From: Gymnodinialimonas phycosphaerae
Lineage (GTDB): Bacteria > Pseudomonadota > Alphaproteobacteria > Rhodobacterales > Rhodobacteraceae
Reading direction: 5' to 3'
NCBI RefSeq assembly: GCF_019195455.1
Contig: NZ_JAIMBW010000001.1
Span: 868,001 to 932,000 of the forward strand
Length of the DNA: 64,000 nucleotides
Of the stretch, positions 1 through 64,000 are shown one piece after another (position 1 is the stretch's first letter; each line of letters begins with the position of its first letter). The notes under the pieces are model-generated. The model was not told the origin of the DNA. It made no database searches and saw nothing but the letters and a program-made list of their open reading frames with translations. The translations under genes were made by a program, and so were the position numbers.

Positions 1-574
<574 letters not shown>

Positions 575-691
575 CTAATGCTCGAGGTCTTGGGCCTGTG
601 TTCGGATTGGTCCGAGCGGTTTGGCCAGCGAGCGCCATGATCGAATCTCGAGGTGCCGTCGCAAACGCCTGTACACAGGTTCACTGTAATT

Positions 692-725
692 TTCCTGTAG
701 ATCAAGAAATTTTCCTGAAAGGGGT
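692..725 (+). promoter_or_regulatory. Two tandem copies of the methylamine-cluster motif upstream of mgdA
   Basis: TTCCTGTAGATCAA (692-705) and TTCCTGAAAGGGGT (712-725), each preceded by an A/T tract, start exactly 20 bp apart, about two helical turns. They lie in the 314-bp divergent gap between the binding-protein gene and mgdA and match the motif before amt, dmmD, tdm and fhs. Operator function is inferred from recurrence. Apart from this pair I see nothing else in the gap. Confidence 0.45.
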
Positions 726-861
726 GAATTTTTCACACCGTAGATGGCATTCTGCAAGGCGGGATGTTGGCCTGATGTCCGATTTCGCATGGGTATTGTC
801 CGAAGTATCTGCTGATTCTGTCCGATTTCGACTGCATCCTGTGCGGAAGGAGGCCTTTGCC

Positions 862-2112
862 ATGACCTATTCTGGATTTCGCGTCATCAAAGAGGCGCTG
901 ACCGGCCATCGGGGGTGGGGCCCTGCATGGCGCACGCCAGAGCCTAAATCGCACTACGATTACGTGATCATCGGTGGCGGCGGGCACGGCCTTGCCACGG
1001 CGCACTACCTAGCCTCCGTCTACGGCCAAGCGCGCGTCGCGGTGCTGGAAAAGGGCTGGATCGGCGGCGGTAACGTAGGCCGGAACACAACGATCATCCG
1101 CTCCAACTACCTGCTCGACGGGAACGAGCCGTTCTATGAGATGTCCTTGAAGCTGTGGGAGGGGCTGGAGCAGGACCTGAACTATAACGCGATGGTCAGC
1201 CAGCGTGGTATCCTCAACCTGATCCACTCTGACGCGCAACGCGATGCATTCGTTCGGCGGGGCAATGCAATGATGCTGAACGGCGCCGATGCGGATCTGA
1301 TGAGCACCGAGGATATCCTCAAACGCTATCCGTTTTTGAACGTCAACAATGCGCGGTTTCCCATCAAGGGCGGTCTTGCGCAGCACAGGGGCGGCACCGT
1401 TCGACATGATGCTGTCGCTTGGGGCTACGCGCGGGCGGCGGACAGGCGCGGCGTAGACATCATCCAGAATTGCGAGGTGACGGGCTTCCGGATCGAAAAT
1501 GGCAAATGCTTGGGTGTCGAGACATCGCGCGGCTTCGTCGGCGCGGGCAAAGTGGCGGCCTGCGTCGCCGGATCGTCGGGGCGGTTGATGGCGAAGGCGG
1601 GCATGCGCCTGCCGATCGAAAGCCACGTCTTGCAGGCCTTCGTGACCGAAGGGCTGAAGCCGGTTCTTCCGGGCGTGATCACCTTCGGGGCCGGTCACTT
1701 TTATTGTAGCCAGTCCGACAAGGGCGGGTTGGTCTTTGGCGGCGACATCGATGGCTACAACTCCTATGCACAAAGGGGCAACCTGCCGGTCGTCGAAGAC
1801 GTGTGCGAGGGCGGCATGGCGATCTTCCCCATGCTTGGCCGCGTGCGGCTTTTGCGGATGTGGGGCGGCATCATGGACATGTCGATGGATGGCTCCCCGA
1901 TCATCGACCAGACCCATATCGAAGGGCTCTATTTCAATGGTGGCTGGTGCTACGGCGGATTCAAGGCCACGCCCGCCAGCGGCATGGCCTACGCCCATCT
2001 TCTGGCGACGGGACAGCCGCATGAGAAGGCCACGGCCTACCGCTTTGATCGGTTCGAGACGGGCCGGATGATCGACGAAAAAGGGATGGGCAATCAGCCC
2101 AATTTGCATTGA
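862..2112 (+). CDS. mgdA: N-methylglutamate dehydrogenase subunit A (sarcosine oxidase beta-like)
   Basis: A 416-residue FAD-dependent amine oxidase of the heterotetrameric sarcosine oxidase beta family. The dinucleotide-binding motif is GGGGHG at residues 38-43, within YDYVIIGGGGHGLATAHYLA. The start is ATG 862 behind GGAAGGAGG (845-853); the frame is open upstream to 598 but that part has no family resemblance. It begins a B-D-A-G operon. Because mgsABC and gmaS lie downstream in the cluster, the likely substrate is N-methylglutamate, whose methyl group is passed to tetrahydrofolate, rather than sarcosine. Sequence alone does not separate the two substrates. Confidence 0.85.
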   Translation: MTYSGFRVIKEALTGHRGWGPAWRTPEPKSHYDYVIIGGGGHGLATAHYLASVYGQARVAVLEKGWIGGGNVGRNTTIIRSNYLLDGNEPFYEMSLKLWEGLEQDLNYNAMVSQRGILNLIHSDAQRDAFVRRGNAMMLNGADADLMSTEDILKRYPFLNVNNARFPIKGGLAQHRGGTVRHDAVAWGYARAADRRGVDIIQNCEVTGFRIENGKCLGVETSRGFVGAGKVAACVAGSSGRLMAKAGMRLPIESHVLQAFVTEGLKPVLPGVITFGAGHFYCSQSDKGGLVFGGDIDGYNSYAQRGNLPVVEDVCEGGMAIFPMLGRVRLLRMWGGIMDMSMDGSPIIDQTHIEGLYFNGGWCYGGFKATPASGMAYAHLLATGQPHEKATAYRFDRFETGRMIDEKGMGNQPNLH

Positions 2113-2173
2113 ACAGTCTTAGCAAAAGTGGGCACCGGTTTTGCGGTTCGAGATTGCGAAGGAATTAGACAAG

Positions 2174-2464
2174 ATGATTATCAATCACCCCCTCCTTGGC
2201 CCCCGCGACGCCGCTGAATTCACTTATCTGGGCGACGCCAAGATGATCCACCGCCCGACCGCGTGGGAGGCCGAGGACGCGCTGGCGCAATTCACGGAAT
2301 ATGGCTACCTGCGCGACAACCCCGCAGGCACCCACCGAGAGCTGTGGTTCCACGAGCAGGGCGACCGCTCCTGGCTTGTCGTGACGCGTGACACCACCAC
2401 CCATGAGATCTCGGACGTGCAACTGGCCCGCGATGTCGCCCGTGCAGAGGGACGCGGCAAATGA
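2174..2464 (+). CDS. mgdB: N-methylglutamate dehydrogenase subunit B (sarcosine oxidase delta-like)
   Basis: A 96-residue protein of the sarcosine oxidase delta family, the small subunit of the heterotetramer. The start is set at ATG 2174 (MIINHPLLGPRDAAEF), the normal family N-terminus, rather than the in-frame TTG at 2141. Classical delta subunits bind zinc through an N-terminal CxxC, a histidine and a later cysteine; this protein contains no cysteine at all (NHPLLG at the CxxC position, EQGDRSW at the later site). It overlaps mgdC by ATGA, indicating translational coupling. Confidence 0.85.
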   Translation: MIINHPLLGPRDAAEFTYLGDAKMIHRPTAWEAEDALAQFTEYGYLRDNPAGTHRELWFHEQGDRSWLVVTRDTTTHEISDVQLARDVARAEGRGK

Positions 2465-5415
2465 CCCAGGTTAATCGACTGCAAGGCGGCCAGATCGACC
2501 GCGCTTCGACGCTGAATTTCAGCTTCGATGGCAAGTCTTTCCAAGGTCATCCGGGCGATACGCTGGCCTCGGCGCTTCTGGCCAATGGCGTGCGCCTCAT
2601 GGGGCGCTCGTTCAAATACCATCGCCCGCGCGGCCCCCTGACAGCAGGCTCGGAAGAGCCCAACGCCATGGTGGAGCTGCGCACCGGCGCGCGGCAGGAA
2701 CCCAACACCCGCGCCACCACGGCGGAGCTGTTCGACGGGCTGGTGGCACGCTCACAGAACCGTTGGCCTTCGCTGTCCTTCGACGCCATGGCAATCAACG
2801 ACCGCTTGTCGCCGTTTTTGACGGCGGGGTTCTATTACAAAACGTTCATGTGGCCCGCCGCGTTCTGGGAAAAGCTCTATGAGCCGATCATCAGGCGGGC
2901 GGCAGGCCTTGGCTCGATCTCATTCGAGCCGGATCCAGACACCTACGACAAAGGCTTCCTGCATTGCGATCTGCTCATCATCGGGGCGGGGCCGGCAGGC
3001 CTTTCCGCAGCTTTGACGGCCGGCCGTGCGGGGGCGCGGGTGATTCTGGCGGAAGAGGATTTTGCCCTTGGGGGCCGCCTGACGTCGGAGACCTTCACCA
3101 TCGGGCAGGGCAGCGGGGCCGATTGGGCAGCGCAGGCCGTGGGCGAACTGGCCTCCATGGACAATGTCCGAGTGATGCCGCGCACCACGATCATGGGTGC
3201 TTTCGATCATGGCATCTACGGCGCGGTTGAACGGGTCAGCGATCACTTGGCTGAACCCGCTCCCGGCAAGCCGCGCCAGATCCTGTGGCGGATCTATTCG
3301 CAGCGCGCGGTCCTGTGCGGCGGCGCTACCGAGCGGCCCATCGCGTTCAACAACAACGACCGCCCCGGCATCATGCTGGCCGGTGCCATGCGCACTTACG
3401 CCAACCGCTTTGCCGCTACCCCGGCGCAGTGCGTGGCGATCTTCACTAACAACGACGACGGCCACCGCACCGCCGCCGATCTGCATGCCAAGGGCGTCAA
3501 GATCGCCGCCGTTCTCGACGTGCGGTTCGATGCGCCGATCAACCACAACTACGAGGTCCTGAGCGGCGCGCAGGTCGTGGACAGCAAGGGCAGACTTGGT
3601 CTCAGCTTCATCGAGGCAGAGTTGGCCGATGGCTCTAGCCGGACCATCGAGGCAGGCGCTTTGGCCGTTTCGGGCGGGTGGAACCCCAATGTCCACATGA
3701 CCTGCCACCAGCGAGGGCGACCCGTCTGGAATGACGCGCTGGCGGCGTTTGTTCCGGACCTCATGGGTGTTCCGGGCCTGCGTGTGGCCGGTGCTGCGAA
3801 GGGGCATATGTCCACCCACGGCGCGCTGGAAACCGGCGCGGCCGAGGCTGTCGCCGCACTGGCCGATATCGGCATTACCGCCGCCCGCGCGGATCTGCCC
3901 GAGGCCGAGGATGCGCCCGTCAACATCACGCCCTATTGGACCGTTCCCGGGGCGTCCCGCGCCTGGCTGGATCAGCAAAACGACGTGACCGTGAAGGACG
4001 TGAAGCTCGCCCATCAGGAGAACTTCACCTCCGTCGAGCACCTCAAGCGCTATACCACGCTGGGTATGGCGACGGACCAGGGCAAGACTTCGAACATGGG
4101 CGGCCTTGCAATCATGGCGGAACTGGCGGGCAAACCGATCCCCGAGGTGGGAACTACGATCTTCCGCCCGCCTTACACGCCTACCGCCATTGGTGCCTTC
4201 GCGGGCCGATCCCGCGATGTAGACTTCCGCCCGACCCGCAAGACGCCCTCGCACGTTTGGGCCGAAGAGCAGGGCGCGGTCTTCGTCGAAGTTGGCATGT
4301 GGCTGCGCGCGCAGTGGTTCCCGAGACCCGGCGAGACGCATTGGCGCGAAAGCGTGGATCGCGAGGTGCTGCAAACGCGCCGCTCCGTTGGCGTGTGCGA
4401 TGTGACAACCCTTGGCAAGGTAGACGTGCAGGGCACGGACGCGGCCACGTTCCTCAACAAGATCTACTGCAACGCCTTCGCCAAGCTGGCCGTCGGCAAG
4501 ACCCGCTACGGCCTGATGCTGCGTGAAGACGGCATTGCCATGGACGACGGCACCGCGGGCCGCCTGGCAGAGGATCATTTCGTAGTCACCACCACCACCG
4601 CCAACGCGGTGCCAGTCTATCGCCACATGGAATTCGTGCGGCAATGCCTCTACCCCGATCTCGACGTGCAACTGATCTCCACCACCGAGGCTTGGGCGCA
4701 ATACGCCGTCGCGGGGCCCAATTCCCGCGCGCTGCTGAAAAAGATCGTGGACCCGGAATTCGACATCTCCAACGAGGGGTTCGAATTCATGGCCTGCGCC
4801 AACATTACGGTCTGCGGCGGGTTGCGGGCGCGTCTCTTCCGGATCTCCTTCTCGGGCGAATTGGCCTTTGAGATCGCGGTGCCGACCCGCTATGGCGATG
4901 CGCTGATGCGCAAGATCATGGCGGCTGGCGCGGAGTTCGACGTGGTGCCCTACGGCACCGAGGCGCTCGGCGTCATGCGGATCGAGAAGGGCCACGCGGC
5001 GGGCAATGAGTTGAATGGCACGACCACGGCGCTCAACCTCGGGATGGGGCGGATGGTGTCGAAGAAAAAGGACTCGATTGGGTCTACCCTTTCGGAACGC
5101 GTGGGCCTGAACGAGGAAGACGCCCTTAAATTGGTGGGTTTCAAGCCCGTGGACTTTACCAATACCGTGCCCGCCGGCGCACACTTGATGACCAAAGGCG
5201 ACCCGGTCGATGCAGCGCACGATCAGGGCTATGTCACCTCGGCCTGCTACTCGCCCAACCTTGGCTGTGCGATTGGCATCGGCTTCCTGAAATCCGGCGA
5301 CACGCGGATCGGTGAAGTCATTCGCCTCGTAAGTCCGCTGACTGGCGTGGATCACGACGTTGAAGTCGTCAGCGCCCATTTCGTCGATCCGGAAGGGGAG
5401 AGGCTCCGTGCATGA
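2461..5415 (+). CDS. mgdC: N-methylglutamate dehydrogenase subunit C (sarcosine oxidase alpha-like)
   Basis: A 984-residue large subunit of the sarcosine oxidase alpha family. In order: a ferredoxin-fold-like N-terminus (about residues 15-85) without a cluster-binding cysteine pattern, an NAD/FAD-binding Rossmann domain with IIGAGPAGLSAA near residue 174, and a C-terminal GcvT-like tetrahydrofolate-binding half from about residue 590. The GcvT half is where the methylene group leaving N-methylglutamate would be captured as 5,10-methylene-THF. The start overlaps mgdB by ATGA and the end overlaps mgdD by 8 bp. Sarcosine oxidase alpha is the alternative; the mgs/gmaS context favours MgdC. Confidence 0.87.
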   Translation: MTQVNRLQGGQIDRASTLNFSFDGKSFQGHPGDTLASALLANGVRLMGRSFKYHRPRGPLTAGSEEPNAMVELRTGARQEPNTRATTAELFDGLVARSQNRWPSLSFDAMAINDRLSPFLTAGFYYKTFMWPAAFWEKLYEPIIRRAAGLGSISFEPDPDTYDKGFLHCDLLIIGAGPAGLSAALTAGRAGARVILAEEDFALGGRLTSETFTIGQGSGADWAAQAVGELASMDNVRVMPRTTIMGAFDHGIYGAVERVSDHLAEPAPGKPRQILWRIYSQRAVLCGGATERPIAFNNNDRPGIMLAGAMRTYANRFAATPAQCVAIFTNNDDGHRTAADLHAKGVKIAAVLDVRFDAPINHNYEVLSGAQVVDSKGRLGLSFIEAELADGSSRTIEAGALAVSGGWNPNVHMTCHQRGRPVWNDALAAFVPDLMGVPGLRVAGAAKGHMSTHGALETGAAEAVAALADIGITAARADLPEAEDAPVNITPYWTVPGASRAWLDQQNDVTVKDVKLAHQENFTSVEHLKRYTTLGMATDQGKTSNMGGLAIMAELAGKPIPEVGTTIFRPPYTPTAIGAFAGRSRDVDFRPTRKTPSHVWAEEQGAVFVEVGMWLRAQWFPRPGETHWRESVDREVLQTRRSVGVCDVTTLGKVDVQGTDAATFLNKIYCNAFAKLAVGKTRYGLMLREDGIAMDDGTAGRLAEDHFVVTTTTANAVPVYRHMEFVRQCLYPDLDVQLISTTEAWAQYAVAGPNSRALLKKIVDPEFDISNEGFEFMACANITVCGGLRARLFRISFSGELAFEIAVPTRYGDALMRKIMAAGAEFDVVPYGTEALGVMRIEKGHAAGNELNGTTTALNLGMGRMVSKKKDSIGSTLSERVGLNEEDALKLVGFKPVDFTNTVPAGAHLMTKGDPVDAAHDQGYVTSACYSPNLGCAIGIGFLKSGDTRIGEVIRLVSPLTGVDHDVEVVSAHFVDPEGERLRA

Positions 5416-5971
5416 TCTGCAACCACTGACCGCGTTGGGCGGCACCTCCCCCCGTGAGGACATGATCGGGACCACCACGCTGACCGAACGGCCCGATATA
5501 GCGCTGGCTTCTGTTGCCGCGCGGATGGGGCAGGAAGAGGCCTGTCGTGCCCACCTTGCTGAAGTGATCGGCGCTGTGCCGGCGCCGGGCAAGGTGCAGC
5601 TGCATGATCCGGAGGCAGGGTTCTGGATGAGCCCCGATAGCTGGATGATCGGCGCGCCGTTCGCGACGCACGAGGATTTGGCCGATCAACTCAAGCAGCG
5701 GTTTGGTGATACCGCTTCCGTGACGGAGCAAACCGATGCGTGGGTTGTATTCGACCTGCGCGGCGCCGGGATGGAGGATGTGATGGAGCGGCTTTGCGCC
5801 ATCGACATCCGCACCATGCAGACCGGCGACGGCACGCGGACGGTGATTGATCACCTTGGCTGCTTCCTGCTGCGGCGGGACCCTTCCGATTGGGTGCGTA
5901 TCCTTGGCCCACGCTCTGCCGCCGGTTCCCTGCATCACGCGCTTGTCACGGCGATGCACTCAGTTGCCTAG
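5408..5971 (+). CDS. mgdD: N-methylglutamate dehydrogenase subunit D (sarcosine oxidase gamma-like)
   Basis: A 187-residue gamma-type subunit, the least conserved member of the complex, recognised by its GcvT-like C-terminal half (residues about 90-180) and its position after mgdC. The start is GTG 5408, behind GGAAGGGGAGAGG (5391-5403) and within the last codons of mgdC; an upstream in-frame ATG at 5360 would lie deep in mgdC and lacks a ribosome site. The stop overlaps by 4 bp, tail to tail, with the convergent GlxA-type regulator, so no terminator fits between them. Confidence 0.82.
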   Translation: MHDLQPLTALGGTSPREDMIGTTTLTERPDIALASVAARMGQEEACRAHLAEVIGAVPAPGKVQLHDPEAGFWMSPDSWMIGAPFATHEDLADQLKQRFGDTASVTEQTDAWVVFDLRGAGMEDVMERLCAIDIRTMQTGDGTRTVIDHLGCFLLRRDPSDWVRILGPRSAAGSLHHALVTAMHSVA

Positions 5972-6972
5972 ATCGCGGGCACCGGAACATTGCCGTTCAC
6001 GCGGAACAAGTTGATGCGCTCGCGGTCTTCGCGCGGGCTGAGGCCGAAGACCTCGGTGTAGTAACGTTTCAGAATCGACGTGCTGGAATAGCCCACGGCC
6101 TCGGCGATTTCGGTGAAGGATTGGTTGGTGTACATCACCAATTGCCGCGCGGCCTTCATCCGCATCCGCCGCAGGTAATTGGACGGGTTGAGCCCTGTGG
6201 CCTTCTTGAAACTGCGCTCCAGCTGGCGGGGCGAGATGCCGACCGCATCCGCGACATCGGACAGGCGCGGCGGGTCGGACAGTGCCGCCGAATAGATGTC
6301 AATCACGCGGGCGACATTGGCGGGCAGGGACTGTTCGGACTTGGCGACGCTGCTGATCGTCGGGATGGACTGGCGCACGTCATCGGTACGCATCATCGGG
6401 TGCTGGAACCAACACGCGACCTCGGTGGCAGTGGCTTCACCCAGCCGAGTGCGGATCAATTGCAGGGATAAATCAAACGCCGCCGCAGCGCCCGAAGCTG
6501 TTAGGATCGTATCGGAGACTTCAATCACTTGGTCCGAGGTCGGCGTATTCGGAAATTCTGCCTCAAACGCGGCCGCATAACACCAATGGACAGATATCGC
6601 GTCGCGGACCTGAACGCCGCTGCGCGTCAGGGGAAACACCCCGCCTGAGACCGCGCCAAGCGTCGTTCCGTGGCGGGCCAATCCTCGCAGGTGGCCCGCT
6701 GTACTGGCCGCCTCAAAGGGTGAATTCGGGGCCGCGAGCAGGATTAGACAATCGACGGCCAGATCACTCCTCAGAACGATATCCGCCTCGAACGACACCC
6801 CTGCGCTGGCCAGAACCTTCTCGCGTGCTTCCGACACCAATACCCATTCGAAGGTTTCCGTTTTCGAGATTTCGTTGGCCGCGCGCAGCGGCTCAATCAT
6901 TGATGTCAGGCATGCCATCGGGAACCCCGGGAACAGGAGAAAACCGATCTTGTATGTGTTTGAGCGCGTCAT
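5968..6972 (-). CDS. GlxA-family transcriptional regulator (DJ-1/PfpI domain + AraC HTH)
   Basis: A 334-residue regulator. The N-terminal two thirds is a glutamine-amidotransferase-like/DJ-1 sensor fold (KIGFLLFPGFPMACLTSMIEPLRAAN...). The C-terminal third is an AraC-type double helix-turn-helix (LSDVADAVGISPRQLERSFKKATG, and SFTEIAEAVGYSSTSILKRYY). Relatives such as GbdR and SouR of Pseudomonas control betaine, dimethylglycine and sarcosine catabolism, so control of mgd or other methylamine genes is a fair inference. Starts GTG 6981 and ATG 6972 are both possible without a strong ribosome site; ATG is used. It is divergent from the XRE-cupin gene. Confidence 0.85.
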   Translation of the reverse strand: MTRSNTYKIGFLLFPGFPMACLTSMIEPLRAANEISKTETFEWVLVSEAREKVLASAGVSFEADIVLRSDLAVDCLILLAAPNSPFEAASTAGHLRGLARHGTTLGAVSGGVFPLTRSGVQVRDAISVHWCYAAAFEAEFPNTPTSDQVIEVSDTILTASGAAAAFDLSLQLIRTRLGEATATEVACWFQHPMMRTDDVRQSIPTISSVAKSEQSLPANVARVIDIYSAALSDPPRLSDVADAVGISPRQLERSFKKATGLNPSNYLRRMRMKAARQLVMYTNQSFTEIAEAVGYSSTSILKRYYTEVFGLSPREDRERINLFRVNGNVPVPAI

Positions 6973-6976
6973 GATG

Positions 6977-6990
6977 TCCACTGTGAGGAA
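6977..6990 (-). promoter_or_regulatory. Cluster motif between the two regulator genes
   Basis: On the minus strand this reads TTCCTCACAGTGGA, preceded by AAAATA, nearly the same as the site before mgsA (TTCTTCACAGTTGA). It lies directly upstream of the GlxA-type start and 58 bp before the XRE-cupin start, so it could serve autoregulation of either gene. Confidence 0.35.
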
Positions 6991-7048
6991 TATTTTGAGC
7001 CTTCACAAGAAACACCTAAGGTCTATCATAGAGAAAAAAGAGGTTTTT

Positions 7049-7687
7049 ATGAACAAGATTGATCCCCCGGCACTGACGCAAAACCCTCACTCCATCAGTG
7101 AGCAGCGCGAAAACGTCCTTGAAGTGGCGATCGGGCGTGAGGTCCGCGCATACCGCAAGCAACAGAATATTACCGTGGCAGAGCTGTCGACCATGACGGG
7201 CCTGTCCATCGGCATGCTGTCGAAGATCGAGAACGGCAATACCTCGCCTTCGCTTGGTACGCTGGAATCCCTTTCCCATGCTCTGGCGGTTCCGTTGACG
7301 TCGTTCTTTCGCAAGTTCGAAGAACGCAGGCAAGCCGTGCACACCAAGGCGGGGGAAGGATCCGTCGTGGTTGCCGAGGGCACGCGCGCCGGGCACCAGT
7401 ACAACCTTCTTGGGCACATCGGCTCCAACTCCAGTGGCGTCATTGTGGAGCCTTACCTGATCACTCTGACAAGCAAATCCGATACGTTCGAGATATTCCA
7501 GCATGGCGGGATCGAGACGATCTACATGCTGGAAGGCGCGGTGGATTACCGCCATGGCGACGAAGTTTACCCCCTGCGCCCTGGCGATACGCTGCATTTT
7601 GATGCCGACGCGCCCCATGGTCCAGAGCGTTTGATCGAGCTTCCCGCGCGCTATATTGCAGTGATCAGCTATCCCCAGAACACGTGA
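7049..7687 (+). CDS. XRE-family transcriptional regulator with cupin sensor domain
   Basis: A 212-residue protein with an N-terminal XRE helix-turn-helix (about residues 30-85: VAELSTMTGLSIGMLSKIENGNTSPSLGTL in two parts) and a C-terminal cupin beta-barrel (about 125-208, with YMLEGAVDYRHGDE and LRPGDTLHFDADAPHGPE). The start is ATG 7049 behind AAGAGG at 7039-7043; the longer frame from 6875 runs through the divergent promoter region. Such regulators often sense a small metabolite in the cupin and repress adjacent catabolic genes. It stands between mgd and dmm and is the best candidate to bind the shared quasi-dyad motif, but this is inference. Confidence 0.87.
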   Translation: MNKIDPPALTQNPHSISEQRENVLEVAIGREVRAYRKQQNITVAELSTMTGLSIGMLSKIENGNTSPSLGTLESLSHALAVPLTSFFRKFEERRQAVHTKAGEGSVVVAEGTRAGHQYNLLGHIGSNSSGVIVEPYLITLTSKSDTFEIFQHGGIETIYMLEGAVDYRHGDEVYPLRPGDTLHFDADAPHGPERLIELPARYIAVISYPQNT

Positions 7688-7694
7688 CGCGCAG

Positions 7695-7719
7695 CGCCGC
7701 TGCTATTGGCGCAGCGGCG
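7695..7719. terminator. Hairpin between convergent XRE-cupin and dmmC genes
   Basis: A 9-bp perfect stem (CGCCGCTGC at 7695-7703 and GCAGCGGCG at 7711-7719) around a 7-nt loop. It sits after the XRE-cupin stop and covers the dmmC stop. There is no U-tract on either strand, so it may act as a bidirectional transcript end or 3' stabiliser rather than a canonical terminator. Confidence 0.4.
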
Positions 7720-8770
7720 GCTCCGTGTCTTGGTCTGGCCAAACGCCCGGCGAGGTCGGCTGTCCGTCGTCAAACTGGCTGAGGTAGTCAAGCATCATCG
7801 GGCGGTTGTCGATGAAGCCCTTGTATGTCGCCAGTTCCACCGGCAGATCGCGCACAACGCGGTGCAACCTGCGGCCCCATTTCGGCATCGTCATCAGGTC
7901 TTGGAAACTGCACAGGTAGCAGCGGATCGGGAACACCAGTGCGTTGGAGCGTGGCAGACGGAAGAAGGTCTGCAATTCCACGCGCAGATGCTGTTTGGAG
8001 CCGATATTCTCGGGCGTCAGGGACGTCTTCTGGATGCCCCACTTGTGATAGTTCTCGGGCGATGTATCAAGCAGCGGATTGACCGTCATCGTCCAGTTCA
8101 AGCGACGTGCGGGCGCACCTTGCTGGATGTTGAGCAGGAATTTGAGCGCGCGCTTGAAAATCCCCATCTCGTGGGCCAGCGGCACCGGTGCGTGCCACTC
8201 GAAGAAATTCATGCCGATGTCGAAGTCAAGCGACCAATCGGCTTGCGTCGTGACCATGCCCGCGTCCATCCACAACATCTCGTCGCGTTGATCCAGCACG
8301 CAGAAATCGCCCTGCGCCTGCCGAGTGATGTATTCCATCGGGCCGTAGGGCAGGGTGGTCTCGTCAAGGAAAGTGAAGGTGTCGTCGATACCTAGCGGCT
8401 TGTTGACCCAGCGCCACGTGTCGCCGTCGCGGTGCAACTCGAACAGGTCCGGGTAATCCTCGGACTTCGAAACCATGATCAACTCTAGCAAGTCCCAGCC
8501 CGCCAGCGTCATATGGGGCAGGGACTGACACCGCAGCGGATCATCGGCCAGCACCATGGCGCGGTCGCGCATCTCGGCGACGTAATGCTCATCCACATCA
8601 AAGCGCTTCTCGTAGACCGAGCCCTCGGGCCCCCCCCGGTGCTGCTCCATGTTGACGGCATACATGTAGCTGTCTTCGTGGAACGGGAAGGGAAAGCGTT
8701 TGATCGCCCAAGCGGAGTTGTGAAACGAGTAGTCGTCGCGGAACGTTTCGTCGTTGAATTGGATGGTCAT
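7703..8770 (-). CDS. dmmC: Dimethylamine monooxygenase haem subunit (HODM alpha-like, DUF3445)
   Basis: A 355-residue protein of the DUF3445 / haem-dependent oxidative N-demethylase alpha family, in which a PAS-like fold holds haem and carries out oxidative demethylation of dimethylamine to methylamine and formaldehyde. Family-typical stretches are the N-terminal FPFPFHEDSYMYAVNMEQHRG, the region around LLELIMVSKSEDYPDLF, and the arginine-rich LRVELQTFFRLPRSNALVFPIRCYL. It is last in the four-gene dmmDABC operon and needs the reductase encoded just upstream. Naming of the four Dmm subunits varies between sources; I follow transcription order. Confidence 0.85.
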   Translation of the reverse strand: MTIQFNDETFRDDYSFHNSAWAIKRFPFPFHEDSYMYAVNMEQHRGGPEGSVYEKRFDVDEHYVAEMRDRAMVLADDPLRCQSLPHMTLAGWDLLELIMVSKSEDYPDLFELHRDGDTWRWVNKPLGIDDTFTFLDETTLPYGPMEYITRQAQGDFCVLDQRDEMLWMDAGMVTTQADWSLDFDIGMNFFEWHAPVPLAHEMGIFKRALKFLLNIQQGAPARRLNWTMTVNPLLDTSPENYHKWGIQKTSLTPENIGSKQHLRVELQTFFRLPRSNALVFPIRCYLCSFQDLMTMPKWGRRLHRVVRDLPVELATYKGFIDNRPMMLDYLSQFDDGQPTSPGVWPDQDTEPPLRQ

Positions 8771-8827
8771 GTTATTTCCCTTTCACGCAACTTGGCCGAA
8801 AACCGGTACCCACTGTTCGGGATGCGT

Positions 8828-9811
8828 TCATCTGTCTAGCTCCAGCGTGCCGAGGAACCGGCTGACGCAGGGCATGATTTTCTCGCCGCTGGCATGTTGT
8901 TCGTCGTCCAGCCAATGGTCTCGGTGGATGAAATCTCCGTCCGCTTTGACGACGTCTGTCTCACATTGTCCGCACGCCCCGCCCCGGCACAGGAAGGGCG
9001 CATCCACGCCCGCCCGCTCGATGGCTTCCAGCAGGCTTTCTGTCTCGCCCACGGTGATTATCTTGTCGGACTTGCACAGCCGGACTTCGAACTCCTTGCC
9101 TGGCTGCGGCGCGAGGAATTCTTCCGAATGCACCTGCGCATCCGGCCAACCGGACGCTGAGGCCGTGGCATGAATCCAGCCGATCATACCTTTGGGCCCG
9201 CAGACATAGGCATTGGTGCCAAGGGGTTGACCGTCCAACAGGTTTTCCAGCGGGATCGATTGGCTCTGGTCGTCATAGTAGACGTAGACCTTGTTGGGAT
9301 ACTTGTAGCGCAGCTGATCTACGTAGGTGCCAAGGGCTTCGGTCCGCACGGCGTAGTGCAATTCCCAATTGCCGTTGGAGCGTTCCAGTTGCGCGATCAT
9401 CGACATGAAGGGCGTAATGCCAATACCGCCGGCAAAAAACAGATGCTTGCGGGCGCGCAAATCCATCGAGAACAGGTTAATGGGGACAGAGATGTTCATC
9501 TTGTCCCCGACCTTCACGTTGCGGTGCATGAACAGCGACCCGCCCCGGCCCTGATCGTCGCGGCGCACCGAAATGGCATAGGTGGACAGATCGCCTGGGT
9601 CGCTCATCAGAGAGTAGGGGTTGAGGCGGGTTCGGTCGCCGTCCTGCATCTCCACCACCGTATGGGCACCGCCGGAAAACGGCGGAAAAGCGGCACCGTC
9701 CACGCGAGAGAACTCGAACCGGGTGACCAGTTCATTAATTGGCACAACGGCGCTGACCACGACCGCCAGCTGTTCGGCACCGGGTTTGGCTTTTTGGGGG
9801 GCGGCGCTCAT
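8828..9811 (-). CDS. dmmB: Dimethylamine monooxygenase reductase subunit (PDR/VanB-type)
   Basis: A 327-residue phthalate-dioxygenase-reductase-type protein that passes electrons from NAD(P)H to the haem subunit. It has a flavin-binding beta-barrel (RLNPYSLMSDPGD about residue 60), a nucleotide-binding domain (FFAGGIGITPFMSMIAQL), and a C-terminal plant-type 2Fe-2S ferredoxin domain with CRGGACGQCETD plus a later cysteine (MPCVSRF). The start at ATG 9811 overlaps the dmmA stop (ATGA). The end is 57 bp from dmmC. Confidence 0.88.
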   Translation of the reverse strand: MSAAPQKAKPGAEQLAVVVSAVVPINELVTRFEFSRVDGAAFPPFSGGAHTVVEMQDGDRTRLNPYSLMSDPGDLSTYAISVRRDDQGRGGSLFMHRNVKVGDKMNISVPINLFSMDLRARKHLFFAGGIGITPFMSMIAQLERSNGNWELHYAVRTEALGTYVDQLRYKYPNKVYVYYDDQSQSIPLENLLDGQPLGTNAYVCGPKGMIGWIHATASASGWPDAQVHSEEFLAPQPGKEFEVRLCKSDKIITVGETESLLEAIERAGVDAPFLCRGGACGQCETDVVKADGDFIHRDHWLDDEQHASGEKIMPCVSRFLGTLELDR

Positions 9812-10410
9812 GAGTACAGCTCCACGGGGTCAGGGACATTTCCGGGGTCTTCGGCGTCGATGCACACGCCCTGATAGGCGGCGAGGCGGCGCGAGTAATG
9901 ATCACGCACGAACAGATGCAGCCCGCAGTGGGCGCATTGGAACGGGTCATACATGACATCTTCGGTGATGCCCTTGCAGTGCACGCATTGCATGCGCCGC
10001 GCCACTGATCCGCGATGTTCCGTCTGGATCGAGGTGTGCGGGATGCCCGCGGCCATCGCCTCGCTTTCGGCCTGACCCATCAGGCCTTCGGTGCCCGTCA
10101 GGTAAATCTGCAAGCCCTGATGCGCGTTCTCCAGCACATGGCGCAGCCGAGGGACCGCGGCCGCGTAGGAAGGCCCCTCATAGAATTGCGCGGGCTCCAG
10201 CACGCGAAGTTGATCGGCGAAATCGGTGCCCTTGGGAATGAAGATGATATGCGCTTTGGCCATCAGATCCGTGTTCTGAGCCGCAAGGTCGAGGATCGCC
10301 TCGGCACCCTCGGCATCAGCCACAAACAGATGCGCCTTGCCGGGACGTGGCTTCAGCGTGCCGTAGACAGGGCGGCTTTTGATGCTTTCCGGAAACTGGA
10401 ATGTCGACAT
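9808..10410 (-). CDS. dmmA: Dimethylamine monooxygenase subunit DmmA
   Basis: A 200-residue protein of the DmmA family, with a siderophore-interacting/reductase-like alpha-beta N-terminal region and a C-terminal zinc-ribbon-like segment with CVHC and CAHC pairs about 20 residues apart (near residues 152-175), followed by DHYSRRLAAYQGVCIDAEDP. Start ATG 10410 (MSTFQFPESIKSRPVYG) is chosen over an in-frame TTG at 10431. It is required with DmmB and DmmC for dimethylamine oxidation in roseobacters; its biochemical role in the complex is less clear. Confidence 0.8.
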   Translation of the reverse strand: MSTFQFPESIKSRPVYGTLKPRPGKAHLFVADAEGAEAILDLAAQNTDLMAKAHIIFIPKGTDFADQLRVLEPAQFYEGPSYAAAVPRLRHVLENAHQGLQIYLTGTEGLMGQAESEAMAAGIPHTSIQTEHRGSVARRMQCVHCKGITEDVMYDPFQCAHCGLHLFVRDHYSRRLAAYQGVCIDAEDPGNVPDPVELYS

Positions 10411-10486
10411 CGTGTCGGATGCTCCGTGCAATCGTGCGAGATGGAAAGGGGCGCCCCGCTGGTCGGGACGCGCCCCCGTGATTGGG

Positions 10487-11638
10487 TCAACCCTTGGCGG
10501 TGCGGATCTTCTTCTCGGTGTCGTAGAAGGGCATTTCCTCGGCGGTTGCCGCCAATTCCGTGCCGTCCGGCTGCACCACGGTCAGAGCCGTGCCAGCGAC
10601 GGCCACGGAGGGATCAAGCCGCGCGATGGCGACGGAGTAGTTGTTCAACTCCGATGACAGGCCGTAGGTGATGACGCCGACGTCCTTGCCGTCGTGGTGG
10701 ACGCGGGCAAACATCTCCATCTGATCCATGCTGTCGCTCAACTTCACGCCATAGATCTTGAACCGCTCCTTGCCTTTCATGGCGTAGTGGTTCTCGGACC
10801 CCACAAAGCCCTCCTTGCCGGGAGAGACGGTGAATTCGAGGCCCAGTTCCCACAGGCTGTCGCCTGCTGGCGTGCCGTCCTCAAACGGGAACGTCTCGGA
10901 GTTGTCGCCGGGATAGAACAGCAAATACGACTCAATCCGCAGCATATCGAGGGTGGAGAACTGCGTCGGGCGAATGCCCATCGCTTCGCCGTTGGACAGG
11001 ATCTGATCCCAGATCTGCACCGCGTGCTTGCTTTGGCAGAAAATCTCATACCCGCGCTCGCCCGTATAGCCAGTGCGCGAGATCATCACGGGGCAACCGA
11101 ACAATTTCGTCTGCATGATGCCGAAATAGGCGAGGTCACGAATGCCCGGCACATATTCAGCCAGGAAATCGACCGCGACCGGGCCTTGCAGAGACATGTC
11201 GTGCATGTCGTCGTCGAAGATCATCGCAACGTTCTTGCCTGCTGCAGCGGCGGCCATCTGTTCCATGCCCGTGCCAGTGCCGTGGACGACCATCCACGAG
11301 TTGACCGACAGGCGGTAGATCACGCAGTCGTCCACGAACAGCCCACGGGTATCGAGCATACAGGCATAAACCGCGCGCCCCGGCATGATCTTTTCGACGT
11401 TGCGCGTGGTGGTGCGGTCAATGACGTAGGCGGCATCGGGCCCGGTCAGGTGAACCTTCTTGAGGCCCGATACATCCATGAGACCTGCCTTGGTACGGAT
11501 TGCCTCATAATCGGCTTTCGCACGTTCGGGCGTGTGGTCATAGAACCACGCGGTGCCCATGCCGTTCCAGTCCTCAAGTTCCGCGCCGATCGCTTCGTGA
11601 CGCTGCGCAAGCGCGGACGTTCTCCATAAAATGGCCAT
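10487..11638 (-). CDS. dmmD: DmmD, GcvT-like tetrahydrofolate-dependent aminomethyltransferase
   Basis: A 383-residue aminomethyltransferase-family protein (GcvT fold: YDHTPERAKADYEAIRTKAGLMDVSGLKKVHLTGPDA, and ISRTGYTGERGYEIF). It probably captures the formaldehyde released by dimethylamine oxidation onto tetrahydrofolate. The start is ATG 11638 (MAILWRTSALAQRH) because AGGGGGG stands 7 nt upstream; an in-frame ATG at 11656 lacks a site. It is the first gene of dmmDABC; the shared cluster motif lies about 90 bp upstream. It is not the glycine-cleavage GcvT, since no gcvH/gcvP is nearby. Confidence 0.83.
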   Translation of the reverse strand: MAILWRTSALAQRHEAIGAELEDWNGMGTAWFYDHTPERAKADYEAIRTKAGLMDVSGLKKVHLTGPDAAYVIDRTTTRNVEKIMPGRAVYACMLDTRGLFVDDCVIYRLSVNSWMVVHGTGTGMEQMAAAAAGKNVAMIFDDDMHDMSLQGPVAVDFLAEYVPGIRDLAYFGIMQTKLFGCPVMISRTGYTGERGYEIFCQSKHAVQIWDQILSNGEAMGIRPTQFSTLDMLRIESYLLFYPGDNSETFPFEDGTPAGDSLWELGLEFTVSPGKEGFVGSENHYAMKGKERFKIYGVKLSDSMDQMEMFARVHHDGKDVGVITYGLSSELNNYSVAIARLDPSVAVAGTALTVVQPDGTELAATAEEMPFYDTEKKIRTAKG

Positions 11639-11724
11639 CTTGACCCCCCTGTTCATGATCTTTTTGTCTGGCCAGTATTCAGACGTATGCCGGGTCTAAA
11701 ATCAATACTGTCGTGCAGATTTTT

Positions 11725-11738
11725 TTCCTAACAGGCAA
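11725..11738 (+). promoter_or_regulatory. Cluster motif upstream of dmmD
   Basis: TTCCTAACAGGCAA, preceded by a T-run, in the divergent gap between dmmD (minus) and amt (plus). It matches the amt site at 10 of 14 positions at least and lies 87 bp from the dmmD start. Its loose dyad (TTCCT...AGGcAA) would let it work in either orientation. Confidence 0.45.
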
Positions 11739-11843
11739 ATAAATCGGGGATGCCGCGCGTTGCCTTCAGACCCAGACTTAAATGCCGAGCCACTCAAATT
11801 GTTGACAGAACGTCGCAGAACTAGCATCGTCAGTAAAAAAATA

Positions 11844-11857
11844 TTCCTAAAGGGCAA
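11844..11857 (+). promoter_or_regulatory. Cluster motif upstream of amt
   Basis: TTCCTAAAGGGCAA preceded by AAAATA, 28 bp before the GTG start of amt. It is the clearest copy of the motif. Its position near the expected transcription start suggests an operator overlapping the promoter or 5' leader. Confidence 0.45.
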
Positions 11858-11885
11858 CCAGTGCCTACGCGAAGGGAGCGAAAAA

Positions 11886-13259
11886 GTGGACGGTAATCTT
11901 AACGCACTGACAACCATATTCACCGAGTTCTACTACTGGGTGACCGTTGTTTTCATGTTCTTAATCCACGTCGGGTTCTGCATGTACGAGGTGGGCGCAA
12001 GCCGCAGGCGAAACCATATGCACACGTTGATGAAGAACGTGATGGTGATTCCCCTTGTCACGGTGACCTTCTTCTTCTTTGGCTGGTGGATCTACTGGGC
12101 TTTCCCGATGTTCCCGTTCTTCGGTGGCCTTGATCTGGAGGCCGGTGCGGCCAACCTTCCGTGGGCGGACACGATGGGCCCGAATGCAGGAGACAGGATC
12201 ACGGGCGTTTTCTGGGCGGCGTTCCTGCTGTTCTCTTGGACGGCCGCTTCAATCGTCTCAGGCTCGGTCATCGAGCGAATTCGGTCTTCGGCGCTTTGGG
12301 TCCATGCGGTCCTGATTGGTTCCGTCTGGTGGATCATCGACGCGGCCTGGGGCTGGCACTATGGCGGCTGGATGGTGCAATACCTCGGCTACCACGATGC
12401 CTATGCGTCCGGCGTGATCCACGCCATCGCGGGCGGCTACGCCTTGGGGGTGATCACCGTGCTTGGGCCCCGTATCGGCAAATTCGCCGCCGACGGCACG
12501 CCGCGCGATATCCCGCCGCACAATCCATGGATGCTGACGATCGGCATCTTCCTGATCTACACAGGCTTCTGGGGTTTCTATGCGGCGTGCAACGTGCCTC
12601 TCATTTCGGCAGAAGCCATTGGTGGACAGATCACTGGCGTTACGTGGACGGCCACGAACATCTATCTGGCACCTACGACGCTTTCGGGCATCACCTTCAA
12701 CTTCCTGATGTCGCTGTCTGGCGGTTTGATGATGGCTTACGTCGTGTCCAGAGGAGATGCGTTCTGGACCTTCTCCGGCGGTTTGGCAGGGGTGATCACC
12801 GCCTCTGCGGGCAACGATCTGTACCATCCGATCCAGGCCATGCTGATTGCAGCCGTCGGCGTCTTCCTTGCCTACAAACTGCACTACTGGGTCGAGAAAA
12901 AGTTTAAGCTGGACGATGCGGTTGGGGCCGTTGCCGTTCACGGCTATGCAGGCTTCATTGGTCTGGTCATTGCTGGCTTCGTTCTGTGGGGCGCTCCGTC
13001 GTCGCCATTCGAGGGTTACGCGACGATCAACCCGTTGGGTCAATTTGTCGGTGCCTTGATCATGTTTTTCGGCCTTGGTTTCCTGCCCGCGTTCATCGTG
13101 GCCAAGATGCAAGCGGCGGCAGGCGTGCTTCGCATCCCCGAAGAGGTGGAGCTTCAAGGTCTCGATTACGCCGAGCATCACGCCTACGAGGATGCGAAAG
13201 CCGAGATCATCGAGGCCGACAAAGCCTACCTCGCCAACAAAATCACCCCTGCTGAATAA
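11886..13259 (+). CDS. amt: Ammonium/methylammonium transporter (Amt family)
   Basis: A 457-residue integral membrane protein of the Amt/MEP/Rh family with about 11 membrane segments, including LIHVGFCMYEVGASRRRNHMHTLMKN at the N-terminus and VHGYAGFIGLVIAGFVLWG near the C-terminus. The conserved pore histidines are visible in GVIHAIAGGYALG and AVHGYAG. The start is GTG 11886 with GAAGGGAG at 11871-11878; the longer frame from 11760 crosses the shared motif. In roseobacter and methylotroph clusters this subtype sits with gmaS and likely imports ammonium or methylammonium. It is cotranscribed with the 72-residue gene downstream. Confidence 0.88.
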   Translation: MDGNLNALTTIFTEFYYWVTVVFMFLIHVGFCMYEVGASRRRNHMHTLMKNVMVIPLVTVTFFFFGWWIYWAFPMFPFFGGLDLEAGAANLPWADTMGPNAGDRITGVFWAAFLLFSWTAASIVSGSVIERIRSSALWVHAVLIGSVWWIIDAAWGWHYGGWMVQYLGYHDAYASGVIHAIAGGYALGVITVLGPRIGKFAADGTPRDIPPHNPWMLTIGIFLIYTGFWGFYAACNVPLISAEAIGGQITGVTWTATNIYLAPTTLSGITFNFLMSLSGGLMMAYVVSRGDAFWTFSGGLAGVITASAGNDLYHPIQAMLIAAVGVFLAYKLHYWVEKKFKLDDAVGAVAVHGYAGFIGLVIAGFVLWGAPSSPFEGYATINPLGQFVGALIMFFGLGFLPAFIVAKMQAAAGVLRIPEEVELQGLDYAEHHAYEDAKAEIIEADKAYLANKITPAE

Positions 13260-13271
13260 GGAGAACCTGAC

Positions 13272-13490
13272 ATGTCTACGATTGGATATCCAAACTGGGC
13301 CGTTGATATGGCTGATGTCGGGGCGATCTACCCCTTCCAAGGCTGGGAAATACCGATGGTCGTTGCCGGCGTCGTTTTCTGGCTGGCGTGGCACCGCATC
13401 CAGTTTGTCCGCGAGGGACAGCACCTGGAAGAGGCGCGCAAGCAGGTAATAGACCATGAGCGCATTCAGAAAAGTGTCGAGCGCTACTGA
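13272..13490 (+). CDS. Small single-pass membrane protein downstream of amt
   Basis: A 72-residue protein with AAGGAG 8 nt upstream of ATG 13272, 12 bp after amt and before the operon terminator. One membrane segment (about residues 27-42, WEIPMVVAGVVFWLAWH) is followed by a basic-acidic amphipathic tail (QHLEEARKQVIDHERIQKSVERY). I do not recognise a named family. Tight coupling to amt suggests a transporter accessory or regulatory peptide, but nothing in the sequence proves it. Confidence 0.75.
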   Translation: MSTIGYPNWAVDMADVGAIYPFQGWEIPMVVAGVVFWLAWHRIQFVREGQHLEEARKQVIDHERIQKSVERY

Positions 13491-13516
13491 CTCCACGCTC
13501 CAAAACTATCGCAACG

Positions 13517-13554
13517 AGAGAGAGGCGGGCCGATGCGCTCGCCTCTTTCTTTTT
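13517..13554 (+). terminator. Rho-independent terminator of the amt operon
   Basis: A stem of up to 11 bp, with core AGAGGCG (13521-13527) pairing with CGCCTCT (13540-13546) and weaker A/G-U/C extensions outside, followed by TTTT. It ends the amt / small membrane protein transcript before the mgsA promoter region. Confidence 0.75.
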
Positions 13555-13587
13555 GCCTGAGGTGAAAATAATATTCTTCACAGTTGA
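13553..13587 (+). promoter_or_regulatory. Two facing cluster-motif copies upstream of mgsA
   Basis: On the plus strand, TTCTTCACAGTTGA at 13574-13587; on the minus strand, TTCACCTCAGGCAA at 13566-13553. The copies face away from each other with 7 bp between them and end 65 bp before mgsA. Both resemble sites elsewhere in the cluster (regulator gap and tdm respectively). Confidence 0.4.
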
Positions 13588-13652
13588 GGCGACGCATGTT
13601 CGATGCTAACGTCTGAGTCTCAAAAGTTTTCATATGTCGGAGGCCCAGGCTT

Positions 13653-14549
13653 ATGTGCGGAATCGTAGGTCTATTTCTAAAGGACAAGGCGTTGGAGCCG
13701 CAGCTCGGCAATCTGTTGACCGACATGCTCATCACCATGACGGACCGTGGGCCCGATAGCGCCGGGATCGCCATCTACGGTAGCGAAACGACCGATCACG
13801 CCAAGTTGACGATTCAGTCCGATGAGGCTGACACGGCCTTTGACGGGCTGGCCAAGGCGCTGGGTGACACAATCGACGCGCCTGTCAGCCTGGCACAGAA
13901 GGACACTCACGCGGTGCTGGACTTGCCAGCCGACAAGGTGGCGGAAGCCCGGGCTGCTTTACGTGAAATCAACAGCTCGATCCGGGTCATGAGCACCGGC
14001 GACACGTTGGAGATCTACAAAGAAGTCGGCTTGCCCAAAGACGTCGCCGCCCGTTTCGAGATTTCCGGGATGTCGGGTAGTCACGGCATAGGCCACACGC
14101 GCATGGCGACGGAATCTGCCGTCACGACGATGGGCGCGCATCCGTTCAACACCGGCTCTGATCAATGTCTTGTGCACAATGGTTCCCTTTCCAACCACAA
14201 CTCCCTGCGCCGCAAGCTACGCCGTGAGGGGGTGCATATCGAGACTGAGAACGATACCGAAGTGGCCGCAGCCTATCTGACGTGGAAGATGCGAACCGGC
14301 TCGACCCTCGGGGAAGCCTTGGAAAGCAGTCTTGACGATCTGGATGGGTTCTTCACCTTCGTCGTGGGGACCAAGGACGGCTTTGGCGTGGTGCGCGACC
14401 CAATCGCCTGCAAGCCCGCCGTCATGGCCGAGACCGATCAATACGTGGCCTTCGGCAGCGAATATCGCGCCTTGGTGAACCTGCCGGGTATCGAAACTGC
14501 CCGTGTCTGGGAGCCTGAGCCCGCAACCGTCTATTTCTGGAACCACTGA
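13653..14549 (+). CDS. mgsA: N-methylglutamate synthase subunit A (class II glutamine amidotransferase-like)
   Basis: A 298-residue protein of the Ntn-hydrolase glutamine amidotransferase family (GlxB-like). Cys2 of MCGIVGLFL is the expected catalytic nucleophile after removal of Met1, and GHTRMATESAVT and VHNGSLSNHNSLRR are family motifs. The start is ATG 13653 with CGGAGG at 13638-13643. With MgsB and MgsC it forms the synthase that exchanges the amide methylamine of gamma-glutamylmethylamide to give N-methylglutamate. In this operon the three parts of a glutamate-synthase-like enzyme are split into separate genes. Confidence 0.87.
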   Translation: MCGIVGLFLKDKALEPQLGNLLTDMLITMTDRGPDSAGIAIYGSETTDHAKLTIQSDEADTAFDGLAKALGDTIDAPVSLAQKDTHAVLDLPADKVAEARAALREINSSIRVMSTGDTLEIYKEVGLPKDVAARFEISGMSGSHGIGHTRMATESAVTTMGAHPFNTGSDQCLVHNGSLSNHNSLRRKLRREGVHIETENDTEVAAAYLTWKMRTGSTLGEALESSLDDLDGFFTFVVGTKDGFGVVRDPIACKPAVMAETDQYVAFGSEYRALVNLPGIETARVWEPEPATVYFWNH

Positions 14550-14550
14550 A

Positions 14551-15228
14551 ATGCAGATATTTGATCTGGAGGCGGAAGGCCTTCGCGCCCTGAATTCCAC
14601 GCTGCACGCGCAGGCGGAACACACCAACCAGACCGTTTGGGAGATCGTCAATCCCAAGGGCTCTCACGCGATTGCCGTGGGTCTTGATGCGCCGATCGAG
14701 GTGAATGTGAAGGGCTCGACCGGGTATTATTGCGCTGGCATGAACAAGCAGGCGACGATCAACGTCCATGGTTCCGCCGGTCCCGGAGTGGCCGAGAACA
14801 TGATGAGCGGCACGGTCGTGATTGATGGCGATGCCTCGCAATACGCAGGTGCGACCGGTCATGGCGGAACGCTTGTCATCAAAGGCAATGCGTCGTCGCG
14901 CTGTGGGATTTCCATGAAGGGGATCGATATCGTCGTGCACGGTAATGTCGGCCACATGAGCGCGTTCATGGCGCAATCGGGCAACCTCGTTGTGTGCGGC
15001 AACGCGGGGGACGCACTAGGCGACAGCATCTACGAGGCAAGGTTGTTCGTGCGCGGATCCGTCAAATCGCTCGGTGCCGATTGCATCGAGAAAGAGATGC
15101 GGCCCGAGCACCTGAAGATCCTCGCCGATCTGCTGGAACGCGGCGGTTGCGACGCAAAGCCGGAAGAGTTCAAGCGCTATGGCTCTGCCCGCCAGCTCTA
15201 CAATTTCAACATCGACAATGCGTATTGA
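14551..15228 (+). CDS. mgsB: N-methylglutamate synthase subunit B (GXGXG beta-helix, GlxC-like)
   Basis: A 225-residue protein matching the C-terminal GXGXG beta-helix domain of glutamate synthase (GlxC family). Regular turns such as VKGSTGYYCAGMN, HGSAGPGVAENMMSG and CGNAGDALGDSIYEA form the right-handed helix. The start is ATG 14551, one base after the mgsA stop, so translation is probably coupled. It is a structural subunit next to the FMN domain in MgsC. Confidence 0.87.
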   Translation: MQIFDLEAEGLRALNSTLHAQAEHTNQTVWEIVNPKGSHAIAVGLDAPIEVNVKGSTGYYCAGMNKQATINVHGSAGPGVAENMMSGTVVIDGDASQYAGATGHGGTLVIKGNASSRCGISMKGIDIVVHGNVGHMSAFMAQSGNLVVCGNAGDALGDSIYEARLFVRGSVKSLGADCIEKEMRPEHLKILADLLERGGCDAKPEEFKRYGSARQLYNFNIDNAY

Positions 15229-15238
15229 GGAGATGACC

Positions 15239-16585
15239 GTGAAAGACACGAAATCAGACGGCATCCCCCGGACGACGCCGATTCAATCCGCCACCTTCTC
15301 GCAATCCATCAATGCTGAAATTCGGCGTGCGGCGGCGACAGGTATCTACGACATTCGCGGCGGTGGTGCGAAGCGCAAGGTGCCGCATTTCGACGACCTG
15401 CTGTTTCTGGGCGCCTCGATCAGCCGGTACCCTTTGGAAGGCTACCGTGAGAAGTGCGAGACCTCGGTCACACTTGGCGGGCGCAACGCCAGTTGCCCGA
15501 TAGAGCTGGATATCCCGGTCACCATCGCGGGCATGTCCTTCGGGGCGCTGTCGGGTCCGGCGAAAGAAGCCTTGGGTCGGGGTGCCACGCTGGCGGGTAC
15601 GTCCACGACCACGGGTGACGGTGGCATGACGCAGGAAGAACGCGGCCATTCCAACAAGCTGGTCTATCAATACCTGCCGTCGCGCTACGGCATGAACCCC
15701 GATGACCTGCGCAAGGCCGACGCGATCGAGGTTGTGGTGGGGCAGGGCGCCAAGCCCGGTGGTGGCGGCATGTTGCTGGGTCAGAAGATCAGCGACCGTG
15801 TCGCCGAGATGCGTAACCTCCCCAAGGGGATCGACCAGCGCTCGGCCTGTCGTCACCCCGATTGGACGGGCCCCGATGATCTTGAAATCAAGATCCTCGA
15901 GCTGCGCGAGATCACCTCTTGGCGGGTGCCGATCTACATCAAGGTTGGTGGCGCGCGGCCTTATTTCGACACAACGCTGGCCGTGAAAGCGGGCGCCGAT
16001 GTAGTGGTTCTGGACGGGATGCAAGGCGGCACGGCGGCAACGCAGGACGTGTTCATTGAACACGTAGGCCAGCCCATTCTGGCGTGTATCCGCGAGGCCG
16101 TGCGCGCGTTGCAAGACCTTGGAATGCACCGTGAGGTGCAGCTGATCGTCTCGGGTGGCATTCGCACCGGTGCGGACGTGGCCAAATGCATGGCGTTGGG
16201 TGCCGACGCGGTCGCCATTGGCACCGCCGCCCTGATTGCGCTTGGGGACAATGACCCGCGGTGGGAAGACGAGTATCAGAAGCTCGGCACCACGGCTGGC
16301 GCCTACGATGACTGGCACGAAGGGCGCGATCCCGCTGGTATCACGACGCAGGACCCCGAGTTGATGGCGCGGTTTGACCCGGTCGAGGGCGGACGCAGGC
16401 TCAACAATTACCTCAAGGTGATGACGTTGGAGGCGCAGACCATCGCGCGGGCTTGCGGCAAGAGCCACCTGCACAATCTGGAGCCAGAGGACCTCTGCGC
16501 CCTGACGATGGAGGCGGCCGCGATGGCAAGAATCCCGCTCGCAGGCACCGATTGGTACCCCGGCAAACCCGGCACAAGTTACTAA
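15239..16585 (+). CDS. mgsC: N-methylglutamate synthase subunit C (glutamate-synthase FMN domain, GlxD-like)
   Basis: A 448-residue FMN-binding TIM-barrel protein of the glutamate-synthase central domain family (GlxD). Key stretches are PVTIAGMSFGALSGPAKEALGRGA, KPGGGGMLLG, VVLDGMQGGTAATQ and VSGGIRTGADVAKCMALGADAVAIGTAAL, the last being the phosphate-binding end of the barrel. Start GTG 15239 follows AGGAG with 6-nt spacing; ATG 15233 is an alternative but is too close to that site. It catalyses the reductive or transfer half of N-methylglutamate formation. The spacing from mgsB is 10 bp. Confidence 0.86.
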   Translation: MKDTKSDGIPRTTPIQSATFSQSINAEIRRAAATGIYDIRGGGAKRKVPHFDDLLFLGASISRYPLEGYREKCETSVTLGGRNASCPIELDIPVTIAGMSFGALSGPAKEALGRGATLAGTSTTTGDGGMTQEERGHSNKLVYQYLPSRYGMNPDDLRKADAIEVVVGQGAKPGGGGMLLGQKISDRVAEMRNLPKGIDQRSACRHPDWTGPDDLEIKILELREITSWRVPIYIKVGGARPYFDTTLAVKAGADVVVLDGMQGGTAATQDVFIEHVGQPILACIREAVRALQDLGMHREVQLIVSGGIRTGADVAKCMALGADAVAIGTAALIALGDNDPRWEDEYQKLGTTAGAYDDWHEGRDPAGITTQDPELMARFDPVEGGRRLNNYLKVMTLEAQTIARACGKSHLHNLEPEDLCALTMEAAAMARIPLAGTDWYPGKPGTSY

Positions 16586-16595
16586 AACACAAGAA

Positions 16596-16620
16596 GGGCG
16601 CGGCTGTAAGGCACGCGCCC
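16596..16620 (+). other. Intercistronic GC hairpin between mgsC and gmaS
   Basis: GGGCGCG (16596-16602) pairs perfectly with CGCGCCC (16614-16620) across an 11-nt loop. No U-run follows, so a full terminator is unlikely; partial attenuation or an mRNA processing/stabilising element that sets the gmaS-to-mgs ratio is more plausible. Confidence 0.4.
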
Positions 16621-16646
16621 TCACTCGTTCACGACAGGGAAACAAG

Positions 16647-17981
16647 ATGACGACTGACCTTGCCAAATTCGCCGAAGACAACGGCGTCAAATACTTCATG
16701 ATCTCTTTCACGGATCTCTTCGGTGGCCAACGCGCCAAACTGGTGCCCGCCCGCGCGATTGCGGGCATGCAGGAAGACGGCGCGGGTTTTGCGGGTTTTG
16801 CCACGTGGCTGGACCTGACGCCTGCGCATCCCGATATGCTTGCCGTGCCAGATCCGGACGCGGTGATAATCCTGCCTTGGAACCGTGAAATTGCCTGGGT
16901 CCCCGCCGATTGCGTCATGGAGGGTGAGCCGGTCGATCAGGCGCCGCGCAACGTATTGCGCAAATTGATCGCTGAGGCGGCCGAAGAAGGCATGCACGTC
17001 AAGACTGGCATCGAGGCCGAGTTCTTTCTTCTGACGCCCGCAGGCGACCAGATCAGCGATAGCTTCGATACCGCAGAAAAGCCCTGCTACGACCAACAAG
17101 CCTTCATGCGCCGCCTCGATGTGATCCGTGAAATCAGCGATCACATGCTGGAGCTGGGATGGAATCCCTACCAGAACGACCACGAGGATGCGAACGGTCA
17201 GTGGGAAATGAACTGGGATTACGACGATGCGTTGAAGACCGCCGACAAGCACTCGTTCTTCAAGTTCATGGCCAAATGCGTCGCGGAAAAGCACGGCTAC
17301 CGGGCGACGTTCATGCCAAAGCCGGTTGAGGGTCTGACGGGCAACGGCTGTCACGCCCATATCTCGGTCTGGGACGCGCCCGGTGCTGACGCCAAAACCA
17401 ACGTCTTCGCGATGGAGCCCAATGACAGCAGCCAAACCGCAGAGCTTGGCCTGTCCGAGAAAGGTCGACACTTTCTTGGCGGCATCATGAAGCACGCCAG
17501 CGCCTTGGCCGCGATCACCAACCCCACCGTCAACAGCTACAAACGAATCAACGCGCCCCGTACCATGTCGGGTGCAACCTGGGCCCCAAACTCGGTGACC
17601 TGGACGGGCAACAACCGCACCCACATGGTCCGTGTGCCGGGTCCCGGCCGGTTTGAGCTGCGCCTTCCCGATGGCGCTGCCAATCCCTACCTGTTGCAAG
17701 CCGTGATCATCGCGGCAGGTCTGTCGGGCGTGCGCTCCCAAGCCGATCCCGGCAAGCGTCACGATATCGACATGTACGCCGATGGCCACAAGGTACGTGG
17801 CGCGCCGAAGTTGCCCCTCAACATGCTCGATGCCTTGCGGGAATACGACAAGGACAAAGGCCTGAAGGCGGCGATGGGCGAAGAATTCAGCGCCGCATTC
17901 CTGAAGATGAAGCATCAGGAATGGGACTCCTACGTGTCGCATTTCAGCCGGTGGGAAAAAGAAAACACGCTCGATATCTGA
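16647..17981 (+). CDS. gmaS: Gamma-glutamylmethylamide synthetase
   Basis: A 444-residue glutamine-synthetase-fold enzyme of the GlnT/GmaS group that ligates methylamine to glutamate with ATP. Visible motifs are ISFTDLFGGQRAKLVPARAI at the N-terminus, the metal-binding GIEAEFFLL near residue 123, NGCHAHISVWD around 232, and RTMSGATWAPNSVTW. Length and N-terminus match GmaS rather than GlnA (about 470 residues). Position after mgsABC and before tmm supports methylamine as substrate. ATG 16647 has AGGGA upstream. Confidence 0.88.
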   Translation: MTTDLAKFAEDNGVKYFMISFTDLFGGQRAKLVPARAIAGMQEDGAGFAGFATWLDLTPAHPDMLAVPDPDAVIILPWNREIAWVPADCVMEGEPVDQAPRNVLRKLIAEAAEEGMHVKTGIEAEFFLLTPAGDQISDSFDTAEKPCYDQQAFMRRLDVIREISDHMLELGWNPYQNDHEDANGQWEMNWDYDDALKTADKHSFFKFMAKCVAEKHGYRATFMPKPVEGLTGNGCHAHISVWDAPGADAKTNVFAMEPNDSSQTAELGLSEKGRHFLGGIMKHASALAAITNPTVNSYKRINAPRTMSGATWAPNSVTWTGNNRTHMVRVPGPGRFELRLPDGAANPYLLQAVIIAAGLSGVRSQADPGKRHDIDMYADGHKVRGAPKLPLNMLDALREYDKDKGLKAAMGEEFSAAFLKMKHQEWDSYVSHFSRWEKENTLDI

Positions 17982-18064
17982 TGCGCCCGTCCGACAGATA
18001 ATTGGAAATTCTGTGGCCAGGCGGACGACCGCTGTGGCCCCTATTAAATTCGAGGAGTCCTGTG

Positions 18065-19399
18065 ATGACCAAACGTATCGCTGTTCTGGGTGCAGGCCCA
18101 TCCGGGCTTGCCCAACTGCGCGCCTTCCAATCCGCCGCGGCCAAGGGGGCGGACATTCCCGAAATCGTCTGTTTCGAGAAGCAATCCAATTGGGGTGGGC
18201 TATGGAACTACACGTGGCGCACGGGGCTGGATCAATACGGAGAGCCGGTCCACGGCTCCATGTATCGGTACCTGTGGTCCAATGGCCCGAAAGAAGGGTT
18301 GGAGTTCGCGGATTATTCGTTCGAAGAGCATTTCGGCAAACAGATCGCCAGCTACCCGCCGCGTGCAGTTCTTTTCGACTATATCGAGGGACGGGTGAAG
18401 AAGGCGGGCGTGCGCGACTGGATTCGGTTCGAGACGGCGGTCAAGGATGTGCAGTTTGACGACGGCCAATTCAAGGTGACCGTCAAGGACCTGCCCGGCG
18501 ACCGGGTGTATTCCGAGCAGTTCGACCATGTAATCTGCTGCACTGGCCACTTCTCCACCCCCAACGTCCCGCAATTCGACGGGTTCGAGAGCTTTCAGGG
18601 TCGCGTCTTGCACGCCCACGATTTTCGCGATGCGGTGGAGTTCAAGGGGCAGGACATCCTGATCATCGGAACCAGTTATTCGGCCGAGGATATCGGCTCG
18701 CAGTGCTGGAAATACGGTGCGAAGAGCATCACCGTCAGCCACCGCACGGCGGCGATGGGCTATGACTGGCCCGACAATTGGGACGAGGTGCCTTTGCTGA
18801 CGAAGCTTGACGGCAAGACGGCGCACTTCAAGGACGGCACGTCGCGCGAGGTCGACGCGGTGATCCTGTGCACCGGGTACCAGCATCATTTCCCCTTCAT
18901 GGCCGACGACCTGCGCCTGCGCACGGCAAATCGGTTGGCAACGGCAGACCTCTACAAGGGCGTGGCCTTCGTGGATAATCCGGCGTTGTTCTACCTCGGC
19001 ATGCAGGACCAGTGGTTCACCTTCAACATGTTCGACGCGCAGGCCTGGTGGGTGCGCGATGTGATCATGGGAAGGATCGCCCTGCCGGATCGCGCGACGA
19101 TGGAGGCCGACGTTGCCGACCGCGTGGCGCGCGAGGATGCGGGCGAGGATGACTATGATGCGATCTGGTATCAGGGCGACTACATCAAGGAATTGATCGC
19201 CGAGACGGACTATCCCAGCTTCGATGTGGAGGGGGCTTGCAAGGCCTTCAAAGCCTGGAAAGGCCACAAGAAGGCGGGCATCATGACGTTCCGCGACAAC
19301 GGCTATAAATCGGTCATTACGGGGACGATGGCCCCCAAGCATCATACGCCGTGGAAGGACGCGCTGGATGACAGCCTGGAGGTCTACCTTCAGAACTGA
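18065..19399 (+). CDS. tmm: Trimethylamine monooxygenase (flavin-containing monooxygenase)
   Basis: A 444-residue FMO that oxidises trimethylamine to TMAO with NADPH and O2. The FAD motif GAGPSG is at residues 9-14, the NADPH motif GTSYSAED near 202-209, and CTGHFSTPN and [10 protein letters not shown] are the FMO signature regions. Its sequence closely resembles roseobacter Tmm ([40 protein letters not shown]). The start is ATG 18065 behind GAGGAG at 18052. It provides substrate for Tdm. The shared cluster motif was not seen in its 83-bp upstream gap. Confidence 0.93.
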
Positions 19400-19462
19400 A
19401 CCGGAGAAATCCGGGGCTCGAGCCCGGGGGGGGTGCAGGGATTGTGCGGGGGGGCTGTGCAG

Positions 19463-19486
19463 GGTGTGCTCAAGCTTGAGCACACC
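19463..19486. repeat. 24-bp perfect palindrome downstream of tmm
   Basis: Half-site GGTGTGCTCAAG is followed directly by its reverse complement, centred on AAGCTT at 19472-19477. A GNRA-capped hairpin (CCGGA-GAAA-TCCGG, 19401-19414) and a 12-bp palindrome (GGGCTCGAGCCC, 19414-19425) lie just upstream. No U-tract follows. It is in the gap between convergent tmm and the secreted-protein gene; it may be a bidirectional transcript end or an operator. Confidence 0.6.
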
Positions 19487-19545
19487 ACCTAAACACCCGA
19501 AATACAACGAAAACCCGATTTTCGTTTACCTTTTGTTAGCCCTTT

Positions 19546-19977
19546 TCACCCCTGTACGCGCAAGATCACGTGGGTCTCTTGCAGCGCCGCCTTGTCCTTG
19601 AGCGCGACGCTGATGCCATCGGTAAACGTCAACAGATCATAGCTGTCGGGGTGGTTTACGGGCGTGTCCGTGGCCAGCGGTGCGCCCCGGCAGGACGTGA
19701 CCTGAGACACCAGCGCCGCGAAGGCGGCCTGCGCCGCGTCGGAGCGGTAAGCAAACGCCCAGTTGCAGGCCAGCGACCGCGCCCCGCCCAGTTCCAGGAC
19801 GCGGCGGCACGTGGCCAGCGCGCCCGTGTCATCGGTGAAGGCAAAAACCACGTCACCGTCTTCGGGAACCGCCGCCGTGGCCTGTAGTGCCGAGAGGGTT
19901 TGGCAAAAATCCGTGTCGGCATGGACCTGGGCAGTGGCCAGGCCGAAGGCGACCAGGGCAGGAGCGACCCGGATCAT
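19546..19977 (-). CDS. Secreted hypothetical protein, last gene of the tdm operon
   Basis: A 143-residue protein with a Sec signal peptide (MIRVAPALVAFGLATAQVHA, cleavage after ADA/VHA region). The mature part has three cysteines (FCQT, ATCRR, TSCRG) and one more in SLACNWAF, allowing two disulfides in the periplasm. I recognise no family. The start overlaps the stop of the preceding gene by ATGA, so it is translationally coupled as the fourth gene after tdm. Confidence 0.7.
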   Translation of the reverse strand: MIRVAPALVAFGLATAQVHADTDFCQTLSALQATAAVPEDGDVVFAFTDDTGALATCRRVLELGGARSLACNWAFAYRSDAAQAAFAALVSQVTSCRGAPLATDTPVNHPDSYDLLTFTDGISVALKDKAALQETHVILRVQG

Positions 19978-20363
19978 TCCGCGACCAATTGCTCGCCTTC
20001 AAGCACCTCGAACGGGGTTGGCGGGGTCGTGCGGCTGAGCCAGTAGTACTCGTCCATCCAGATCATCACCAACAATCCCTCCCATTCCGTGTCACCGGGC
20101 CAGAGACTTTGGTATTCGTCGTTTTCGGGGTCGACACGCCATTCACCTCGGGTGGTGCGGGCGTCGGGCTGCGCGAATAGCGTCACGCCGTCGGTGCCGA
20201 AATACTGCCGATAAGGTGTCCCTTCCCATAGTCCGACCGCCGTGTTCCCGCTGAGCAGTTGCGTCACCTCTTCGGCGTCCAGTTGCACGGCAACCGGCTG
20301 CGCAAAGGCGGAGGTGCTGAGCATCATCAGCGCGCCTGTCAGAACATGTCTCACGGGTATCAT
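19974..20363 (-). CDS. Secreted hypothetical protein in the tdm operon
   Basis: A 129-residue protein starting at ATG 20363 (MIPVRHVLTGALMMLSTSAFAQP), which gives a clean Sec signal peptide; the longer frame to 20501 covers the haemoglobin gene. The mature part is acidic and rich in Trp and Tyr (TAVGLWEGTPYRQYFG, WEGLLVMIWMDEYYWLSR), suggesting a small beta-rich domain. Function is not recognised. ATGA overlaps on both sides tie it to glbO upstream and the next secreted-protein gene. Confidence 0.7.
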   Translation of the reverse strand: MIPVRHVLTGALMMLSTSAFAQPVAVQLDAEEVTQLLSGNTAVGLWEGTPYRQYFGTDGVTLFAQPDARTTRGEWRVDPENDEYQSLWPGDTEWEGLLVMIWMDEYYWLSRTTPPTPFEVLEGEQLVAE

Positions 20364-20770
20364 CCTTTGGTGTCTCCTCGCCAATCGGGCAGGTCGTTGA
20401 CCAACATCTGAGCGGCCCTGTGCAACGTCACGCGGACCGCCGCAGGAACCTTGTCGTCCAGGCCGCAATCGCAGATCGCGCGGTCCATGGTGTCCAGCCA
20501 CATCTGGGCGTCAGCCTGCCGAATAGGGACATGGGCGTGGATTTCCCGCAGGTCCATGTGACCGTGCTTTTCGAAATAGTAACGCCGCCCGCCAAGGAAG
20601 CCGCAGAGGAAATTGAACTGCTCGGTCCGGGTGTGGTTCAGTCCATGGCCGCGAAAATGGAGCCTGTGCATCTGGTGCAGGGCAGGGTCGCTTTCCAACA
20701 GATCGTAGAAGCGCGTGACCAGCCGGTCGAGCGCCTCTTCTCCGCCGATCTGATCAAGCGCGCCGTCCAT
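20360..20770 (-). CDS. glbO: Group II truncated haemoglobin
   Basis: A 136-residue 2-on-2 globin. Tyr22 (RFYDLLESDP) fits B10, His78 in LREIHAHVPI is the probable proximal F8 histidine, and Trp91 (AQMWLDTMD) is the G8 tryptophan characteristic of group II. The GGRRYYFEKHGH loop is also typical. The ATG directly abuts the tdm stop codon with no intergenic base, so expression is probably coupled to TMAO demethylase. Roles in O2 or NO handling, peroxidase chemistry or iron protection are possible; none is shown by sequence. Confidence 0.82.
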   Translation of the reverse strand: MDGALDQIGGEEALDRLVTRFYDLLESDPALHQMHRLHFRGHGLNHTRTEQFNFLCGFLGGRRYYFEKHGHMDLREIHAHVPIRQADAQMWLDTMDRAICDCGLDDKVPAAVRVTLHRAAQMLVNDLPDWRGDTKG

Positions 20771-23149
20771 CTATGATCGGGGCTTGGTCTTTTGCGGATC
20801 GTAGTGGGCAAAGGGCACGATTTCCGCCGGAATGCGCTTTTGATGACCGTCGAGCTTGCCGATTTCAACCTGCGTTCCGACCGCGTGATGGGCCACGTCC
20901 ACGCGGGCCAGCGCGATGTTCTTGCCCAATATGGGAGAGCGCATGGAGGACGTGACCTCGCCAATCTGTGCGCGCCCGATGTGGATGCAATCGCCGTGGG
21001 TCACGTCGATATTGCTGTCGATATCAAGGCCCACAAGCTTGCGCGCGGGATGCTCTTTGCGGCGGAGCAATGCGTCGCGCCCGATGAAATCATCGGTCTT
21101 GGACTTCAGCGGCACGGTAAAGCCGATCCCGGCCTCGAACGGGTCGGTCTGATCGCTGAAATCGTAGCCTGCAAAGATCAGCCCCGCCTCGATCCGCACC
21201 ATATCAAGCGCTTCAAGACCCATCGGCTTCAGGCCGAAGTCGCGGCCGACGTCCCAGATGGCATTGAAAATCTCTTCGCAATCCTTGGGGTGGCACATGA
21301 CCTCATACCCCAATTCGCCGGTATAGCCGGTGCGGGACACGACGAACGGCGTGCCGCCTTCGTTGTGAAGCCGGGCGGGGGTGTGGCGGAACCAGCCGAG
21401 CTGGTCGAATTCTGGATTGTGCGGCGCGGTCCAGACCAGCTTGCGCAACAGGTCGCGCGAGTTGGGGCCTTGGACGGCGACGTTATGGAGCTGATCGGTA
21501 GAGGAGCGGATGAGCACGCGGAGGCCAAGTTTCTCGGCCTGTTCGCGGATCCATTCGCCGCCGTAGTCGCTGCCGCCGATCCAGCGGAAGTTGTCTTTGC
21601 CAAGCCGGAAGACGGTGCCGTCATCGATCATGCCCCCATGCTCGTAGCACATCGCAGTATAGACGACGCCGCCAACGGCCAGCGTCTTCATGTTACGGGT
21701 GAAGACGTATTGGCAGAGCGCCTCGGCGTCGGGCCCGGTGATCTCGAACTTCCTGAGCGGGCTGAGGTCCATCATCACCACCGCTTCGCGGCAGGCGTGG
21801 TATTCCTCGATCGGGCCCGCCTCGGCGAAGCAATTGGCGAGCCAGTAGCCGTTGTATTCGATGAAGTTACGGGTGTGCTTGGCGAAGCAATCGTGAAAGC
21901 CGGTTTGTTTGGTCATTTTGGGCTCCGCCTCTGGGGTCGCCCGGAAGGCGATGGCGCGTTGGAATTTCTCTTGTCCGCTGTAGGTGCGAACGTGGATGTC
22001 GGTGGGGTTCCAGCCGTTGGCGGCTGTGGTGTCATCGGGGCAGGCGGAGGTGACGCAGACGATATCGGTCAGCGCGCGCAGCAGCACGTAGTCGCCGGGG
22101 CGCGACCACGGCTCATCGCTGTACATGACGCCGTGATCATCAATGGCGGTGTTGAAGAAGAAGTTGATCGCCATCCAGCCCGGGCGGCCCGTGACGTTGA
22201 ACTGCGACAGCGCGGTGTTGAAATTCTCCGAGCAATTGGCGTGGCCCGGATAGCCGATGTCGTCATAGTATTTGGCCGAGCAGGCGAGCGCGAAAGCGTC
22301 GTGGCGTCCGCAGGTGTCCTGGACCACTTCGACCAGCGGCATCATTTCCTGGTCATAGTATTTCGCGTGCAACCCTGGCATCGGGTAGGAATGGCCCATG
22401 AGTGTGCGGGTGGTAGTGACGTCGAGCGCGTGTTCAATGCCGCGGTCCAGCTTGCGGGCGGAGAAGCACTCGAAATCCGTGCATTGACGGCCGTCGACAT
22501 CCTGGATCTGGATGTAGTCACCGGCCTTGACGAAATACGCCTCTGCGGTGGCAGAGTGCACGCGGATATTCTCGATCGGGTCGGCCAGAGGGTCGGGCAG
22601 GGTGTGGCCTTTGTGGGGCTTGATCTTGGCCCGCGTGATCCAGACGGTCAAGGGCGAGGCGGTATCTTGCGCCTCATAATCCATCTGGCCCGAAGGGTTG
22701 GGATGGGGTGCTGCGATGATCGCGATGCCATCGGCCTGCACGGTGAATTCCTCCGCTGTCCCGGCGGGGGTAGTGGCTTCAAACAGGTGAATGGCCTGCA
22801 TGGCGGCGGGATCGATGCCGCGCGTCTCCAGCCCAAGACGGAAGCCGCGCAGAGAGGTGTCGCTGCTGGCCAGAAGCCGCTGCAAACCGCCCGCAGGCGC
22901 GGTGGCCTTGACGTCCAGCAGGTCCGCATGACGGCCCCCGGTGGCGGCGCAGACAAGTTCGCACGGCTGCCCGCCCTCGGTGTTCTCCACCTTGATCTTG
23001 TCGCCCGCCTCGATCGGGATCAGAACCGCACCGCAGCCTTCGACGACATAGCGTTCGGTGCCCGGGGGCAGGGTGAAGACGGACGGCACGAAGCACTTGC
23101 TTGGTTTCGGTGGTCCCTTCACGACTTCGGGGTACTGGTCGTCGAGCAT
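20771..23149 (-). CDS. tdm: Trimethylamine-N-oxide demethylase
   Basis: A 792-residue enzyme converting TMAO to dimethylamine and formaldehyde. It has an N-terminal DUF1989-type metal-binding region with a cysteine-rich centre (QCTDFECFSARKL, VQDTCGRHD, GHANCSENFN) and a C-terminal GcvT-like tetrahydrofolate-binding half from about residue 420, which can trap the formaldehyde. The start is ATG 23149 (MLDDQYPEVVKGPPKPSKCF) behind GAGGT; the frame extends to 23260 but that would bury the shared regulatory motif inside the gene. First gene of a four-gene coupled operon. Confidence 0.9.
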   Translation of the reverse strand: MLDDQYPEVVKGPPKPSKCFVPSVFTLPPGTERYVVEGCGAVLIPIEAGDKIKVENTEGGQPCELVCAATGGRHADLLDVKATAPAGGLQRLLASSDTSLRGFRLGLETRGIDPAAMQAIHLFEATTPAGTAEEFTVQADGIAIIAAPHPNPSGQMDYEAQDTASPLTVWITRAKIKPHKGHTLPDPLADPIENIRVHSATAEAYFVKAGDYIQIQDVDGRQCTDFECFSARKLDRGIEHALDVTTTRTLMGHSYPMPGLHAKYYDQEMMPLVEVVQDTCGRHDAFALACSAKYYDDIGYPGHANCSENFNTALSQFNVTGRPGWMAINFFFNTAIDDHGVMYSDEPWSRPGDYVLLRALTDIVCVTSACPDDTTAANGWNPTDIHVRTYSGQEKFQRAIAFRATPEAEPKMTKQTGFHDCFAKHTRNFIEYNGYWLANCFAEAGPIEEYHACREAVVMMDLSPLRKFEITGPDAEALCQYVFTRNMKTLAVGGVVYTAMCYEHGGMIDDGTVFRLGKDNFRWIGGSDYGGEWIREQAEKLGLRVLIRSSTDQLHNVAVQGPNSRDLLRKLVWTAPHNPEFDQLGWFRHTPARLHNEGGTPFVVSRTGYTGELGYEVMCHPKDCEEIFNAIWDVGRDFGLKPMGLEALDMVRIEAGLIFAGYDFSDQTDPFEAGIGFTVPLKSKTDDFIGRDALLRRKEHPARKLVGLDIDSNIDVTHGDCIHIGRAQIGEVTSSMRSPILGKNIALARVDVAHHAVGTQVEIGKLDGHQKRIPAEIVPFAHYDPQKTKPRS

Positions 23150-23174
23150 ACAGACCTCATGTGCAACCTGTGTG

Positions 23175-23188
23175 TTGCCTAAGCGGAA
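23175..23188 (-). promoter_or_regulatory. Cluster motif upstream of tdm
   Basis: On the minus strand it reads TTCCGCTTAGGCAA after AAATT, 26 bp before the chosen tdm start. Distance and orientation mirror the amt copy. Its presence supports the start at 23149 over 23260. Confidence 0.45.
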
Positions 23189-23312
23189 AATTTCTTTAAC
23201 TGTAAGAAAAGATGAAGACGGATCAATATCAAACTTCGGCGCAGACAGCCGCAGGTGCACAAAAACCGCGCTTTGCCGTGAACAACTGGCATCTTACATC
23301 GGGAGGGCGCCT

Positions 23313-24155
23313 TTGGCCTCATTAATGCTAGGCCTTCTGGGCGCGTTCTCTTGGGCGGTGCACGACCTGTGCGTGCGCAAGGTCAGCGCGACACAGGGCG
23401 CGTTCCCACCGCTGGTCTCGGTTCTCGTCCTTGGAAGCCTCGTGGCGTTGCCCCTGACGCTGATCTGGGCAGAGCCTGCCACGGCCCCGCCCGGGGCCTA
23501 CTGGCGCGCCATCGCGGCGGGGGTGTTCTACGCTGTGGCAGGGGTCGGCCTCTACAAGGCATTGGGCATCGGGCCCGTGCGTCTCGTGGCCCCGATCATC
23601 GGCGCCTATCCGATCGTGTCGATGGGGTTGGCGGCGTATTCAGGCAGCCCCTTGACCATCGTTCATTGGCTTGCCGTTTTTGTCGTCATCGGCGGTGTCG
23701 CCTTTATTGCCATCAGCAGTGACGAGGGCGCGTCGGATGGCGACAAGGCGCAAGCGATTGGCTGGTCACTTCTTTCCGGCCCCGGCTTCGCGATTGCCTT
23801 CGCATTGAGCCAATCCGCGACGATGCTGGCGGATGAATGGACCATGCTGATGCCGATGCGCATCGCGGCCATCGCCGCGACCCTTTTGCTGGCATTGGCG
23901 TTGCGGGAAGGCTTGTTGCCGCAACGCAAGTCCTTGTGGATCTTTCTGATCATGGGGACGCTGGATGTCATTGCCATCGTTTCCGTCTCGGCCGCGGGCA
24001 GCTTTGCGTATCCGGAGTTCGCCGCCGTGGCGGCATCGACCTTCGGGCTTATCACAGTCGTCCTTGCGACGATCTTTCTGGGCGAACGGTTGCGAGCACC
24101 ACAATGGACGGCGGTGGTGGCGGTCTTTGCCGCCATCGGGTCGCTGGGGCTCTAG
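23313..24155 (+). CDS. EamA/DMT-family membrane transporter
   Basis: A 280-residue membrane protein with two EamA repeats and about 9-10 hydrophobic segments (GAFSWAVHDLCVRKVSA at the start, IGPVRLVAPIIGAYPIVSMGLA in repeat one, TIFLGERLRAPQWTAVVAVFAAIGSLGL at the end). The proposed start is TTG 23313, 5 nt after GGGAGGG (23301-23307); ATG 23325 is in frame but 17 nt away from that site. It is divergent from tdm and probably shares its regulatory gap. Substrate unknown; export of an amine or C1-related metabolite would fit the context. Confidence 0.82.
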   Translation: MASLMLGLLGAFSWAVHDLCVRKVSATQGAFPPLVSVLVLGSLVALPLTLIWAEPATAPPGAYWRAIAAGVFYAVAGVGLYKALGIGPVRLVAPIIGAYPIVSMGLAAYSGSPLTIVHWLAVFVVIGGVAFIAISSDEGASDGDKAQAIGWSLLSGPGFAIAFALSQSATMLADEWTMLMPMRIAAIAATLLLALALREGLLPQRKSLWIFLIMGTLDVIAIVSVSAAGSFAYPEFAAVAASTFGLITVVLATIFLGERLRAPQWTAVVAVFAAIGSLGL

Positions 24156-25027
24156 ATCCAGCCTGCCGCGCGCTGGCGTTGATGGGCCACAGTTGCATTG
24201 CGCATGAGGATCGCAACAGTCACTGGCCCGACGCCTCCGGGCACCGGCGTAACCCAGCCCGCGACTTGCGATACGGGCCCTGTCGCCACATCGCCGACGA
24301 TCCGCGTCTCACCATCCACATCAATCTGGTTGATGCCGATGTCGATGACCGCCGCCCCCGGCTTGATCATGTCCGCGCCAACCAGATGCGCCTTGCCCAC
24401 GGCGACCACCACGACATCCGCGCGACGGGAATGCATCGCGACCGAGCGTGTCATGTGGTGGCACACAGTCACCGTGGCACCTTCCGCCATCAGCATCATC
24501 GCCGCCGGTTTGCCGACGATTTCCGAATGCCCGATCATCACGACCTCCAGCCCCTCCATCGTCAGGCCCGTGGCCCGGATCAATTCCACCGCCGCCGAGG
24601 CGGTACACGGCGCCAGTGCCACGTCGTTGTAGACGATATTTCCGATGGAGGCCGGGTTCATGCCCTCCACATCTTTCAGGGGATGGATAGCCGATTGCAG
24701 GGAGCGCACGTTGATATGTGCGGGAATGGGCCGTTGCAGGATGATGCCCAGAACGCTCGGGTCATCGTTCATGGCCTGAATGCGGGCCTTGGCCTCTTCC
24801 GGTGTGGTATCGGCAGGCCAGATCTGTTCGTCGAAGGGGATCCCGGCCGCCTCGGCCGCCCGCTTCTGGTTGCGGATGTAGACGGCGACCTCGGGGATGT
24901 CGCCAATGGCGATGGAGACGAGCGTGCCGATCGCAGGATGGTCGCCCACGTAGGCCCGCACGTCGGACAGGATGCGGTCCCGCACCGGTGCACCCCGCAA
25001 CACCATGTGATCAGCGACGTCTTTCAT
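24152..25027 (-). CDS. folD: Methylenetetrahydrofolate dehydrogenase / methenyltetrahydrofolate cyclohydrolase
   Basis: A 291-residue bifunctional FolD that oxidises 5,10-methylene-THF to 10-formyl-THF. Motifs are the catalytic YIRNQKRAAEAAGI (Tyr-x3-Lys), LQRPIPAHI and the NADP-binding IGHSEIVGKPAA and CHHMTR. The start is ATG 25027 behind AGGGA; the open frame continues upstream into fhs. It is 32 bp downstream of fhs on the same strand. Together they link methylene-THF from Mgd, Dmm and Tdm to formate and ATP. The stop overlaps the convergent transporter by 4 bp. Confidence 0.92.
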   Translation of the reverse strand: MKDVADHMVLRGAPVRDRILSDVRAYVGDHPAIGTLVSIAIGDIPEVAVYIRNQKRAAEAAGIPFDEQIWPADTTPEEAKARIQAMNDDPSVLGIILQRPIPAHINVRSLQSAIHPLKDVEGMNPASIGNIVYNDVALAPCTASAAVELIRATGLTMEGLEVVMIGHSEIVGKPAAMMLMAEGATVTVCHHMTRSVAMHSRRADVVVVAVGKAHLVGADMIKPGAAVIDIGINQIDVDGETRIVGDVATGPVSQVAGWVTPVPGGVGPVTVAILMRNATVAHQRQRAAGWI

Positions 25028-25059
25028 CGTGTATTCCCTGTCGTTCAGGTGCTGTCCGT

Positions 25060-26736
25060 TCAGAACAGCCCCTCGATCTCGCCCGCGTTGTTGAGGTGGA
25101 TGGCCTCGGCCGAGGGTTTGCGGGGCAGGCCCGGCATGGTCATGATCTCGCCGCAGACCGCGACGATGAAGCCGGCGCCCGCGCTCAGGCGCACTTCGCG
25201 GACGGGGATGGTGAAGCCCGTCGGCGCGCCCCGCTCGTTCGGGTCGGTGGTGAAGGAGTACTGGGTTTTCGCCATGCAGACGGGCAGGTTGCCATAGCCC
25301 TGATCCTCCCACAGCTTCAACTGATCGAGGGTTTTCTTGTCCATCACCGCCTCATCGGCGCGGTAGATGCCTTTGCAGACGGCCTGGATCTTCTCGGCCA
25401 GGGGCATGTCGTCGGGGTAGAGCGTGTGGAAATCCGCCTCGCCCTTTTCGATCACTTCGACGACCTTTTCGGCCAGCGGCGCCGAGCCCTCGCCGCCCAG
25501 TTCCCAGTGCCGCGACAGCACCGCCTCGGCCCCTTGGGAGGCGACGTAATCCTTCACCGCCTGCACTTCGGCGTCGGTGTCGGTGACGAAGTGGTTGATC
25601 GCCACGACCACCGGCACGCCAAAGGATTTGACGTTCTCGATGTGGCGCCCAAGGTTAGCGCAGCCGCTGTTGACCGCCTCCACGTTCTCCGCGCCCAGGT
25701 CCGCTTTCGCGACGCCGCCGTTCATCTTCATCGCGCGCACGGTGGCCACCACGACCACCACAGAGGGCGCCAGGCCCGCCTTGCGGCACTTGATATTCAT
25801 GAACTTTTCAGCCCCAAGGTCCGCGCCAAAGCCCGCTTCCGTCACCACGTAGTCACACAGTTTCAACGCCGTGGACGTCGCAATGACCGAGTTGCAGCCG
25901 TGGGCGATGTTGGCGAAGGGGCCACCGTGCACGAAGGCCGGGTTGTTCTCCAACGTCTGCACCAGGTTGGGCTGCATCGCATCCTTCAACAGCACCGTCA
26001 TCGCGCCGTCGGCCTTGATGTCGCGCGCATAAACCGGGCTGCGGTCGCGGCGGTAGGCCACGATCATCGCCCCCAGTTTTTCCTGCAGGTCCTTGAGGTC
26101 CTTGGCCAGGCACAGGATCGCCATCACCTCCGATGCGACGGTGATGTCAAAGCCGGCCTCCCGCGGGAAACCGTTGGCCACGCCGCCAAGGGACGTCGTG
26201 ATCTGCCGCAGCGCACGGTCGTTCATGTCCACCACGCGGCGCCAGACGACGCGGCGGGTGTCGATTTCCAGCTCATTGCCCCAATAGATGTGGTTGTCGA
26301 TCATCGCCGACAGCAACGAGTGGGCCGAGGTGATCGCGTGGAAATCCCCGGTGAAGTGGAGGTTCATATCCTCCATCGGGACAACCTGCGCGTAGCCGCC
26401 GCCCGCAGCGCCACCCTTCATCCCGAAGTTCGGCCCAAGGGACGCCTCGCGAATACACACCATCGCGTTCTTGCCGATGCGGTTCAGGCCGTCGCCCAGA
26501 CCCACCGTGGTCGTTGTCTTGCCCTCTCCAGCGGGCGTCGGATTGATCGCGGTCACCAGAATCAGGTGGCCGTTGTCGCGATCCTGCACGGAATTGATGA
26601 ACGATTGGCTAACCTTGGCCTTATCGTGGCCGTAGGGAAGCAGATCCGCACTCTCGATACCGATCTTCGCGCCAACCTCCTGGATCGGCCGCTTGCGCGC
26701 CTCACGAGCGATTTCAATGTCAGATTTGTAGCCCAT
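25060..26736 (-). CDS. fhs: Formate-tetrahydrofolate ligase
   Basis: A 558-residue 10-formyl-THF synthetase, full family length. The P-loop-like [16 protein letters not shown] is near residue 65, and [22 protein letters not shown] and [23 protein letters not shown] are family signatures. In this cluster it would run toward formate with ATP gain, as in C1 oxidation of methylated amines for energy. GGAGA precedes ATG 26736, and the cluster motif lies 40 bp upstream. Confidence 0.94.
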
Positions 26737-26776
26737 GGTGCGGTCTCCGTGAAATTTTCCCCATGTTCAATAAATA

Positions 26777-26790
26777 TTCCTAAGGGTCAA
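26777..26790 (+). promoter_or_regulatory. Cluster motif upstream of fhs
   Basis: TTCCTAAGGGTCAA preceded by AAATA, almost the same as the amt copy but on the opposite strand to the gene it precedes (fhs, minus). This fits a loosely symmetric operator. Confidence 0.45.
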
Positions 26791-27551
26791 TTCAAAAATT
26801 CTGAGAGATGGAGCAACCGAAGTTCCCACACATGACCTGTCCAAGTCAGACGGTACCATTGCTTCGAACCACTTTGGTTGCTCAACCGGCTGCCCCTGAA
26901 GCCCAAATTCCAATGATTCATCGGCGCGGATTGTGAAGGCTTGGAGCCGTGGAATTTACGGGTTCCAAGCTCGGACCAGTCCTTCGCTTTCTCATCCTCG
27001 GTCATCACCAATGGGTTAGCGGCTTCTTCCCACGCCATATGCACGCCAGCGTGAGCATTTTTGTTACCTTTCCGAAAGCCTTTACTCGGCTGGGTCGAGG
27101 GATAGAGGAGGTGGCCAGACTAGAAACCCGCCCAATCATCGCCCTTCACCTGTCGTTGTTCTTGGGGGGGACTGCTCCAATTCGTGTGCACTGTGTGAAA
27201 CACAAAATAGCCTTCTGGCGCGCTGTGTCGGTCGTCTGGCGGCTGTGCGGATTCCGTTGAATTGAAGCGCGCGATGATCAGGAGCGGCTTGGGGCAGGAT
27301 GCGGTAGCATCCGAGGCTCGTCGGTCCCGGATCAGGTTCTGACAAGAGAAAGTTCCGGCGTATCAAGGTGTTTGGCTTGGGCGCCAGGCGTCTTGGCAAG
27401 GTCTGCCATGCGGGCTTAGCTGTCATTCCCGCGCCCTTGCTCTTAAGCCTCACCTGATGCAGCATCATGTGCGGAAGGGGAAAGCCCGTTTGACCGTTGG
27501 GCCATTTGGCAAACGGTCTGACACGGTGCCATGCTTTGGGAGGAGTGTGTC
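26791..27551. other. Gene-poor stretch
   Basis: About 760 bp without a recognisable gene. Open frames at 26787-27044 (-), 26949-27260 (+) and 27136-27558 (-) have no ribosome sites or family-like composition. The region marks the boundary between the methylamine cluster and the following genes and may be degenerated sequence. No RNA structure stood out. Confidence 0.5.
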
Positions 27552-28370
27552 GTGACACCTAAGATCGCAGGGTCCACACCACACGACAATCTGGCGGCCA
27601 AGCAGCAGGCCAAGCCCAAGGTCAATAAGGTGAGCGCGCGTGATATTACCGCGTCGTTAAGGGCCGGGTATGCCGACTTTCTGGCGCGTCCCTTCATGAG
27701 CGGCTTCTTCGGCCTGATCTATGCGGTTTTCGGAATTCTGATTGTTTGGAGCCTAGTCTGGCTCGGCAAGATCTGGATGATCATCCCCGCCATTGTGGGA
27801 TTTCCACTTGTCACGCCATTCGCCGCCGCCGGGCTCTATGAAATGTCCCGCCGGTTGCAGAAGAGAGAGAGTTTCGGCTGGTCTGAAATCTTCGCCGTCA
27901 TTGCAAAACAACGTAAGCGCGAAATGGGCTGGATGGCTTTTGTCACCCTGTTCATTTTCTGGGTGTGGATGTATCAGGTTCGGCTTTGGCTGGCGGTCAC
28001 CTTGCAGAATGCATCCTTCTCGGATCTTGGCGGGTTCTTGAACGCCGTATTGTTTACACCACAGGGCTGGACCTTCCTTGCGATTGGTACCTGCGTCGGC
28101 GCATTGCTGTCGGCTGTCCTGTTCTCGGTGACTGTTGTCGCCATGCCTATGCTGCTCGACCGGGAAACCGATATTGTTTCCGCCATGCTCACGTCTATTC
28201 GTGTCGTCACGGAAAACCCGGTGGTCATGCTCACTTGGGCGGCGATCATCTCGGTCACCATGCTGTTGTCGATGGTTCCCGCGTTTCTCGGCCTGATCTT
28301 CACCCTGCCGATCCTTGGACACACCACATGGCATCTCTATCAACGGGTCGTTCCACCAGCAGAAGCGTGA
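27552..28370 (+). CDS. DUF2189 family integral membrane protein
   Basis: A 272-residue protein with about six hydrophobic segments. DUF2189 resemblance is in LRAGYADFLARPFMSGFFGLIYAVFGILI, GFPLVTPFAAAGLYEMSRRLQKRESFGW and MLTSIRVVTENPVVMLTWAAII. Start GTG 27552 with GGGAGGAG at 27538-27545 and 6-nt spacing. The N-terminal ~45 residues are hydrophilic and cytosolic. Function of the family is not known. It stands alone between two noncoding stretches. Confidence 0.8.
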   Translation: MTPKIAGSTPHDNLAAKQQAKPKVNKVSARDITASLRAGYADFLARPFMSGFFGLIYAVFGILIVWSLVWLGKIWMIIPAIVGFPLVTPFAAAGLYEMSRRLQKRESFGWSEIFAVIAKQRKREMGWMAFVTLFIFWVWMYQVRLWLAVTLQNASFSDLGGFLNAVLFTPQGWTFLAIGTCVGALLSAVLFSVTVVAMPMLLDRETDIVSAMLTSIRVVTENPVVMLTWAAIISVTMLLSMVPAFLGLIFTLPILGHTTWHLYQRVVPPAEA

Positions 28371-28751
28371 TCTGTCCGGTCATCGCCCGGAGCAACTTCA
28401 GCCAACCCTTGCCAGCACCGTACGCATTGACGTCACCTACGGCACAAAATCGACAAATGCCCATTGAAGATCTGCTGCGGTTTCCTTTTTCTCAAGCAGA
28501 CATTCACCAAAAGGGCATTCAGACGCTTTTCCCGGCGGCGGACATTGGACCTGATTGAAACCGCCACGGTCGAGTTGCTTTATGGATGCTTGATGCATCG
28601 CTCGGGGCGTAAGTCTTCGACGTAGCGCATTCACAGAACAGGGGCCGGACGTAGCATATTGCCGTCAGCCGGATGATTTTGGCTCGTCGTGAAGGCGCTG
28701 AAATTGCGTTGGCCTTGCGCACGAAACAGCCTTCCGACTCAAGTTGGAGAC
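28371..28751. other. Noncoding stretch
   Basis: A 381-bp gap between the DUF2189 gene and the end of rhaK. Only short overlapping frames without ribosome sites are present; I see no RNA gene, repeat or clear terminator for either convergent transcript. Confidence 0.5.
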
Positions 28752-30152
28752 TTACCGATTGGATTGATTGATCGCCATGCCGTCATGGTCATTGATCGCT
28801 TTGGTCCAACTTTGCGCGTAAACGCTTAGCAATGCGTCCGTTTCAAAGGGTTGGTGTTCACTGTATTGAGGGGGTTCCTGCGACGTTCCTGCAACCAATC
28901 GAGCGGCGCCCTGACTCGTTCCGGTCGCGTTATTTGTTGCCAGAACCGGGCAACGGGTCGCGACAGCCAGCATATCCAAATAGTCCCGATTGGTTGCGAA
29001 GGGTCCTTCGACGATGATGTCACCTATGTGACCCGTCAGCTTCAAGCATTCGGCGGTCACCATTGCGAGGTAGTAGGATGTGGCTAGGCTTCGCTGGCCT
29101 GATCCATGGGGCGGCTCATATGGTCGCCATTTGGCCGTGCGTCCCTTGAACGGCCCCGTCAAAGGCGCGCTTGAAGGCAGGAGCATCACCGGTTGATCCA
29201 GGACAGATTTCCGATCTGCCGGCGTTGGCGCGCAGAATGTGCCATCTATGACAGTCTCGAACTCGCGTCCTCCCATGAACCTCGCCGACGGGGTTGGGTC
29301 TCCGTGGGCGTTTACATTCACCAGTGTATCTCGGTCCTCATCAAGTTGTGGTTCCCGCCCGCCGATGGTCATCGCAATGACCCAAGTTCCGGTAGAAACG
29401 ACAGAGAACGGAGTTTTGCGTGTCATCAGGTGGGGCAGCAGCGAGGCGTTGGAATCGTGAATGCCGCAGGTCACCGGTGTGGTGATCGGCAAGCCCGTTT
29501 GCCGCGCCACGTCCGGCAGGATCGTTCCCAATACATCAGACGCCATCCGCACTGGCGCCATCTTTCCCGCGATCCCCAGAGCAGCCACCAGCGGCGAAAA
29601 GCTGTTGTGGCTGGGGTTCCAAAGGTCTGTATGGCAGCCAAGCGACGTCCGCTCGGTTGTGGCAACTCCGGTCAATCGGTAGGCCCAGAACTGTGGATAA
29701 GTCAGGATCTGCGCGGTCTTTTCGCGAAGGCCGGGGTCTTGATCAAACATCCAATGAAGTTGCGCGCCGATGTTCAGGCCGCCTGCCAGCCGGGCAGATC
29801 CTGTCTCGGCAAAAGGCGAACGCAGAAGGTCATAGGCCTCGGTCAGGTCATCGGGGCCGGGATGTTCATAATCCAGCATTGGCGCGGCCAGATTGCCATT
29901 GGCATCCAGAAGAACGCAAGACGCGCCATGGGCGGTGATGGAAATTGCATCGATCCCGTGGCTGGCATGGAAGTCGCGCAGGCTATCGAGCAGGAACGCC
30001 CAATGCCCTTCAAGATCAAAATGCGGCCACGGTGGGCCGGGCGAAACGATGTTGGGGCGCGTGACGACGGCAACTTCATCAAAAGTGACACGGTCCACCA
30101 GCGCCAGCTTGGCGTTGGACTTTCCAATATCGATAACGGCGATATGGCTCAT
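28752..30152 (-). CDS. rhaK: L-rhamnose-pathway sugar kinase (FGGY family)
   Basis: A 466-residue FGGY carbohydrate kinase. The N-terminal phosphate loop is [32 protein letters not shown] and [12 protein letters not shown] belong to the first domain, and [10 protein letters not shown] and [16 protein letters not shown] to the second. It is last in the order rhaRSTPQUK seen in Rhizobium leguminosarum, where RhaK phosphorylates the rhamnose-derived ketose and is also needed for uptake by the ABC transporter. The start overlaps rhaU by ATGA. Confidence 0.87.
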
Positions 30153-30463
30153 GGCATGTGGAAGACAGGGGTGAGGGGCTTGGCGACGGGTTCATTATTG
30201 GGATGCGTTGCCATGATATCGGCCATATGTGCCCACCAACGTTGCATCACCGGATGATCCGGCAGGGCGTCCATTGTGTGATCATCGGTGCGCCATAGGA
30301 CGCCGAACAGCACGCCGGTCTCTTCGTCCAGATGGATCGAGTAATCGCTGACGCCGGCCTTTTTCAGCAGGTCCACAAGCTCGGGCCATATCTTTTCATG
30401 GCGATTTCGATACTCGTCCAGGCATTCGGGGTTCAACTGCATCTTGAAGGCGAATTTTTCCAT
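30149..30463 (-). CDS. rhaU: L-rhamnose mutarotase
   Basis: A 104-residue protein of the RhaM/RhaU dimeric alpha-beta fold that interconverts the anomers of L-rhamnose. Characteristic are [41 protein letters not shown] and the C-terminal [12 protein letters not shown]. The start is ATG 30463 behind GGAGGG; it shares one base with the rhaQ stop, and its own stop overlaps rhaK by ATGA, so the three are coupled. Confidence 0.9.
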
Positions 30464-31461
30464 CACGCCCTCCAAATCGACCAGAGGCGAGGCAGTGCGA
30501 TCACGCCGATCAACAGGCAGCCGATGAAGATCGACATGACGATGCCGGGAACGTTCAGAAGTCCAAGGCCAAAAGTCACCAGTCCCATTACAAAGGCCGC
30601 GATGACGACGCCGGGGATGGAGCCCGATCCGCCTAGAATGTTGATGCCGCCAAGGACCACCATGGTGACGATCTCCAATTCCCACCCCAGCGCGATTGTG
30701 GGTCGGGTCGAGCCAAGCCGCGCGGTCAGGCAGATCGCCGCGACGCCAGACATCAGCCCTGTCAGCAGGAATAGGATGAACTTTACCCGCGCCACGCGGA
30801 TGCCCGAAAACAACGCGCCCGTGGGATTGTTGCCGATGGCGTAGACCGCGCGGCCAAAGTTGGTGCGGTGCAGTAGGACGTAGTAAAGCAAGGCGAGGAC
30901 AGCGAAGAGGACGAATTCAAACGAGATAACCCACCAGACGTAGCCTTGCCCGAAATAGCTGAACTCTGATGGGTAGCCGCGAAAGCCTTGGTCGCCCAGG
31001 ATGATGTACGAGATACCACGAAACAGGCTCATCGTGCCGATGGTCACGACGATGGACGGCAACCCAAGGCCTGTCACCAGAAAGCCATTGAACCCGCCGC
31101 ATATCAAGCCTGTCCCAAGTCCGATCAAGACCAGTCCCACGACGCCCACGTCGAATTGCAACGCAAATCCCATGGCGGTAGAGGCCAGCGCAATGATTGA
31201 GGCAACCGAAAGGTCGATCTCGCCAGCCACGATCAGGAGCGCCATGGCGAAGGCGATCATGGCTTTCTCGGTGAAGTTGAAGGTCGCGTCGCTTAGGTTC
31301 CAAGCGTTGAGGAAGTAAGGCGAAAGAAACGAGTTGGTGATGAAAATCGCAATGGCGACGGCCAACAGTAGTGTTTCCCACGACTTGAAGGCTCGCACGA
31401 CGGGGCTTTGCAACCGGTCAGGCAAATCGCGGCTGGTTTGATTGAAACCGACGTCACTCAT
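30463..31461 (-). CDS. rhaQ: Rhamnose ABC transporter permease RhaQ
   Basis: A 332-residue BPD_transp_2 (RbsC-like) permease with about 8-10 membrane segments ([63 protein letters not shown]). It starts at ATG 31461 ([17 protein letters not shown]), overlapping the rhaP stop by ATGA; the longer open frame to 32265 merely reads across rhaP in the wrong phase. It pairs with RhaP as the membrane channel. Confidence 0.9.
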
Positions 31462-32444
31462 GCCTGTGCCTCCACTTCGGCTCGTTTCAAGATGATGCGG
31501 CCCTTCGTGCGGCCAGCTCGGGCGTTGAACGCCACGGCGATCACGATGGCAGCGCCCGAAATTGCCAGCTGCCAGAAGGGCGAGATGCCGACCACGGGCA
31601 GGGCGTTCTTGATAATTCCAAGAAAAATTGCGCCCAGAATGGCCCCCATCAGGGTCCCCGCACCGCCCGCAATGGCGATGCCACCGATCACGCAGGCGGC
31701 CACCACCTCCAATTCGAACCCCTTGGCGATGTCGACATAGGCGACTGAGTAGCGCGCGACCCACAGATACCCGGTCAAGCCCGCTAGCATGCCCGAGAGA
31801 ACGAAGGCGTTGAACTGCGTGCGCCCCACATTGATGCCCGCATAGACGGCCGCATGGGGGTTGCCGCCAACGGCATAGAACGCGCGACCAAGAGGTGTGC
31901 GGGAGATAACAACGAAGAAGACGGCAGCGGTAAGGATAGCGATCCAGGCGAGGACTGGCAGGCCAAGAATTTCTGCGCGAGGGAAGCCCGTGAAAGCGGG
32001 CGACATCTCGTGGGCATTGACCCATGCGCCGTCGGAAATCACGAAGATGATGCCGCGATAGATCGTGAGGGTACCAAGCGTCACCACGATGGGCGGGATG
32101 GTCAGTTTCCACACGAGGATACCGTTGATCGCTCCCAGCAGCGCACCGAGGATCAGGGCCACGGCAATGATTGCAGGGATCGGAAGACCGGGGTAGGCGA
32201 CGTTGAGCATCGCGCAGACCATCCCCGTGAGCGCCAGGTTCGCGGCAACAGAAAGATCGATGCAACGCGTCAGGATCACGATGGCCTGGCCCACGGCCAG
32301 GATGATCAGCGGCGACGTATCTGTGAAGACGTTCACCAGATTGGCCGGGTCGATGAATGCGGGGAATCTGCTTGCGATCAATGCGGTGAGGGCAAGGATG
32401 ACGCCCACCAACAAAGCCTCGCGGGATTTGAGGATGCGGATCAT
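31458..32444 (-). CDS. rhaP: Rhamnose ABC transporter permease RhaP
   Basis: A 328-residue permease of the same family (ILTRCIDLSVAANLALTGMVCAMLN, VTLGTLTIYRGIIFVISDGAWV, AFYAVGGNPHAAVYAGI). The conserved LxxGxxTIYRG and GRAFYAVGGN motifs mark sugar importers of the ribose/rhamnose class. It overlaps rhaT upstream and rhaQ downstream by 4 bp each. Confidence 0.9.
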   Translation of the reverse strand: MIRILKSREALLVGVILALTALIASRFPAFIDPANLVNVFTDTSPLIILAVGQAIVILTRCIDLSVAANLALTGMVCAMLNVAYPGLPIPAIIAVALILGALLGAINGILVWKLTIPPIVVTLGTLTIYRGIIFVISDGAWVNAHEMSPAFTGFPRAEILGLPVLAWIAILTAAVFFVVISRTPLGRAFYAVGGNPHAAVYAGINVGRTQFNAFVLSGMLAGLTGYLWVARYSVAYVDIAKGFELEVVAACVIGGIAIAGGAGTLMGAILGAIFLGIIKNALPVVGISPFWQLAISGAAIVIAVAFNARAGRTKGRIILKRAEVEAQA

Positions 32445-33973
32445 GCTGCGGCTCCTATGCCTGCGGCGTGGCGGACAAGGATTTCTGGGCTCAACCCATC
32501 GCGGCCGAGTTCCGCCGCGATCAGCCCTTCGCGCATAACGATAACACGGTCAGACATGCCGAGAATTTCTGGGATCTCCGAGCTGACCATAATGACCGCC
32601 AGCCCCTCTGCCGCCAGTTCCGCCATGAACGCATGCACGGCAGCCTTGGATCCGATGTCGATGCCCTTTGTCGGCTCATCAAGTATGATGACGCGCGGCT
32701 TTGTCGCCAACCATTTGGCGATGACCACTTTTTGCTGATTGCCGCCGGACAGATTGCCCACGTCTTGATCAAGGGAAGCGGCGCGTAGCTCCAGCCGCTC
32801 GGTATAACGACGGGCCAGGGCAAATTCATTGGCCAAGTTCAGGAACCCGTGTCGAGAGGTTTGTGACAACGACGGCAACGTCACATTCTGGAAAATCGGC
32901 AGGCCCAAAACCGCACCCTGTTTTCCGCGATCCTCGGGCACGTAGACGATGCCATTGGAAATGGCGTCGGCGGGCGACCGGATGGTGCGAGCCTCGCCGC
33001 CAATATGCAGCATCCCGGCGGAGGGTTTGGTGATGCCGAAAATCGCTTGCATCAGCTCGGACCGCCCCGCGCCGACAAGGCCGTAGAAGCCCAGGATTTC
33101 ACCGGCGTTGAGCGTAAGCGAGATGTCGTCGAATTCTGTGGGATGGGCATAGCCTTCGACGCGCAGGACCTGCTTGCCGGTATTGGGCTGGCGCGCCGGA
33201 AAAATCTGGTCCACGGCGCGGCCGACCATGAGTTGCACCAGATCCCCTTCGTTCACATCGGCCATCAGGCCCGCACCCACATGCTCTCCGTCGCGAAAGA
33301 CGGCGAAACGGTCAGCGATGCGAAAAACCTCATCGAACTTGTGAGAGATAAAAAGGATCGCCCGGCCCTCGGCCTTGAGGCGATTAACCAATTCGTAAAG
33401 CTCCTCGATTTCCTTCTGCGACAATGCCGCAGTCGGTTCATCCATGATGACCACGCGCGCGTCGACCGACAGCGCTCGGGCGATGGCCACGAGGTGTTTG
33501 TTGGCAATGCCCAGATCCTTGAGGGGGGTAGTAGCGGTCAACGGCGCGTCGATGCGGTCCAGAATTTCCTGGGCGCGCGCATTCATTGCGCCGGTATCGA
33601 TCAGCCCGAACCGTCCCCGGGGGGCGTGGCCGATAAAGATGTTTTCGGCCACAGAAAGTTCGTCAAACAAGACCGTTTCTTGATGAATTGCGGTAATTCC
33701 CGCGGCGGTCGCATCTTCGGCGGACGTGAAGTGGACCGGAAAGTCATCGATGGAAATTGTTCCAGCATCGGCACGATAGATCCCAGTGAGCACCTTCACG
33801 ATTGTCGACTTTCCCGCGCCGTTTTCGCCGATCAGCGCCGTCACTTGCCCGGGGTAGAGCTCCAACGACACCTCATTGAGGGCCTTCACACCGGGGAAGG
33901 TCTTGGTGATCCCGGCAAGACGGAGGACGGGTGTGTCCTGCGCCTCTGTTGTGCTGAGGGCTGGTTGGAGCAT
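32441..33973 (-). CDS. rhaT: Rhamnose ABC transporter ATP-binding protein RhaT
   Basis: A 510-residue two-domain sugar ABC ATPase. The first domain has an intact Walker A (GENGAGKST, near residue 50) and Walker B (VVIMDEPTAALSQ). The second has the usual degenerate P-loop (GLVGAGRSE) but a good signature (LSGGNQQKV) and VIILDEPTKGID. It is the ATPase of the RhaSTPQ importer. The start is 69 bp from the rhaS stop. Confidence 0.9.
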   Translation of the reverse strand: MLQPALSTTEAQDTPVLRLAGITKTFPGVKALNEVSLELYPGQVTALIGENGAGKSTIVKVLTGIYRADAGTISIDDFPVHFTSAEDATAAGITAIHQETVLFDELSVAENIFIGHAPRGRFGLIDTGAMNARAQEILDRIDAPLTATTPLKDLGIANKHLVAIARALSVDARVVIMDEPTAALSQKEIEELYELVNRLKAEGRAILFISHKFDEVFRIADRFAVFRDGEHVGAGLMADVNEGDLVQLMVGRAVDQIFPARQPNTGKQVLRVEGYAHPTEFDDISLTLNAGEILGFYGLVGAGRSELMQAIFGITKPSAGMLHIGGEARTIRSPADAISNGIVYVPEDRGKQGAVLGLPIFQNVTLPSLSQTSRHGFLNLANEFALARRYTERLELRAASLDQDVGNLSGGNQQKVVIAKWLATKPRVIILDEPTKGIDIGSKAAVHAFMAELAAEGLAVIMVSSEIPEILGMSDRVIVMREGLIAAELGRDGLSPEILVRHAAGIGAAA

Positions 33974-34042
33974 CGGAACATCCGTGAGGTTTGGGAAACC
34001 CGGCGCACGTGGTCGCGCGCCGGGCCATGCATGGGGCGAAGA

Positions 34043-35047
34043 TCAGAAGATCTCGCGGAACTGCTCGATGTTAGAGGCATCGTAGGTGAACGGGTTGGCC
34101 ATGGCACCGGTGGTGGTGTCGTCCAACTCCAACTCACCCATTCGGCCCATCGGGACAACCGCGCCGGGCTCTGCCACGACTTCGTTGACCGACAATTCAT
34201 AGGCCAGCATCGTCGCCGCGTAGCCAAGATCGATCGGGTTCCAAATCGCAAAGCTTTGCGATGCGCCGCTCTCGATGGCGCCGGCCATCTCGGACGGCAG
34301 GCCAAGACCCGTGACATTCACCTGGCCAACCATGTCCTGGTCCACCACGGCCTGGGCCGCGGCCACGATGCCCACGGAGGTCGGCGCAATGATCGCGTCG
34401 AGATCGGGGTAGGTCTGCATGAGGCCCACGGCTTCGCGGTAGGAGCGGTCGGCGAGGTCATCGCCATAGACCGTCGCAACCACCTCGATGCCAGGATAGT
34501 CGCCCATGACGGCGTTCATCTCGGCGATCCAGGTATTCTGGTTCGTGGAGGTTGCCGTAGCAGATAGAAGGGCCACTTGCCCGCCGTCGGGCAGGTGATC
34601 AGCGGCAAGTTGAATGATCGTCCGCCCGATCAGGGCGTCCGAGGACGGTGCGAGGTGCAGCATCCGGCCTTCCTCCGCGACACCAGAGTCGAACGACAGC
34701 ACCGTGATGCCGCGCTGCATCGCACGTTGAAGCACCGGGACGACCGCGTCAGGGTCATTGGCGGAGATGACGATTGCATCGACACCTTGAGCGATCAGCG
34801 AATTGATGACTTCAATCTGACCCTCGGCCGTGGTGGACGTGGGGCCTGTATAGATGATCTCGACGTTGCCGAGTTCTTCTGCGGCTTCCATCGCACCATC
34901 GTTTGCGGCCTCGAAGAAGCCGATGCCAAGCGCCTTGACCACCAGCGCGATCCGGATCGGCTCATGCGCATCCGCATAGGCTGCGCCGCCGGCCATCATC
35001 ATGGCAGCCAAAGCGGTGCCACCAAAGATTCTACGTGTGATACTCAT
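34043..35047 (-). CDS. rhaS: Rhamnose ABC transporter substrate-binding protein RhaS
   Basis: A 334-residue periplasmic binding protein of the ribose-binding fold. The start is ATG 35047 behind GGGAGGA; the N-terminus (MSITRRIFGGTALAAMMMAGGAAYADA) is a signal peptide with a twin-arginine-like RR pair but probably Sec-exported. The mature part contains VDAIVISANDPDAVVPVLQRAMQRGITVLSFDSG, typical for the sugar-binding cleft. The gene is transcribed from rhaR into rhaT. Confidence 0.9.
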   Translation of the reverse strand: MSITRRIFGGTALAAMMMAGGAAYADAHEPIRIALVVKALGIGFFEAANDGAMEAAEELGNVEIIYTGPTSTTAEGQIEVINSLIAQGVDAIVISANDPDAVVPVLQRAMQRGITVLSFDSGVAEEGRMLHLAPSSDALIGRTIIQLAADHLPDGGQVALLSATATSTNQNTWIAEMNAVMGDYPGIEVVATVYGDDLADRSYREAVGLMQTYPDLDAIIAPTSVGIVAAAQAVVDQDMVGQVNVTGLGLPSEMAGAIESGASQSFAIWNPIDLGYAATMLAYELSVNEVVAEPGAVVPMGRMGELELDDTTTGAMANPFTYDASNIEQFREIF

Positions 35048-35088
35048 GTCATTTCCTCCCATTGAGTTCGTCTTGCTGGATGCGGGCG

Positions 35089-35889
35089 TCAGCCCGATCC
35101 TGTTTCCGCCGCGGCGCCTGTTTGCGTCACGATCAGTTTGATTTCCGCCGCCTCCAGCATCGCTACCGCGCGGTCGGATATGCCGTCGTCCGTGATCACC
35201 ACGTCGATCCGGTTGAGCGGGCAAAGAACGAGGCTGGAGCGCTGTTCGAATTTTGAGCTGTCGACCAGCACGACCAATTCATCGGCCTGACCGATGAGTT
35301 TCTGCTCGGCCTGGATCAAAAGCGGATCAGCCTCCATCAGTCCAAGGGGCCCGAGGCCTTGCGCACCCATAAACATACGGGTCGCCGCAAAATTGCGCGT
35401 CACGTCATTATCGAACGGCGACAGGATGATGTTCTGCTCGCGGTAAATCACACCGCCCGAAAGCATGATTGTGTTCTTGGAATTCTTCAGCAGATGTTCG
35501 GCGATGGGAAAGCTGTTGGTGAACACCTGCATCCGGCGCGTCGCCAGCGGGTGGACCATTTGAAACGTCGTCGTGCCGCCATTGATGATGATCGCATCAC
35601 CGTCACTGCACAGATCCACTGCGGCGCGCGCGATGGCCTGCTTTTCCGGCCCACGCATGGTCTCATTAACCGCAAAGGTGCGGCCGGCAAGGCCAACAAA
35701 GCTCGGCGGGGCCAGCGCTTCAGCACCTCCGCGAACACGGCGCAGACGATTTTTGGTGTGAAGGGTGTTGATGTCACGACGCACCGTCGCCTCAGACGCG
35801 CCGGTGAGCGCGCAGAAGTCGGCAACCGTTACAACGGGGCGCTCTTGCACCGCAGACAGGATGACGTTGTGGCGTTCTTTTTCGTGCAT
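35089..35889 (-). CDS. rhaR: DeoR-family transcriptional regulator of rhamnose catabolism
   Basis: A 266-residue DeoR regulator: N-terminal winged HTH (VTVADFCALTGASEATVRRDINTLHTKNRLRRVRGGA, residues about 20-55) and a C-terminal sugar-phosphate-isomerase-like sensor domain with IINGGTTTFQMV and MLSGGVIYREQN. The start ATG 35889 has GGGAGGA upstream. First gene of rhaRSTPQUK and divergent from rhaDI, it likely represses both units through the dyads in the 190-bp gap. Confidence 0.88.
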   Translation of the reverse strand: MHEKERHNVILSAVQERPVVTVADFCALTGASEATVRRDINTLHTKNRLRRVRGGAEALAPPSFVGLAGRTFAVNETMRGPEKQAIARAAVDLCSDGDAIIINGGTTTFQMVHPLATRRMQVFTNSFPIAEHLLKNSKNTIMLSGGVIYREQNIILSPFDNDVTRNFAATRMFMGAQGLGPLGLMEADPLLIQAEQKLIGQADELVVLVDSSKFEQRSSLVLCPLNRIDVVITDDGISDRAVAMLEAAEIKLIVTQTGAAAETGSG

Positions 35890-35940
35890 CGAATCCTCCC
35901 AAACTCAAGCAATCGTGGTCTGGCATCCCGGCACCTGTCA

Positions 35941-36000
35941 ATCATTAAATGTCAAATAACATCATTTCATGCCATATGATGACTGAAAATGATCATTTGT
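35941..36000. promoter_or_regulatory. Putative RhaR operator region
   Basis: An AT-rich segment in the divergent rhaR-rhaD gap with repeated ATCATT elements (35941, 35961, 35992), their inverse ATGAT (35976-35980), and a perfect 12-bp palindrome AAATGATCATTT at 35987-35998. Multiple half-sites at this position suit a DeoR-type repressor. Confidence 0.5.
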
Positions 36001-36079
36001 GATTGACTTGTGGTCGCCCGCGCCGCACCCTCAAGGCAATTCACTTGGTGGGCACAGGAGTGCTCAAAGGGGAGGCTTC

Positions 36080-38182
36080 ATGCTGGAAACCACTGAAAAA
36101 GCGCGTTTATCCAATCTTTGGGATGGGTCAAAGGCGGCCACGATGTCCGAGTCGGAAAAGCTGCTTTACCGCTCGAATCTTTTGGGATCGGACAAGCGGA
36201 TTACCAACTACGGGGGCGGGAACACGTCCGCAAAGGTGATGGAAACTGACCCCCTGTCTGGTGAGTTGACCGAAGTGCTTTGGGTCAAAGGATCGGGGGG
36301 CGACGTGGGCTCCATCAAGATAGACGGATTTGCCACGCTCTATATGGAAAAGCTGCGGGCCCTGAAGGGTGTCTACCGTGGCGTCGAATTCGAGGATGAG
36401 ATGGTTGGCCTGCTGCCCCATTGCACCTTCAATCTGAACGCCCGCGCCGCCTCCATCGACACGCCTTTGCACGCCTATGTCCCGCGTAAACACGTCGACC
36501 ACATGCACCCCGATGCCATCATCGCGATCGCCGCAGCGGCGGACAGCAAGGCCCTTACGGCTGAGATTTTCGGTAACGATATCGGATGGTTGCCATGGAA
36601 GAAGCCGGGCTATGAATTGGGCCTGTGGCTGGAGGATTTCTGCCTCAAGAACCCCGATGCAAAAGGTGTCGTTCTGGAAAGCCACGGGCTGTTCACTTGG
36701 GATGACGACGCAGAGGCCTGCTACACCCTGACTGTCGACGTCATCCAGAAGGCGATGGACTGGTTCGCCGCAAAGACGGTTGGCTTGCCTGCCTTTGGTG
36801 GCGCGGTCAACGCCTCCTTGCCAGCTGACGAAAGACACGCGGTCGCCGCCCGCTTGATGCCCGCGATCCGTGGAATGGTTTCTAGCCAACAGCACATGGT
36901 GGGACACTTCGACGACAGCGATACGGTGCTGGAATTCGTGAACGCTAGGGACATGGAGCCGTTGGCGGCTCTGGGCACATCCTGCCCCGACCATTTCTTG
37001 CGCACGAAAATTCGCCCCCTCGTGGTCAGCTTCGACCCTGCGAAACCGGATGTGGACGCGGTTTTGGAAGGCTTGCCTGCACAAGTCGCGGCCTATCGTC
37101 ACGATTACGCAGCCTATTATGAGCGCTGCAAACATGACGACAGCCCGCCGCTGCGCGACCCGAACGCTGTGGTCTACCTGATCCCCGGCGTCGGCATGAT
37201 CACCTTCGCCAAAGACAAGGCCACTGCGCGCATCTCGGGCGAGTTCTACGTCAACGCGATCAACGTCATGCGCGGCGCCAGCGCCGTCAGCACCTATTGC
37301 GGATTGCCGGAGCAGGAGGCCTTCGACATCGAATATTGGCTTCTGGAAGAGGCCAAGTTGCAGCGACTGCCGAAGCCCAAAGCGCTTGCCGGACGCGTGG
37401 CTTTGGTCACCGGCGGGGCAGGGGGTATCGGCTCGGCCACCGCTGCGCGTTACCTGGCGGAGGGGGCCTGCGTGGTTCTCGCCGATATCGACGAGGACGC
37501 GCTGTCCGCCACCACAGAAGCTTTGAGCAAGAGTTTTTCCAACGACGTCGTCCGAAGTGTCACAATGAATGTCACCAGCGAGACCGCCGTGGCAGAGGCG
37601 TTCGCCTCGGCCGCAGTGGAATATGGCGGCATCGACATCCTGGTATCGAACGCGGGCATTGCTTCATCCGCTCCGGTGGAAGAGACATCGCTGGCGCTTT
37701 GGCAAAAGAACATGGACATCCTCAGCACTGGATATTTCCTCGTTAGCCGTGAGGCGTTCAAGATGCTTCGGGTGCAGGGCATGGGCGGGTCCATCGTGTT
37801 CGTGGGCTCCAAGAACGGCCTCGCCGCCAGCCCCAATGCTTCCGCCTATTGTACGGCGAAGGCCAGTGAGCTGCACTTGGCTCGGTGTTTGGCGCTGGAA
37901 GGGGCGGAAGCGGGCATCCGTGTCAACGTCGTCAACCCTGATGCCGTGCTGCAAGGATCCAAGATCTGGCAGGGAGATTGGCTTGATCAGCGCGCCTCAA
38001 CCTATGGGACAGACAAGGCCGGGCTTGAGGAGATGTACCGGGAACGCTCCATGCTGAAGCGTTCGGTGTTGCCAGAGGACATCGCGGAAGCCGCGTATTT
38101 CTTCGCCTCTGATCTGTCCGCAAAGTCGACGGGCAACATTATCAATGTTGATGCTGGCAACGTCCAGGCCTTCACGCGCTAG
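36080..38182 (+). CDS. rhaD: Bifunctional rhamnulose-1-phosphate aldolase / short-chain dehydrogenase
   Basis: A 700-residue fusion. Residues about 25-400 are a class II aldolase/adducin domain with metal ligands in HVDHMHPDAI and ESHGLFTW; residues about 430-700 form an SDR with GGAGGIGSATA, the NAG motif (VSNAGIA) and the YxxxK active site in SAYCTAKASE. The pair cleaves rhamnulose 1-phosphate to dihydroxyacetone phosphate and L-lactaldehyde and oxidises the latter to lactate. The start is ATG 36080 behind AAAGGGGAGG. It is followed 11 bp later by rhaI. Confidence 0.92.
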   Translation: MLETTEKARLSNLWDGSKAATMSESEKLLYRSNLLGSDKRITNYGGGNTSAKVMETDPLSGELTEVLWVKGSGGDVGSIKIDGFATLYMEKLRALKGVYRGVEFEDEMVGLLPHCTFNLNARAASIDTPLHAYVPRKHVDHMHPDAIIAIAAAADSKALTAEIFGNDIGWLPWKKPGYELGLWLEDFCLKNPDAKGVVLESHGLFTWDDDAEACYTLTVDVIQKAMDWFAAKTVGLPAFGGAVNASLPADERHAVAARLMPAIRGMVSSQQHMVGHFDDSDTVLEFVNARDMEPLAALGTSCPDHFLRTKIRPLVVSFDPAKPDVDAVLEGLPAQVAAYRHDYAAYYERCKHDDSPPLRDPNAVVYLIPGVGMITFAKDKATARISGEFYVNAINVMRGASAVSTYCGLPEQEAFDIEYWLLEEAKLQRLPKPKALAGRVALVTGGAGGIGSATAARYLAEGACVVLADIDEDALSATTEALSKSFSNDVVRSVTMNVTSETAVAEAFASAAVEYGGIDILVSNAGIASSAPVEETSLALWQKNMDILSTGYFLVSREAFKMLRVQGMGGSIVFVGSKNGLAASPNASAYCTAKASELHLARCLALEGAEAGIRVNVVNPDAVLQGSKIWQGDWLDQRASTYGTDKAGLEEMYRERSMLKRSVLPEDIAEAAYFFASDLSAKSTGNIINVDAGNVQAFTR

Positions 38183-38193
38183 GGAGCGGGACC

Positions 38194-39435
38194 ATGACCA
38201 AGCAAAATTACGACACGGCCCGCGCGATCTTCGCCGATTGGGGCGTTGATGCGGAAGCCGCGATGGAGCGTTTGGCGCGCATCCCGATCTCAATGCACTG
38301 TTGGCAAGGTGACGACGTGGTGGGGTTCGAAGCCAGGACTGGCGCGTCTGGTGGCGGAATTCAGACGACCGGAAATCACCCGGGCCGTGCCCGCACCCCG
38401 GATGAGCTTCGCGCCGATCTGGAGTTCTCCTATGCACAAATCCCGGGCTCTCATCGGCTCAATCTGCATGCGATGTATCTAGACACCGACGCCACGCCCG
38501 ACCGGGACGAGATTGAATACGACCATTTCGCGCCCTGGGTCGATTGGGCGCGCGAACAGGGTCTGGGCCTCGATTTCAATCCGACGTTCTTCGCCCACGC
38601 CAAGGCCGACGACAATCTGACTTTGTCTCATCCCGACGCTGGCATCCGGGAGTTCTGGATCGAACATGGCAAGCGGTCGCGCGACATTGCCGCGAAGATG
38701 GGGACGGAGTTGGGAAGCGCGTGCGTCAACAACATCTGGGTGCCGGACGGTTTCAAGGACATCCCGGTGGACCGCATGGCCGCGCGGGCGCGGTTGGAGG
38801 CGTCTTTGGACGCCATGCTGGCTTCGCCGCAAGAGCACATGCTGGACGCGGTGGAATCCAAGCTGTTCGGCATTGGCGTAGAGGCCTGCACCGTAGGAAG
38901 TCACGAGTTCTACTTGGGCTATGCGATCCGCAACAAGACGCTGCTGTGTTTGGACATGGGGCATTTCCACCCGACGGAAAACGTGGCCGACAAGCTAAGC
39001 TCGGTGGCGTTGTCGTTGGACGAAATCCTGCTCCACGTTTCCCGGCCCATGCGCTGGGACAGCGACCATGTGATCCTGCTCAACGACGATATCCTCGCGA
39101 TGGCGCAGGAACTGATTTTTTCAGACCTCCTGGATCGAACGCGCATCGGCCTGGATTTCTTTGACGCCACAATAAGCCGGACAGCGGCCTGGGTGATCGG
39201 CACGCGCAATATGCAAAAGGCGCTACTGCGTGGATTGTTGATGCCCAAGGCGCAGTTGCAATCGGCGGAGTCCAGTTTGGACTACACCCAACGCCTGATA
39301 GTAACCGAAGAGGTTAAGGACTTGCCCTTTGGTGCTGTCTGGCAGGAGTTCTGCGATCGGCATTCCGCGCCTGAGGGGCTGATGCTGATGAAGACGCTCA
39401 GCGAATATGACCGGTCTGTGGCGTCACGCAACTGA
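38194..39435 (+). CDS. rhaI: L-rhamnose isomerase (Pseudomonas/rhizobial RhaI type)
   Basis: A 413-residue TIM-barrel xylose-isomerase-like enzyme converting L-rhamnose to L-rhamnulose. Metal-site regions appear in LDFNPTFFAHAKAD, ESKLFGIGVEACTVGSHEFYLGYA, LCLDMGHFHPTE and WDSDHVILLNDD. It is not related at this level to E. coli RhaA. With rhaD it forms a two-gene operon divergent from the transport genes. Confidence 0.9.
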   Translation: MTKQNYDTARAIFADWGVDAEAAMERLARIPISMHCWQGDDVVGFEARTGASGGGIQTTGNHPGRARTPDELRADLEFSYAQIPGSHRLNLHAMYLDTDATPDRDEIEYDHFAPWVDWAREQGLGLDFNPTFFAHAKADDNLTLSHPDAGIREFWIEHGKRSRDIAAKMGTELGSACVNNIWVPDGFKDIPVDRMAARARLEASLDAMLASPQEHMLDAVESKLFGIGVEACTVGSHEFYLGYAIRNKTLLCLDMGHFHPTENVADKLSSVALSLDEILLHVSRPMRWDSDHVILLNDDILAMAQELIFSDLLDRTRIGLDFFDATISRTAAWVIGTRNMQKALLRGLLMPKAQLQSAESSLDYTQRLIVTEEVKDLPFGAVWQEFCDRHSAPEGLMLMKTLSEYDRSVASRN

Positions 39436-39587
39436 TCCGAATCGAGATTGTAAGGTGAATTGGACCATTTGTTTGTGGAGGGACAGAATGGGCTCGAAGC
39501 TGAAATCGGATGCGGCGCAGCATGTTGTGATACATTGCCTCGTCAACGTCGGGTTGTCGCCTTGGGAGGGAAAGGCGGATCGGAGGA

Positions 39588-40226
39588 TATGTCTTTGAAA
39601 CACCATACTTACCTGCCATTCGCGCACTTCGACCCGCTTGGAACAAAGGGCGCATCGTTGGACAGAAACGGCCCCTGAAACCAAAACATGCCTGGGCTAT
39701 CCGAGTTCGTCTGGAGCTGGCCGAAAACCATCGCGACCTCGCCCTCTTCAATATGGCCATCGATAGCAATCTACGCGATTGCGATCTGGTTCGTATGCAG
39801 GTCGTCGACGTAATGGCGTCTGGCGAGATCAAAGAACGGCCCTCGGTTTTACAAAGCAAGATACAAGAGCCAGTGTGGTTCGAGATATCAGAAGGCTCGC
39901 GTGCGTAAGTCGCAAAGTGGATGGAAGACCCTCTAATGGTCGGATCAGAATGTCTTTGGCCAGGCCGGTTTCACGAACGGCTGCACATCTCGACCCGCCA
40001 ATATGCACGGATTGTGCGTGACTGGGTTACGTCGATCGGCCTTGAGGTCGCAGCCTTTGGAACACATTCCATGCGGCGACCGAAGGTCACGCAGATCTAC
40101 AAGAGAGCCGGCAACCTTCGAGCAGTTCCGCTCCTGCTTGGTCAGACCAAGATAGACAGTACTGTTCGGTATCTTGGGGTGGAACTTGTTGATGCTCTTG
40201 CGACCGCTGAAGCCATTGAAATCTGA
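39588..40226 (+). pseudogene. Tyrosine recombinase/integrase, interrupted by an in-frame stop
   Basis: The frame reads WNKGRIVGQKRPLKPKHAWAIR, RDLALFNMAIDSNLRDCDLVRMQVVDV and later HISTRQYARIVRDWV, GTHSMRRPK and STVRYLG, the usual order in this integrase family. A TAA at 39906-39908 interrupts it in the same frame (SEGSRA-stop-VAKWMED). No start with a ribosome site is visible. The active-site region is partly eroded: the usual LLGHTK reads LLGQTK, though HSMRR and the final Tyr are kept. It begins the mobile-element debris that runs to dusA. Confidence 0.75.
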
Positions 40227-40392
40227 CCAGGCGGGCCGTCTTCAGGGACGGCCCCTAGCCGTCGTCCGGAACAACCGCACAGGCTGCGGTGCGGCTTCCC
40301 CAAAGCGGATGGGGTGGATAGCTCCTGATCCCCCGGCGTCGCAATTCGCCATACCGCAGTTTGTCTATCAGTGCCAGGAAAGGAGCGACCCA

Positions 40393-40470
40393 ATGCAAGT
40401 TGCAACAGTCGGCATCGATCTGGCCAAGCCTGTTATTCAGGTCCACGGGATTGACCTGCTCCCCCTCTGA
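40393..40470 (+). pseudogene. IS110-family transposase stub
   Basis: The first 25 residues (MQVATVGIDLAKPVIQVHGIDLLPL) match the RuvC-like N-terminus of IS110 transposases, with AGGAG upstream. The frame then stops where the IS3 remnant begins, so the rest was lost or displaced. Confidence 0.7.
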
Positions 40471-40478
40471 CTCCGCGT

Positions 40479-41221
40479 TTATGAGTTGGTTTTGTTCAGG
40501 GTTTTGTCCTCTCCTGACCGTTGGTGATACTCCCGTGGCGTGAGCCCGTCGAGGCGCGAATGCGGGCGGTGATGATTGTAGTCGTCGCGCCATGCCGCAA
40601 TCATGCGACAGGCATGGCGCAACGACGGGAACAGGTGCTTGTTGAGGGACTCCTCGCATATCCTCCATTGAAGCTTTCGACCAAACCATGCCGCAGCGGC
40701 TTGCCCGGCGCGATATAGTGCCAGCCGACCTTACGATCCTGTTGTCATTTCAGCATCGCATTGCTGGTCAGCTTGGTTCAATTGTCGCTGACCACCATGC
40801 AGGGATAGCCCCGCAGCTCAGCGATACGATCCAGTTCTCGGGCGACACGAGCACCGCCAATGGGTGTATCCACCACAGCGGCCAGGCATTCCCGGCTGAA
40901 GTCATCGATCACGTTCAGCACCCGGAACCGACGCCCGTCTTCGAGCGCGTCCGACATGAAGTCGAGCGACCACCTCTGGTGCGGCCCCTGCGGGATTGCC
41001 ATCGGCTTCCTTGTGCCCACTGCGCGCTTGCATCCGCCCCGCCACACTTGGATCGCCACTTATAAAAGGTCGCATCGCTGATGCCGTGCTTGCGGCATAG
41101 CTCCTTCGCAGCCACCCCAGCTTGGTGCTCTTTCAAAATGCCCACTCTCGGCAGATTTGCTTTGCAAACCGTCTGCCGCGCAGTGAATGATCTGTTCTTC
41201 GCTAAAACGGCTTCTCTTCAT
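40479..41221 (-). mobile_element. Decayed IS3-family element (orfA/orfB remnants)
   Basis: Read on the minus strand: the orfA start MKRSRFSEEQII at 41221, then out of frame ILKEHQAGVAAKELCRKHGISDATFYKWRSK. This runs directly into the orfB middle (KRAVGTRKPMAIPQGPHQRWSLDFMSDAL, VIDDFSRECLA, MVVSDN) and, after frameshifts, the orfB end ([28 protein letters not shown]) to a stop at 40479-40481. The end of orfA and the beginning of orfB are deleted. It cannot encode a transposase. Terminal inverted repeats were not resolved with confidence. Confidence 0.8.
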
Positions 41222-41282
41222 CGTCTGTCTCCTCAGTTGGGAACAGGCTAACCTCAAATCGAGGACTTTTCAGGGGAGCAGG

Positions 41283-41657
41283 TCACCAATTCCCAAGCAT
41301 CGAAACCCGTGGCATCAAACAGCCGAATGCGCTGGTCATTTTCGGTCTTGTTGCGCGGGTCCTTGCGGTCGTGGATGAGGAGCATCCGTCGTGCGACATC
41401 CAGATCGCGCCATTCAACGCGGCGGTTTGCCTACCTCGCACATATCCACTATGTGGAGATCGATCAGATCGCCAACGGTTGCGAGACGCGAGACGGACGA
41501 CTTGTTCGGTGCCAGCCCCTGTTCGACCCGGGTCTCCGCCTGGCGGGCCCAACGATGGGCGTCGTCGCGGCGGAGGAACGTCTCGCTCGCGTGAGTCACC
41601 CTTTCGTCTGATCTGGACCCGGTAGGCACCGGAGGGGAGTTTGGTGATGGAGGCCAT
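41283..41657 (-). pseudogene. Phage/ICE-type integrase remnant at the dusA 5' end
   Basis: The N-terminus MASITKLPSGAYRVQIRRKGD is typical of arm-binding domains of tyrosine recombinases. The continuation shifts frame to ASETFLRRDDAHRWARQAETRVEQGLAPNKSSVSRLATVGDLIDLHI, and another shifted piece follows. The catalytic domain is missing. It points away from dusA and ends about 110 bp before it, the arrangement expected for an element inserted at the dusA attachment site. Confidence 0.7.
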
Positions 41658-41770
41658 TTTCGTGTGCGCTGAGTGTGCAATGAGTCGTCGAAAAGGGGCA
41701 AATCGCGAGATATCGGGGCGTAATTCTGCGTAGGAACTTGGCCCAGTAACAGTTTGAAGATGCAGTAAAA

Positions 41771-42760
41771 ATGCAAATAAATCAACACGCTAGATTATCT
41801 GTCGCACCGATGATGGATTGGACCGACCGCCACTGTCGGTTCTTCCACCGTCTGATGTCGCGCGACGCCTTGCTCTATACCGAAATGGTCACTTCCGCCG
41901 CAGTACTCAATGGCGACCGAGATCGCCTGCTTGCCTTCAACCCGGCGGAGCATCCGGTTGCCTTGCAGCTTGGCGGCGCGGACCCGGCAGAGTTGGCGCG
42001 CGCCGTGCGTGTCCTGCGCGACTATGGCTATGATGAGGTCAATCTGAATGTAGGTTGCCCCTCGGACCGGGTGCAATCGGGCTGCTTTGGGGCCGTGTTG
42101 ATGCGCCAGCCGGATCTCGTGGCTGATTGCGTGCGGGCAATGCAGGGCGAAAGCGATGTGGACGTCACCGTGAAATGTCGGATCGGCGTCGATGATCAGG
42201 ACCCCCATGAAGCGCTGCCCCGGTTTCTGGAGGCGATGGTCGGGGCAGGGGTGACGCGTGTCACGATCCATGCGCGCAAGGCCTGGCTTCAGGGATTGAG
42301 TCCGAAGCAGAACCGGGACGTGCCGCCGCTGGATTACGATCTGGTGCACGCCATGAAACGCGCCTTCCCGCAGCTTCATATCTCGCTCAACGGAGGCATC
42401 GCTACGCTGGATGAGGCCGACGCCCACCTGAAAGCGGGCCTCGACGGGGTGATGATCGGGCGCGCGGCCTATCATACGCCTGCCGACGTACTGTTGCAGG
42501 CTGATCGGCGCATCTTCGGCCGCGATCGCCGCGCCCGTACGGCCGAGCAGGTGGCCCTGGAGATGTTGCCCTACATCGAGGCGCACCTGCAGGACGGGGG
42601 GCGCCTCAACCAGATCACGCGGCATATCCTAGGCCTATTCGCGGGGCGTCCCGGCGCGCGGGGATGGAAGCGCATCTTGTCGGAAGGCGCGCATCGCGAT
42701 GGGGCAGGGCCCGAGCTTGTCGAGCGCGCCTTGCAAGAGGTCACCGCCCGCGCGGCATAG
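41771..42760 (+). CDS. dusA: tRNA-dihydrouridine(20/20a) synthase
   Basis: A 329-residue FMN enzyme that reduces U20/U20a of tRNA. Motifs: VAPMMDWTDRHCRFFHRLMSRDALLYTEMV, the active-site cysteine in LNVGCPSDRVQSGCFGA, VKCRIGVDD, VTIHARKAWLQGLSPKQNR (DusA-specific) and LNGGIATLDEA. The first eight residues (MQINQHAR) may have been supplied by the element inserted upstream. No strong ribosome site is visible in front of ATG 41771. Confidence 0.92.
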   Translation: MQINQHARLSVAPMMDWTDRHCRFFHRLMSRDALLYTEMVTSAAVLNGDRDRLLAFNPAEHPVALQLGGADPAELARAVRVLRDYGYDEVNLNVGCPSDRVQSGCFGAVLMRQPDLVADCVRAMQGESDVDVTVKCRIGVDDQDPHEALPRFLEAMVGAGVTRVTIHARKAWLQGLSPKQNRDVPPLDYDLVHAMKRAFPQLHISLNGGIATLDEADAHLKAGLDGVMIGRAAYHTPADVLLQADRRIFGRDRRARTAEQVALEMLPYIEAHLQDGGRLNQITRHILGLFAGRPGARGWKRILSEGAHRDGAGPELVERALQEVTARAA

Positions 42761-42859
42761 GCGAACCCGAGCCAGCGTCGCCTTTGCGTTTCAAGCCACA
42801 GCCGCATGGGCGGATTTAAGATTGCGGCAGCGTTCATGGGCCGATATACGGCCCACAAC

Positions 42860-42936
42860 GGATCCATAGCTCAGCTGGATAGAGTGTCGCCCTCCGAAGG
42901 CGAAGGTCGTAGGTTCGAATCCTACTGGGTCCGCCA
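42860..42936 (+). tRNA. tRNA-Arg (CCG)
   Basis: A 77-nt cloverleaf including an encoded CCA end. The acceptor stem GGATCCA pairs with TGGGTCC (one G-U), the anticodon loop is CTCCGAA in the stem TCGCC/GGCGA giving anticodon CCG, and the T loop is GGTTCGAATCC. It reads CGG codons. A short T-run follows. Confidence 0.95.
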
Positions 42937-42947
42937 TTTGGCTTTTT

Positions 42948-43064
42948 ATTGCGCTACCGCCCTTTGGGCTACTTGAGCGCGGGGGTATTACGCCACCGCC
43001 TTTCGGGTTGCTTGAGTTGGAGGTATTGCGCAACTGGCATTTTAAGCCACTTGAGCGTGGAAGT
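42948..43064 (+). repeat. Three imperfect ~39-bp tandem repeats after tRNA-Arg
   Basis: Units at 42948-42986, 42987-43024 and 43025-43064 (39, 38 and 40 bp). Each starts ATTRCGC, has a centre like CGCCTTTCGGGYTRCTTGAG, and ends GGWRGT. No spacers separate them, so it is not a CRISPR array. Each unit can form a small hairpin around CCCTTTGGG-like centres. Confidence 0.75.
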
Positions 43065-43262
43065 GCGACCTGGTCTTCAATTAGCTGACGTGGCGTCCCA
43101 AAAACGTCGACCCAAAGGCCCGCGCCCGAACGAAATCCTTGATCCGCTGGGGTTTTTCGCACACGCTACCGTGATGAGAAAGTGGGGACTCCTTCCTTCT
43201 TGGCTCGATTTCACTTTCGCGTGCCGCAATCTCGGGACGTAAAATCGAACTAGGGACGTTTT

Positions 43263-44411
43263 TTGATTTCGCGTATCGGGCTGGTGTATCTGGCCATATT
43301 CATTGTTGTTCCCAGTGCTTTGACGTTTGCGTCTGCGGGCCACGAGACGGCATCCAACCTGTCGGCGTTGCTGGCGGGAACCATCGGGTTCTCTCTTATG
43401 ACGGCCAATATCGTGCTGGCCACGCGACCGCGCGGGCTGGAACAGTGGATGGGCGGGCTGGACCGCGTTTACGAGGTGCACAAATGGTCCGGCGCGTTGG
43501 TTCTGGGCCTGATCGTGGCCCACACGCAGATCGGGTTTGACCAAGTCGAGGGCGTCTTGCCGCCCGGTTCGCTCAGCTAAACTGCCGTGGAGGTGGCGGA
43601 GCTGGCGCTTTATCCGTCCACCAGTTGTTCGTGAAAGCGCCCTTTGGTCCTGCGGACCTGATCTCTCAATGGTTGATCGCGATGGCGGTCGTCGGGGTGC
43701 TGGCGCTGATCTGGACCTGGGTGCAAGATCCGGTGCGGGCACGTGGCTTCACCGTCTCGGAAATTTGAGCAATTGCCCGGTGCCACCTGTGTGCTGGCCA
43801 CACCCAATGGTCGCGGGCTGCGCTTGCGGCCCGGTCAATTCGCGTTTGTGTCGGCCAGAAAATCCGGCCTGCGCGAACCGCATCCCTACACTGTCTCGGG
43901 CACGGGCGAGGGGGGGAGCGTGGAATTCTCTATCCGGCCCTTGGGCGATTTTACCTGCCGCCTGCGCAAGACGCTTGCGCCCGGCGGCAAGCTGCGCCCT
44001 CAGGGCGGCTATGGCACGTTTCGGCCCCAAGACCGACGCAAGCCGCAAGTGTGGATCGCGGGCGGCATCGGGATCACGCCGTTTCTGGCAGCGGCAGAGG
44101 CCCTTGAGCCCGATCTCGACGGGCAAAGCACCTTGATCCACGCCGTGCCCACGAAAGCGGCTGCCGTGGGAGAGGATCGACTGCGCGCGGTCAGCGCCCG
44201 CGTGCCCGGCTTCACCTATCACCTTCATGCCAGCAACACGGCCTCTCGTTTGACCGGGGATGCCGTGTTGAAGCCATTACCGTTCGACATTTCCACAACA
44301 GAGATGTGGTTTTGCGGTCCCGCGCCGCTTCGCAAAGCCCTGCAAGCCCAATTCAAAGCGGCCGGGAAATCCCCACGCCGCATTCATTTCGAGCGTTTTG
44401 AGTTTCGATAA
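43263..44411 (+). pseudogene. Ferric-reductase-like transmembrane / ferredoxin-reductase protein, disrupted
   Basis: The first part (43263-43580) encodes the haem-binding membrane domain start (VYEVHKWSGALVLGLIVAHTQIGFDQVEGVLPPGSLS). TAA at 43578-43580 interrupts it in frame, followed by TAVEVAELALY. A segment that should carry more membrane helices is deleted, then HQLFVKAPFGPADLISQWLIA appears in another phase. Another shift near 43766 leads to an intact FAD/NAD(P)-binding half (FEQLPGATCVLATPNG ... HPYTVSG ... WIAGGIGITPFLAAAEAL ... WFCGPAPLRKAL). Three lesions make this a clear pseudogene. The intact relative would pass electrons from NAD(P)H across the membrane. Confidence 0.85.
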
Positions 44412-44451
44412 AACGCAAATTGAGTTGCAAAAACCCTTACGGGAGTTAGCC

Positions 44452-45009
44452 ATGTGCAATCCTGCCGCCATTCGCACCGCGTTGTTGTTTTCCGTTTCAA
44501 TGGCGATTGCATCGCCCGCGCCAGCGCAGGACTTGTTCCCGGACGGCACCCTTTCCGACTAAACGCCCGATATCGCGAACGGTGAGTTGGTGTTCAACGC
44601 GGCAGGCTGCGGATCGTGTCACGCCATCGACGGCGATGACCGCATCCTGGCGGGGGGCATGGACTTCCTCATTGGTCGCGTCGGCACGCTTTACGCGCCC
44701 AACATCACGGCCCATCCCACGGCGGGCATCGGCAACTGGTCGCGGGCGGATTTCCTCAACGCCGTGCTGCGCGGCGTGTCGCCCGAGGGCGAGACCTACC
44801 TTGGAGCCGCCTTCCCGCTCCCCGCCTATGCGCGCATGAACCCCGAGGATGCCGTGGACCTGCAGGCCTACCTCACGACGCTGCCCCAAAGCGATGCGCC
44901 GTCCCGCGATCATGCGGTGAATTTCCTGGGTGATGCCTACCTCAGCCTGTTTTCCCGCGATCAACCGGGCCTGATGGGGCACGCTGATCCGCAACTGGAG
45001 CGCGGCTAA
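44452..45009 (+). pseudogene. N-terminal part of the multihaem cytochrome gene, cut by two in-frame stops
   Basis: ATG 44452 with GGGAG 6 nt upstream and a signal peptide (ALLFSVSMAIASPAPAQD). TAA at 44560-44562 (codon 37, LSD-stop-TPDIANGE) and TAA at 45007-45009 (codon 186, ERG-stop-YLVEALG) interrupt a reading frame that otherwise continues to 47916. Between them is one haem-c motif, CGSCH (residues 53-57), in a class I cytochrome-like domain (NAAGCGSCHAIDG ... LGAAFPLPAYARM). As written, translation from the proper start gives a 36-residue peptide. Confidence 0.8.
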
Positions 45010-45015
45010 TATCTG

Positions 45016-47916
45016 GTGGAGGCCTTGGGCAATTGCGCGGGCTGCCATACCCCGCGCGAAGGCCGCCTCTCAGAGCGGTTGAACCACGACGACGCCTTCG
45101 CGGGTCAATCCACGATGATCGGCGAATATGCAGGCGCGATCAACGCCGAGCGTTTGGCGCTGTACTCGGCGGAAGCCTTCGTGAACGGTGTCATGGCCGA
45201 AGGCATGCGCCTTGACGGCCTGCCGATGACCAGTGCCACCATGCGCCGTGTTGCTCGTGCCACGGGGGGACTATCCCACGAAGATCGCGTGGCGATCTAT
45301 GCCTATCTGATGGGCGCGCCGGTTGACCCCAGCACGGTGCAGCAACTGGATAGCGGCGCGGAAGCGCTGGTGGTCGAAGTCGCGCAGGTGGTCGAGCAAG
45401 CCGCGCCCGAGGTCATGGACATGACCGGCGCCACGTCCCTGATGAACCGCGTCGATGCCTTCTGCGCCGTGCCCGATGAGGCGGTGACGCCCGCCGCCGC
45501 CGTGCCTGCTGCCGCGTCCCCCGTGGGTGTCTCCCCCGAGATCGAGGCAGCCGTCAGTGCCGTCCTGGATGAACATTGCCGCAGCTGCCACGGCCCCGGC
45601 ATGACCTACCAGCGCAGCTTCCTGACCGGCCCCATGGCGCAACTGGCGCGCGATCCTGCCGCTGTTGTGTCGGGCGATCACCAAGCCTCGCTGCTTTACG
45701 ACACAATCGCCAGCAACCGGATGCCCACGCCGAACCGTCCGCGCCTGCAACCGGCGGAACTGCAAGCGCTGGTCGCCTGGATTGACGCGCTTGCCCCGGC
45801 GCCTTCGGTGCCGCAGGCTGCCGCGCCTGCCGTGGAAGCCGCCCGCACCGCCGTCGCACGCCCGGCAATGCCGGAGTTAGTCGGCGGCTCGTTCGAGGAA
45901 ATGGTCGGTGCTGCCGTGGCAGACCTTGGCGCAATCGATGAACAGGACCGCCAGCACATCCGCTATTTCAGCTTCGCGCATCTGCCAATGCCCGAGATCG
46001 ACTGCACCCAGGAAGGTGCCCTGCGCAATCCGATGCATTACATTCACGCGGGCCTGAACAAGTTCATCAACTCGGTCTTTCGCGCGCCCACGATCCAGCA
46101 GGTCACCCCCGTCGCGCGCACCGATGGCGCGCTGGTGCGCATCGACCTGCGCGACTTCGGCTGGACCGCCGACGATTGGCGGGCCTTGACGGAACGGGTC
46201 CACACCCAAGGTGCGGTAGAGGCCGGAGTTACCGCCGCCGCCTGGGATGAGTTGGCCCCCCCATATCCCTATGCCGTCAGCCCCACGTCGGACCCGATGT
46301 TGGGCGTGATCGCCAACTACACGGGCAGCGCCGTGCCGATCCTGCAAGCCGATTGGTTCACGCGCCATGCCTCCGAGCAGCCGTATTACGACATGCTGCT
46401 GCGCCTGCCCGATAACATCGCCGTGCTGGAGGCGCGCATGGGCATCGACGTGTTCCGCGAGATCCGTGAAATGCGCTTGATCCGGGCCGGGTTCCTGGCG
46501 GCGTCCTCGGGCGTGTCGGACCACAATCGGATGCTGGAGCGTTTTGATCTACCGCGCGGGGGCTATTACTGGCGCTCGTATGATTTCGCGGGTTCCGATG
46601 GCAGTCAGTCGTTGATCACCCACCCCGATGGCCCCGCCGAGATGGGCTTGACCGTTTCGGGCACCGCCCCGTTTGAACATGACGGCGGCGAGATGATCTT
46701 TTCGCTGCCCAATGGCATGCAGGGCTATTACCTGTCCGAAGCCGACGGGCGGCGATTGTCCGAGGGGCCGACCTCCATCGTGTCCTTCCGCGAGCGGCCC
46801 ATTGGCCGGGGGATCGAGCTCGTCAACGGGCGGTCCTGCTTTGCCTGCCACGACAACGGCATGATTGCGCGCCGCGACGAGATTCGGTCCTTCATCCAGA
46901 CCGCGCCCCACTTCGATATCCGGCAGCGTGATGTGCTGTTGCGCATGTATCCCGAACAATCGGTGTTGGATGAGTATTTCCGCCGCGACACGGAGACCTT
47001 CGTGGCAGCACTCAGCGCGATGAACGCCACCCAGCGCACTGTGGCGGGGCGCGAGGCCTCCATCCTGGCACCCGATGGCAGCGGCGAGATCGTCACCTGG
47101 CTGGCCGATTTCCGGTTCCGCAGGCTCGACATTGCCGATCTGGCGCAGCGTTTCTTCCTGACCGAGGAAGAATTCCGCACCCGCGCCCGGCAGATCGGCG
47201 ATCCGCATCTGGCGCAGTTGGTCTCGGGCTGGGTGCAGCGCTTCGACAATGGGCTTTTGGTGACGCAGGATGAGGTCGACACCCATTGGGCCGCGCTTCT
47301 GCCGCGCCTGACCCTGCTGGATGCGTTGGATTATCATCCCGGGACCGTAGATTATCAGGTTGCCGGGGGCGCTTATGAGGCCGCCGCCGTGGCCGCCATC
47401 GAAATCGCTGTCGGGGCCGATGCCGATGCCTATGCGCCGCGCGTCGACGTTCCCGCCTATGTCGCGCCCGTTACCCATGCCGACCCGCTGGAAATCACGC
47501 TGCACGTGCCGCGCCAGCAGGTCTATGTGGATGATCTGCTGACCTTCGAGGTCTCGACCAACCGCGCCTGCATCCTTCAGATCATCTATGTGGAGATCAA
47601 CGATGCCATCGTCGAGTTGCCGCAAGCGGTGATCGGGGCAGAGCTGATCCAACCGGATGAACGGCGTTTGATCCCGCAGGCGGCCTCTGGCTTGCAGTTG
47701 CGCTTTGATCGCCCCGGCGTGGGCGAAACGCTGCTGGCCTACTGCCGAGAGCCGTCCTCGGGCCAGCCCGCGATTGATGCGGCGCAAATGGTCGCCGTGG
47801 CCCACGAACGCTACCAGCCGCTGTTCCGGGGCCTGACCGTCGAGGCCGCCAACCGCGTCGAAGACGATGCGGGCCGCAGTGCCTTTGCCAGCGTCACGAT
47901 TGACGTTCTGGGCTGA
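45016..47916 (+). CDS. Multihaem c-type cytochrome with C-terminal DUF4384-like domain (main open segment)
   Basis: A 966-codon open segment in the same frame as 44452-45009; with it the gene would have 1,155 codons. Haem-c motifs in full-gene numbering: CAGCH (195-199), CRSCH (376-380) and CFACH (796-800), plus CGSCH upstream, so four. The region around 376 resembles a planctomycete-type cytochrome (EHCRSCHGPG ... IASNRMPTPNRPRLQPAELQALVAWIDAL). The last 150 residues (ITLHVPRQQVYVDDLLTFEVSTNRACILQIIYVE) look like DUF4384, often found with bacterial caspases. Without a signal peptide this segment alone could not be exported and haem-loaded. Confidence 0.65.
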   Translation: MEALGNCAGCHTPREGRLSERLNHDDAFAGQSTMIGEYAGAINAERLALYSAEAFVNGVMAEGMRLDGLPMTSATMRRVARATGGLSHEDRVAIYAYLMGAPVDPSTVQQLDSGAEALVVEVAQVVEQAAPEVMDMTGATSLMNRVDAFCAVPDEAVTPAAAVPAAASPVGVSPEIEAAVSAVLDEHCRSCHGPGMTYQRSFLTGPMAQLARDPAAVVSGDHQASLLYDTIASNRMPTPNRPRLQPAELQALVAWIDALAPAPSVPQAAAPAVEAARTAVARPAMPELVGGSFEEMVGAAVADLGAIDEQDRQHIRYFSFAHLPMPEIDCTQEGALRNPMHYIHAGLNKFINSVFRAPTIQQVTPVARTDGALVRIDLRDFGWTADDWRALTERVHTQGAVEAGVTAAAWDELAPPYPYAVSPTSDPMLGVIANYTGSAVPILQADWFTRHASEQPYYDMLLRLPDNIAVLEARMGIDVFREIREMRLIRAGFLAASSGVSDHNRMLERFDLPRGGYYWRSYDFAGSDGSQSLITHPDGPAEMGLTVSGTAPFEHDGGEMIFSLPNGMQGYYLSEADGRRLSEGPTSIVSFRERPIGRGIELVNGRSCFACHDNGMIARRDEIRSFIQTAPHFDIRQRDVLLRMYPEQSVLDEYFRRDTETFVAALSAMNATQRTVAGREASILAPDGSGEIVTWLADFRFRRLDIADLAQRFFLTEEEFRTRARQIGDPHLAQLVSGWVQRFDNGLLVTQDEVDTHWAALLPRLTLLDALDYHPGTVDYQVAGGAYEAAAVAAIEIAVGADADAYAPRVDVPAYVAPVTHADPLEITLHVPRQQVYVDDLLTFEVSTNRACILQIIYVEINDAIVELPQAVIGAELIQPDERRLIPQAASGLQLRFDRPGVGETLLAYCREPSSGQPAIDAAQMVAVAHERYQPLFRGLTVEAANRVEDDAGRSAFASVTIDVLG

Positions 47917-47979
47917 TGATACTTACGCGGGGCGGGTCAAAGCCTGCCCCGGAACCTGCAATTTCAGGGGGGAAAGCCG

Positions 47980-48606
47980 ATGCCGATTTCAACCACGATC
48001 CAACGGGCCGTTTTGGTCGCATGCCTCGCGTGGCCTGGCGTCGGCACGGCGCAAGAGGCGCTTGACGTGGACAGCCTGCTGGATGCGCTGATCCGTCCAG
48101 AGCCGTCTTCCAGCATCACCCGCAGCCTTGGCGCAGCACCCGTCGTGTCCGGGCCCACGGCAGAGGAGGTGTTGTTCCTGGAACGGCTTCCCACGCGCGG
48201 GCTTACTGTCGAGGTGCGCGCCGAAGTGGCCGAAATCGCGATGGAGCGGGAATTGCCGCGCATCGATCTGGACATTCCGTTCGACTACGACAGCGACGAC
48301 CTGCGCGCCGATGTGATGGCGGATCTGGTAACTATCGGGCAGGCGCTGTCGTCCGAGGGTCTTTCCGGGTCCCGCTTCATCCTGGCCGGTCACACCGACG
48401 GCGTCGGCAGCGCCGCCTACAACCAGAACCTGTCCGAGCGGCGCGCGGCCTCGGTCCGCAGTTTCCTGATCGAAGCCTTCGGGCTGCCGGAACAGCAACT
48501 TGTGGCTGTGGGTTTCGGGTTCGAGCAACTGCTCACCCCCCAGGATCCCTCTGCCGCCGCAAACCGCCGTGTCGAGGTGATCAACCTCGAAGTCGCGTGG
48601 GAGTGA
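47980..48606 (+). CDS. OmpA-family peptidoglycan-associated protein
   Basis: A 208-residue secreted protein: signal peptide (RAVLVACLAWPGVGTAQ), a variable linker to about residue 95, then an OmpA C-terminal domain (IDLDIPFDYDSDDLRADVMADLVTIGQAL ... FILAGHTDGVGSAAYNQNLSERRAASVRSFLIEAFG ... NRRVEVINLEV). The ligand residues for diaminopimelate are within TDGVGS..N..LSERRA. GGGG at 47968-47971 precedes ATG 47980. It would anchor to the cell wall and sits between the cytochrome and caspase genes, 6 bp before the next start. This gene is intact. Confidence 0.85.
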   Translation: MPISTTIQRAVLVACLAWPGVGTAQEALDVDSLLDALIRPEPSSSITRSLGAAPVVSGPTAEEVLFLERLPTRGLTVEVRAEVAEIAMERELPRIDLDIPFDYDSDDLRADVMADLVTIGQALSSEGLSGSRFILAGHTDGVGSAAYNQNLSERRAASVRSFLIEAFGLPEQQLVAVGFGFEQLLTPQDPSAAANRRVEVINLEVAWE

Positions 48607-48612
48607 GCTGAG

Positions 48613-49725
48613 ATGTTTGCGATCCGCCTTCTGTGTGCGGCCATTGCGCTTGCACTTGCCATACCCAACGCGGCCTCCGCGCAGGAACGGCATGCGCTGG
48701 TGATCGGCATCAACGCCTATGACAACCTCGGGTCTTTGGAAAAGGCCGTGAATGATGGCCGTGCCATGGCCGATAGCCTGGAGCGGGCGGGGTTCACCGT
48801 GGACGCGGGCTATGACTTGAGCCGCCGCGATTTCGTGCTTCTTTTGACCCGGTTCCTCGATCGCCTTGGGCCCGATGACGAAGCGCTGGTCTTCTACGCG
48901 GGCCACGCCGTTGCGATCGAGAACCGCAATTTCCTGGTGCCCGCTGACGCCTCCGCGCTGGAACAATCCAGCGAGGCGCTGATCATCGCGGAAAGCATTG
49001 GGCAGGAGTTCATTCTTGATCAGATCACCGCCACGGGCGTGCGCCTGTCCGTGGTGATCATGGACGCCTGCCGCAATAATCCGTTCGAGGGGCTGTCGAC
49101 CCGCTCGCTCGGGCGGGACGCGGGCCTTGCGATCACGCAGCCGCCGCGCGGCGTCTTCATGATGTATTCCGCCGACGAAGGGCAAACGGCGCTGGACCGT
49201 CTCAGCAACGATGACCCGCACCCGAATTCCGTCTTCACCCGCACGCTTCTGCCCCTGATAGAAGAGCCCGGCATCGACATCGTCGACATCGCCCGCCGCC
49301 TGCGCGGTGACGTGCAGGCCTTGGCCGCAGGCGATCAGCACCAGCAGTTTCCTGTCTACCGGGACCGAATGCAGGGTGGGGGGCAGTTTGTGATTAACCG
49401 CATCCGAGCCGTCGCTGAGCAGCCAGCGCCTGTCACAACGCCTCCGGGGGCTGCCGTGGTGCCTACACCCATGGCGCGGGTAGCGCCACCGGTTGCAGTC
49501 AATCCCTGCGTTACTGCCCGGGCTGATTGGGCGCTTCTGGGCAACAGCCCCAGCGTGGCCGTGCTTCAAGCCTACCGCGCGGCCCATAGCGGGTGTCCGT
49601 TGATGATGACATTGGCCTCGGACCGCTTGGCGGCTTTGATCACGCTGCCGCAGCCCGTGCCCCAACCGATACCGCAAACGGTGCAGCCGTCCATCGGGGC
49701 AAACCCAGTCGGCAGTGGGGCCTAA
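48613..49725 (+). CDS. Secreted caspase-family protein 1 (C-terminus truncated by in-frame TAA)
   Basis: A 370-residue product with a signal peptide (1-23) and a caspase/peptidase C14 domain (25-260). The putative catalytic dyad is His98 (FYAGHAV; most relatives have GHG) and Cys153 (MDACRNNPF). From residue 297 comes the two-cysteine module shared by all three caspases here (NPCVTARADWALLG ... HSGCPLMMTLASDRLAAL). The frame ends at TAA 49723-49725, but homologous-looking sequence follows after a 1-nt shift, so this product has lost its last domain. The catalytic part is intact. Confidence 0.8.
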   Translation: MFAIRLLCAAIALALAIPNAASAQERHALVIGINAYDNLGSLEKAVNDGRAMADSLERAGFTVDAGYDLSRRDFVLLLTRFLDRLGPDDEALVFYAGHAVAIENRNFLVPADASALEQSSEALIIAESIGQEFILDQITATGVRLSVVIMDACRNNPFEGLSTRSLGRDAGLAITQPPRGVFMMYSADEGQTALDRLSNDDPHPNSVFTRTLLPLIEEPGIDIVDIARRLRGDVQALAAGDQHQQFPVYRDRMQGGGQFVINRIRAVAEQPAPVTTPPGAAVVPTPMARVAPPVAVNPCVTARADWALLGNSPSVAVLQAYRAAHSGCPLMMTLASDRLAALITLPQPVPQPIPQTVQPSIGANPVGSGA

Positions 49726-50120
49726 GTTGCCCCGCCACAGGGGGGAACCCGGTTGCCTGGGCGCCTCGGTTCGGGGGCGAGCGGATCACCTATTGGGATC
49801 ACAACGGCTTTGGCATGGCGTGGGGAAGCCGCGGCACGCAGCGGTGGGTTTGGTACTACCGCCCCCGCGCCGGCATCGCGGCCCAAGGGGTGACACCGGG
49901 CACGTTGCTGCTTTCGGGAACGCTGGTGGACGGGTAATTGACTGGGCAGGCGCGGCGGTTTTCCAACTCATGTGGGATGCTTGAATATGACGTGTCGGGC
50001 ACCGCCGTGGGCCAGCGGGTGACCCTTCAAGGGTCCTATCCAACGCGCGATGACGCGTGCAGAAACGGATACCTCCAGAGTGATCGCCTCGACTTTTCGT
50101 ATGTGAGCACGCAGCCATGA
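49726..50120 (+). pseudogene. Detached C-terminal domain of caspase protein 1
   Basis: After the TAA at 49723 the frame reads VAPPQGG, then a one-base loss in a run of six G (near 49740-49745) shifts it to NPVAWAPRFGGERITYWDHNGFGMAWGSRGTQRWVWYYRPR, and a second in-frame TAA at 49935-49937 separates LLLSGTLVDG from LTGQARRFSNSCGMLEYDVSGTAVGQRVTLQG. The last piece ends at TGA 50120, overlapping the next start. Tryptophan- and tyrosine-rich; probably a small beta domain of about 125 residues. I recognise no family. Confidence 0.65.
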
Positions 50121-51226
50121 GCCCCAGACGTTCCCTCTTGCCTGCGGGGCGCATCCTGTTCGCGCTGTGCTTGTGCCTTAGCCTGCTTTGGTCCGCCACG
50201 GCCCACGCCCAAACCCGCCACGCCTTCGTGGTCGGCATCGATACCTATGAGAACGTCGGATCTTTAGAAAAGGCACGCAACGATGCGCGCGCCGTGGCGG
50301 GCGCGTTGGAAGAGGTGGGCTTTCGCACACAGCTTCTGATCGATGTCGATGAAACGGCTTTGCTGACGGAACTCACGCGGTTCTCGGGCCAGCTCAATCC
50401 CGGAGATGAGGTGGTGTTCTACTTCGCGGGCCATGGGGTGGAGATCAACGGGCGCAATTACCTGCTGCCCGCCGATGTGCCAAGCGTTGCGCCGGGGCAA
50501 GAACTGGTCGTGACCCGTGGCGCGCTGCCCGACGCTCCCACAGGCTCGGCTGATCCGTGCGCTGCCGCCCGCGCGGATTGGTCCCTGATCGGGGAAACGC
50601 CGGGTGTCGCCCTGTTGGAGGCTTACCGCACCGCCCACAGCGGCTGTCCGCTGATGATGATGCTGGCGTCCGAGCGCCTTGCTGCCCTGACCGCCACGCC
50701 CGCGCCGTCACCACCTGCGGCGACCCTTGAACCCACCCACACGCCTGCGCACACCCCTTCACCCCAGGGCGACGTCTCGGTCCCTGTGCAGGCCTGCGTG
50801 GCCGCCGCCGATCCGGACCACACCTCCATCGCGGACCTGCGCGCAGACGCGGCCCAGGCCACAGCGCGGGCCCGCTGCGCCGCGGCGCTGGTCCAAATCA
50901 CTGACCGCGCCAGCGCGGAGGGCACGCACGTGCTTGCGCTGCTGGGACGCGCTGCCCACGCGGCGGGAAACTTTGAAGAAGCGGTGTCATTTTACGAAGA
51001 GGCCGCCCACGCCAATCCCATGGCCGCCAGCAACCTTGGGAGCCTGTACCAGACCGGGCGCGGTGTCGCCGCCGACGGGGCCCGGGCGGCCGAGCTATTC
51101 CAATCTGCCGGAGAACTGGGGGCCGCTTACGGGTGGCACAACTACGCCTCCCTCTACTATCGCGGCGAGGTGGTTCCGCTGGATTACGACCGCGCCGCCG
51201 AGGCTTACCTTCGGGCCGCGCAATAG
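50117..51226 (+). CDS. Secreted caspase-fold protein 2 lacking the catalytic cysteine (N-terminal part)
   Basis: A 369-residue product up to an in-frame TAG at 51224-51226. Signal peptide 1-31, caspase-fold start with His106 (FYFAGHGVEINGRNYLLPADVP), but the half with the catalytic Cys is missing: after PGQELVVTRGAL it jumps to the two-cysteine module (DPCAAARADWSLIGE ... HSGCPLMMMLASERLAAL). Against its neighbours this is an in-frame deletion of roughly 160-190 codons. A proline/threonine linker, a helical region and the first Sel1 repeats (FEEAVSFYEEAAHANPMAASNLGSLYQTGRGV) follow. Catalytic activity is not expected. Confidence 0.75.
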   Translation: MSPRRSLLPAGRILFALCLCLSLLWSATAHAQTRHAFVVGIDTYENVGSLEKARNDARAVAGALEEVGFRTQLLIDVDETALLTELTRFSGQLNPGDEVVFYFAGHGVEINGRNYLLPADVPSVAPGQELVVTRGALPDAPTGSADPCAAARADWSLIGETPGVALLEAYRTAHSGCPLMMMLASERLAALTATPAPSPPAATLEPTHTPAHTPSPQGDVSVPVQACVAAADPDHTSIADLRADAAQATARARCAAALVQITDRASAEGTHVLALLGRAAHAAGNFEEAVSFYEEAAHANPMAASNLGSLYQTGRGVAADGARAAELFQSAGELGAAYGWHNYASLYYRGEVVPLDYDRAAEAYLRAAQ

Positions 51227-51241
51227 GGCTGGCCGTCGTCC

Positions 51242-52162
51242 ATGTATTGGACGGGGCGGATGTACCGCGACGGGACAGGCTTTGCCCAGAGCGATGCCCA
51301 GGCGGCCCGGTGGTTCGAGCGTGGGGCAGAAGCTGGCAACGTCAACGCCATGACCCAATTCGGGTTCATGCTGTCCGAAGGATTGGGCGTGGCGCAGGAC
51401 CAAAGCGCGGCCGCGCGCTGGTTTCAGACCGCCTCGGACGCGGGCTCGGCCGAGGCGGCGGCCCGTCTTGGCATCGGCCATCGCCTCGGCGAGGGGGTCG
51501 CGCGCAACCCGGACCAGGCCTATCTGTTGCTGTCGCGCGCGGCAGAGGAAGGCAACGGGCGCGCCATGCGGCACCTCGGCCAGATGTTTGCAGAGGGCGA
51601 CGGCGTGGCCCAAAGCGACGCAGACGCCGCGCAATGGTATCAGCAAAGGGTCGATGCGGGGGACGCTGCTTCGGCGACGCACCTGGGGGCCTTCTATTTC
51701 AATGGACGCGGCGTCACCGCCGACCGCAACCGCGCGTCCGAGTTGTTTCGCCAGGCCGCCGAGGGTGGCGATGCGGCCGGCATGCGCAACACGGGTGTCA
51801 TGTACCGCGAAGGTTATGGGGTGGCCGTCAGCCACGCCGAGGCGATGCATTGGTTCCAGCGGGCCGTCGCACTGGGTGACGCGTTCGCGCATTACTACAT
51901 TGGTTGGCAGTACCAATACGGCAACGGCGTGCCGGTGAATGCGCGCGAGGCCGCACAGTGGTTTGTGAGCGGTCTGGCGGCGGGGCACGATTACGCCCTC
52001 CGCAACCCCGCAGAATTCAACGGCGCCGTGGGCCGCGAGATGCAGGAGCTTTTGCGTGAAAGAGGCAGGTACGATGGCGCAATCGACGGCGTTATCGGGC
52101 CCGGAACCGTTGCAGCGATGAGAGCGTACATGGAGCTTGGCGAAAGACTGATCGAGCTATGA
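51242..52162 (+). pseudogene. Sel1-repeat / peptidoglycan-binding part of caspase-fold protein 2
   Basis: It continues the frame of the preceding gene after the TAG at 51224 (RAAQ-stop-GWPSSMYW). About seven Sel1 repeats (for example AARWFQTASDAGSAEAAARLGIGHRLGEGVARN) are followed by a PG_binding_1 motif (LLRERGRYDGAIDGVIGPGTVAAMRAYMELGE). The stop falls in the A-A-E-Q-G position of a Sel1 repeat, where Gln is usual, pointing to CAG>TAG. No ribosome site or signal peptide supports separate translation. Confidence 0.7.
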
Positions 52163-52178
52163 CAAGTGGTGTGGTTGG

Positions 52179-53918
52179 ATGAAGACTTTCATATGGGTGT
52201 TGGTGTGGTTTGTCGGTCTGGCGTCGGTGGTCAGCGCCCAGGATCGCCACGCGCTGGTTATCGGGATCGATGACTACGTCAACGTCTCGGACCTGCAAAA
52301 GGCCCGCAACGATGCCGAGGCCGTGGGCGTTGCGCTGGAAGACACGGGGTTCGACGTCACCGTCCTTCTAGACGCGAACCGCCGCGACATGTTTCGCGCG
52401 CTCAACACCTTTGTCGGGCAGCTTCAACCCGGCGATGACGCGGTGTTCTACTTCGCCGGTCACGGCGTGGAGGTCGAGGGACGCAACTACCTGCTGCCCA
52501 CGGATGTGCCCGCCATGCGCCCCGGAGAAGAGCGTTTGCTGACCAGCGAAAGCCTTGCTGCCGATGACGTGCTGGCCGATATGCAGGCCTCGGGCGCAAG
52601 GGTCAGCCTGCTGATCCTTGACGCATGCCGCGACAACCCCTTTCCGACGGAAGGCACCCGTAGCCTTGGGCGCAGCACGGGCCTGTCACGGCTGGAAGCG
52701 CCCGAGGGCGCGTTCATCATGTTCTCGGCCGGGACCGGACAGGCGGCCCTCGATCGCCTGTCGGACGATGATCCAAACCCCAATTCCGTGTTCACCCGCG
52801 CGCTGTTGCCGCTGCTGTCCGAGCCGGGCCTGCCGATCCATCAGATCGCGCGGCGCTTGCGGCGCGATGTCCAGGACCTCGCCAGTTCCGTCGGGTATTC
52901 CCAGCGGCCCGCCTATTATGACGAGGTAACGGGGGATTTCTTCTTTCTTTTGGAAGAAGAGACGGTGGAAGGGGTGGCCACCGGCACTCCAGGCCCCACA
53001 CCAACACCCACGCAGCCCCCGGCTTCCACCCAGCCCCAAGCACCCGCGTCCGCGCCGGATGGCGTCCCGGAACGCACCCCCAGCACCACCCCCTGCGCCA
53101 CCGCGCGGCTGGATTGGGCGCTGGTCGCCGACAGCTCCAGCCCCGCTGTGCTGGAGGCCTACCTCGCCTCGCATCAGGATTGTGCCTTCATGGTAGCCTT
53201 GGCGTCCGAGCGCTTGGCAACTTTGCAAGCGCCGCCACCTGACCCCTGCGCGCCAGCGCGGGCGGAGTGGGAAGCGCTCAGCGCGCGGCCTGATTTCGAC
53301 ACCGCCGCGGCCCTCGGCGCACTTACCGCGTTCCAGGCGACCTACGGGACCTGCCCGATCTATGGGGCTCTGGTGATTTTCCAGTTTGCGGAAATGGAGC
53401 GCTTGGAAGATGAACGCCGTCGGCCCGTCCATGGCCCCCGGCCGTCCCAGGGAAACCGGGTCTGCACCACGTCGACCGGGTTCACCGGCCCCGGCGTGGG
53501 GGCGCGCACCTTCTGCGCCTCCAGCGCATTGCCACCGGCTGGCACCAATTCCTACTGGCCGCCACATCTGTTCGACGACAACCTGCGGACTGCCTGGAAC
53601 GAGGGTGTCAGCGGGCGCGGCAGGGGGCAAACCCTGGCTTGGGAGTTCGAGGCCGAAACCCAGGTGCGCCGGATCCGCGTCGTGAATGGCTACACCAAGA
53701 CCAATCGCACCTATACCCGCAACGCGCGCGTCCGGGAGGTGCGGATCACCGGATCATCGGGTTTTTCGATGAACACCAAGCTGCGCGACACCGGTGACTG
53801 GCAAACCATCGAGTTGGGCGACATCGACCCGCAGATGTGGCTTCAGATCGGGATCGTATCGACCTATCCGGGCACCCATTATGCCGACACGGAAGTGACG
53901 GAATTACGCATCGAGTGA
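52179..53918 (+). CDS. Secreted caspase-family protein 3 with C-terminal glycan-binding-like domain
   Basis: A 579-residue intact protein. Signal peptide 1-20; caspase/C14 domain 22-255 with His95 (YFAGHGV) and Cys150 (LILDACRDNPF); a P/T/Q-rich linker 270-305; two copies of the two-cysteine module (TPCATARLDW ... and DPCAPARAEW ...); and a C-terminal beta-sandwich from about residue 425 (YWPPHLFDDNLRTAWNEGVSGRGRGQTLAWEF ... RIRVVNGYTKTNRTYTRNARVREVRI) resembling discoidin/NADase-type glycan-binding domains. It is the only caspase gene here that is complete. It probably acts in the periplasm on or near glycans; the substrate is unknown. Confidence 0.83.
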   Translation: MKTFIWVLVWFVGLASVVSAQDRHALVIGIDDYVNVSDLQKARNDAEAVGVALEDTGFDVTVLLDANRRDMFRALNTFVGQLQPGDDAVFYFAGHGVEVEGRNYLLPTDVPAMRPGEERLLTSESLAADDVLADMQASGARVSLLILDACRDNPFPTEGTRSLGRSTGLSRLEAPEGAFIMFSAGTGQAALDRLSDDDPNPNSVFTRALLPLLSEPGLPIHQIARRLRRDVQDLASSVGYSQRPAYYDEVTGDFFFLLEEETVEGVATGTPGPTPTPTQPPASTQPQAPASAPDGVPERTPSTTPCATARLDWALVADSSSPAVLEAYLASHQDCAFMVALASERLATLQAPPPDPCAPARAEWEALSARPDFDTAAALGALTAFQATYGTCPIYGALVIFQFAEMERLEDERRRPVHGPRPSQGNRVCTTSTGFTGPGVGARTFCASSALPPAGTNSYWPPHLFDDNLRTAWNEGVSGRGRGQTLAWEFEAETQVRRIRVVNGYTKTNRTYTRNARVREVRITGSSGFSMNTKLRDTGDWQTIELGDIDPQMWLQIGIVSTYPGTHYADTEVTELRIE

Positions 53919-53987
53919 CGGGGGCCTTGTGCCGCGCGCGTCAATCGGGTTCGCTGCGACGACTGATTTCTGACCCGAGGGCCCCCG

Positions 53988-54974
53988 ATGCACGTCTCCA
54001 TTTCCGACATCCGCGCCGCCTCCGAGGCCGCGCTTCTGGCCCATGGCGCAGGCCCTTTTCAGGCCGCCGAGGTCGCAAAGGCCGTCGCCCGGGCAGAGGA
54101 GACCGGGAACATCATCTGCGGGCTCTATTACTTGGAAAGCTATTGCACCCAGCTTGCCTCAGGGCGGGTCGACGGCACCTTGGTGCCCGACGTTTCGCGT
54201 CCCAAAGCGGGCGTCGTGCGGTCCGATGCGCGCTTCGGCTTCGCGCAACCGGCCTTTGCCCGGGCGCTGCCCCTGGCCGTTGAGGCCGCGCGAGAGGTGG
54301 GCGTTGCCACCTTGACCGTCGCCCACGCCCATACCTGTACGTCACTGGGGTATTTCACCGAACAGATCGCGGCAGAGGGCCTGATCGCCCTCGGCTTTAC
54401 CAATGCCTCTGCCATTGTCGCGGCACCCGGCGGCAAAGCGCCGGTTCTTGGCACCAACCCCATAGCGATGACGATCCCCGGGGACGGTGCACCGCTGATG
54501 CATGCGGATTTCTCGACCTCTGCGGTTGCCCTGGGCAAGATCACCATGGCGAAAGCGGCAGGCGAGGCGATCCCGCCGGGATGGGCCGTGGACGCGGACG
54601 GCGCGTCCACAACGGACCCAGACGCGGCGCTGAAAGGCGCGCTGCTAAGTGCGGCGGGGCCCAAGGGGTGGGCCTTTGGTCTATTGGTGGAGGTGATGGC
54701 GGCAGGGTTGACCGGATCGGTCAACTCTCTGGATGTAAAGGGATTGAAGCTGCCGGATGGAAATCCCCATGATCTGGGCCAGTCCTATATCCTGATCGAT
54801 GCGAATGCCCATGCGGGGCAGGATGTCCTGGCGGAACGTCTGGCGCGTGTCGCGGATGTCATCGCCTCTGACGGGGGCACGGGGCGGATCCCCGGTGCGC
54901 CGCGCAAACACATCGACCCGGTCGATGTGCCGGAAGCCCTCTGGACCCAAGTGCAACGTCTGGCGGCGGGCTGA
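53988..54974 (+). CDS. Malate/L-lactate dehydrogenase-type (Ldh2 family) oxidoreductase
   Basis: A 328-residue NAD(P)-dependent 2-hydroxyacid dehydrogenase of the Ldh2/ComC/YiaK fold. Signature regions are ARAEETGNIICGLYYLESYC, FTNASAIVAAPGGKAPVLGTNPIAM, DFSTSAVALGKITMAKAAGEAIPPGWAVDADG and GPKGWAFGLLVEVMAAGLTG. Possible substrates include malate, lactate, sulfolactate and ureidoglycolate; sequence alone does not decide. It is 3 bp before the kinase gene, so an operon is likely. Confidence 0.82.
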   Translation: MHVSISDIRAASEAALLAHGAGPFQAAEVAKAVARAEETGNIICGLYYLESYCTQLASGRVDGTLVPDVSRPKAGVVRSDARFGFAQPAFARALPLAVEAAREVGVATLTVAHAHTCTSLGYFTEQIAAEGLIALGFTNASAIVAAPGGKAPVLGTNPIAMTIPGDGAPLMHADFSTSAVALGKITMAKAAGEAIPPGWAVDADGASTTDPDAALKGALLSAAGPKGWAFGLLVEVMAAGLTGSVNSLDVKGLKLPDGNPHDLGQSYILIDANAHAGQDVLAERLARVADVIASDGGTGRIPGAPRKHIDPVDVPEALWTQVQRLAAG

Positions 54975-54977
54975 ACC

Positions 54978-55919
54978 GTGGCGATTGTCACGTTGACGCT
55001 GAACCCGGCGCTGGATCTGGAAACCAGCCTGGCCGAAATGCGCCCCCGCGAAAAGCTGCGCTGCACGCCGCCGCGCTCGGATCCGGGCGGGGGCGGGATC
55101 AACGTGGCCCGCGCGATACACGCGCTTGGGTCTACGGCGCGGGCCGCCGTGGCATTGGGCGGCCCCACGGGGGCGACGATTGCCACGGCCTTGCAAGAGG
55201 CCGGGATCGACGTTCTGCCCTTGGCCGCGCCCGGACCGACACGGCAGAACCTGTCCGTCATCGAAGCGTCAACCGGCGAGCAGTTTCGCTTCATCTTTCC
55301 CGGTCCCACCTGGATCCCGGCTGATCTGGCCGCCGTGGAGCCGCCGTTGTCCAAGGCCGTTGTTGCCGGTGATATCCTGGTTCTGTCAGGGTCGCTCCCG
55401 CCAGGGCTGGCGGCCGAGGCGCTGGTGGATCTTGCCATGTCTCATGTGGCGCGCGGGGTTCGCGTGGTCGTGGACACGTCCGGCGCGGCACTGGTGGCCA
55501 TGGTTGCCGCCGCCCGGGGGATGAACTTGCTGCGCATGGACGGCCCAGAGGCGGAAGAGCTGTGCGGCAGGCCATTGCCGCGTGCCGCCGACAGCGCGGA
55601 CGCCGCGCAGGCCATGGTGAATGACGGCGTGGCCGAGGCGGTGATCATCGCGCGCGGCAAGGATGGATCGGTGCTGGCAACCGCAAACGGTCGCTGGTTT
55701 GCGCCTGCGGCCGATGTCCCCGTGGTGTCGGTGACGGGGGCAGGCGACAGCTTCGTGGCGGCGGCCACCTTGGCGATGTCACGCGGGGCGGCGTGGCCAG
55801 AGGTTCTGTCCTGCGGCTGTTCAGCCGCCAGTGCCGCAGTCACCACCCCGGCCACCGCGCTGTGTGACCCGGAAGTATACCTCGCCCTTCTGCCCGGCAC
55901 GCGAGCGCGCCGGATCTAA
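54978..55919 (+). CDS. PfkB-family sugar kinase (1-phosphofructokinase type)
   Basis: A 313-residue ribokinase-fold kinase of the hexose-kinase group: GGGGINVARAIHALGSTARAAVALGG at the sugar site, LSGSLPPGL, and the catalytic GAGDSFVAAATLAMSRG near residue 255. GTG 54978 starts three bases after the dehydrogenase stop. 1-phosphofructokinase, 6-phosphofructokinase II and tagatose kinase are alternatives; no PTS gene is adjacent to favour FruK. Confidence 0.83.
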   Translation: MAIVTLTLNPALDLETSLAEMRPREKLRCTPPRSDPGGGGINVARAIHALGSTARAAVALGGPTGATIATALQEAGIDVLPLAAPGPTRQNLSVIEASTGEQFRFIFPGPTWIPADLAAVEPPLSKAVVAGDILVLSGSLPPGLAAEALVDLAMSHVARGVRVVVDTSGAALVAMVAAARGMNLLRMDGPEAEELCGRPLPRAADSADAAQAMVNDGVAEAVIIARGKDGSVLATANGRWFAPAADVPVVSVTGAGDSFVAAATLAMSRGAAWPEVLSCGCSAASAAVTTPATALCDPEVYLALLPGTRARRI

Positions 55920-55983
55920 ATGTTGGGGCACCCGGGCGCGCCGGGGCGAGTTCCTGGGACACTCGGGGGCGCTTTATCGAGCA

Positions 55984-56493
55984 CTATTCGGCAGCGGTAC
56001 GCTTCGGAAGCACCCAATTGGGGCGTACGAAATGGCAGGTGTATCCGTTGGGGATCCGCTCCAGATAGTCCTGATGCTCGGGCTCGGCGTCCCAGAATGG
56101 GCCTACGGGCTCCAGCTCCGTCACGACCTTGCCGGGCCACAGCCCCGAAGCGTCGACGTCGGCAATCGTATCCTCGGCCACCGCCTTCTGGGCGTCGTCG
56201 ACATAGTAGATGGCGCTGCGATAACTCATTCCCCGGTCGTTGCCCTGACGGTTTGGGGTGGTCGGATCGTGGATCTGAAAGAAGAACTCCAGCAATTGCC
56301 GGTAGCTGATGCGGGCGGGGTCAAAGATGATCTCGATCCCCTCGGCATGGGTGCCATGGTTGCGGTAGGTGGCATTGGGCACGTCGCCGCCGGTGTAGCC
56401 TACCCGCGTGGCCTCCACGCCGGGCATCTTGCGGATCAGGTCCTGCATGCCCCAAAAGCATCCCCCTGCCAAAACTGCGCGTTCAGTGCTCAT
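55984..56493 (-). CDS. msrA: Peptide-methionine (S)-S-oxide reductase
   Basis: A 169-residue MsrA with the GCFW catalytic motif (Cys12), GYTGG, and [17 protein letters not shown]. It repairs the S-epimer of methionine sulfoxide. It lacks extra N-terminal sequence, so it is cytosolic. The start overlaps the msrB stop by ATGA, and both are transcribed leftward. Confidence 0.93.
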
Positions 56494-56939
56494 GCTACAT
56501 CCTCCACTTGATCAATATAGGCGCCATAGCCTTCGGCCTCCATGTCGTCGCGGTGCACGAACCGAAGCGAGGCGGAGTTGATGCAATACCGCAGACCGCC
56601 CCGGTCGCGCGGGCCGTCGGGGAAGACATGGCCCAGATGGCTGTCACCGTGGGTCGAGCGGACTTCGGTGCGGACCATGCCAAGGGACATGTCGCGCAAC
56701 TCGTTGACCATGGAGGTGTCGATGGCCTTGGTGAAGCTCGGCCACCCGCAGCCCGAGTCGAACTTGTCGCTGGAGGCGAACAGGGGCTCGCCCGAGACGA
56801 TATCGACGTAAATCCCCGGCTCCTTGTTATGGAGCAGCTCTCCGGTGCCTGGACGTTCGGTGCCGTCTTGCTGGGTGACGCGGAATTGCTCGGGCGTCAG
56901 GGTGGCGATCACGTCGGGGTTCTTGGTGTATTGGGTCAT
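56490..56939 (-). CDS. msrB: Peptide-methionine (R)-S-oxide reductase
   Basis: A 149-residue MsrB with catalytic Cys in [19 protein letters not shown] and [10 protein letters not shown]. The zinc-binding CxxC pairs seen in many MsrB proteins are absent, so it belongs to the zinc-free form. First gene of msrBA. Confidence 0.93.
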
Positions 56940-57067
56940 GGTGCCTCCGCTCTGGTGTCACCGCACGATATGGGGGCGCGAGGGGATTTGTCCAACAGGC
57001 GGTGCGATCACGGTGACGTCGTTACCGCAACGGCGGTCGCGCAGACCTGCCGCTGTAGCGCGACAGC

Positions 57068-57096
57068 AAAACGCCCCGGCGGATGGCACGGGGCGT
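57068..57096 (-). terminator. Terminator downstream of the DUF882 gene
   Basis: On the minus strand ACGCCCCG (57096-57089) pairs with CGGGGCGT (57078-57071) over a 10-nt loop and is followed by TTTT. It lies 34 bp after the DUF882 stop. Confidence 0.75.
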
Positions 57097-57129
57097 CAAG
57101 TTGTTCGGTGTTGGACGGGCAGGGAGGTT

Positions 57130-57687
57130 CTAGCCGCCCCAACTGCGGACCGGGCCGCAATCCATGTGAACGAAGTTGGAGCGCGAGTAGCGCCCGACGC
57201 CGCCGGCATTGCATGCACGGGCCGCGTTGAAGATCTGGCTGACAGAGCGCGACTGCAATTGCAGGTCTGCGGCTTCACCGACCATGTGGCGCGAATTGCG
57301 CGCAACGCCGGACGAGCGGCTGCGCAGCATCGCGTTCGTCTCGGGCGAGCGGTAGCCGGAAAGAAGGGTGTAGGGCTCGGACGTGTCCATCAGGTTGTGG
57401 GCGGCGGCCATGATGTCGATGGTGTTGATGCTGATGTCGATCACGCCATCGGTGCGCCAATCGCGCATGAAGTAGTTCACTTCTTCCAAAGCGGGGGCGA
57501 TGTAGTCGCCGTCGATCCAGTAGATCATGTTCAGGTTTTCGCCTGCACGCCCGTTATACATCTGAAGCTTGCGAATATCGCCTGCGCCGCGAAGTAGGCC
57601 GGTAGCGTTGGCCATGACCGGTGCTGCGGCAACAGTCGTGGCTGCGAACGCTCTGATAAGCGAGCGTCGAGTAAGTTGAGTCGTCAT
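57130..57687 (-). CDS. DUF882 / YcbK-type peptidase M15-like protein, Tat-exported
   Basis: A 185-residue protein with a twin-arginine signal (TRRSLIRAFAATTVAAAP). The mature part has the M15-like metal site: SGYRSPETNAMLRSRSSGVARNSRHMVGEAADLQL (His and Asp ligands) and NFVHMDCGP (His). Relatives trim peptidoglycan cross-bridges. It is divergent from the L,D-transpeptidase gene, another cell-wall enzyme. Confidence 0.87.
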   Translation of the reverse strand: MTTQLTRRSLIRAFAATTVAAAPVMANATGLLRGAGDIRKLQMYNGRAGENLNMIYWIDGDYIAPALEEVNYFMRDWRTDGVIDISINTIDIMAAAHNLMDTSEPYTLLSGYRSPETNAMLRSRSSGVARNSRHMVGEAADLQLQSRSVSQIFNAARACNAGGVGRYSRSNFVHMDCGPVRSWGG

Positions 57688-58097
57688 TGGGTATTTGCCC
57701 CTTTTTTCTGCCCGTTACGTATCAGCACAGCGAAGCCGCTTGTCCAAAACGACCCTAACCAGAGTGTGCACTGTCCCCACAGGCTTAGTGTGGGTGGAAT
57801 GACACAATCGAAACTTTTCTGGAAGTGCTATTGCGCTGCGACCTCTCATACCTCCGTTTCTAGGCGATTTTCTGCCGGTTTAGCGATTATCCGCTGGCAA
57901 ATTCGAGCTCACGCGCTGATCACGTTCCGGGGGTGACGCTGTTCGATGATCGCCTCTTGACCATCGCAATGGTGGAAAAACTACCGTTGCATGTTTGAAA
58001 CTACGCTGAAAAACTTACGAAAACGTGAATGGACTTGGATGTTCCGTCACGCGAGTGTGAACGCTATTGACGGCTGCACCGCATTTCATGACCCGGG
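57688..58097. other. Divergent promoter region
   Basis: A 410-bp gap between the DUF882 gene and the L,D-transpeptidase gene, both reading outward. No gene, RNA or repeat was recognised; it presumably holds both promoters. Confidence 0.5.
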
Positions 58098-59702
58098 ATG
58101 AGTAACATGTTGAGATTCGCGAAGCTTTCGCTTCTGTCACTGGCTTTGGCGGGCACGCCGATGGTGTCGGTGATGCTGACGCCAAACCAAGCGGAAGCGC
58201 AGGCCTTCTCGGCGCTGCGCCAGGCGATTGCCGAGGCGTCTTCCGAGCAGGAGCAGCTTGCCGCCTTCTACCGCGAGCGTGACTTCCAGCCGATCTGGAC
58301 CACCGCAGACGCCGCCGATCGCCGCAACGCGCTGTTCAGTGCCTTGGCGGAGGCCAGCAACCACGGGCTGCCAACGTCGCGCTATGACACCACCGACCTG
58401 GTCGCCGCGTTCCAGTCCGCCACCAATCCCTACGAGATGGGCCGTGCCGACGTTCAGGCCTCGCTTCTGTTCCTTCAATACGCGCAGGACATCCATTCCG
58501 GCTTCCTGGAGCCCGGCGACATCGTGGGCGACATTGTTCATACCCTGCCGCGCCGCGATCCGTTGGAGCTGTTCACCGAATTCGTGGATGCAAACCCCTT
58601 CGAATACATTTCCACCCTGCCGCCGCAGCACCCCGAGTATACCCGCCTGATGCGTGCCAAGTTGCATCTGGAGCGGCTGATCGACGACGGCGGCTATGGG
58701 CCGACCGTCGCAGCAGGCTCGCTCGCGCCGGGGGCGACCGGGAACGCGGTCGTGCAACTGCGCAACCGCCTGATGGCCATGGGCTACCTGGAGCGCTCTG
58801 CCACCGCGACTTATGACGCGCGCTTGCAGCAGGCGGTGCTGGAATTCCAGGTCGACAACGGCATCAACGCCGACGGCATCGCGGGTGGCGAGACGATCCG
58901 TGCAGTCAACCGCTCGGCCAGCGATCACCTGTCCGAGGTGATCCTCGCGATGGAGCGTCAGCGCTGGCTCAACTTCGAGCGTGGCCCGCGCCACATTTTC
59001 GTGAACCTGCCCGATTTCCATGTGCGCGTCATCGACGATGGCGAAGTGACCTTCATTACCCGCTCCGTCATCGGCTCCACGGCCTCTGACCGTCGCACGC
59101 CCGAATTCTCGGACACGATGGAGCATATGGTCATCAACCCCAGTTGGTATGTGCCGCGCTCGATCGCGCGCGGCTACATCGGCTCGATCCTTGCGGGCGG
59201 GGCGAACCACCTGCAACTGATGGCCAATGGTCGCCCGGTGAACCGCGCAAACGTCGACTGGACCCGTGTTTCGGCGTCGAACTTCCCGTTCGACCTGCGC
59301 CAGCCCCCCGGTCCGAGTAACGCGCTTGGCCTCGTGAAGTTCATGTTCCCCAACCAGTGGAACATCTATCTGCACGACAGCCCGGACCAGCACCTGATGA
59401 CCCATGAGGTCCGCGCATACTCCGCCGGTTGTGTCCGTCTGGATGACCCGTTTGACCTGGCCTACCACCTGCTGGCCGCACAGGAATCCGATCCCGTCAG
59501 TTTCTTCGACACCATCCTGAACTCGGGCCGCGAGACGCAGGTCAACCTCGACACGCCGCTGCCGGTCCATATCGTCTACTGGACGTCGTGGGTCGATACC
59601 GAGGGCCGCCTGAACTTCCGCAACGACATCTATGGGCGCAACGCGGTCCTGCGCCAGGCGATCCAGAACCTTGGGGTGGAGATCAGGGGCGTGAACAGCT
59701 AA
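58098..59702 (+). CDS. L,D-transpeptidase (YcbB/LdtD type)
   Basis: A 534-residue periplasmic enzyme making 3-3 peptidoglycan cross-links. Signal peptide (FAKLSLLSLALAGTPMVSVML...AEA), an N-terminal scaffold domain, a PG_binding_1 domain about 215-275 (GNAVVQLRNRLMAMGYL ... QQAVLEFQVDNGINADGIAG), and a YkuD catalytic domain about 300-460 with HEVRAYSAGCVRLDD (catalytic His and Cys). ATG 58098 and ATG 58107 are both possible; the second has GGATGAG nearby. Confidence 0.9.
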   Translation: MSNMLRFAKLSLLSLALAGTPMVSVMLTPNQAEAQAFSALRQAIAEASSEQEQLAAFYRERDFQPIWTTADAADRRNALFSALAEASNHGLPTSRYDTTDLVAAFQSATNPYEMGRADVQASLLFLQYAQDIHSGFLEPGDIVGDIVHTLPRRDPLELFTEFVDANPFEYISTLPPQHPEYTRLMRAKLHLERLIDDGGYGPTVAAGSLAPGATGNAVVQLRNRLMAMGYLERSATATYDARLQQAVLEFQVDNGINADGIAGGETIRAVNRSASDHLSEVILAMERQRWLNFERGPRHIFVNLPDFHVRVIDDGEVTFITRSVIGSTASDRRTPEFSDTMEHMVINPSWYVPRSIARGYIGSILAGGANHLQLMANGRPVNRANVDWTRVSASNFPFDLRQPPGPSNALGLVKFMFPNQWNIYLHDSPDQHLMTHEVRAYSAGCVRLDDPFDLAYHLLAAQESDPVSFFDTILNSGRETQVNLDTPLPVHIVYWTSWVDTEGRLNFRNDIYGRNAVLRQAIQNLGVEIRGVNS

Positions 59703-59731
59703 CCCTTGTCCCGAGCATTTCGGGGAAGACA

Positions 59732-60829
59732 ATGGCTGAATTCAGCGTAAGTGACATTGCAGCGGCGCTTGGGGCAGAAGCCTCGGGCGCCGTTGATATT
59801 TTGCTCTGCGGCGTAGCCGAGCCCGCCTCTGCGCAGGCGACGGATCTGGCGCTTGCCATGAAGCCGGAATATGCCGTCGGCCTGAAGGCGGGCCGTGCGC
59901 GCGTTGCCATGATTGCCCCCGGCATGGATTGGCAGGATATGGGGTTGGAGGCGGCGATCATCGCGCCGCGCCCGCGCTATGCCATGGCCGGTCTGACGTC
60001 GATGATGGACCGTGGCCCGATCATCGAGCCGGGCCATCACCCCACGTCCGTCATTCACGACAGCGCACAGATTGCCGAGGGCGCTGCCATCGGCCCCTTC
60101 GTGGTGATCGGCCCCGGCGCGGTGATCGGCGCGCGGGCGCGGATCGCGTCCCATGTCAGTATCGGGGCGGGCGCGGTCATCGGCGACGATGCCTTGATCC
60201 ACGAGGGCGTCCGGATCTGCCATGGTGTCCACATAGGGGACCGTTTCATTGCCCAACCCGGTGTGGTTCTGGGGGGCGATGGGTTCAGCTTCGTCACGCC
60301 GGAGAAAAGCATGGTGGAAAAGGCGCGCGAAAGCCTGGGAACCGCGACCGACACCGCGACCGAGCAATCCTGGGCCCGCATCCATTCCCTTGGCGGGCTG
60401 GTCATCGGCGATGACGTCGAGGTGGGGGCCAATTCCGCCATTGACCGGGGCACGATCGAAAGTTCGCAAATCGGCAACGGCACCAAGATCGATAACCTCG
60501 TCCACATCGGGCACAACTGCATTATCGGCAAGGACTGCCTAATTTGCGGCCAGGTGGGCTTCGCGGGGTCCGTCACGATGGGTGACCGCGTGGTATTGGG
60601 GGGCAAATGCGGCGTCTCCGACAACATCACCATCGGCAATGATGTGGTGGCGGCAGGCGCGTCGAAACTGTTCACCAACGTGCCCTCGGGCCGCATGATC
60701 ATGGGCCACCCGGCGGTCAAGATGGACACCCATGTCGAGATGTACAAGGCGCTGCGCCGCCTGCCGCGCCTGGCACGCACCGTGTCGGACTTGCAGAAAG
60801 CCGTTTCCAAGCCCGACAAGACGCCCTAG
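59732..60829 (+). CDS. lpxD: UDP-3-O-acylglucosamine N-acyltransferase
   Basis: A 365-residue left-handed beta-helix acyltransferase of lipid A synthesis. Hexapeptide repeats run from about residue 105 (IGPFVVIGPGAVIGARARIASHVSIGAGAVIGDDALI) and the catalytic His lies in LVHIGHNCIIGKDCLICGQVGFAGS. Start ATG 59732 behind GGGGAAG. It is followed within 28 bp by an acyl-carrier gene, then a ketoacyl synthase, suggesting dedicated acyl-chain supply. Confidence 0.93.
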   Translation: MAEFSVSDIAAALGAEASGAVDILLCGVAEPASAQATDLALAMKPEYAVGLKAGRARVAMIAPGMDWQDMGLEAAIIAPRPRYAMAGLTSMMDRGPIIEPGHHPTSVIHDSAQIAEGAAIGPFVVIGPGAVIGARARIASHVSIGAGAVIGDDALIHEGVRICHGVHIGDRFIAQPGVVLGGDGFSFVTPEKSMVEKARESLGTATDTATEQSWARIHSLGGLVIGDDVEVGANSAIDRGTIESSQIGNGTKIDNLVHIGHNCIIGKDCLICGQVGFAGSVTMGDRVVLGGKCGVSDNITIGNDVVAAGASKLFTNVPSGRMIMGHPAVKMDTHVEMYKALRRLPRLARTVSDLQKAVSKPDKTP

Positions 60830-60857
60830 ATGATGGCCAGAAAGTAGGAAGAACCCC

Positions 60858-61121
60858 ATGGCCACTGTCCAAGACAAGATCATCGAGATCCTCGCCGAAC
60901 AAGCGGTGCTGGAGAAGGAAGATGTGACGCTGACATCGTCGCTCGACGATTTGGGCATCGACAGTCTCGGCCTTGTGGAATCGATCTTCGCCATTGAAGA
61001 GGCCTTCGATATCTCGGTGCCGTTCAATGCCAATGAGCCCGATGCCTCGGATTTCGACATCTCGTCCGTGGCGGCGATCATCCGCGCCGTCGAGAAACTG
61101 GTGACAGAGCAGAAGGGCTAG
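60858..61121 (+). CDS. Acyl carrier protein
   Basis: An 87-residue ACP with the phosphopantetheine serine in GIDSLGLVESIFAIEE (Ser36). It differs from housekeeping AcpP (usually DSLDTVELVM), so it is probably a specialised carrier for LpxD or the adjacent synthase. AGGAAG precedes ATG 60858; the gap to the synthase gene is 3 bp. Confidence 0.9.
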   Translation: MATVQDKIIEILAEQAVLEKEDVTLTSSLDDLGIDSLGLVESIFAIEEAFDISVPFNANEPDASDFDISSVAAIIRAVEKLVTEQKG

Positions 61122-61124
61122 CCC

Positions 61125-62330
61125 ATGCGCCGCGTTGTCATTACCGGGCAGGGCACGATCAATGCATTGGGTTGCGATGTGCCCGCCACGCTGGAGGCGT
61201 TCCGCGAGGGGCGCTGTGGCATTGGCCCGCTGGAGCTGCGCGATGTGGATCGTTTGTCGGTGAAAATCGGCGCACAGGTAAAGGGCTATGATCCGGAAGC
61301 CTTGTTCAACCGCCAGCAGATCGCGCTTTATGACCGCTTTACCCAATTCACCTTGATCGCCGCCCGCGAAGCGCTTGATGGCATGACGTTCTCGGGCGAT
61401 GAGGCGGCGCGCGCAGGCGTCGTTCTGGGCACCGCCGGTGGTGGCGTGAACACCTGGGATGAAAACTACCGCACCGTCTATGAGGAGGGGAAGAACCGCG
61501 TTCACCCCTTCGTGGTGCCCAAGCTGATGAATAATGCCGCCGCCTCCCATGTGTCGATGGAATGGAACCTGAAGGGGCCGTCGTTTTCCGTGGCGACGGC
61601 CTGCGCGTCTTCCAACCACGCCATGGGGCAAGCCTTCAATATCATCCGCTACGGCGGCGCCGATCTGATGGTGACGGGCGGCTCCGAGGCGATGCTGTCG
61701 TTTGGCGGCGTCAAGGCGTGGGAGGGGCTGCGGGTGATGTCCAAGGACGCTTGCCGTCCGTTTTCGGCCAACCGCAACGGCATGGTGCAGGGCGAGGGCG
61801 CGGCGGTCTTCATCTTCGAGGAATATGAGCACGCGCGCGCGCGCGGCGCCGAGATCCTGGCCGAGGTTGTGGGGTTCGCCATGACGTCGGATGCCGCCGA
61901 TATCGTCATGCCATCCCAGCAAGGGGCGGCGCGGGCGATCTCGGGCGCGCTCAAGGATGGCGGCCTCAACCCCGAGGACGTCTGCTATATCAATGCCCAT
62001 GGCACCGGGACGGCGGCCAACGACAAGGTGGAATGTGCCGCCGTGGCCCATGCGTTTGGCCACCACGCGGATGATCTGATGATCTCGTCCACCAAATCGA
62101 TGCATGGCCACCTGATTGGCGGCACCGGCGCGGTTGAGCTTTTGGCCTGCGTCATGGCCCTGAAGGATGGCGTGATCGCGCCCACCATCGGCTATGAGGA
62201 ACCGGACCCGGAATGCGCCCTTGACGTGGTCCCCAACGAGGCGCGCGAGGCGAGGGTCGAGGCCTGCCTCTCGAACGCGTTTGCCTTTGGCGGCTTCAAT
62301 GCAGTGCTGGCGCTGCGCGCTGCGCCCTAG
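61125..62330 (+). CDS. Beta-ketoacyl-ACP synthase II-type enzyme
   Basis: A 401-residue thiolase-fold condensing enzyme with Cys in VATACASSNHAMGQ, and histidines in NAHGTGTAANDKVE and KSMHGHLIGGTGAVE. FabF-like in length. Clustered with lpxD and its own ACP, it likely elongates acyl chains for lipid A rather than bulk fatty acids; this is inferred from context. Confidence 0.9.
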   Translation: MRRVVITGQGTINALGCDVPATLEAFREGRCGIGPLELRDVDRLSVKIGAQVKGYDPEALFNRQQIALYDRFTQFTLIAAREALDGMTFSGDEAARAGVVLGTAGGGVNTWDENYRTVYEEGKNRVHPFVVPKLMNNAAASHVSMEWNLKGPSFSVATACASSNHAMGQAFNIIRYGGADLMVTGGSEAMLSFGGVKAWEGLRVMSKDACRPFSANRNGMVQGEGAAVFIFEEYEHARARGAEILAEVVGFAMTSDAADIVMPSQQGAARAISGALKDGGLNPEDVCYINAHGTGTAANDKVECAAVAHAFGHHADDLMISSTKSMHGHLIGGTGAVELLACVMALKDGVIAPTIGYEEPDPECALDVVPNEAREARVEACLSNAFAFGGFNAVLALRAAP

Positions 62331-62360
62331 CGTTTCGGCGCGACCTTGCGGTCCCCAACG

Positions 62361-62394
62361 AAAAAGGGCCCGCGCGGCACATGCCGACGGGCCC
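62361..62394 (-). terminator. Terminator of the IalB-family gene
   Basis: On the minus strand GGGCCCG (62394-62388) pairs with CGGGCCC (62372-62366), then TTTTT at 62365-62361. It sits about 20 bp after the IalB-family stop and may also end the convergent synthase transcript. Confidence 0.8.
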
Positions 62395-62415
62395 TGCGTT
62401 TGAACGGCTTAGCGC

Positions 62416-63096
62416 TTATTCGGTTGCTTCTTCCTCTGGCGCTTCTTCTTCTGGCGCTTCTTCCGCGCCGGCACCCTCTTGCTGCGCGGCGATGAAGGCG
62501 CGAATTTCGACCATGCGTTCTTCCAACGAGTCGAAGGCCGCCGTGAAGCCCCGCAAAGAGGCCGTCGTGGGCACCGCAGAGCCGCCCATCTGGCCCAATT
62601 CGTCGCGCACCAGTGCGAATAGCACGACCTGCGTGTCGGCTCCGTTCTCGAACTGCGCGAGGTTTTCGGCGGTCAGCGAGAGCTGCACGAAGCAGCCGAT
62701 GGGGCGACAGAAGGCGTAGGGAACAACGGCGGGCTCTGCATCATCGATGCGGATCTGAAGGCCCGGGCTCAGCAATGTGTCCAGCGGGGTCAGGATCGTC
62801 GCGTTGGCAACGGTTTCGCCATCGTCGATCACCGGGGCCGCGATGCGGAACTCTGCGACCGGGTTGCCGTTTTCCTCTTCCAGCAGTTGGAACATTTCGC
62901 AACGGTCGGGGATCTCGTCTTGCTCGGATCGGATGCAGCGCACCTGCCAGTCGCGGAAGATTTCCGAGACATAGGGCTCTCCGGGTTCCACTTCCGAGCG
63001 GTTCGGAAGGACCAGTGGCTCTGCCTGTGCGGCGGCGAGGCTCGGCAAGGCAAGACTTGCGACAAGACCAATTACGAGCGGCTTAAAGAACGTCAT
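62416..63096 (-). CDS. Invasion-associated locus B (IalB) family protein
   Basis: A 226-residue secreted protein: signal peptide (KPLVIGLVASLALPSLAAAQA), an IalB domain (FRDWQVRCIRSEQDEIPDRCEMFQLLEEENGNPVAEFRIAAPVIDDG ... RIDDAEPAVVPYAFCRPIGCFVQLSLT) with four cysteines, and a low-complexity Glu/Ala/Pro tail with EEAPEEEAPEEEA repeats. The family is widespread in alphaproteobacteria, named from Bartonella; in free-living marine species its role is unknown. Confidence 0.88.
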   Translation of the reverse strand: MTFFKPLVIGLVASLALPSLAAAQAEPLVLPNRSEVEPGEPYVSEIFRDWQVRCIRSEQDEIPDRCEMFQLLEEENGNPVAEFRIAAPVIDDGETVANATILTPLDTLLSPGLQIRIDDAEPAVVPYAFCRPIGCFVQLSLTAENLAQFENGADTQVVLFALVRDELGQMGGSAVPTTASLRGFTAAFDSLEERMVEIRAFIAAQQEGAGAEEAPEEEAPEEEATE

Positions 63097-63320
63097 ACGA
63101 TGCGCTTCCTTTTCAAACGTCAGACTGCTCGGCCCGTTAACATCCGGGCCATTGGCACGCTGGCTATCACGAGCGGGGCGGGTCTGTCAGGCGCAAAATG
63201 TGACGGCGGGCCTGGCATCGGCAACAGCTTGCGGATGCGGTCGCGCGGCATGTTATGAAGGAGCGGCGGGCGTGCGGCGGGCGTGCGGTAGCGAAGCAGA
63301 GGGGGGCCAAAAAGGCGAAA

Positions 63321-63345
63321 GGGCCCGTAGTACGGACCCTTTTCT
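63321..63345 (+). terminator. Hairpin with U-tract, orphan
   Basis: GGGcCCGT (63321-63328) pairs with ACGGaCCC (63332-63339) with one C/A mismatch and a 3-nt loop, followed by TTTTC on the plus strand. No clear plus-strand gene precedes it, so it may end an unrecognised small transcript starting after 63097. Confidence 0.45.
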
Positions 63346-63473
63346 ATTGTCTCTCCCTGTCGGACTGGCCGACTTATGGAGCAGACGTTAAGCGACGGTT
63401 GCCGAGCCGTCAACAGTCCATTTCATGCCAGATGCAAAAGTGAATGCCCCCTGTATTCCTTGACCATTTGGCC

Positions 63474-63530
63474 AAAAAAAACCGCGCCAGTGCGGCGCGG
63501 CCAGTTGACAGGGAGGAAGTCAACACCGGC
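63474..63530 (-). ncRNA. Putative anti-Shine-Dalgarno ('cuckoo'-type) small RNA
   Basis: On the minus strand: a hairpin GTTGAC / GTCAAC (63524-63519 with 63509-63504) exposing the loop TTCCTCCCT, followed 3 nt later by a perfect 7-bp GC hairpin CCGCGCC / GGCGCGG (63500-63494 with 63488-63482) and eight T (63481-63474). A CCUCC-containing loop plus strong terminator is the layout described for cuckoo RNAs of Rhodobacter and relatives. The 5' end is not determined; it may lie further right, up to about 63600. Confidence 0.6.
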
Positions 63531-63621
63531 CATGTGGCGCGGTGATGAACTCACTCTGGCGCGTAAAGGTTAAAAATGTATTGTTCCGCGAAGAAAAACT
63601 ACAACCGGGGACACGAGAGTT

Positions 63622-64000
63622 ATGGCGGAACAAGGTGAAAGCGGGATTTTCGTGGGCGGCGGCGGGCCGGACTACGGGTTGGCTCAGGTCCTACGCCCCG
63701 ACTACGCGAACCGCCACGGGCTGATCGCGGGCGCTACGGGCACAGGCAAGACGGTGACGCTGCAGATCCTGGCCGAAAGCTTCTCGGCCATGGGCGTGCC
63801 GGTGGTGCTCTCGGACGTCAAGGGCGACCTCTCGGGCCTGGCCCAGGCCGGGACCGAGTCGTTCAAGCTCCATGGGGCGTTCACCGAACGGGCCACCAGG
63901 ATCAACTTCACCGACTACGTGTATCGCGCGTTCCCAGTCACCTTCTGGGATCTTTTCGGCCAACAAGGCCACCCCGTACGCACCACGGTAGCCGAGATGG
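63622..64000 (+). CDS. HerA-like ATPase, DUF853 family (partial)
   Basis: The first 126 residues of a helicase-HerA-like protein, cut by the right edge. The Walker A motif GATGTGKT is at residues 37-44, within [50 protein letters not shown], and [34 protein letters not shown] follows as in the DUF853 family. Its role (DNA translocation or other motor activity) is not established for this group. Confidence 0.88.

Follow-up and report, generated by a model that had tools for sequence, protein, structure and literature searches.

A predicted envelope module of flavocytochrome, exported cytochrome, OmpA and caspases that recurs in Alphaproteobacteria, with an apparently decaying copy at a tRNA-Arg slot

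With which partners do exported bacterial caspases act, and could a periplasmic cytochrome be one of them? To our knowledge, exported bacterial caspases have no established function, and the question is raised here by a locus in a 64,000-nucleotide stretch of DNA from Gymnodinialimonas phycosphaerae, the whole of which is referred to as the window. A sequence-only reading had described a same-strand envelope locus with a ferric-reductase-like membrane protein (FRE), a multi-haem cytochrome (CYT), an OmpA protein and three caspase-fold (Peptidase_C14) proteins. Gene order, strand (+) and coordinates proved correct when the open reading frames and Pfam matches of the window were checked, and the composition is real and recurs in other genomes. 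The cluster spans ~11 kb between dusA-tRNA-Arg and an Ldh_2 gene and is partly decayed (Table 1). Both flanking genes, dusA and Ldh_2, have open frames, the slot at the tRNA-Arg is variable in same-genus comparison, and CYT is absent from 12/12 other genomes of the genus. The cluster was probably acquired at this slot.

Table 1. Features of the window cluster and its borders
Feature	Position in window	Strand	Evidence and remarks
tRNA-Arg(CCG)	42860..42936	+	upstream border of variable slot; ARAGORN, Rfam, same-genus comparison
FRE, ferric-reductase/NOX-like membrane flavocytochrome, broken	43263..44411	+	Pfam; alignment with intact L064 protein
CYT, exported four-haem cytochrome, C-terminal DUF4384/Ig-like domain	44452..47916	+	Pfam, CXXCH motifs, L064 alignment
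CYT central domain with fourth haem motif	45868..47340	+	alignment, Pfam search, AlphaFold2
OmpA-domain protein with signal peptide	47980..48606	+	Pfam OmpA, 65.8 bits
Caspase 1, probably truncated; signal peptide, C14 domain containing both the His and the Cys motif	48613..49725	+	Pfam 91.8 bits, motifs
Caspase 2, C14 domain represented by its initial part	50117..51226	+	C14 positions 1-101 of 233 (1-100 in a second search), motifs
Caspase 2 in-frame continuation, Sel1 repeats and weak peptidoglycan-binding match	51242..52162	+	Pfam
Caspase 3, uninterrupted frame with signal peptide plus C14 and NADase_transloc domains	52179..53918	+	Pfam 114.8 and 91.7 bits
Ldh_2 (malate/lactate dehydrogenase) gene	53988..54974	+	downstream border of slot; Pfam, same-genus positions

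FRE has the make-up of a ferric reductase/NOX flavocytochrome. In the window, Ferric_reduct (28.4 bits) is followed by FAD_binding_8 and NAD_binding_1; the window pieces together with the intact protein of a relative (L064) contain the Ferric_reduct, FAD and NAD domains (Pfam), and the paired haem-ligand His residues 75, 89, 149 and 162 are invariant in 77/77. Compared with the intact L064 protein, ~37 codons are missing from the window gene and two frame changes lie around 43607-43774, and an in-frame stop is located at 43578. The start codon of the window FRE is uncertain. The next gene had been read as a four-haem cytochrome, and CXXCH motifs do start at 44608, 45034, 45577 and 46837, with Pfam matches to Cytochrom_C and Cytochrome_CBB3. 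The gene carries two in-frame stops (TAA at 44560 and 45007) and its product shares 65-67% identity with the unbroken CYT of L064. The DUF4384-like end proposed for it is matched below the cut-off in the window (20.9 of 27 bits) but above it in a relative (L071, 30.9). The central domain of ~490 aa has 50 invariant columns in 59 aligned rows and an AlphaFold2 model with a pLDDT of 91.7. No Pfam family was found for it, the window member being without any Pfam match, and by the alignments this core is a well-conserved domain. The sequence profile of cytochrome P460 does not fit the central domain (hhalign probability 28.8, with only the 14 columns of the haem motif aligned), and the 21 Pfam families that the 59 central domains match at E 1 do not include the P460 profile PF16694. 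An MtrC/MtrA-type extracellular electron conduit was rejected; conduits of this type have about ten haems, CYT has four CXXCH motifs only, and its Mtrc-MtrF Pfam matches are below the cut-off.

Peptidase_C14 is matched three times (50.6 bits for caspase 2, other scores in Table 1; cut-off 21.4 bits), as the description of three caspase-fold proteins had it, except that the domain of caspase 2 is partial. These are the only C14 matches in the 4.3-Mb genome. Caspases 1 and 3 carry both His and Cys motifs; caspase 2 is without the Cys motif, its catalytic Cys region is missing and a TAG occurs at 51224. The continuation of caspase 2 matches Sel1 with 136.5 bits and PG_binding_1 below threshold (21.4 of 23 bits), and in L064 a single open protein combines C14 with Sel1 and a weak match to PG_binding_1. 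Caspase 1 ends at 49723, shortly after the C14 domain, with a further open stretch beyond in another frame, and it seems to have lost a tail. OmpA and caspase 3 are intact. The C-terminal NADase_transloc domain of caspase 3 (F5/8 type C) is found with C14 in one intact protein of a relative (L065), where NCBIfam calls the domain ‘NADase-type glycan-binding’. The window cluster is a decaying version of an envelope module conserved in Alphaproteobacteria, and this copy is unlikely to be functional.

Co-occurrence of the neighbours in other genomes had been put forward as the check on this arrangement, and it is observed: in many genera of Alphaproteobacteria, FRE, CYT, OmpA and caspase genes share one neighbourhood and mostly also one strand. 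A scan with CYT only provided 205 confirmed CYT loci; the best 80 include 71 with adequate flanks and 9 without, and many are near-copies from Ensifer, Rhizobium and Shinella, those closest to the query. Among the flanked loci of these best 80, FRE lies upstream of CYT in 71/71, of which 67 are recognised by a distance filter; in L086, L109, L140 and L151, outside the filter, FRE is present and overlapped by the stop-to-stop CYT frame. A same-strand OmpA is nearby in 66/71, and a caspase is within ~10 kb in 66/71 (downstream on the same strand in 63, two or more in 56). No nearby same-strand OmpA was found in L089, L098, L129, L141 and L148 (5/71), nor in the divergent L069. Since no caspase was found within ~10 kb in five of the 71 (L136, L141, L142, L143 and L158), FRE-CYT can evidently occur without a caspase. 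In 30 carriers picked from several lineages, each with 1-16 C14 genes, a caspase is located beside CYT in 27/30, compared with 0.8/30 expected for random windows. An intact version had also been sought, and the relatives mostly have open frames, e.g. L064; some are also broken (FRE and OmpA of L134, CYT of L159). Independent annotation of a Neorhizobium plasmid reads ‘caspase - OmpA - ferredoxin reductase - c-type cytochrome’. Among the carriers are Ensifer, Shinella and Rhizobium, from which strains are in culture. Judged by gene content, FRE, CYT, OmpA and one to four caspases form a recurrent cluster, the membership of which persists while order and OmpA type vary.

A sample of one genome per genus of the family (n=295) gave 30 matched genomes, of which 17 with substantial matches were kept and 13 with short, weak ones dropped. 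Long-form CYT is found in 7 genomes of this sample, with caspases beside CYT in 7/7 and OmpA adjacent in 5, and short-form CYT in 10, each of which also has OmpA and a gene for a trypsin-like protease. In this sister clade with the shorter CYT, trypsin-like proteases replace caspases at 10/10 loci; nine trypsin seed proteins came from 8/10 of these loci, and L070 and L076 are the only seed-independent ones. Pfam confirmed four trypsin-like genes in three loci. A basic P1 is common among trypsin-like proteases. A caspase or trypsin partner is kept over deep branches of the CYT tree, the very divergent L069 included. In a class sample, 127/385 genomes matched; only G000 and G091 did so over the whole length, and the rest (<=52.7 bits) were dropped. 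The core is present in 3/398 Pseudomonadota genomes, including the window's own.

Export, which the earlier reading had stated for the whole locus, is predicted by a crude rule devised for this analysis for 73/79 CYT, 74/81 OmpA, 126/155 caspases and 11/79 FRE proteins, compared with 97/666 other open reading frames. Across the 80 loci, the His-Cys catalytic dyad is kept in 151/161 aligned caspase stretches, and together with both S1-pocket Asp residues in 150/161. Individually, these Asp residues, located by motif and by their place in the alignment and equated by our own reading, are found in 158/161 and 155/161 stretches. Two S1-pocket Asp residues for basic P1 are described for TbMC2 (Asp95/Asp211; PMC6426788). 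Of the solved structures, MALT1 is closest to caspase 3 in sequence, and a cleavage consensus LXP/SR|G is given for MALT1 (PMC4659944). We infer that the cluster caspases are Arg/Lys-specific. The linker of the window OmpA contains TR-SL (Arg codon 48121) and LPTR-GL (Arg codon 48196), and that of type-A OmpA contains R-G-[LI] in 16/16 and TR[SG] in 15/16, a fragment (L134) having been left out of the initial 17. This conserved Arg-Gly/Ser linker motif is a candidate caspase substrate. It may also be unrelated to the protease, because it is absent from type-B OmpA (58/75 rows) and present in the type-A OmpA of four flanked caspase-free loci (L136, L142, L143, L158), as well as in OmpAs that have no caspase next to them (L203 three times, L211, L212). 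Within this last set of OmpA loci (L203-L212), hand-picked partly for a caspase nearby, OmpA and caspase genes of L204-L208 range from overlapping to ~4 kb apart, and the L209 and L210 OmpAs have no such motif within the 150 residues examined.

Our preferred reading, with a probability of roughly 45%, is that FRE supplies a periplasmic haem protein, CYT, which senses or reacts, and that Arg/Lys-specific proteolysis is the output. Electrons from cytosolic NAD(P)H would cross the inner membrane via FAD and a pair of b haems and reach CYT, the haems of which would act as a periplasmic redox or gas sensor, or as an enzyme. Through contact of the Ig-like DUF4384 end and an OmpA scaffold anchored to peptidoglycan, the state of CYT would set the activity of secreted caspases cutting after Arg or Lys; a trypsin-like protease would fill the same slot in the sister clade. 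Other envelope proteins and the OmpA partner, one type of which has the Arg-Gly/Ser linker, would be likely first substrates, and the outcome would be envelope remodelling or the killing of a damaged or attacked cell. Cytochrome and caspases are genetically linked, and the cytochrome may gate the caspases.

A rather doubtful alternative is that the genes are co-regulated and uncoupled, with no redox gating. FRE-CYT would then be a periplasmic redox enzyme acting on e.g. NO, hydroxylamine or peroxide, while the caspases, produced under the same conditions, would serve quality control or maturation in the envelope. The P460 profile comparison, which aligned the haem motif only, speaks against this alternative, and the persistence of a caspase or trypsin partner over deep CYT branches, L069 among them, seems greater than co-regulation only would lead one to expect. 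Envelope defence or contact killing, in which CYT and OmpA would sense damage by phage, predator or rival and caspases or trypsins would act on the attacked or attacking cell, is unlikely. It is consistent with the rarity of the core, its absence from the genus-mates, its location on a plasmid in one case and at a variable tRNA slot in another, and the interchangeable caspase/trypsin genes with WD40, SH3, Sel1 and glycan-binding-type domains, similar in logic to the conflict systems described in PMC7159879. However, PADLOC assigned nine cluster proteins to single-domain models only (caspase, RT-Protease, HEAT-ARM, ZorB), and two Rhizobiaceae loci (L134, L144) are on records titled chromosome. 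Cytochrome control of the proteases, if true, would be striking; its most far-reaching form, in which CYT would be charged by the trans-membrane flavocytochrome and, by its redox or gas-bound state, release Arg-specific caspases (trypsin-like proteases in the sister clade), wall-anchored OmpA would be cut and the cell committed to envelope breakdown, is quite improbable. Chance juxtaposition, or an artefact confined to one genome sequence, suggested by the broken window genes and the lack of CYT in genus-mates, is barely credible given open syntenic copies in many genera and the open dusA and Ldh_2 frames, the co-occurrence refuting an accident even if single lesions could be sequencing errors.

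The cluster, read as a flavocytochrome-fed haem protein with a protease output, would give exported bacterial caspases conserved partners with assayable chemistry and a concrete substrate candidate. FRE has the membrane haem, FAD and NAD domains of the NADPH oxidase/ferric reductase family (Pfam Ferric_reduct) and differs in being genetically tied to an exported cytochrome. Metacaspase operons include OmpA in 14/217 cases, multi-metacaspase operons occur in Alphaproteobacteria among others, and some metacaspases are thought to be extracellular (Asplund-Samuelsson et al., 2012; PMC3501461); in contrast to the present cluster, the word ‘cytochrome’ is absent from the main text of that paper, and its section 13 has no ferric-reductase partner and proposes no such system. 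Alphaproteobacterial QC pseudo-orthocaspases, in the account of Klemencic et al. (2019; PMC6426788), also bring together a caspase fold, a trypsin-like domain and DUF4384, but in one protein with a changed dyad, whereas here the genes are separate, the dyad is mostly intact, and a cytochrome and OmpA are added. In the conflict systems outlined by Kaur et al. (2020; PMC7159879), caspase-like and trypsin-like peptidases share one slot and a subset has OmpA and Sel1-repeat domains; those systems are NTP-dependent, whereas in the present cluster the peptidases have a flavocytochrome as conserved partner, together with an exported multi-haem cytochrome. No NTPase is among the product names listed around the one Neorhizobium cluster. 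A cytochrome-caspase cluster link was not found in searches of the open-licence PubMed Central literature. In mitochondrial apoptosis, cytochrome c domains and caspase-fold proteases belong to one pathway, as is proposed here, and the counterpart of the mitochondrial intermembrane space is the periplasm of Alphaproteobacteria. Bacterial CYT is a large multi-domain protein whereas the cytochrome c of that pathway is mono-haem, and an Apaf-1-like adaptor was not noticed in the clusters. The protomitochondrion has been argued to have encoded caspases and metacaspases (PMC5982838). A joint action of cytochrome and caspase in the alphaproteobacterial periplasm, if real, would allow experiments on the long-standing question of why cytochrome c is coupled to caspases in mitochondria. 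If the switch were true, bacteria would have a regulated-death or damage response made from the two ingredients of the animal mitochondrial pathway, in the corresponding compartment, by ancestry or convergence.

FRE, a ferric-reductase/NOX-like membrane flavocytochrome, is genetically linked to CYT, an exported multi-haem cytochrome, and to OmpA and caspase (C14) genes. A CYT-alignment scan of named genomes confirmed 205 relatives, of which the best 80 were kept and searched with FRE, OmpA, caspase and trypsin models; 71 had adequate flanks. Among these 71 flanked loci, many CYT loci being near-copies of one another, FRE lies upstream of CYT in all (67 through a distance filter, four others seen in the gene listing), a same-strand OmpA is nearby in 66 (59 downstream, 7 upstream) and a caspase occurs somewhere in 66, with a same-strand downstream caspase in 63 and at least two caspases in 56. 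The sequence-only reading had proposed a one-strand exported cytochrome/OmpA/caspase locus, and this association recurs in other genomes. The model search saw no caspase in flanked L136, L141, L142, L143 and L158. FRE-CYT-OMPA-CASP-CASP is the most frequent gene run (44 of the best 80 loci); an alternative order, led by CASP and OMPA, is found for example on an annotated Neorhizobium petrolearium plasmid. In 30 hand-chosen carriers, with 1-16 C14 genes per genome (median 5), 27 of 30 CYT loci hold C14 versus about 0.8 expected of 30 random 23-kb windows. In wide samples the core is rare, matching over full length in 2/385 genomes class-wide and occurring in 3/398 phylum-wide, the window's own included in both. 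Some relatives are themselves broken: L134 has FRE split over two frames and an OmpA fragment, and L159 has CYT split over two frames. Both Salaquimonas loci (L136 and L153) carry genes opening like ParA/MinD ATPases (GVGKTT) downstream of the cluster, and L065 encodes a YARHG-domain protein (PF13308, 43.2 bits; 9001-10503) between CYT and caspases, the usual OmpA place.

In the window, the gene content, positions and strand given by the sequence-only reading were borne out, and the three C14 genes are the sole C14 matches in the 4.3-Mb genome. This copy is decaying (table below). The FRE reading frame is broken, with about 37 codons missing; OmpA and caspase 3 (C14 + NADase_transloc) are still open. 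Sequencing error is a possible source of single lesions; several lesions of several kinds share one stretch, which argues for pseudogenes.

Features of the cluster, its lesions and its surroundings in the window
Feature	Position	Strand	Reading
Integrase and transposase pieces	39921-41657		Immediately 5' of dusA; apparent tyrosine-integrase ends and IS3-type pieces, by reading translations
dusA-tRNA-Arg(CCG)-Ldh_2 slot	42936-53988		Variable within genus (loci L191-L199)
Cluster	43263..53918	+	FRE, four-haem CYT, OmpA-domain protein, three C14 genes
CYT stop codons	44560, 45007	+	TAA
Caspase 1 end	49723	+	Probably premature
Caspase 2 stop	51224	+	TAG; catalytic-Cys part of domain gone
MsrA/MsrB-like pair	55984-56939	-	Outside slot edge; adjacent genes resembling methionine sulfoxide reductases, by reading sequence

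The slot is almost empty in five same-genus genomes (G001, G002, G004, G006, G012), with 0.2-0.3 kb separating dusA from the Ldh_2 gene; tRNA-Arg(CCG) lies between them in the four retrieved (L192, L193, L198, L199). The window distance is 11.2 kb, occupied by the cluster. Five further same-genus genomes (G005, G008, G009, G010, G011) hold other cargo, that of G005 including one gene with an integrase-like reading, and Ldh_2 had no match in G003 and G007. The genus-mates, 12 genomes including one at 83% completeness, have no CYT; the closest CYT is from an uncultured Nioella (67-68% identity). By this comparison, therefore, the cluster either arrived at a variable slot or disappeared from genus-mates, and is now eroding. 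Frames of ~575-597 aa, whose match to the caspase profile covers no more than its first third to half, occur in five genomes of the genus and one family member (L022-L027; G001, G003, G004, G006, G007, G014).

The gene anatomy fits a chain in which NAD(P)H electrons would pass through FRE to periplasmic CYT. The output of this chain would be the protease, and OmpA would serve as wall anchor and possibly also as protease target. Redox gating of the protease would be the likeliest of three candidate readings; simple co-regulation ranks second, and a defence or death role third.

A candidate caspase substrate is type-A OmpA, to which the window protein belongs, at the linker that precedes its OmpA domain. 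R-G-[LI] occurs in this linker in 16/16 rows and TR[SG] in 15/16. TR/KR motifs number 35 versus 0.5 in shuffles, a kind of excess that any conserved motif would show. The LPTR-GL of the window OmpA is like the MALT1 cleavage consensus LXP/SR|G (PMC4659944). A TR-G/A motif is also present in caspase-near OmpAs without CYT (5/5 loci chosen by eye, L204-L208). However, the motif is missing from type-B OmpA, the other type in CYT loci (58 rows), and is also found in OmpAs with no caspase nearby. L203 (G016:C400) has three adjacent short OmpA genes, each with a similar Arg-containing linker motif, and no caspase within 10 kb; the linker of L142 OmpA 7851 repeats Lys-Pro-rich units ahead of the domain.

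In a family sample of 295 genomes, one per genus, 17 have substantial CYT homologues: seven long-form, the window kind (G000 and divergent G228 included), and ten short-form, a shorter sister clade. Caspases lie beside CYT in 7/7 long-form genomes and OmpA is adjacent in 5/7; OmpA and a trypsin-like protease accompany the short form in 10/10. In a tree of 59 CYT cores, those associated with trypsin all lie to one side of a 100/100 branch; accounting for the presence of caspases takes five changes, versus a mean of 15 in shuffles. Short-form CYT, OmpA and trypsin-like proteases perhaps form a separate second system. Among short-form loci L070-L079, the four scanned have SH3, WD40 or Sel1 domains, and several lie near genes reading like ABC transporters.

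No description of the four-part set was found in the open-licence literature, and databases name the CYT protein ‘c-type cytochrome’ or ‘mono/diheme cytochrome c family protein’. As a system the set would be new, built of known families and one unclassified domain, with a putative function. Known systems share parts of it. QC pseudo-orthocaspases with a trypsin-like domain and DUF4384 (Klemencic et al., PMC6426788) and conflict systems using caspase or trypsin peptidases (Kaur et al., PMC7159879) are described. Alphaproteobacterial operons with multiple metacaspases are likewise reported, with OmpA present in 14/217 metacaspase operons; the word ‘cytochrome’ is absent from that paper's main text (Asplund-Samuelsson et al., PMC3501461).
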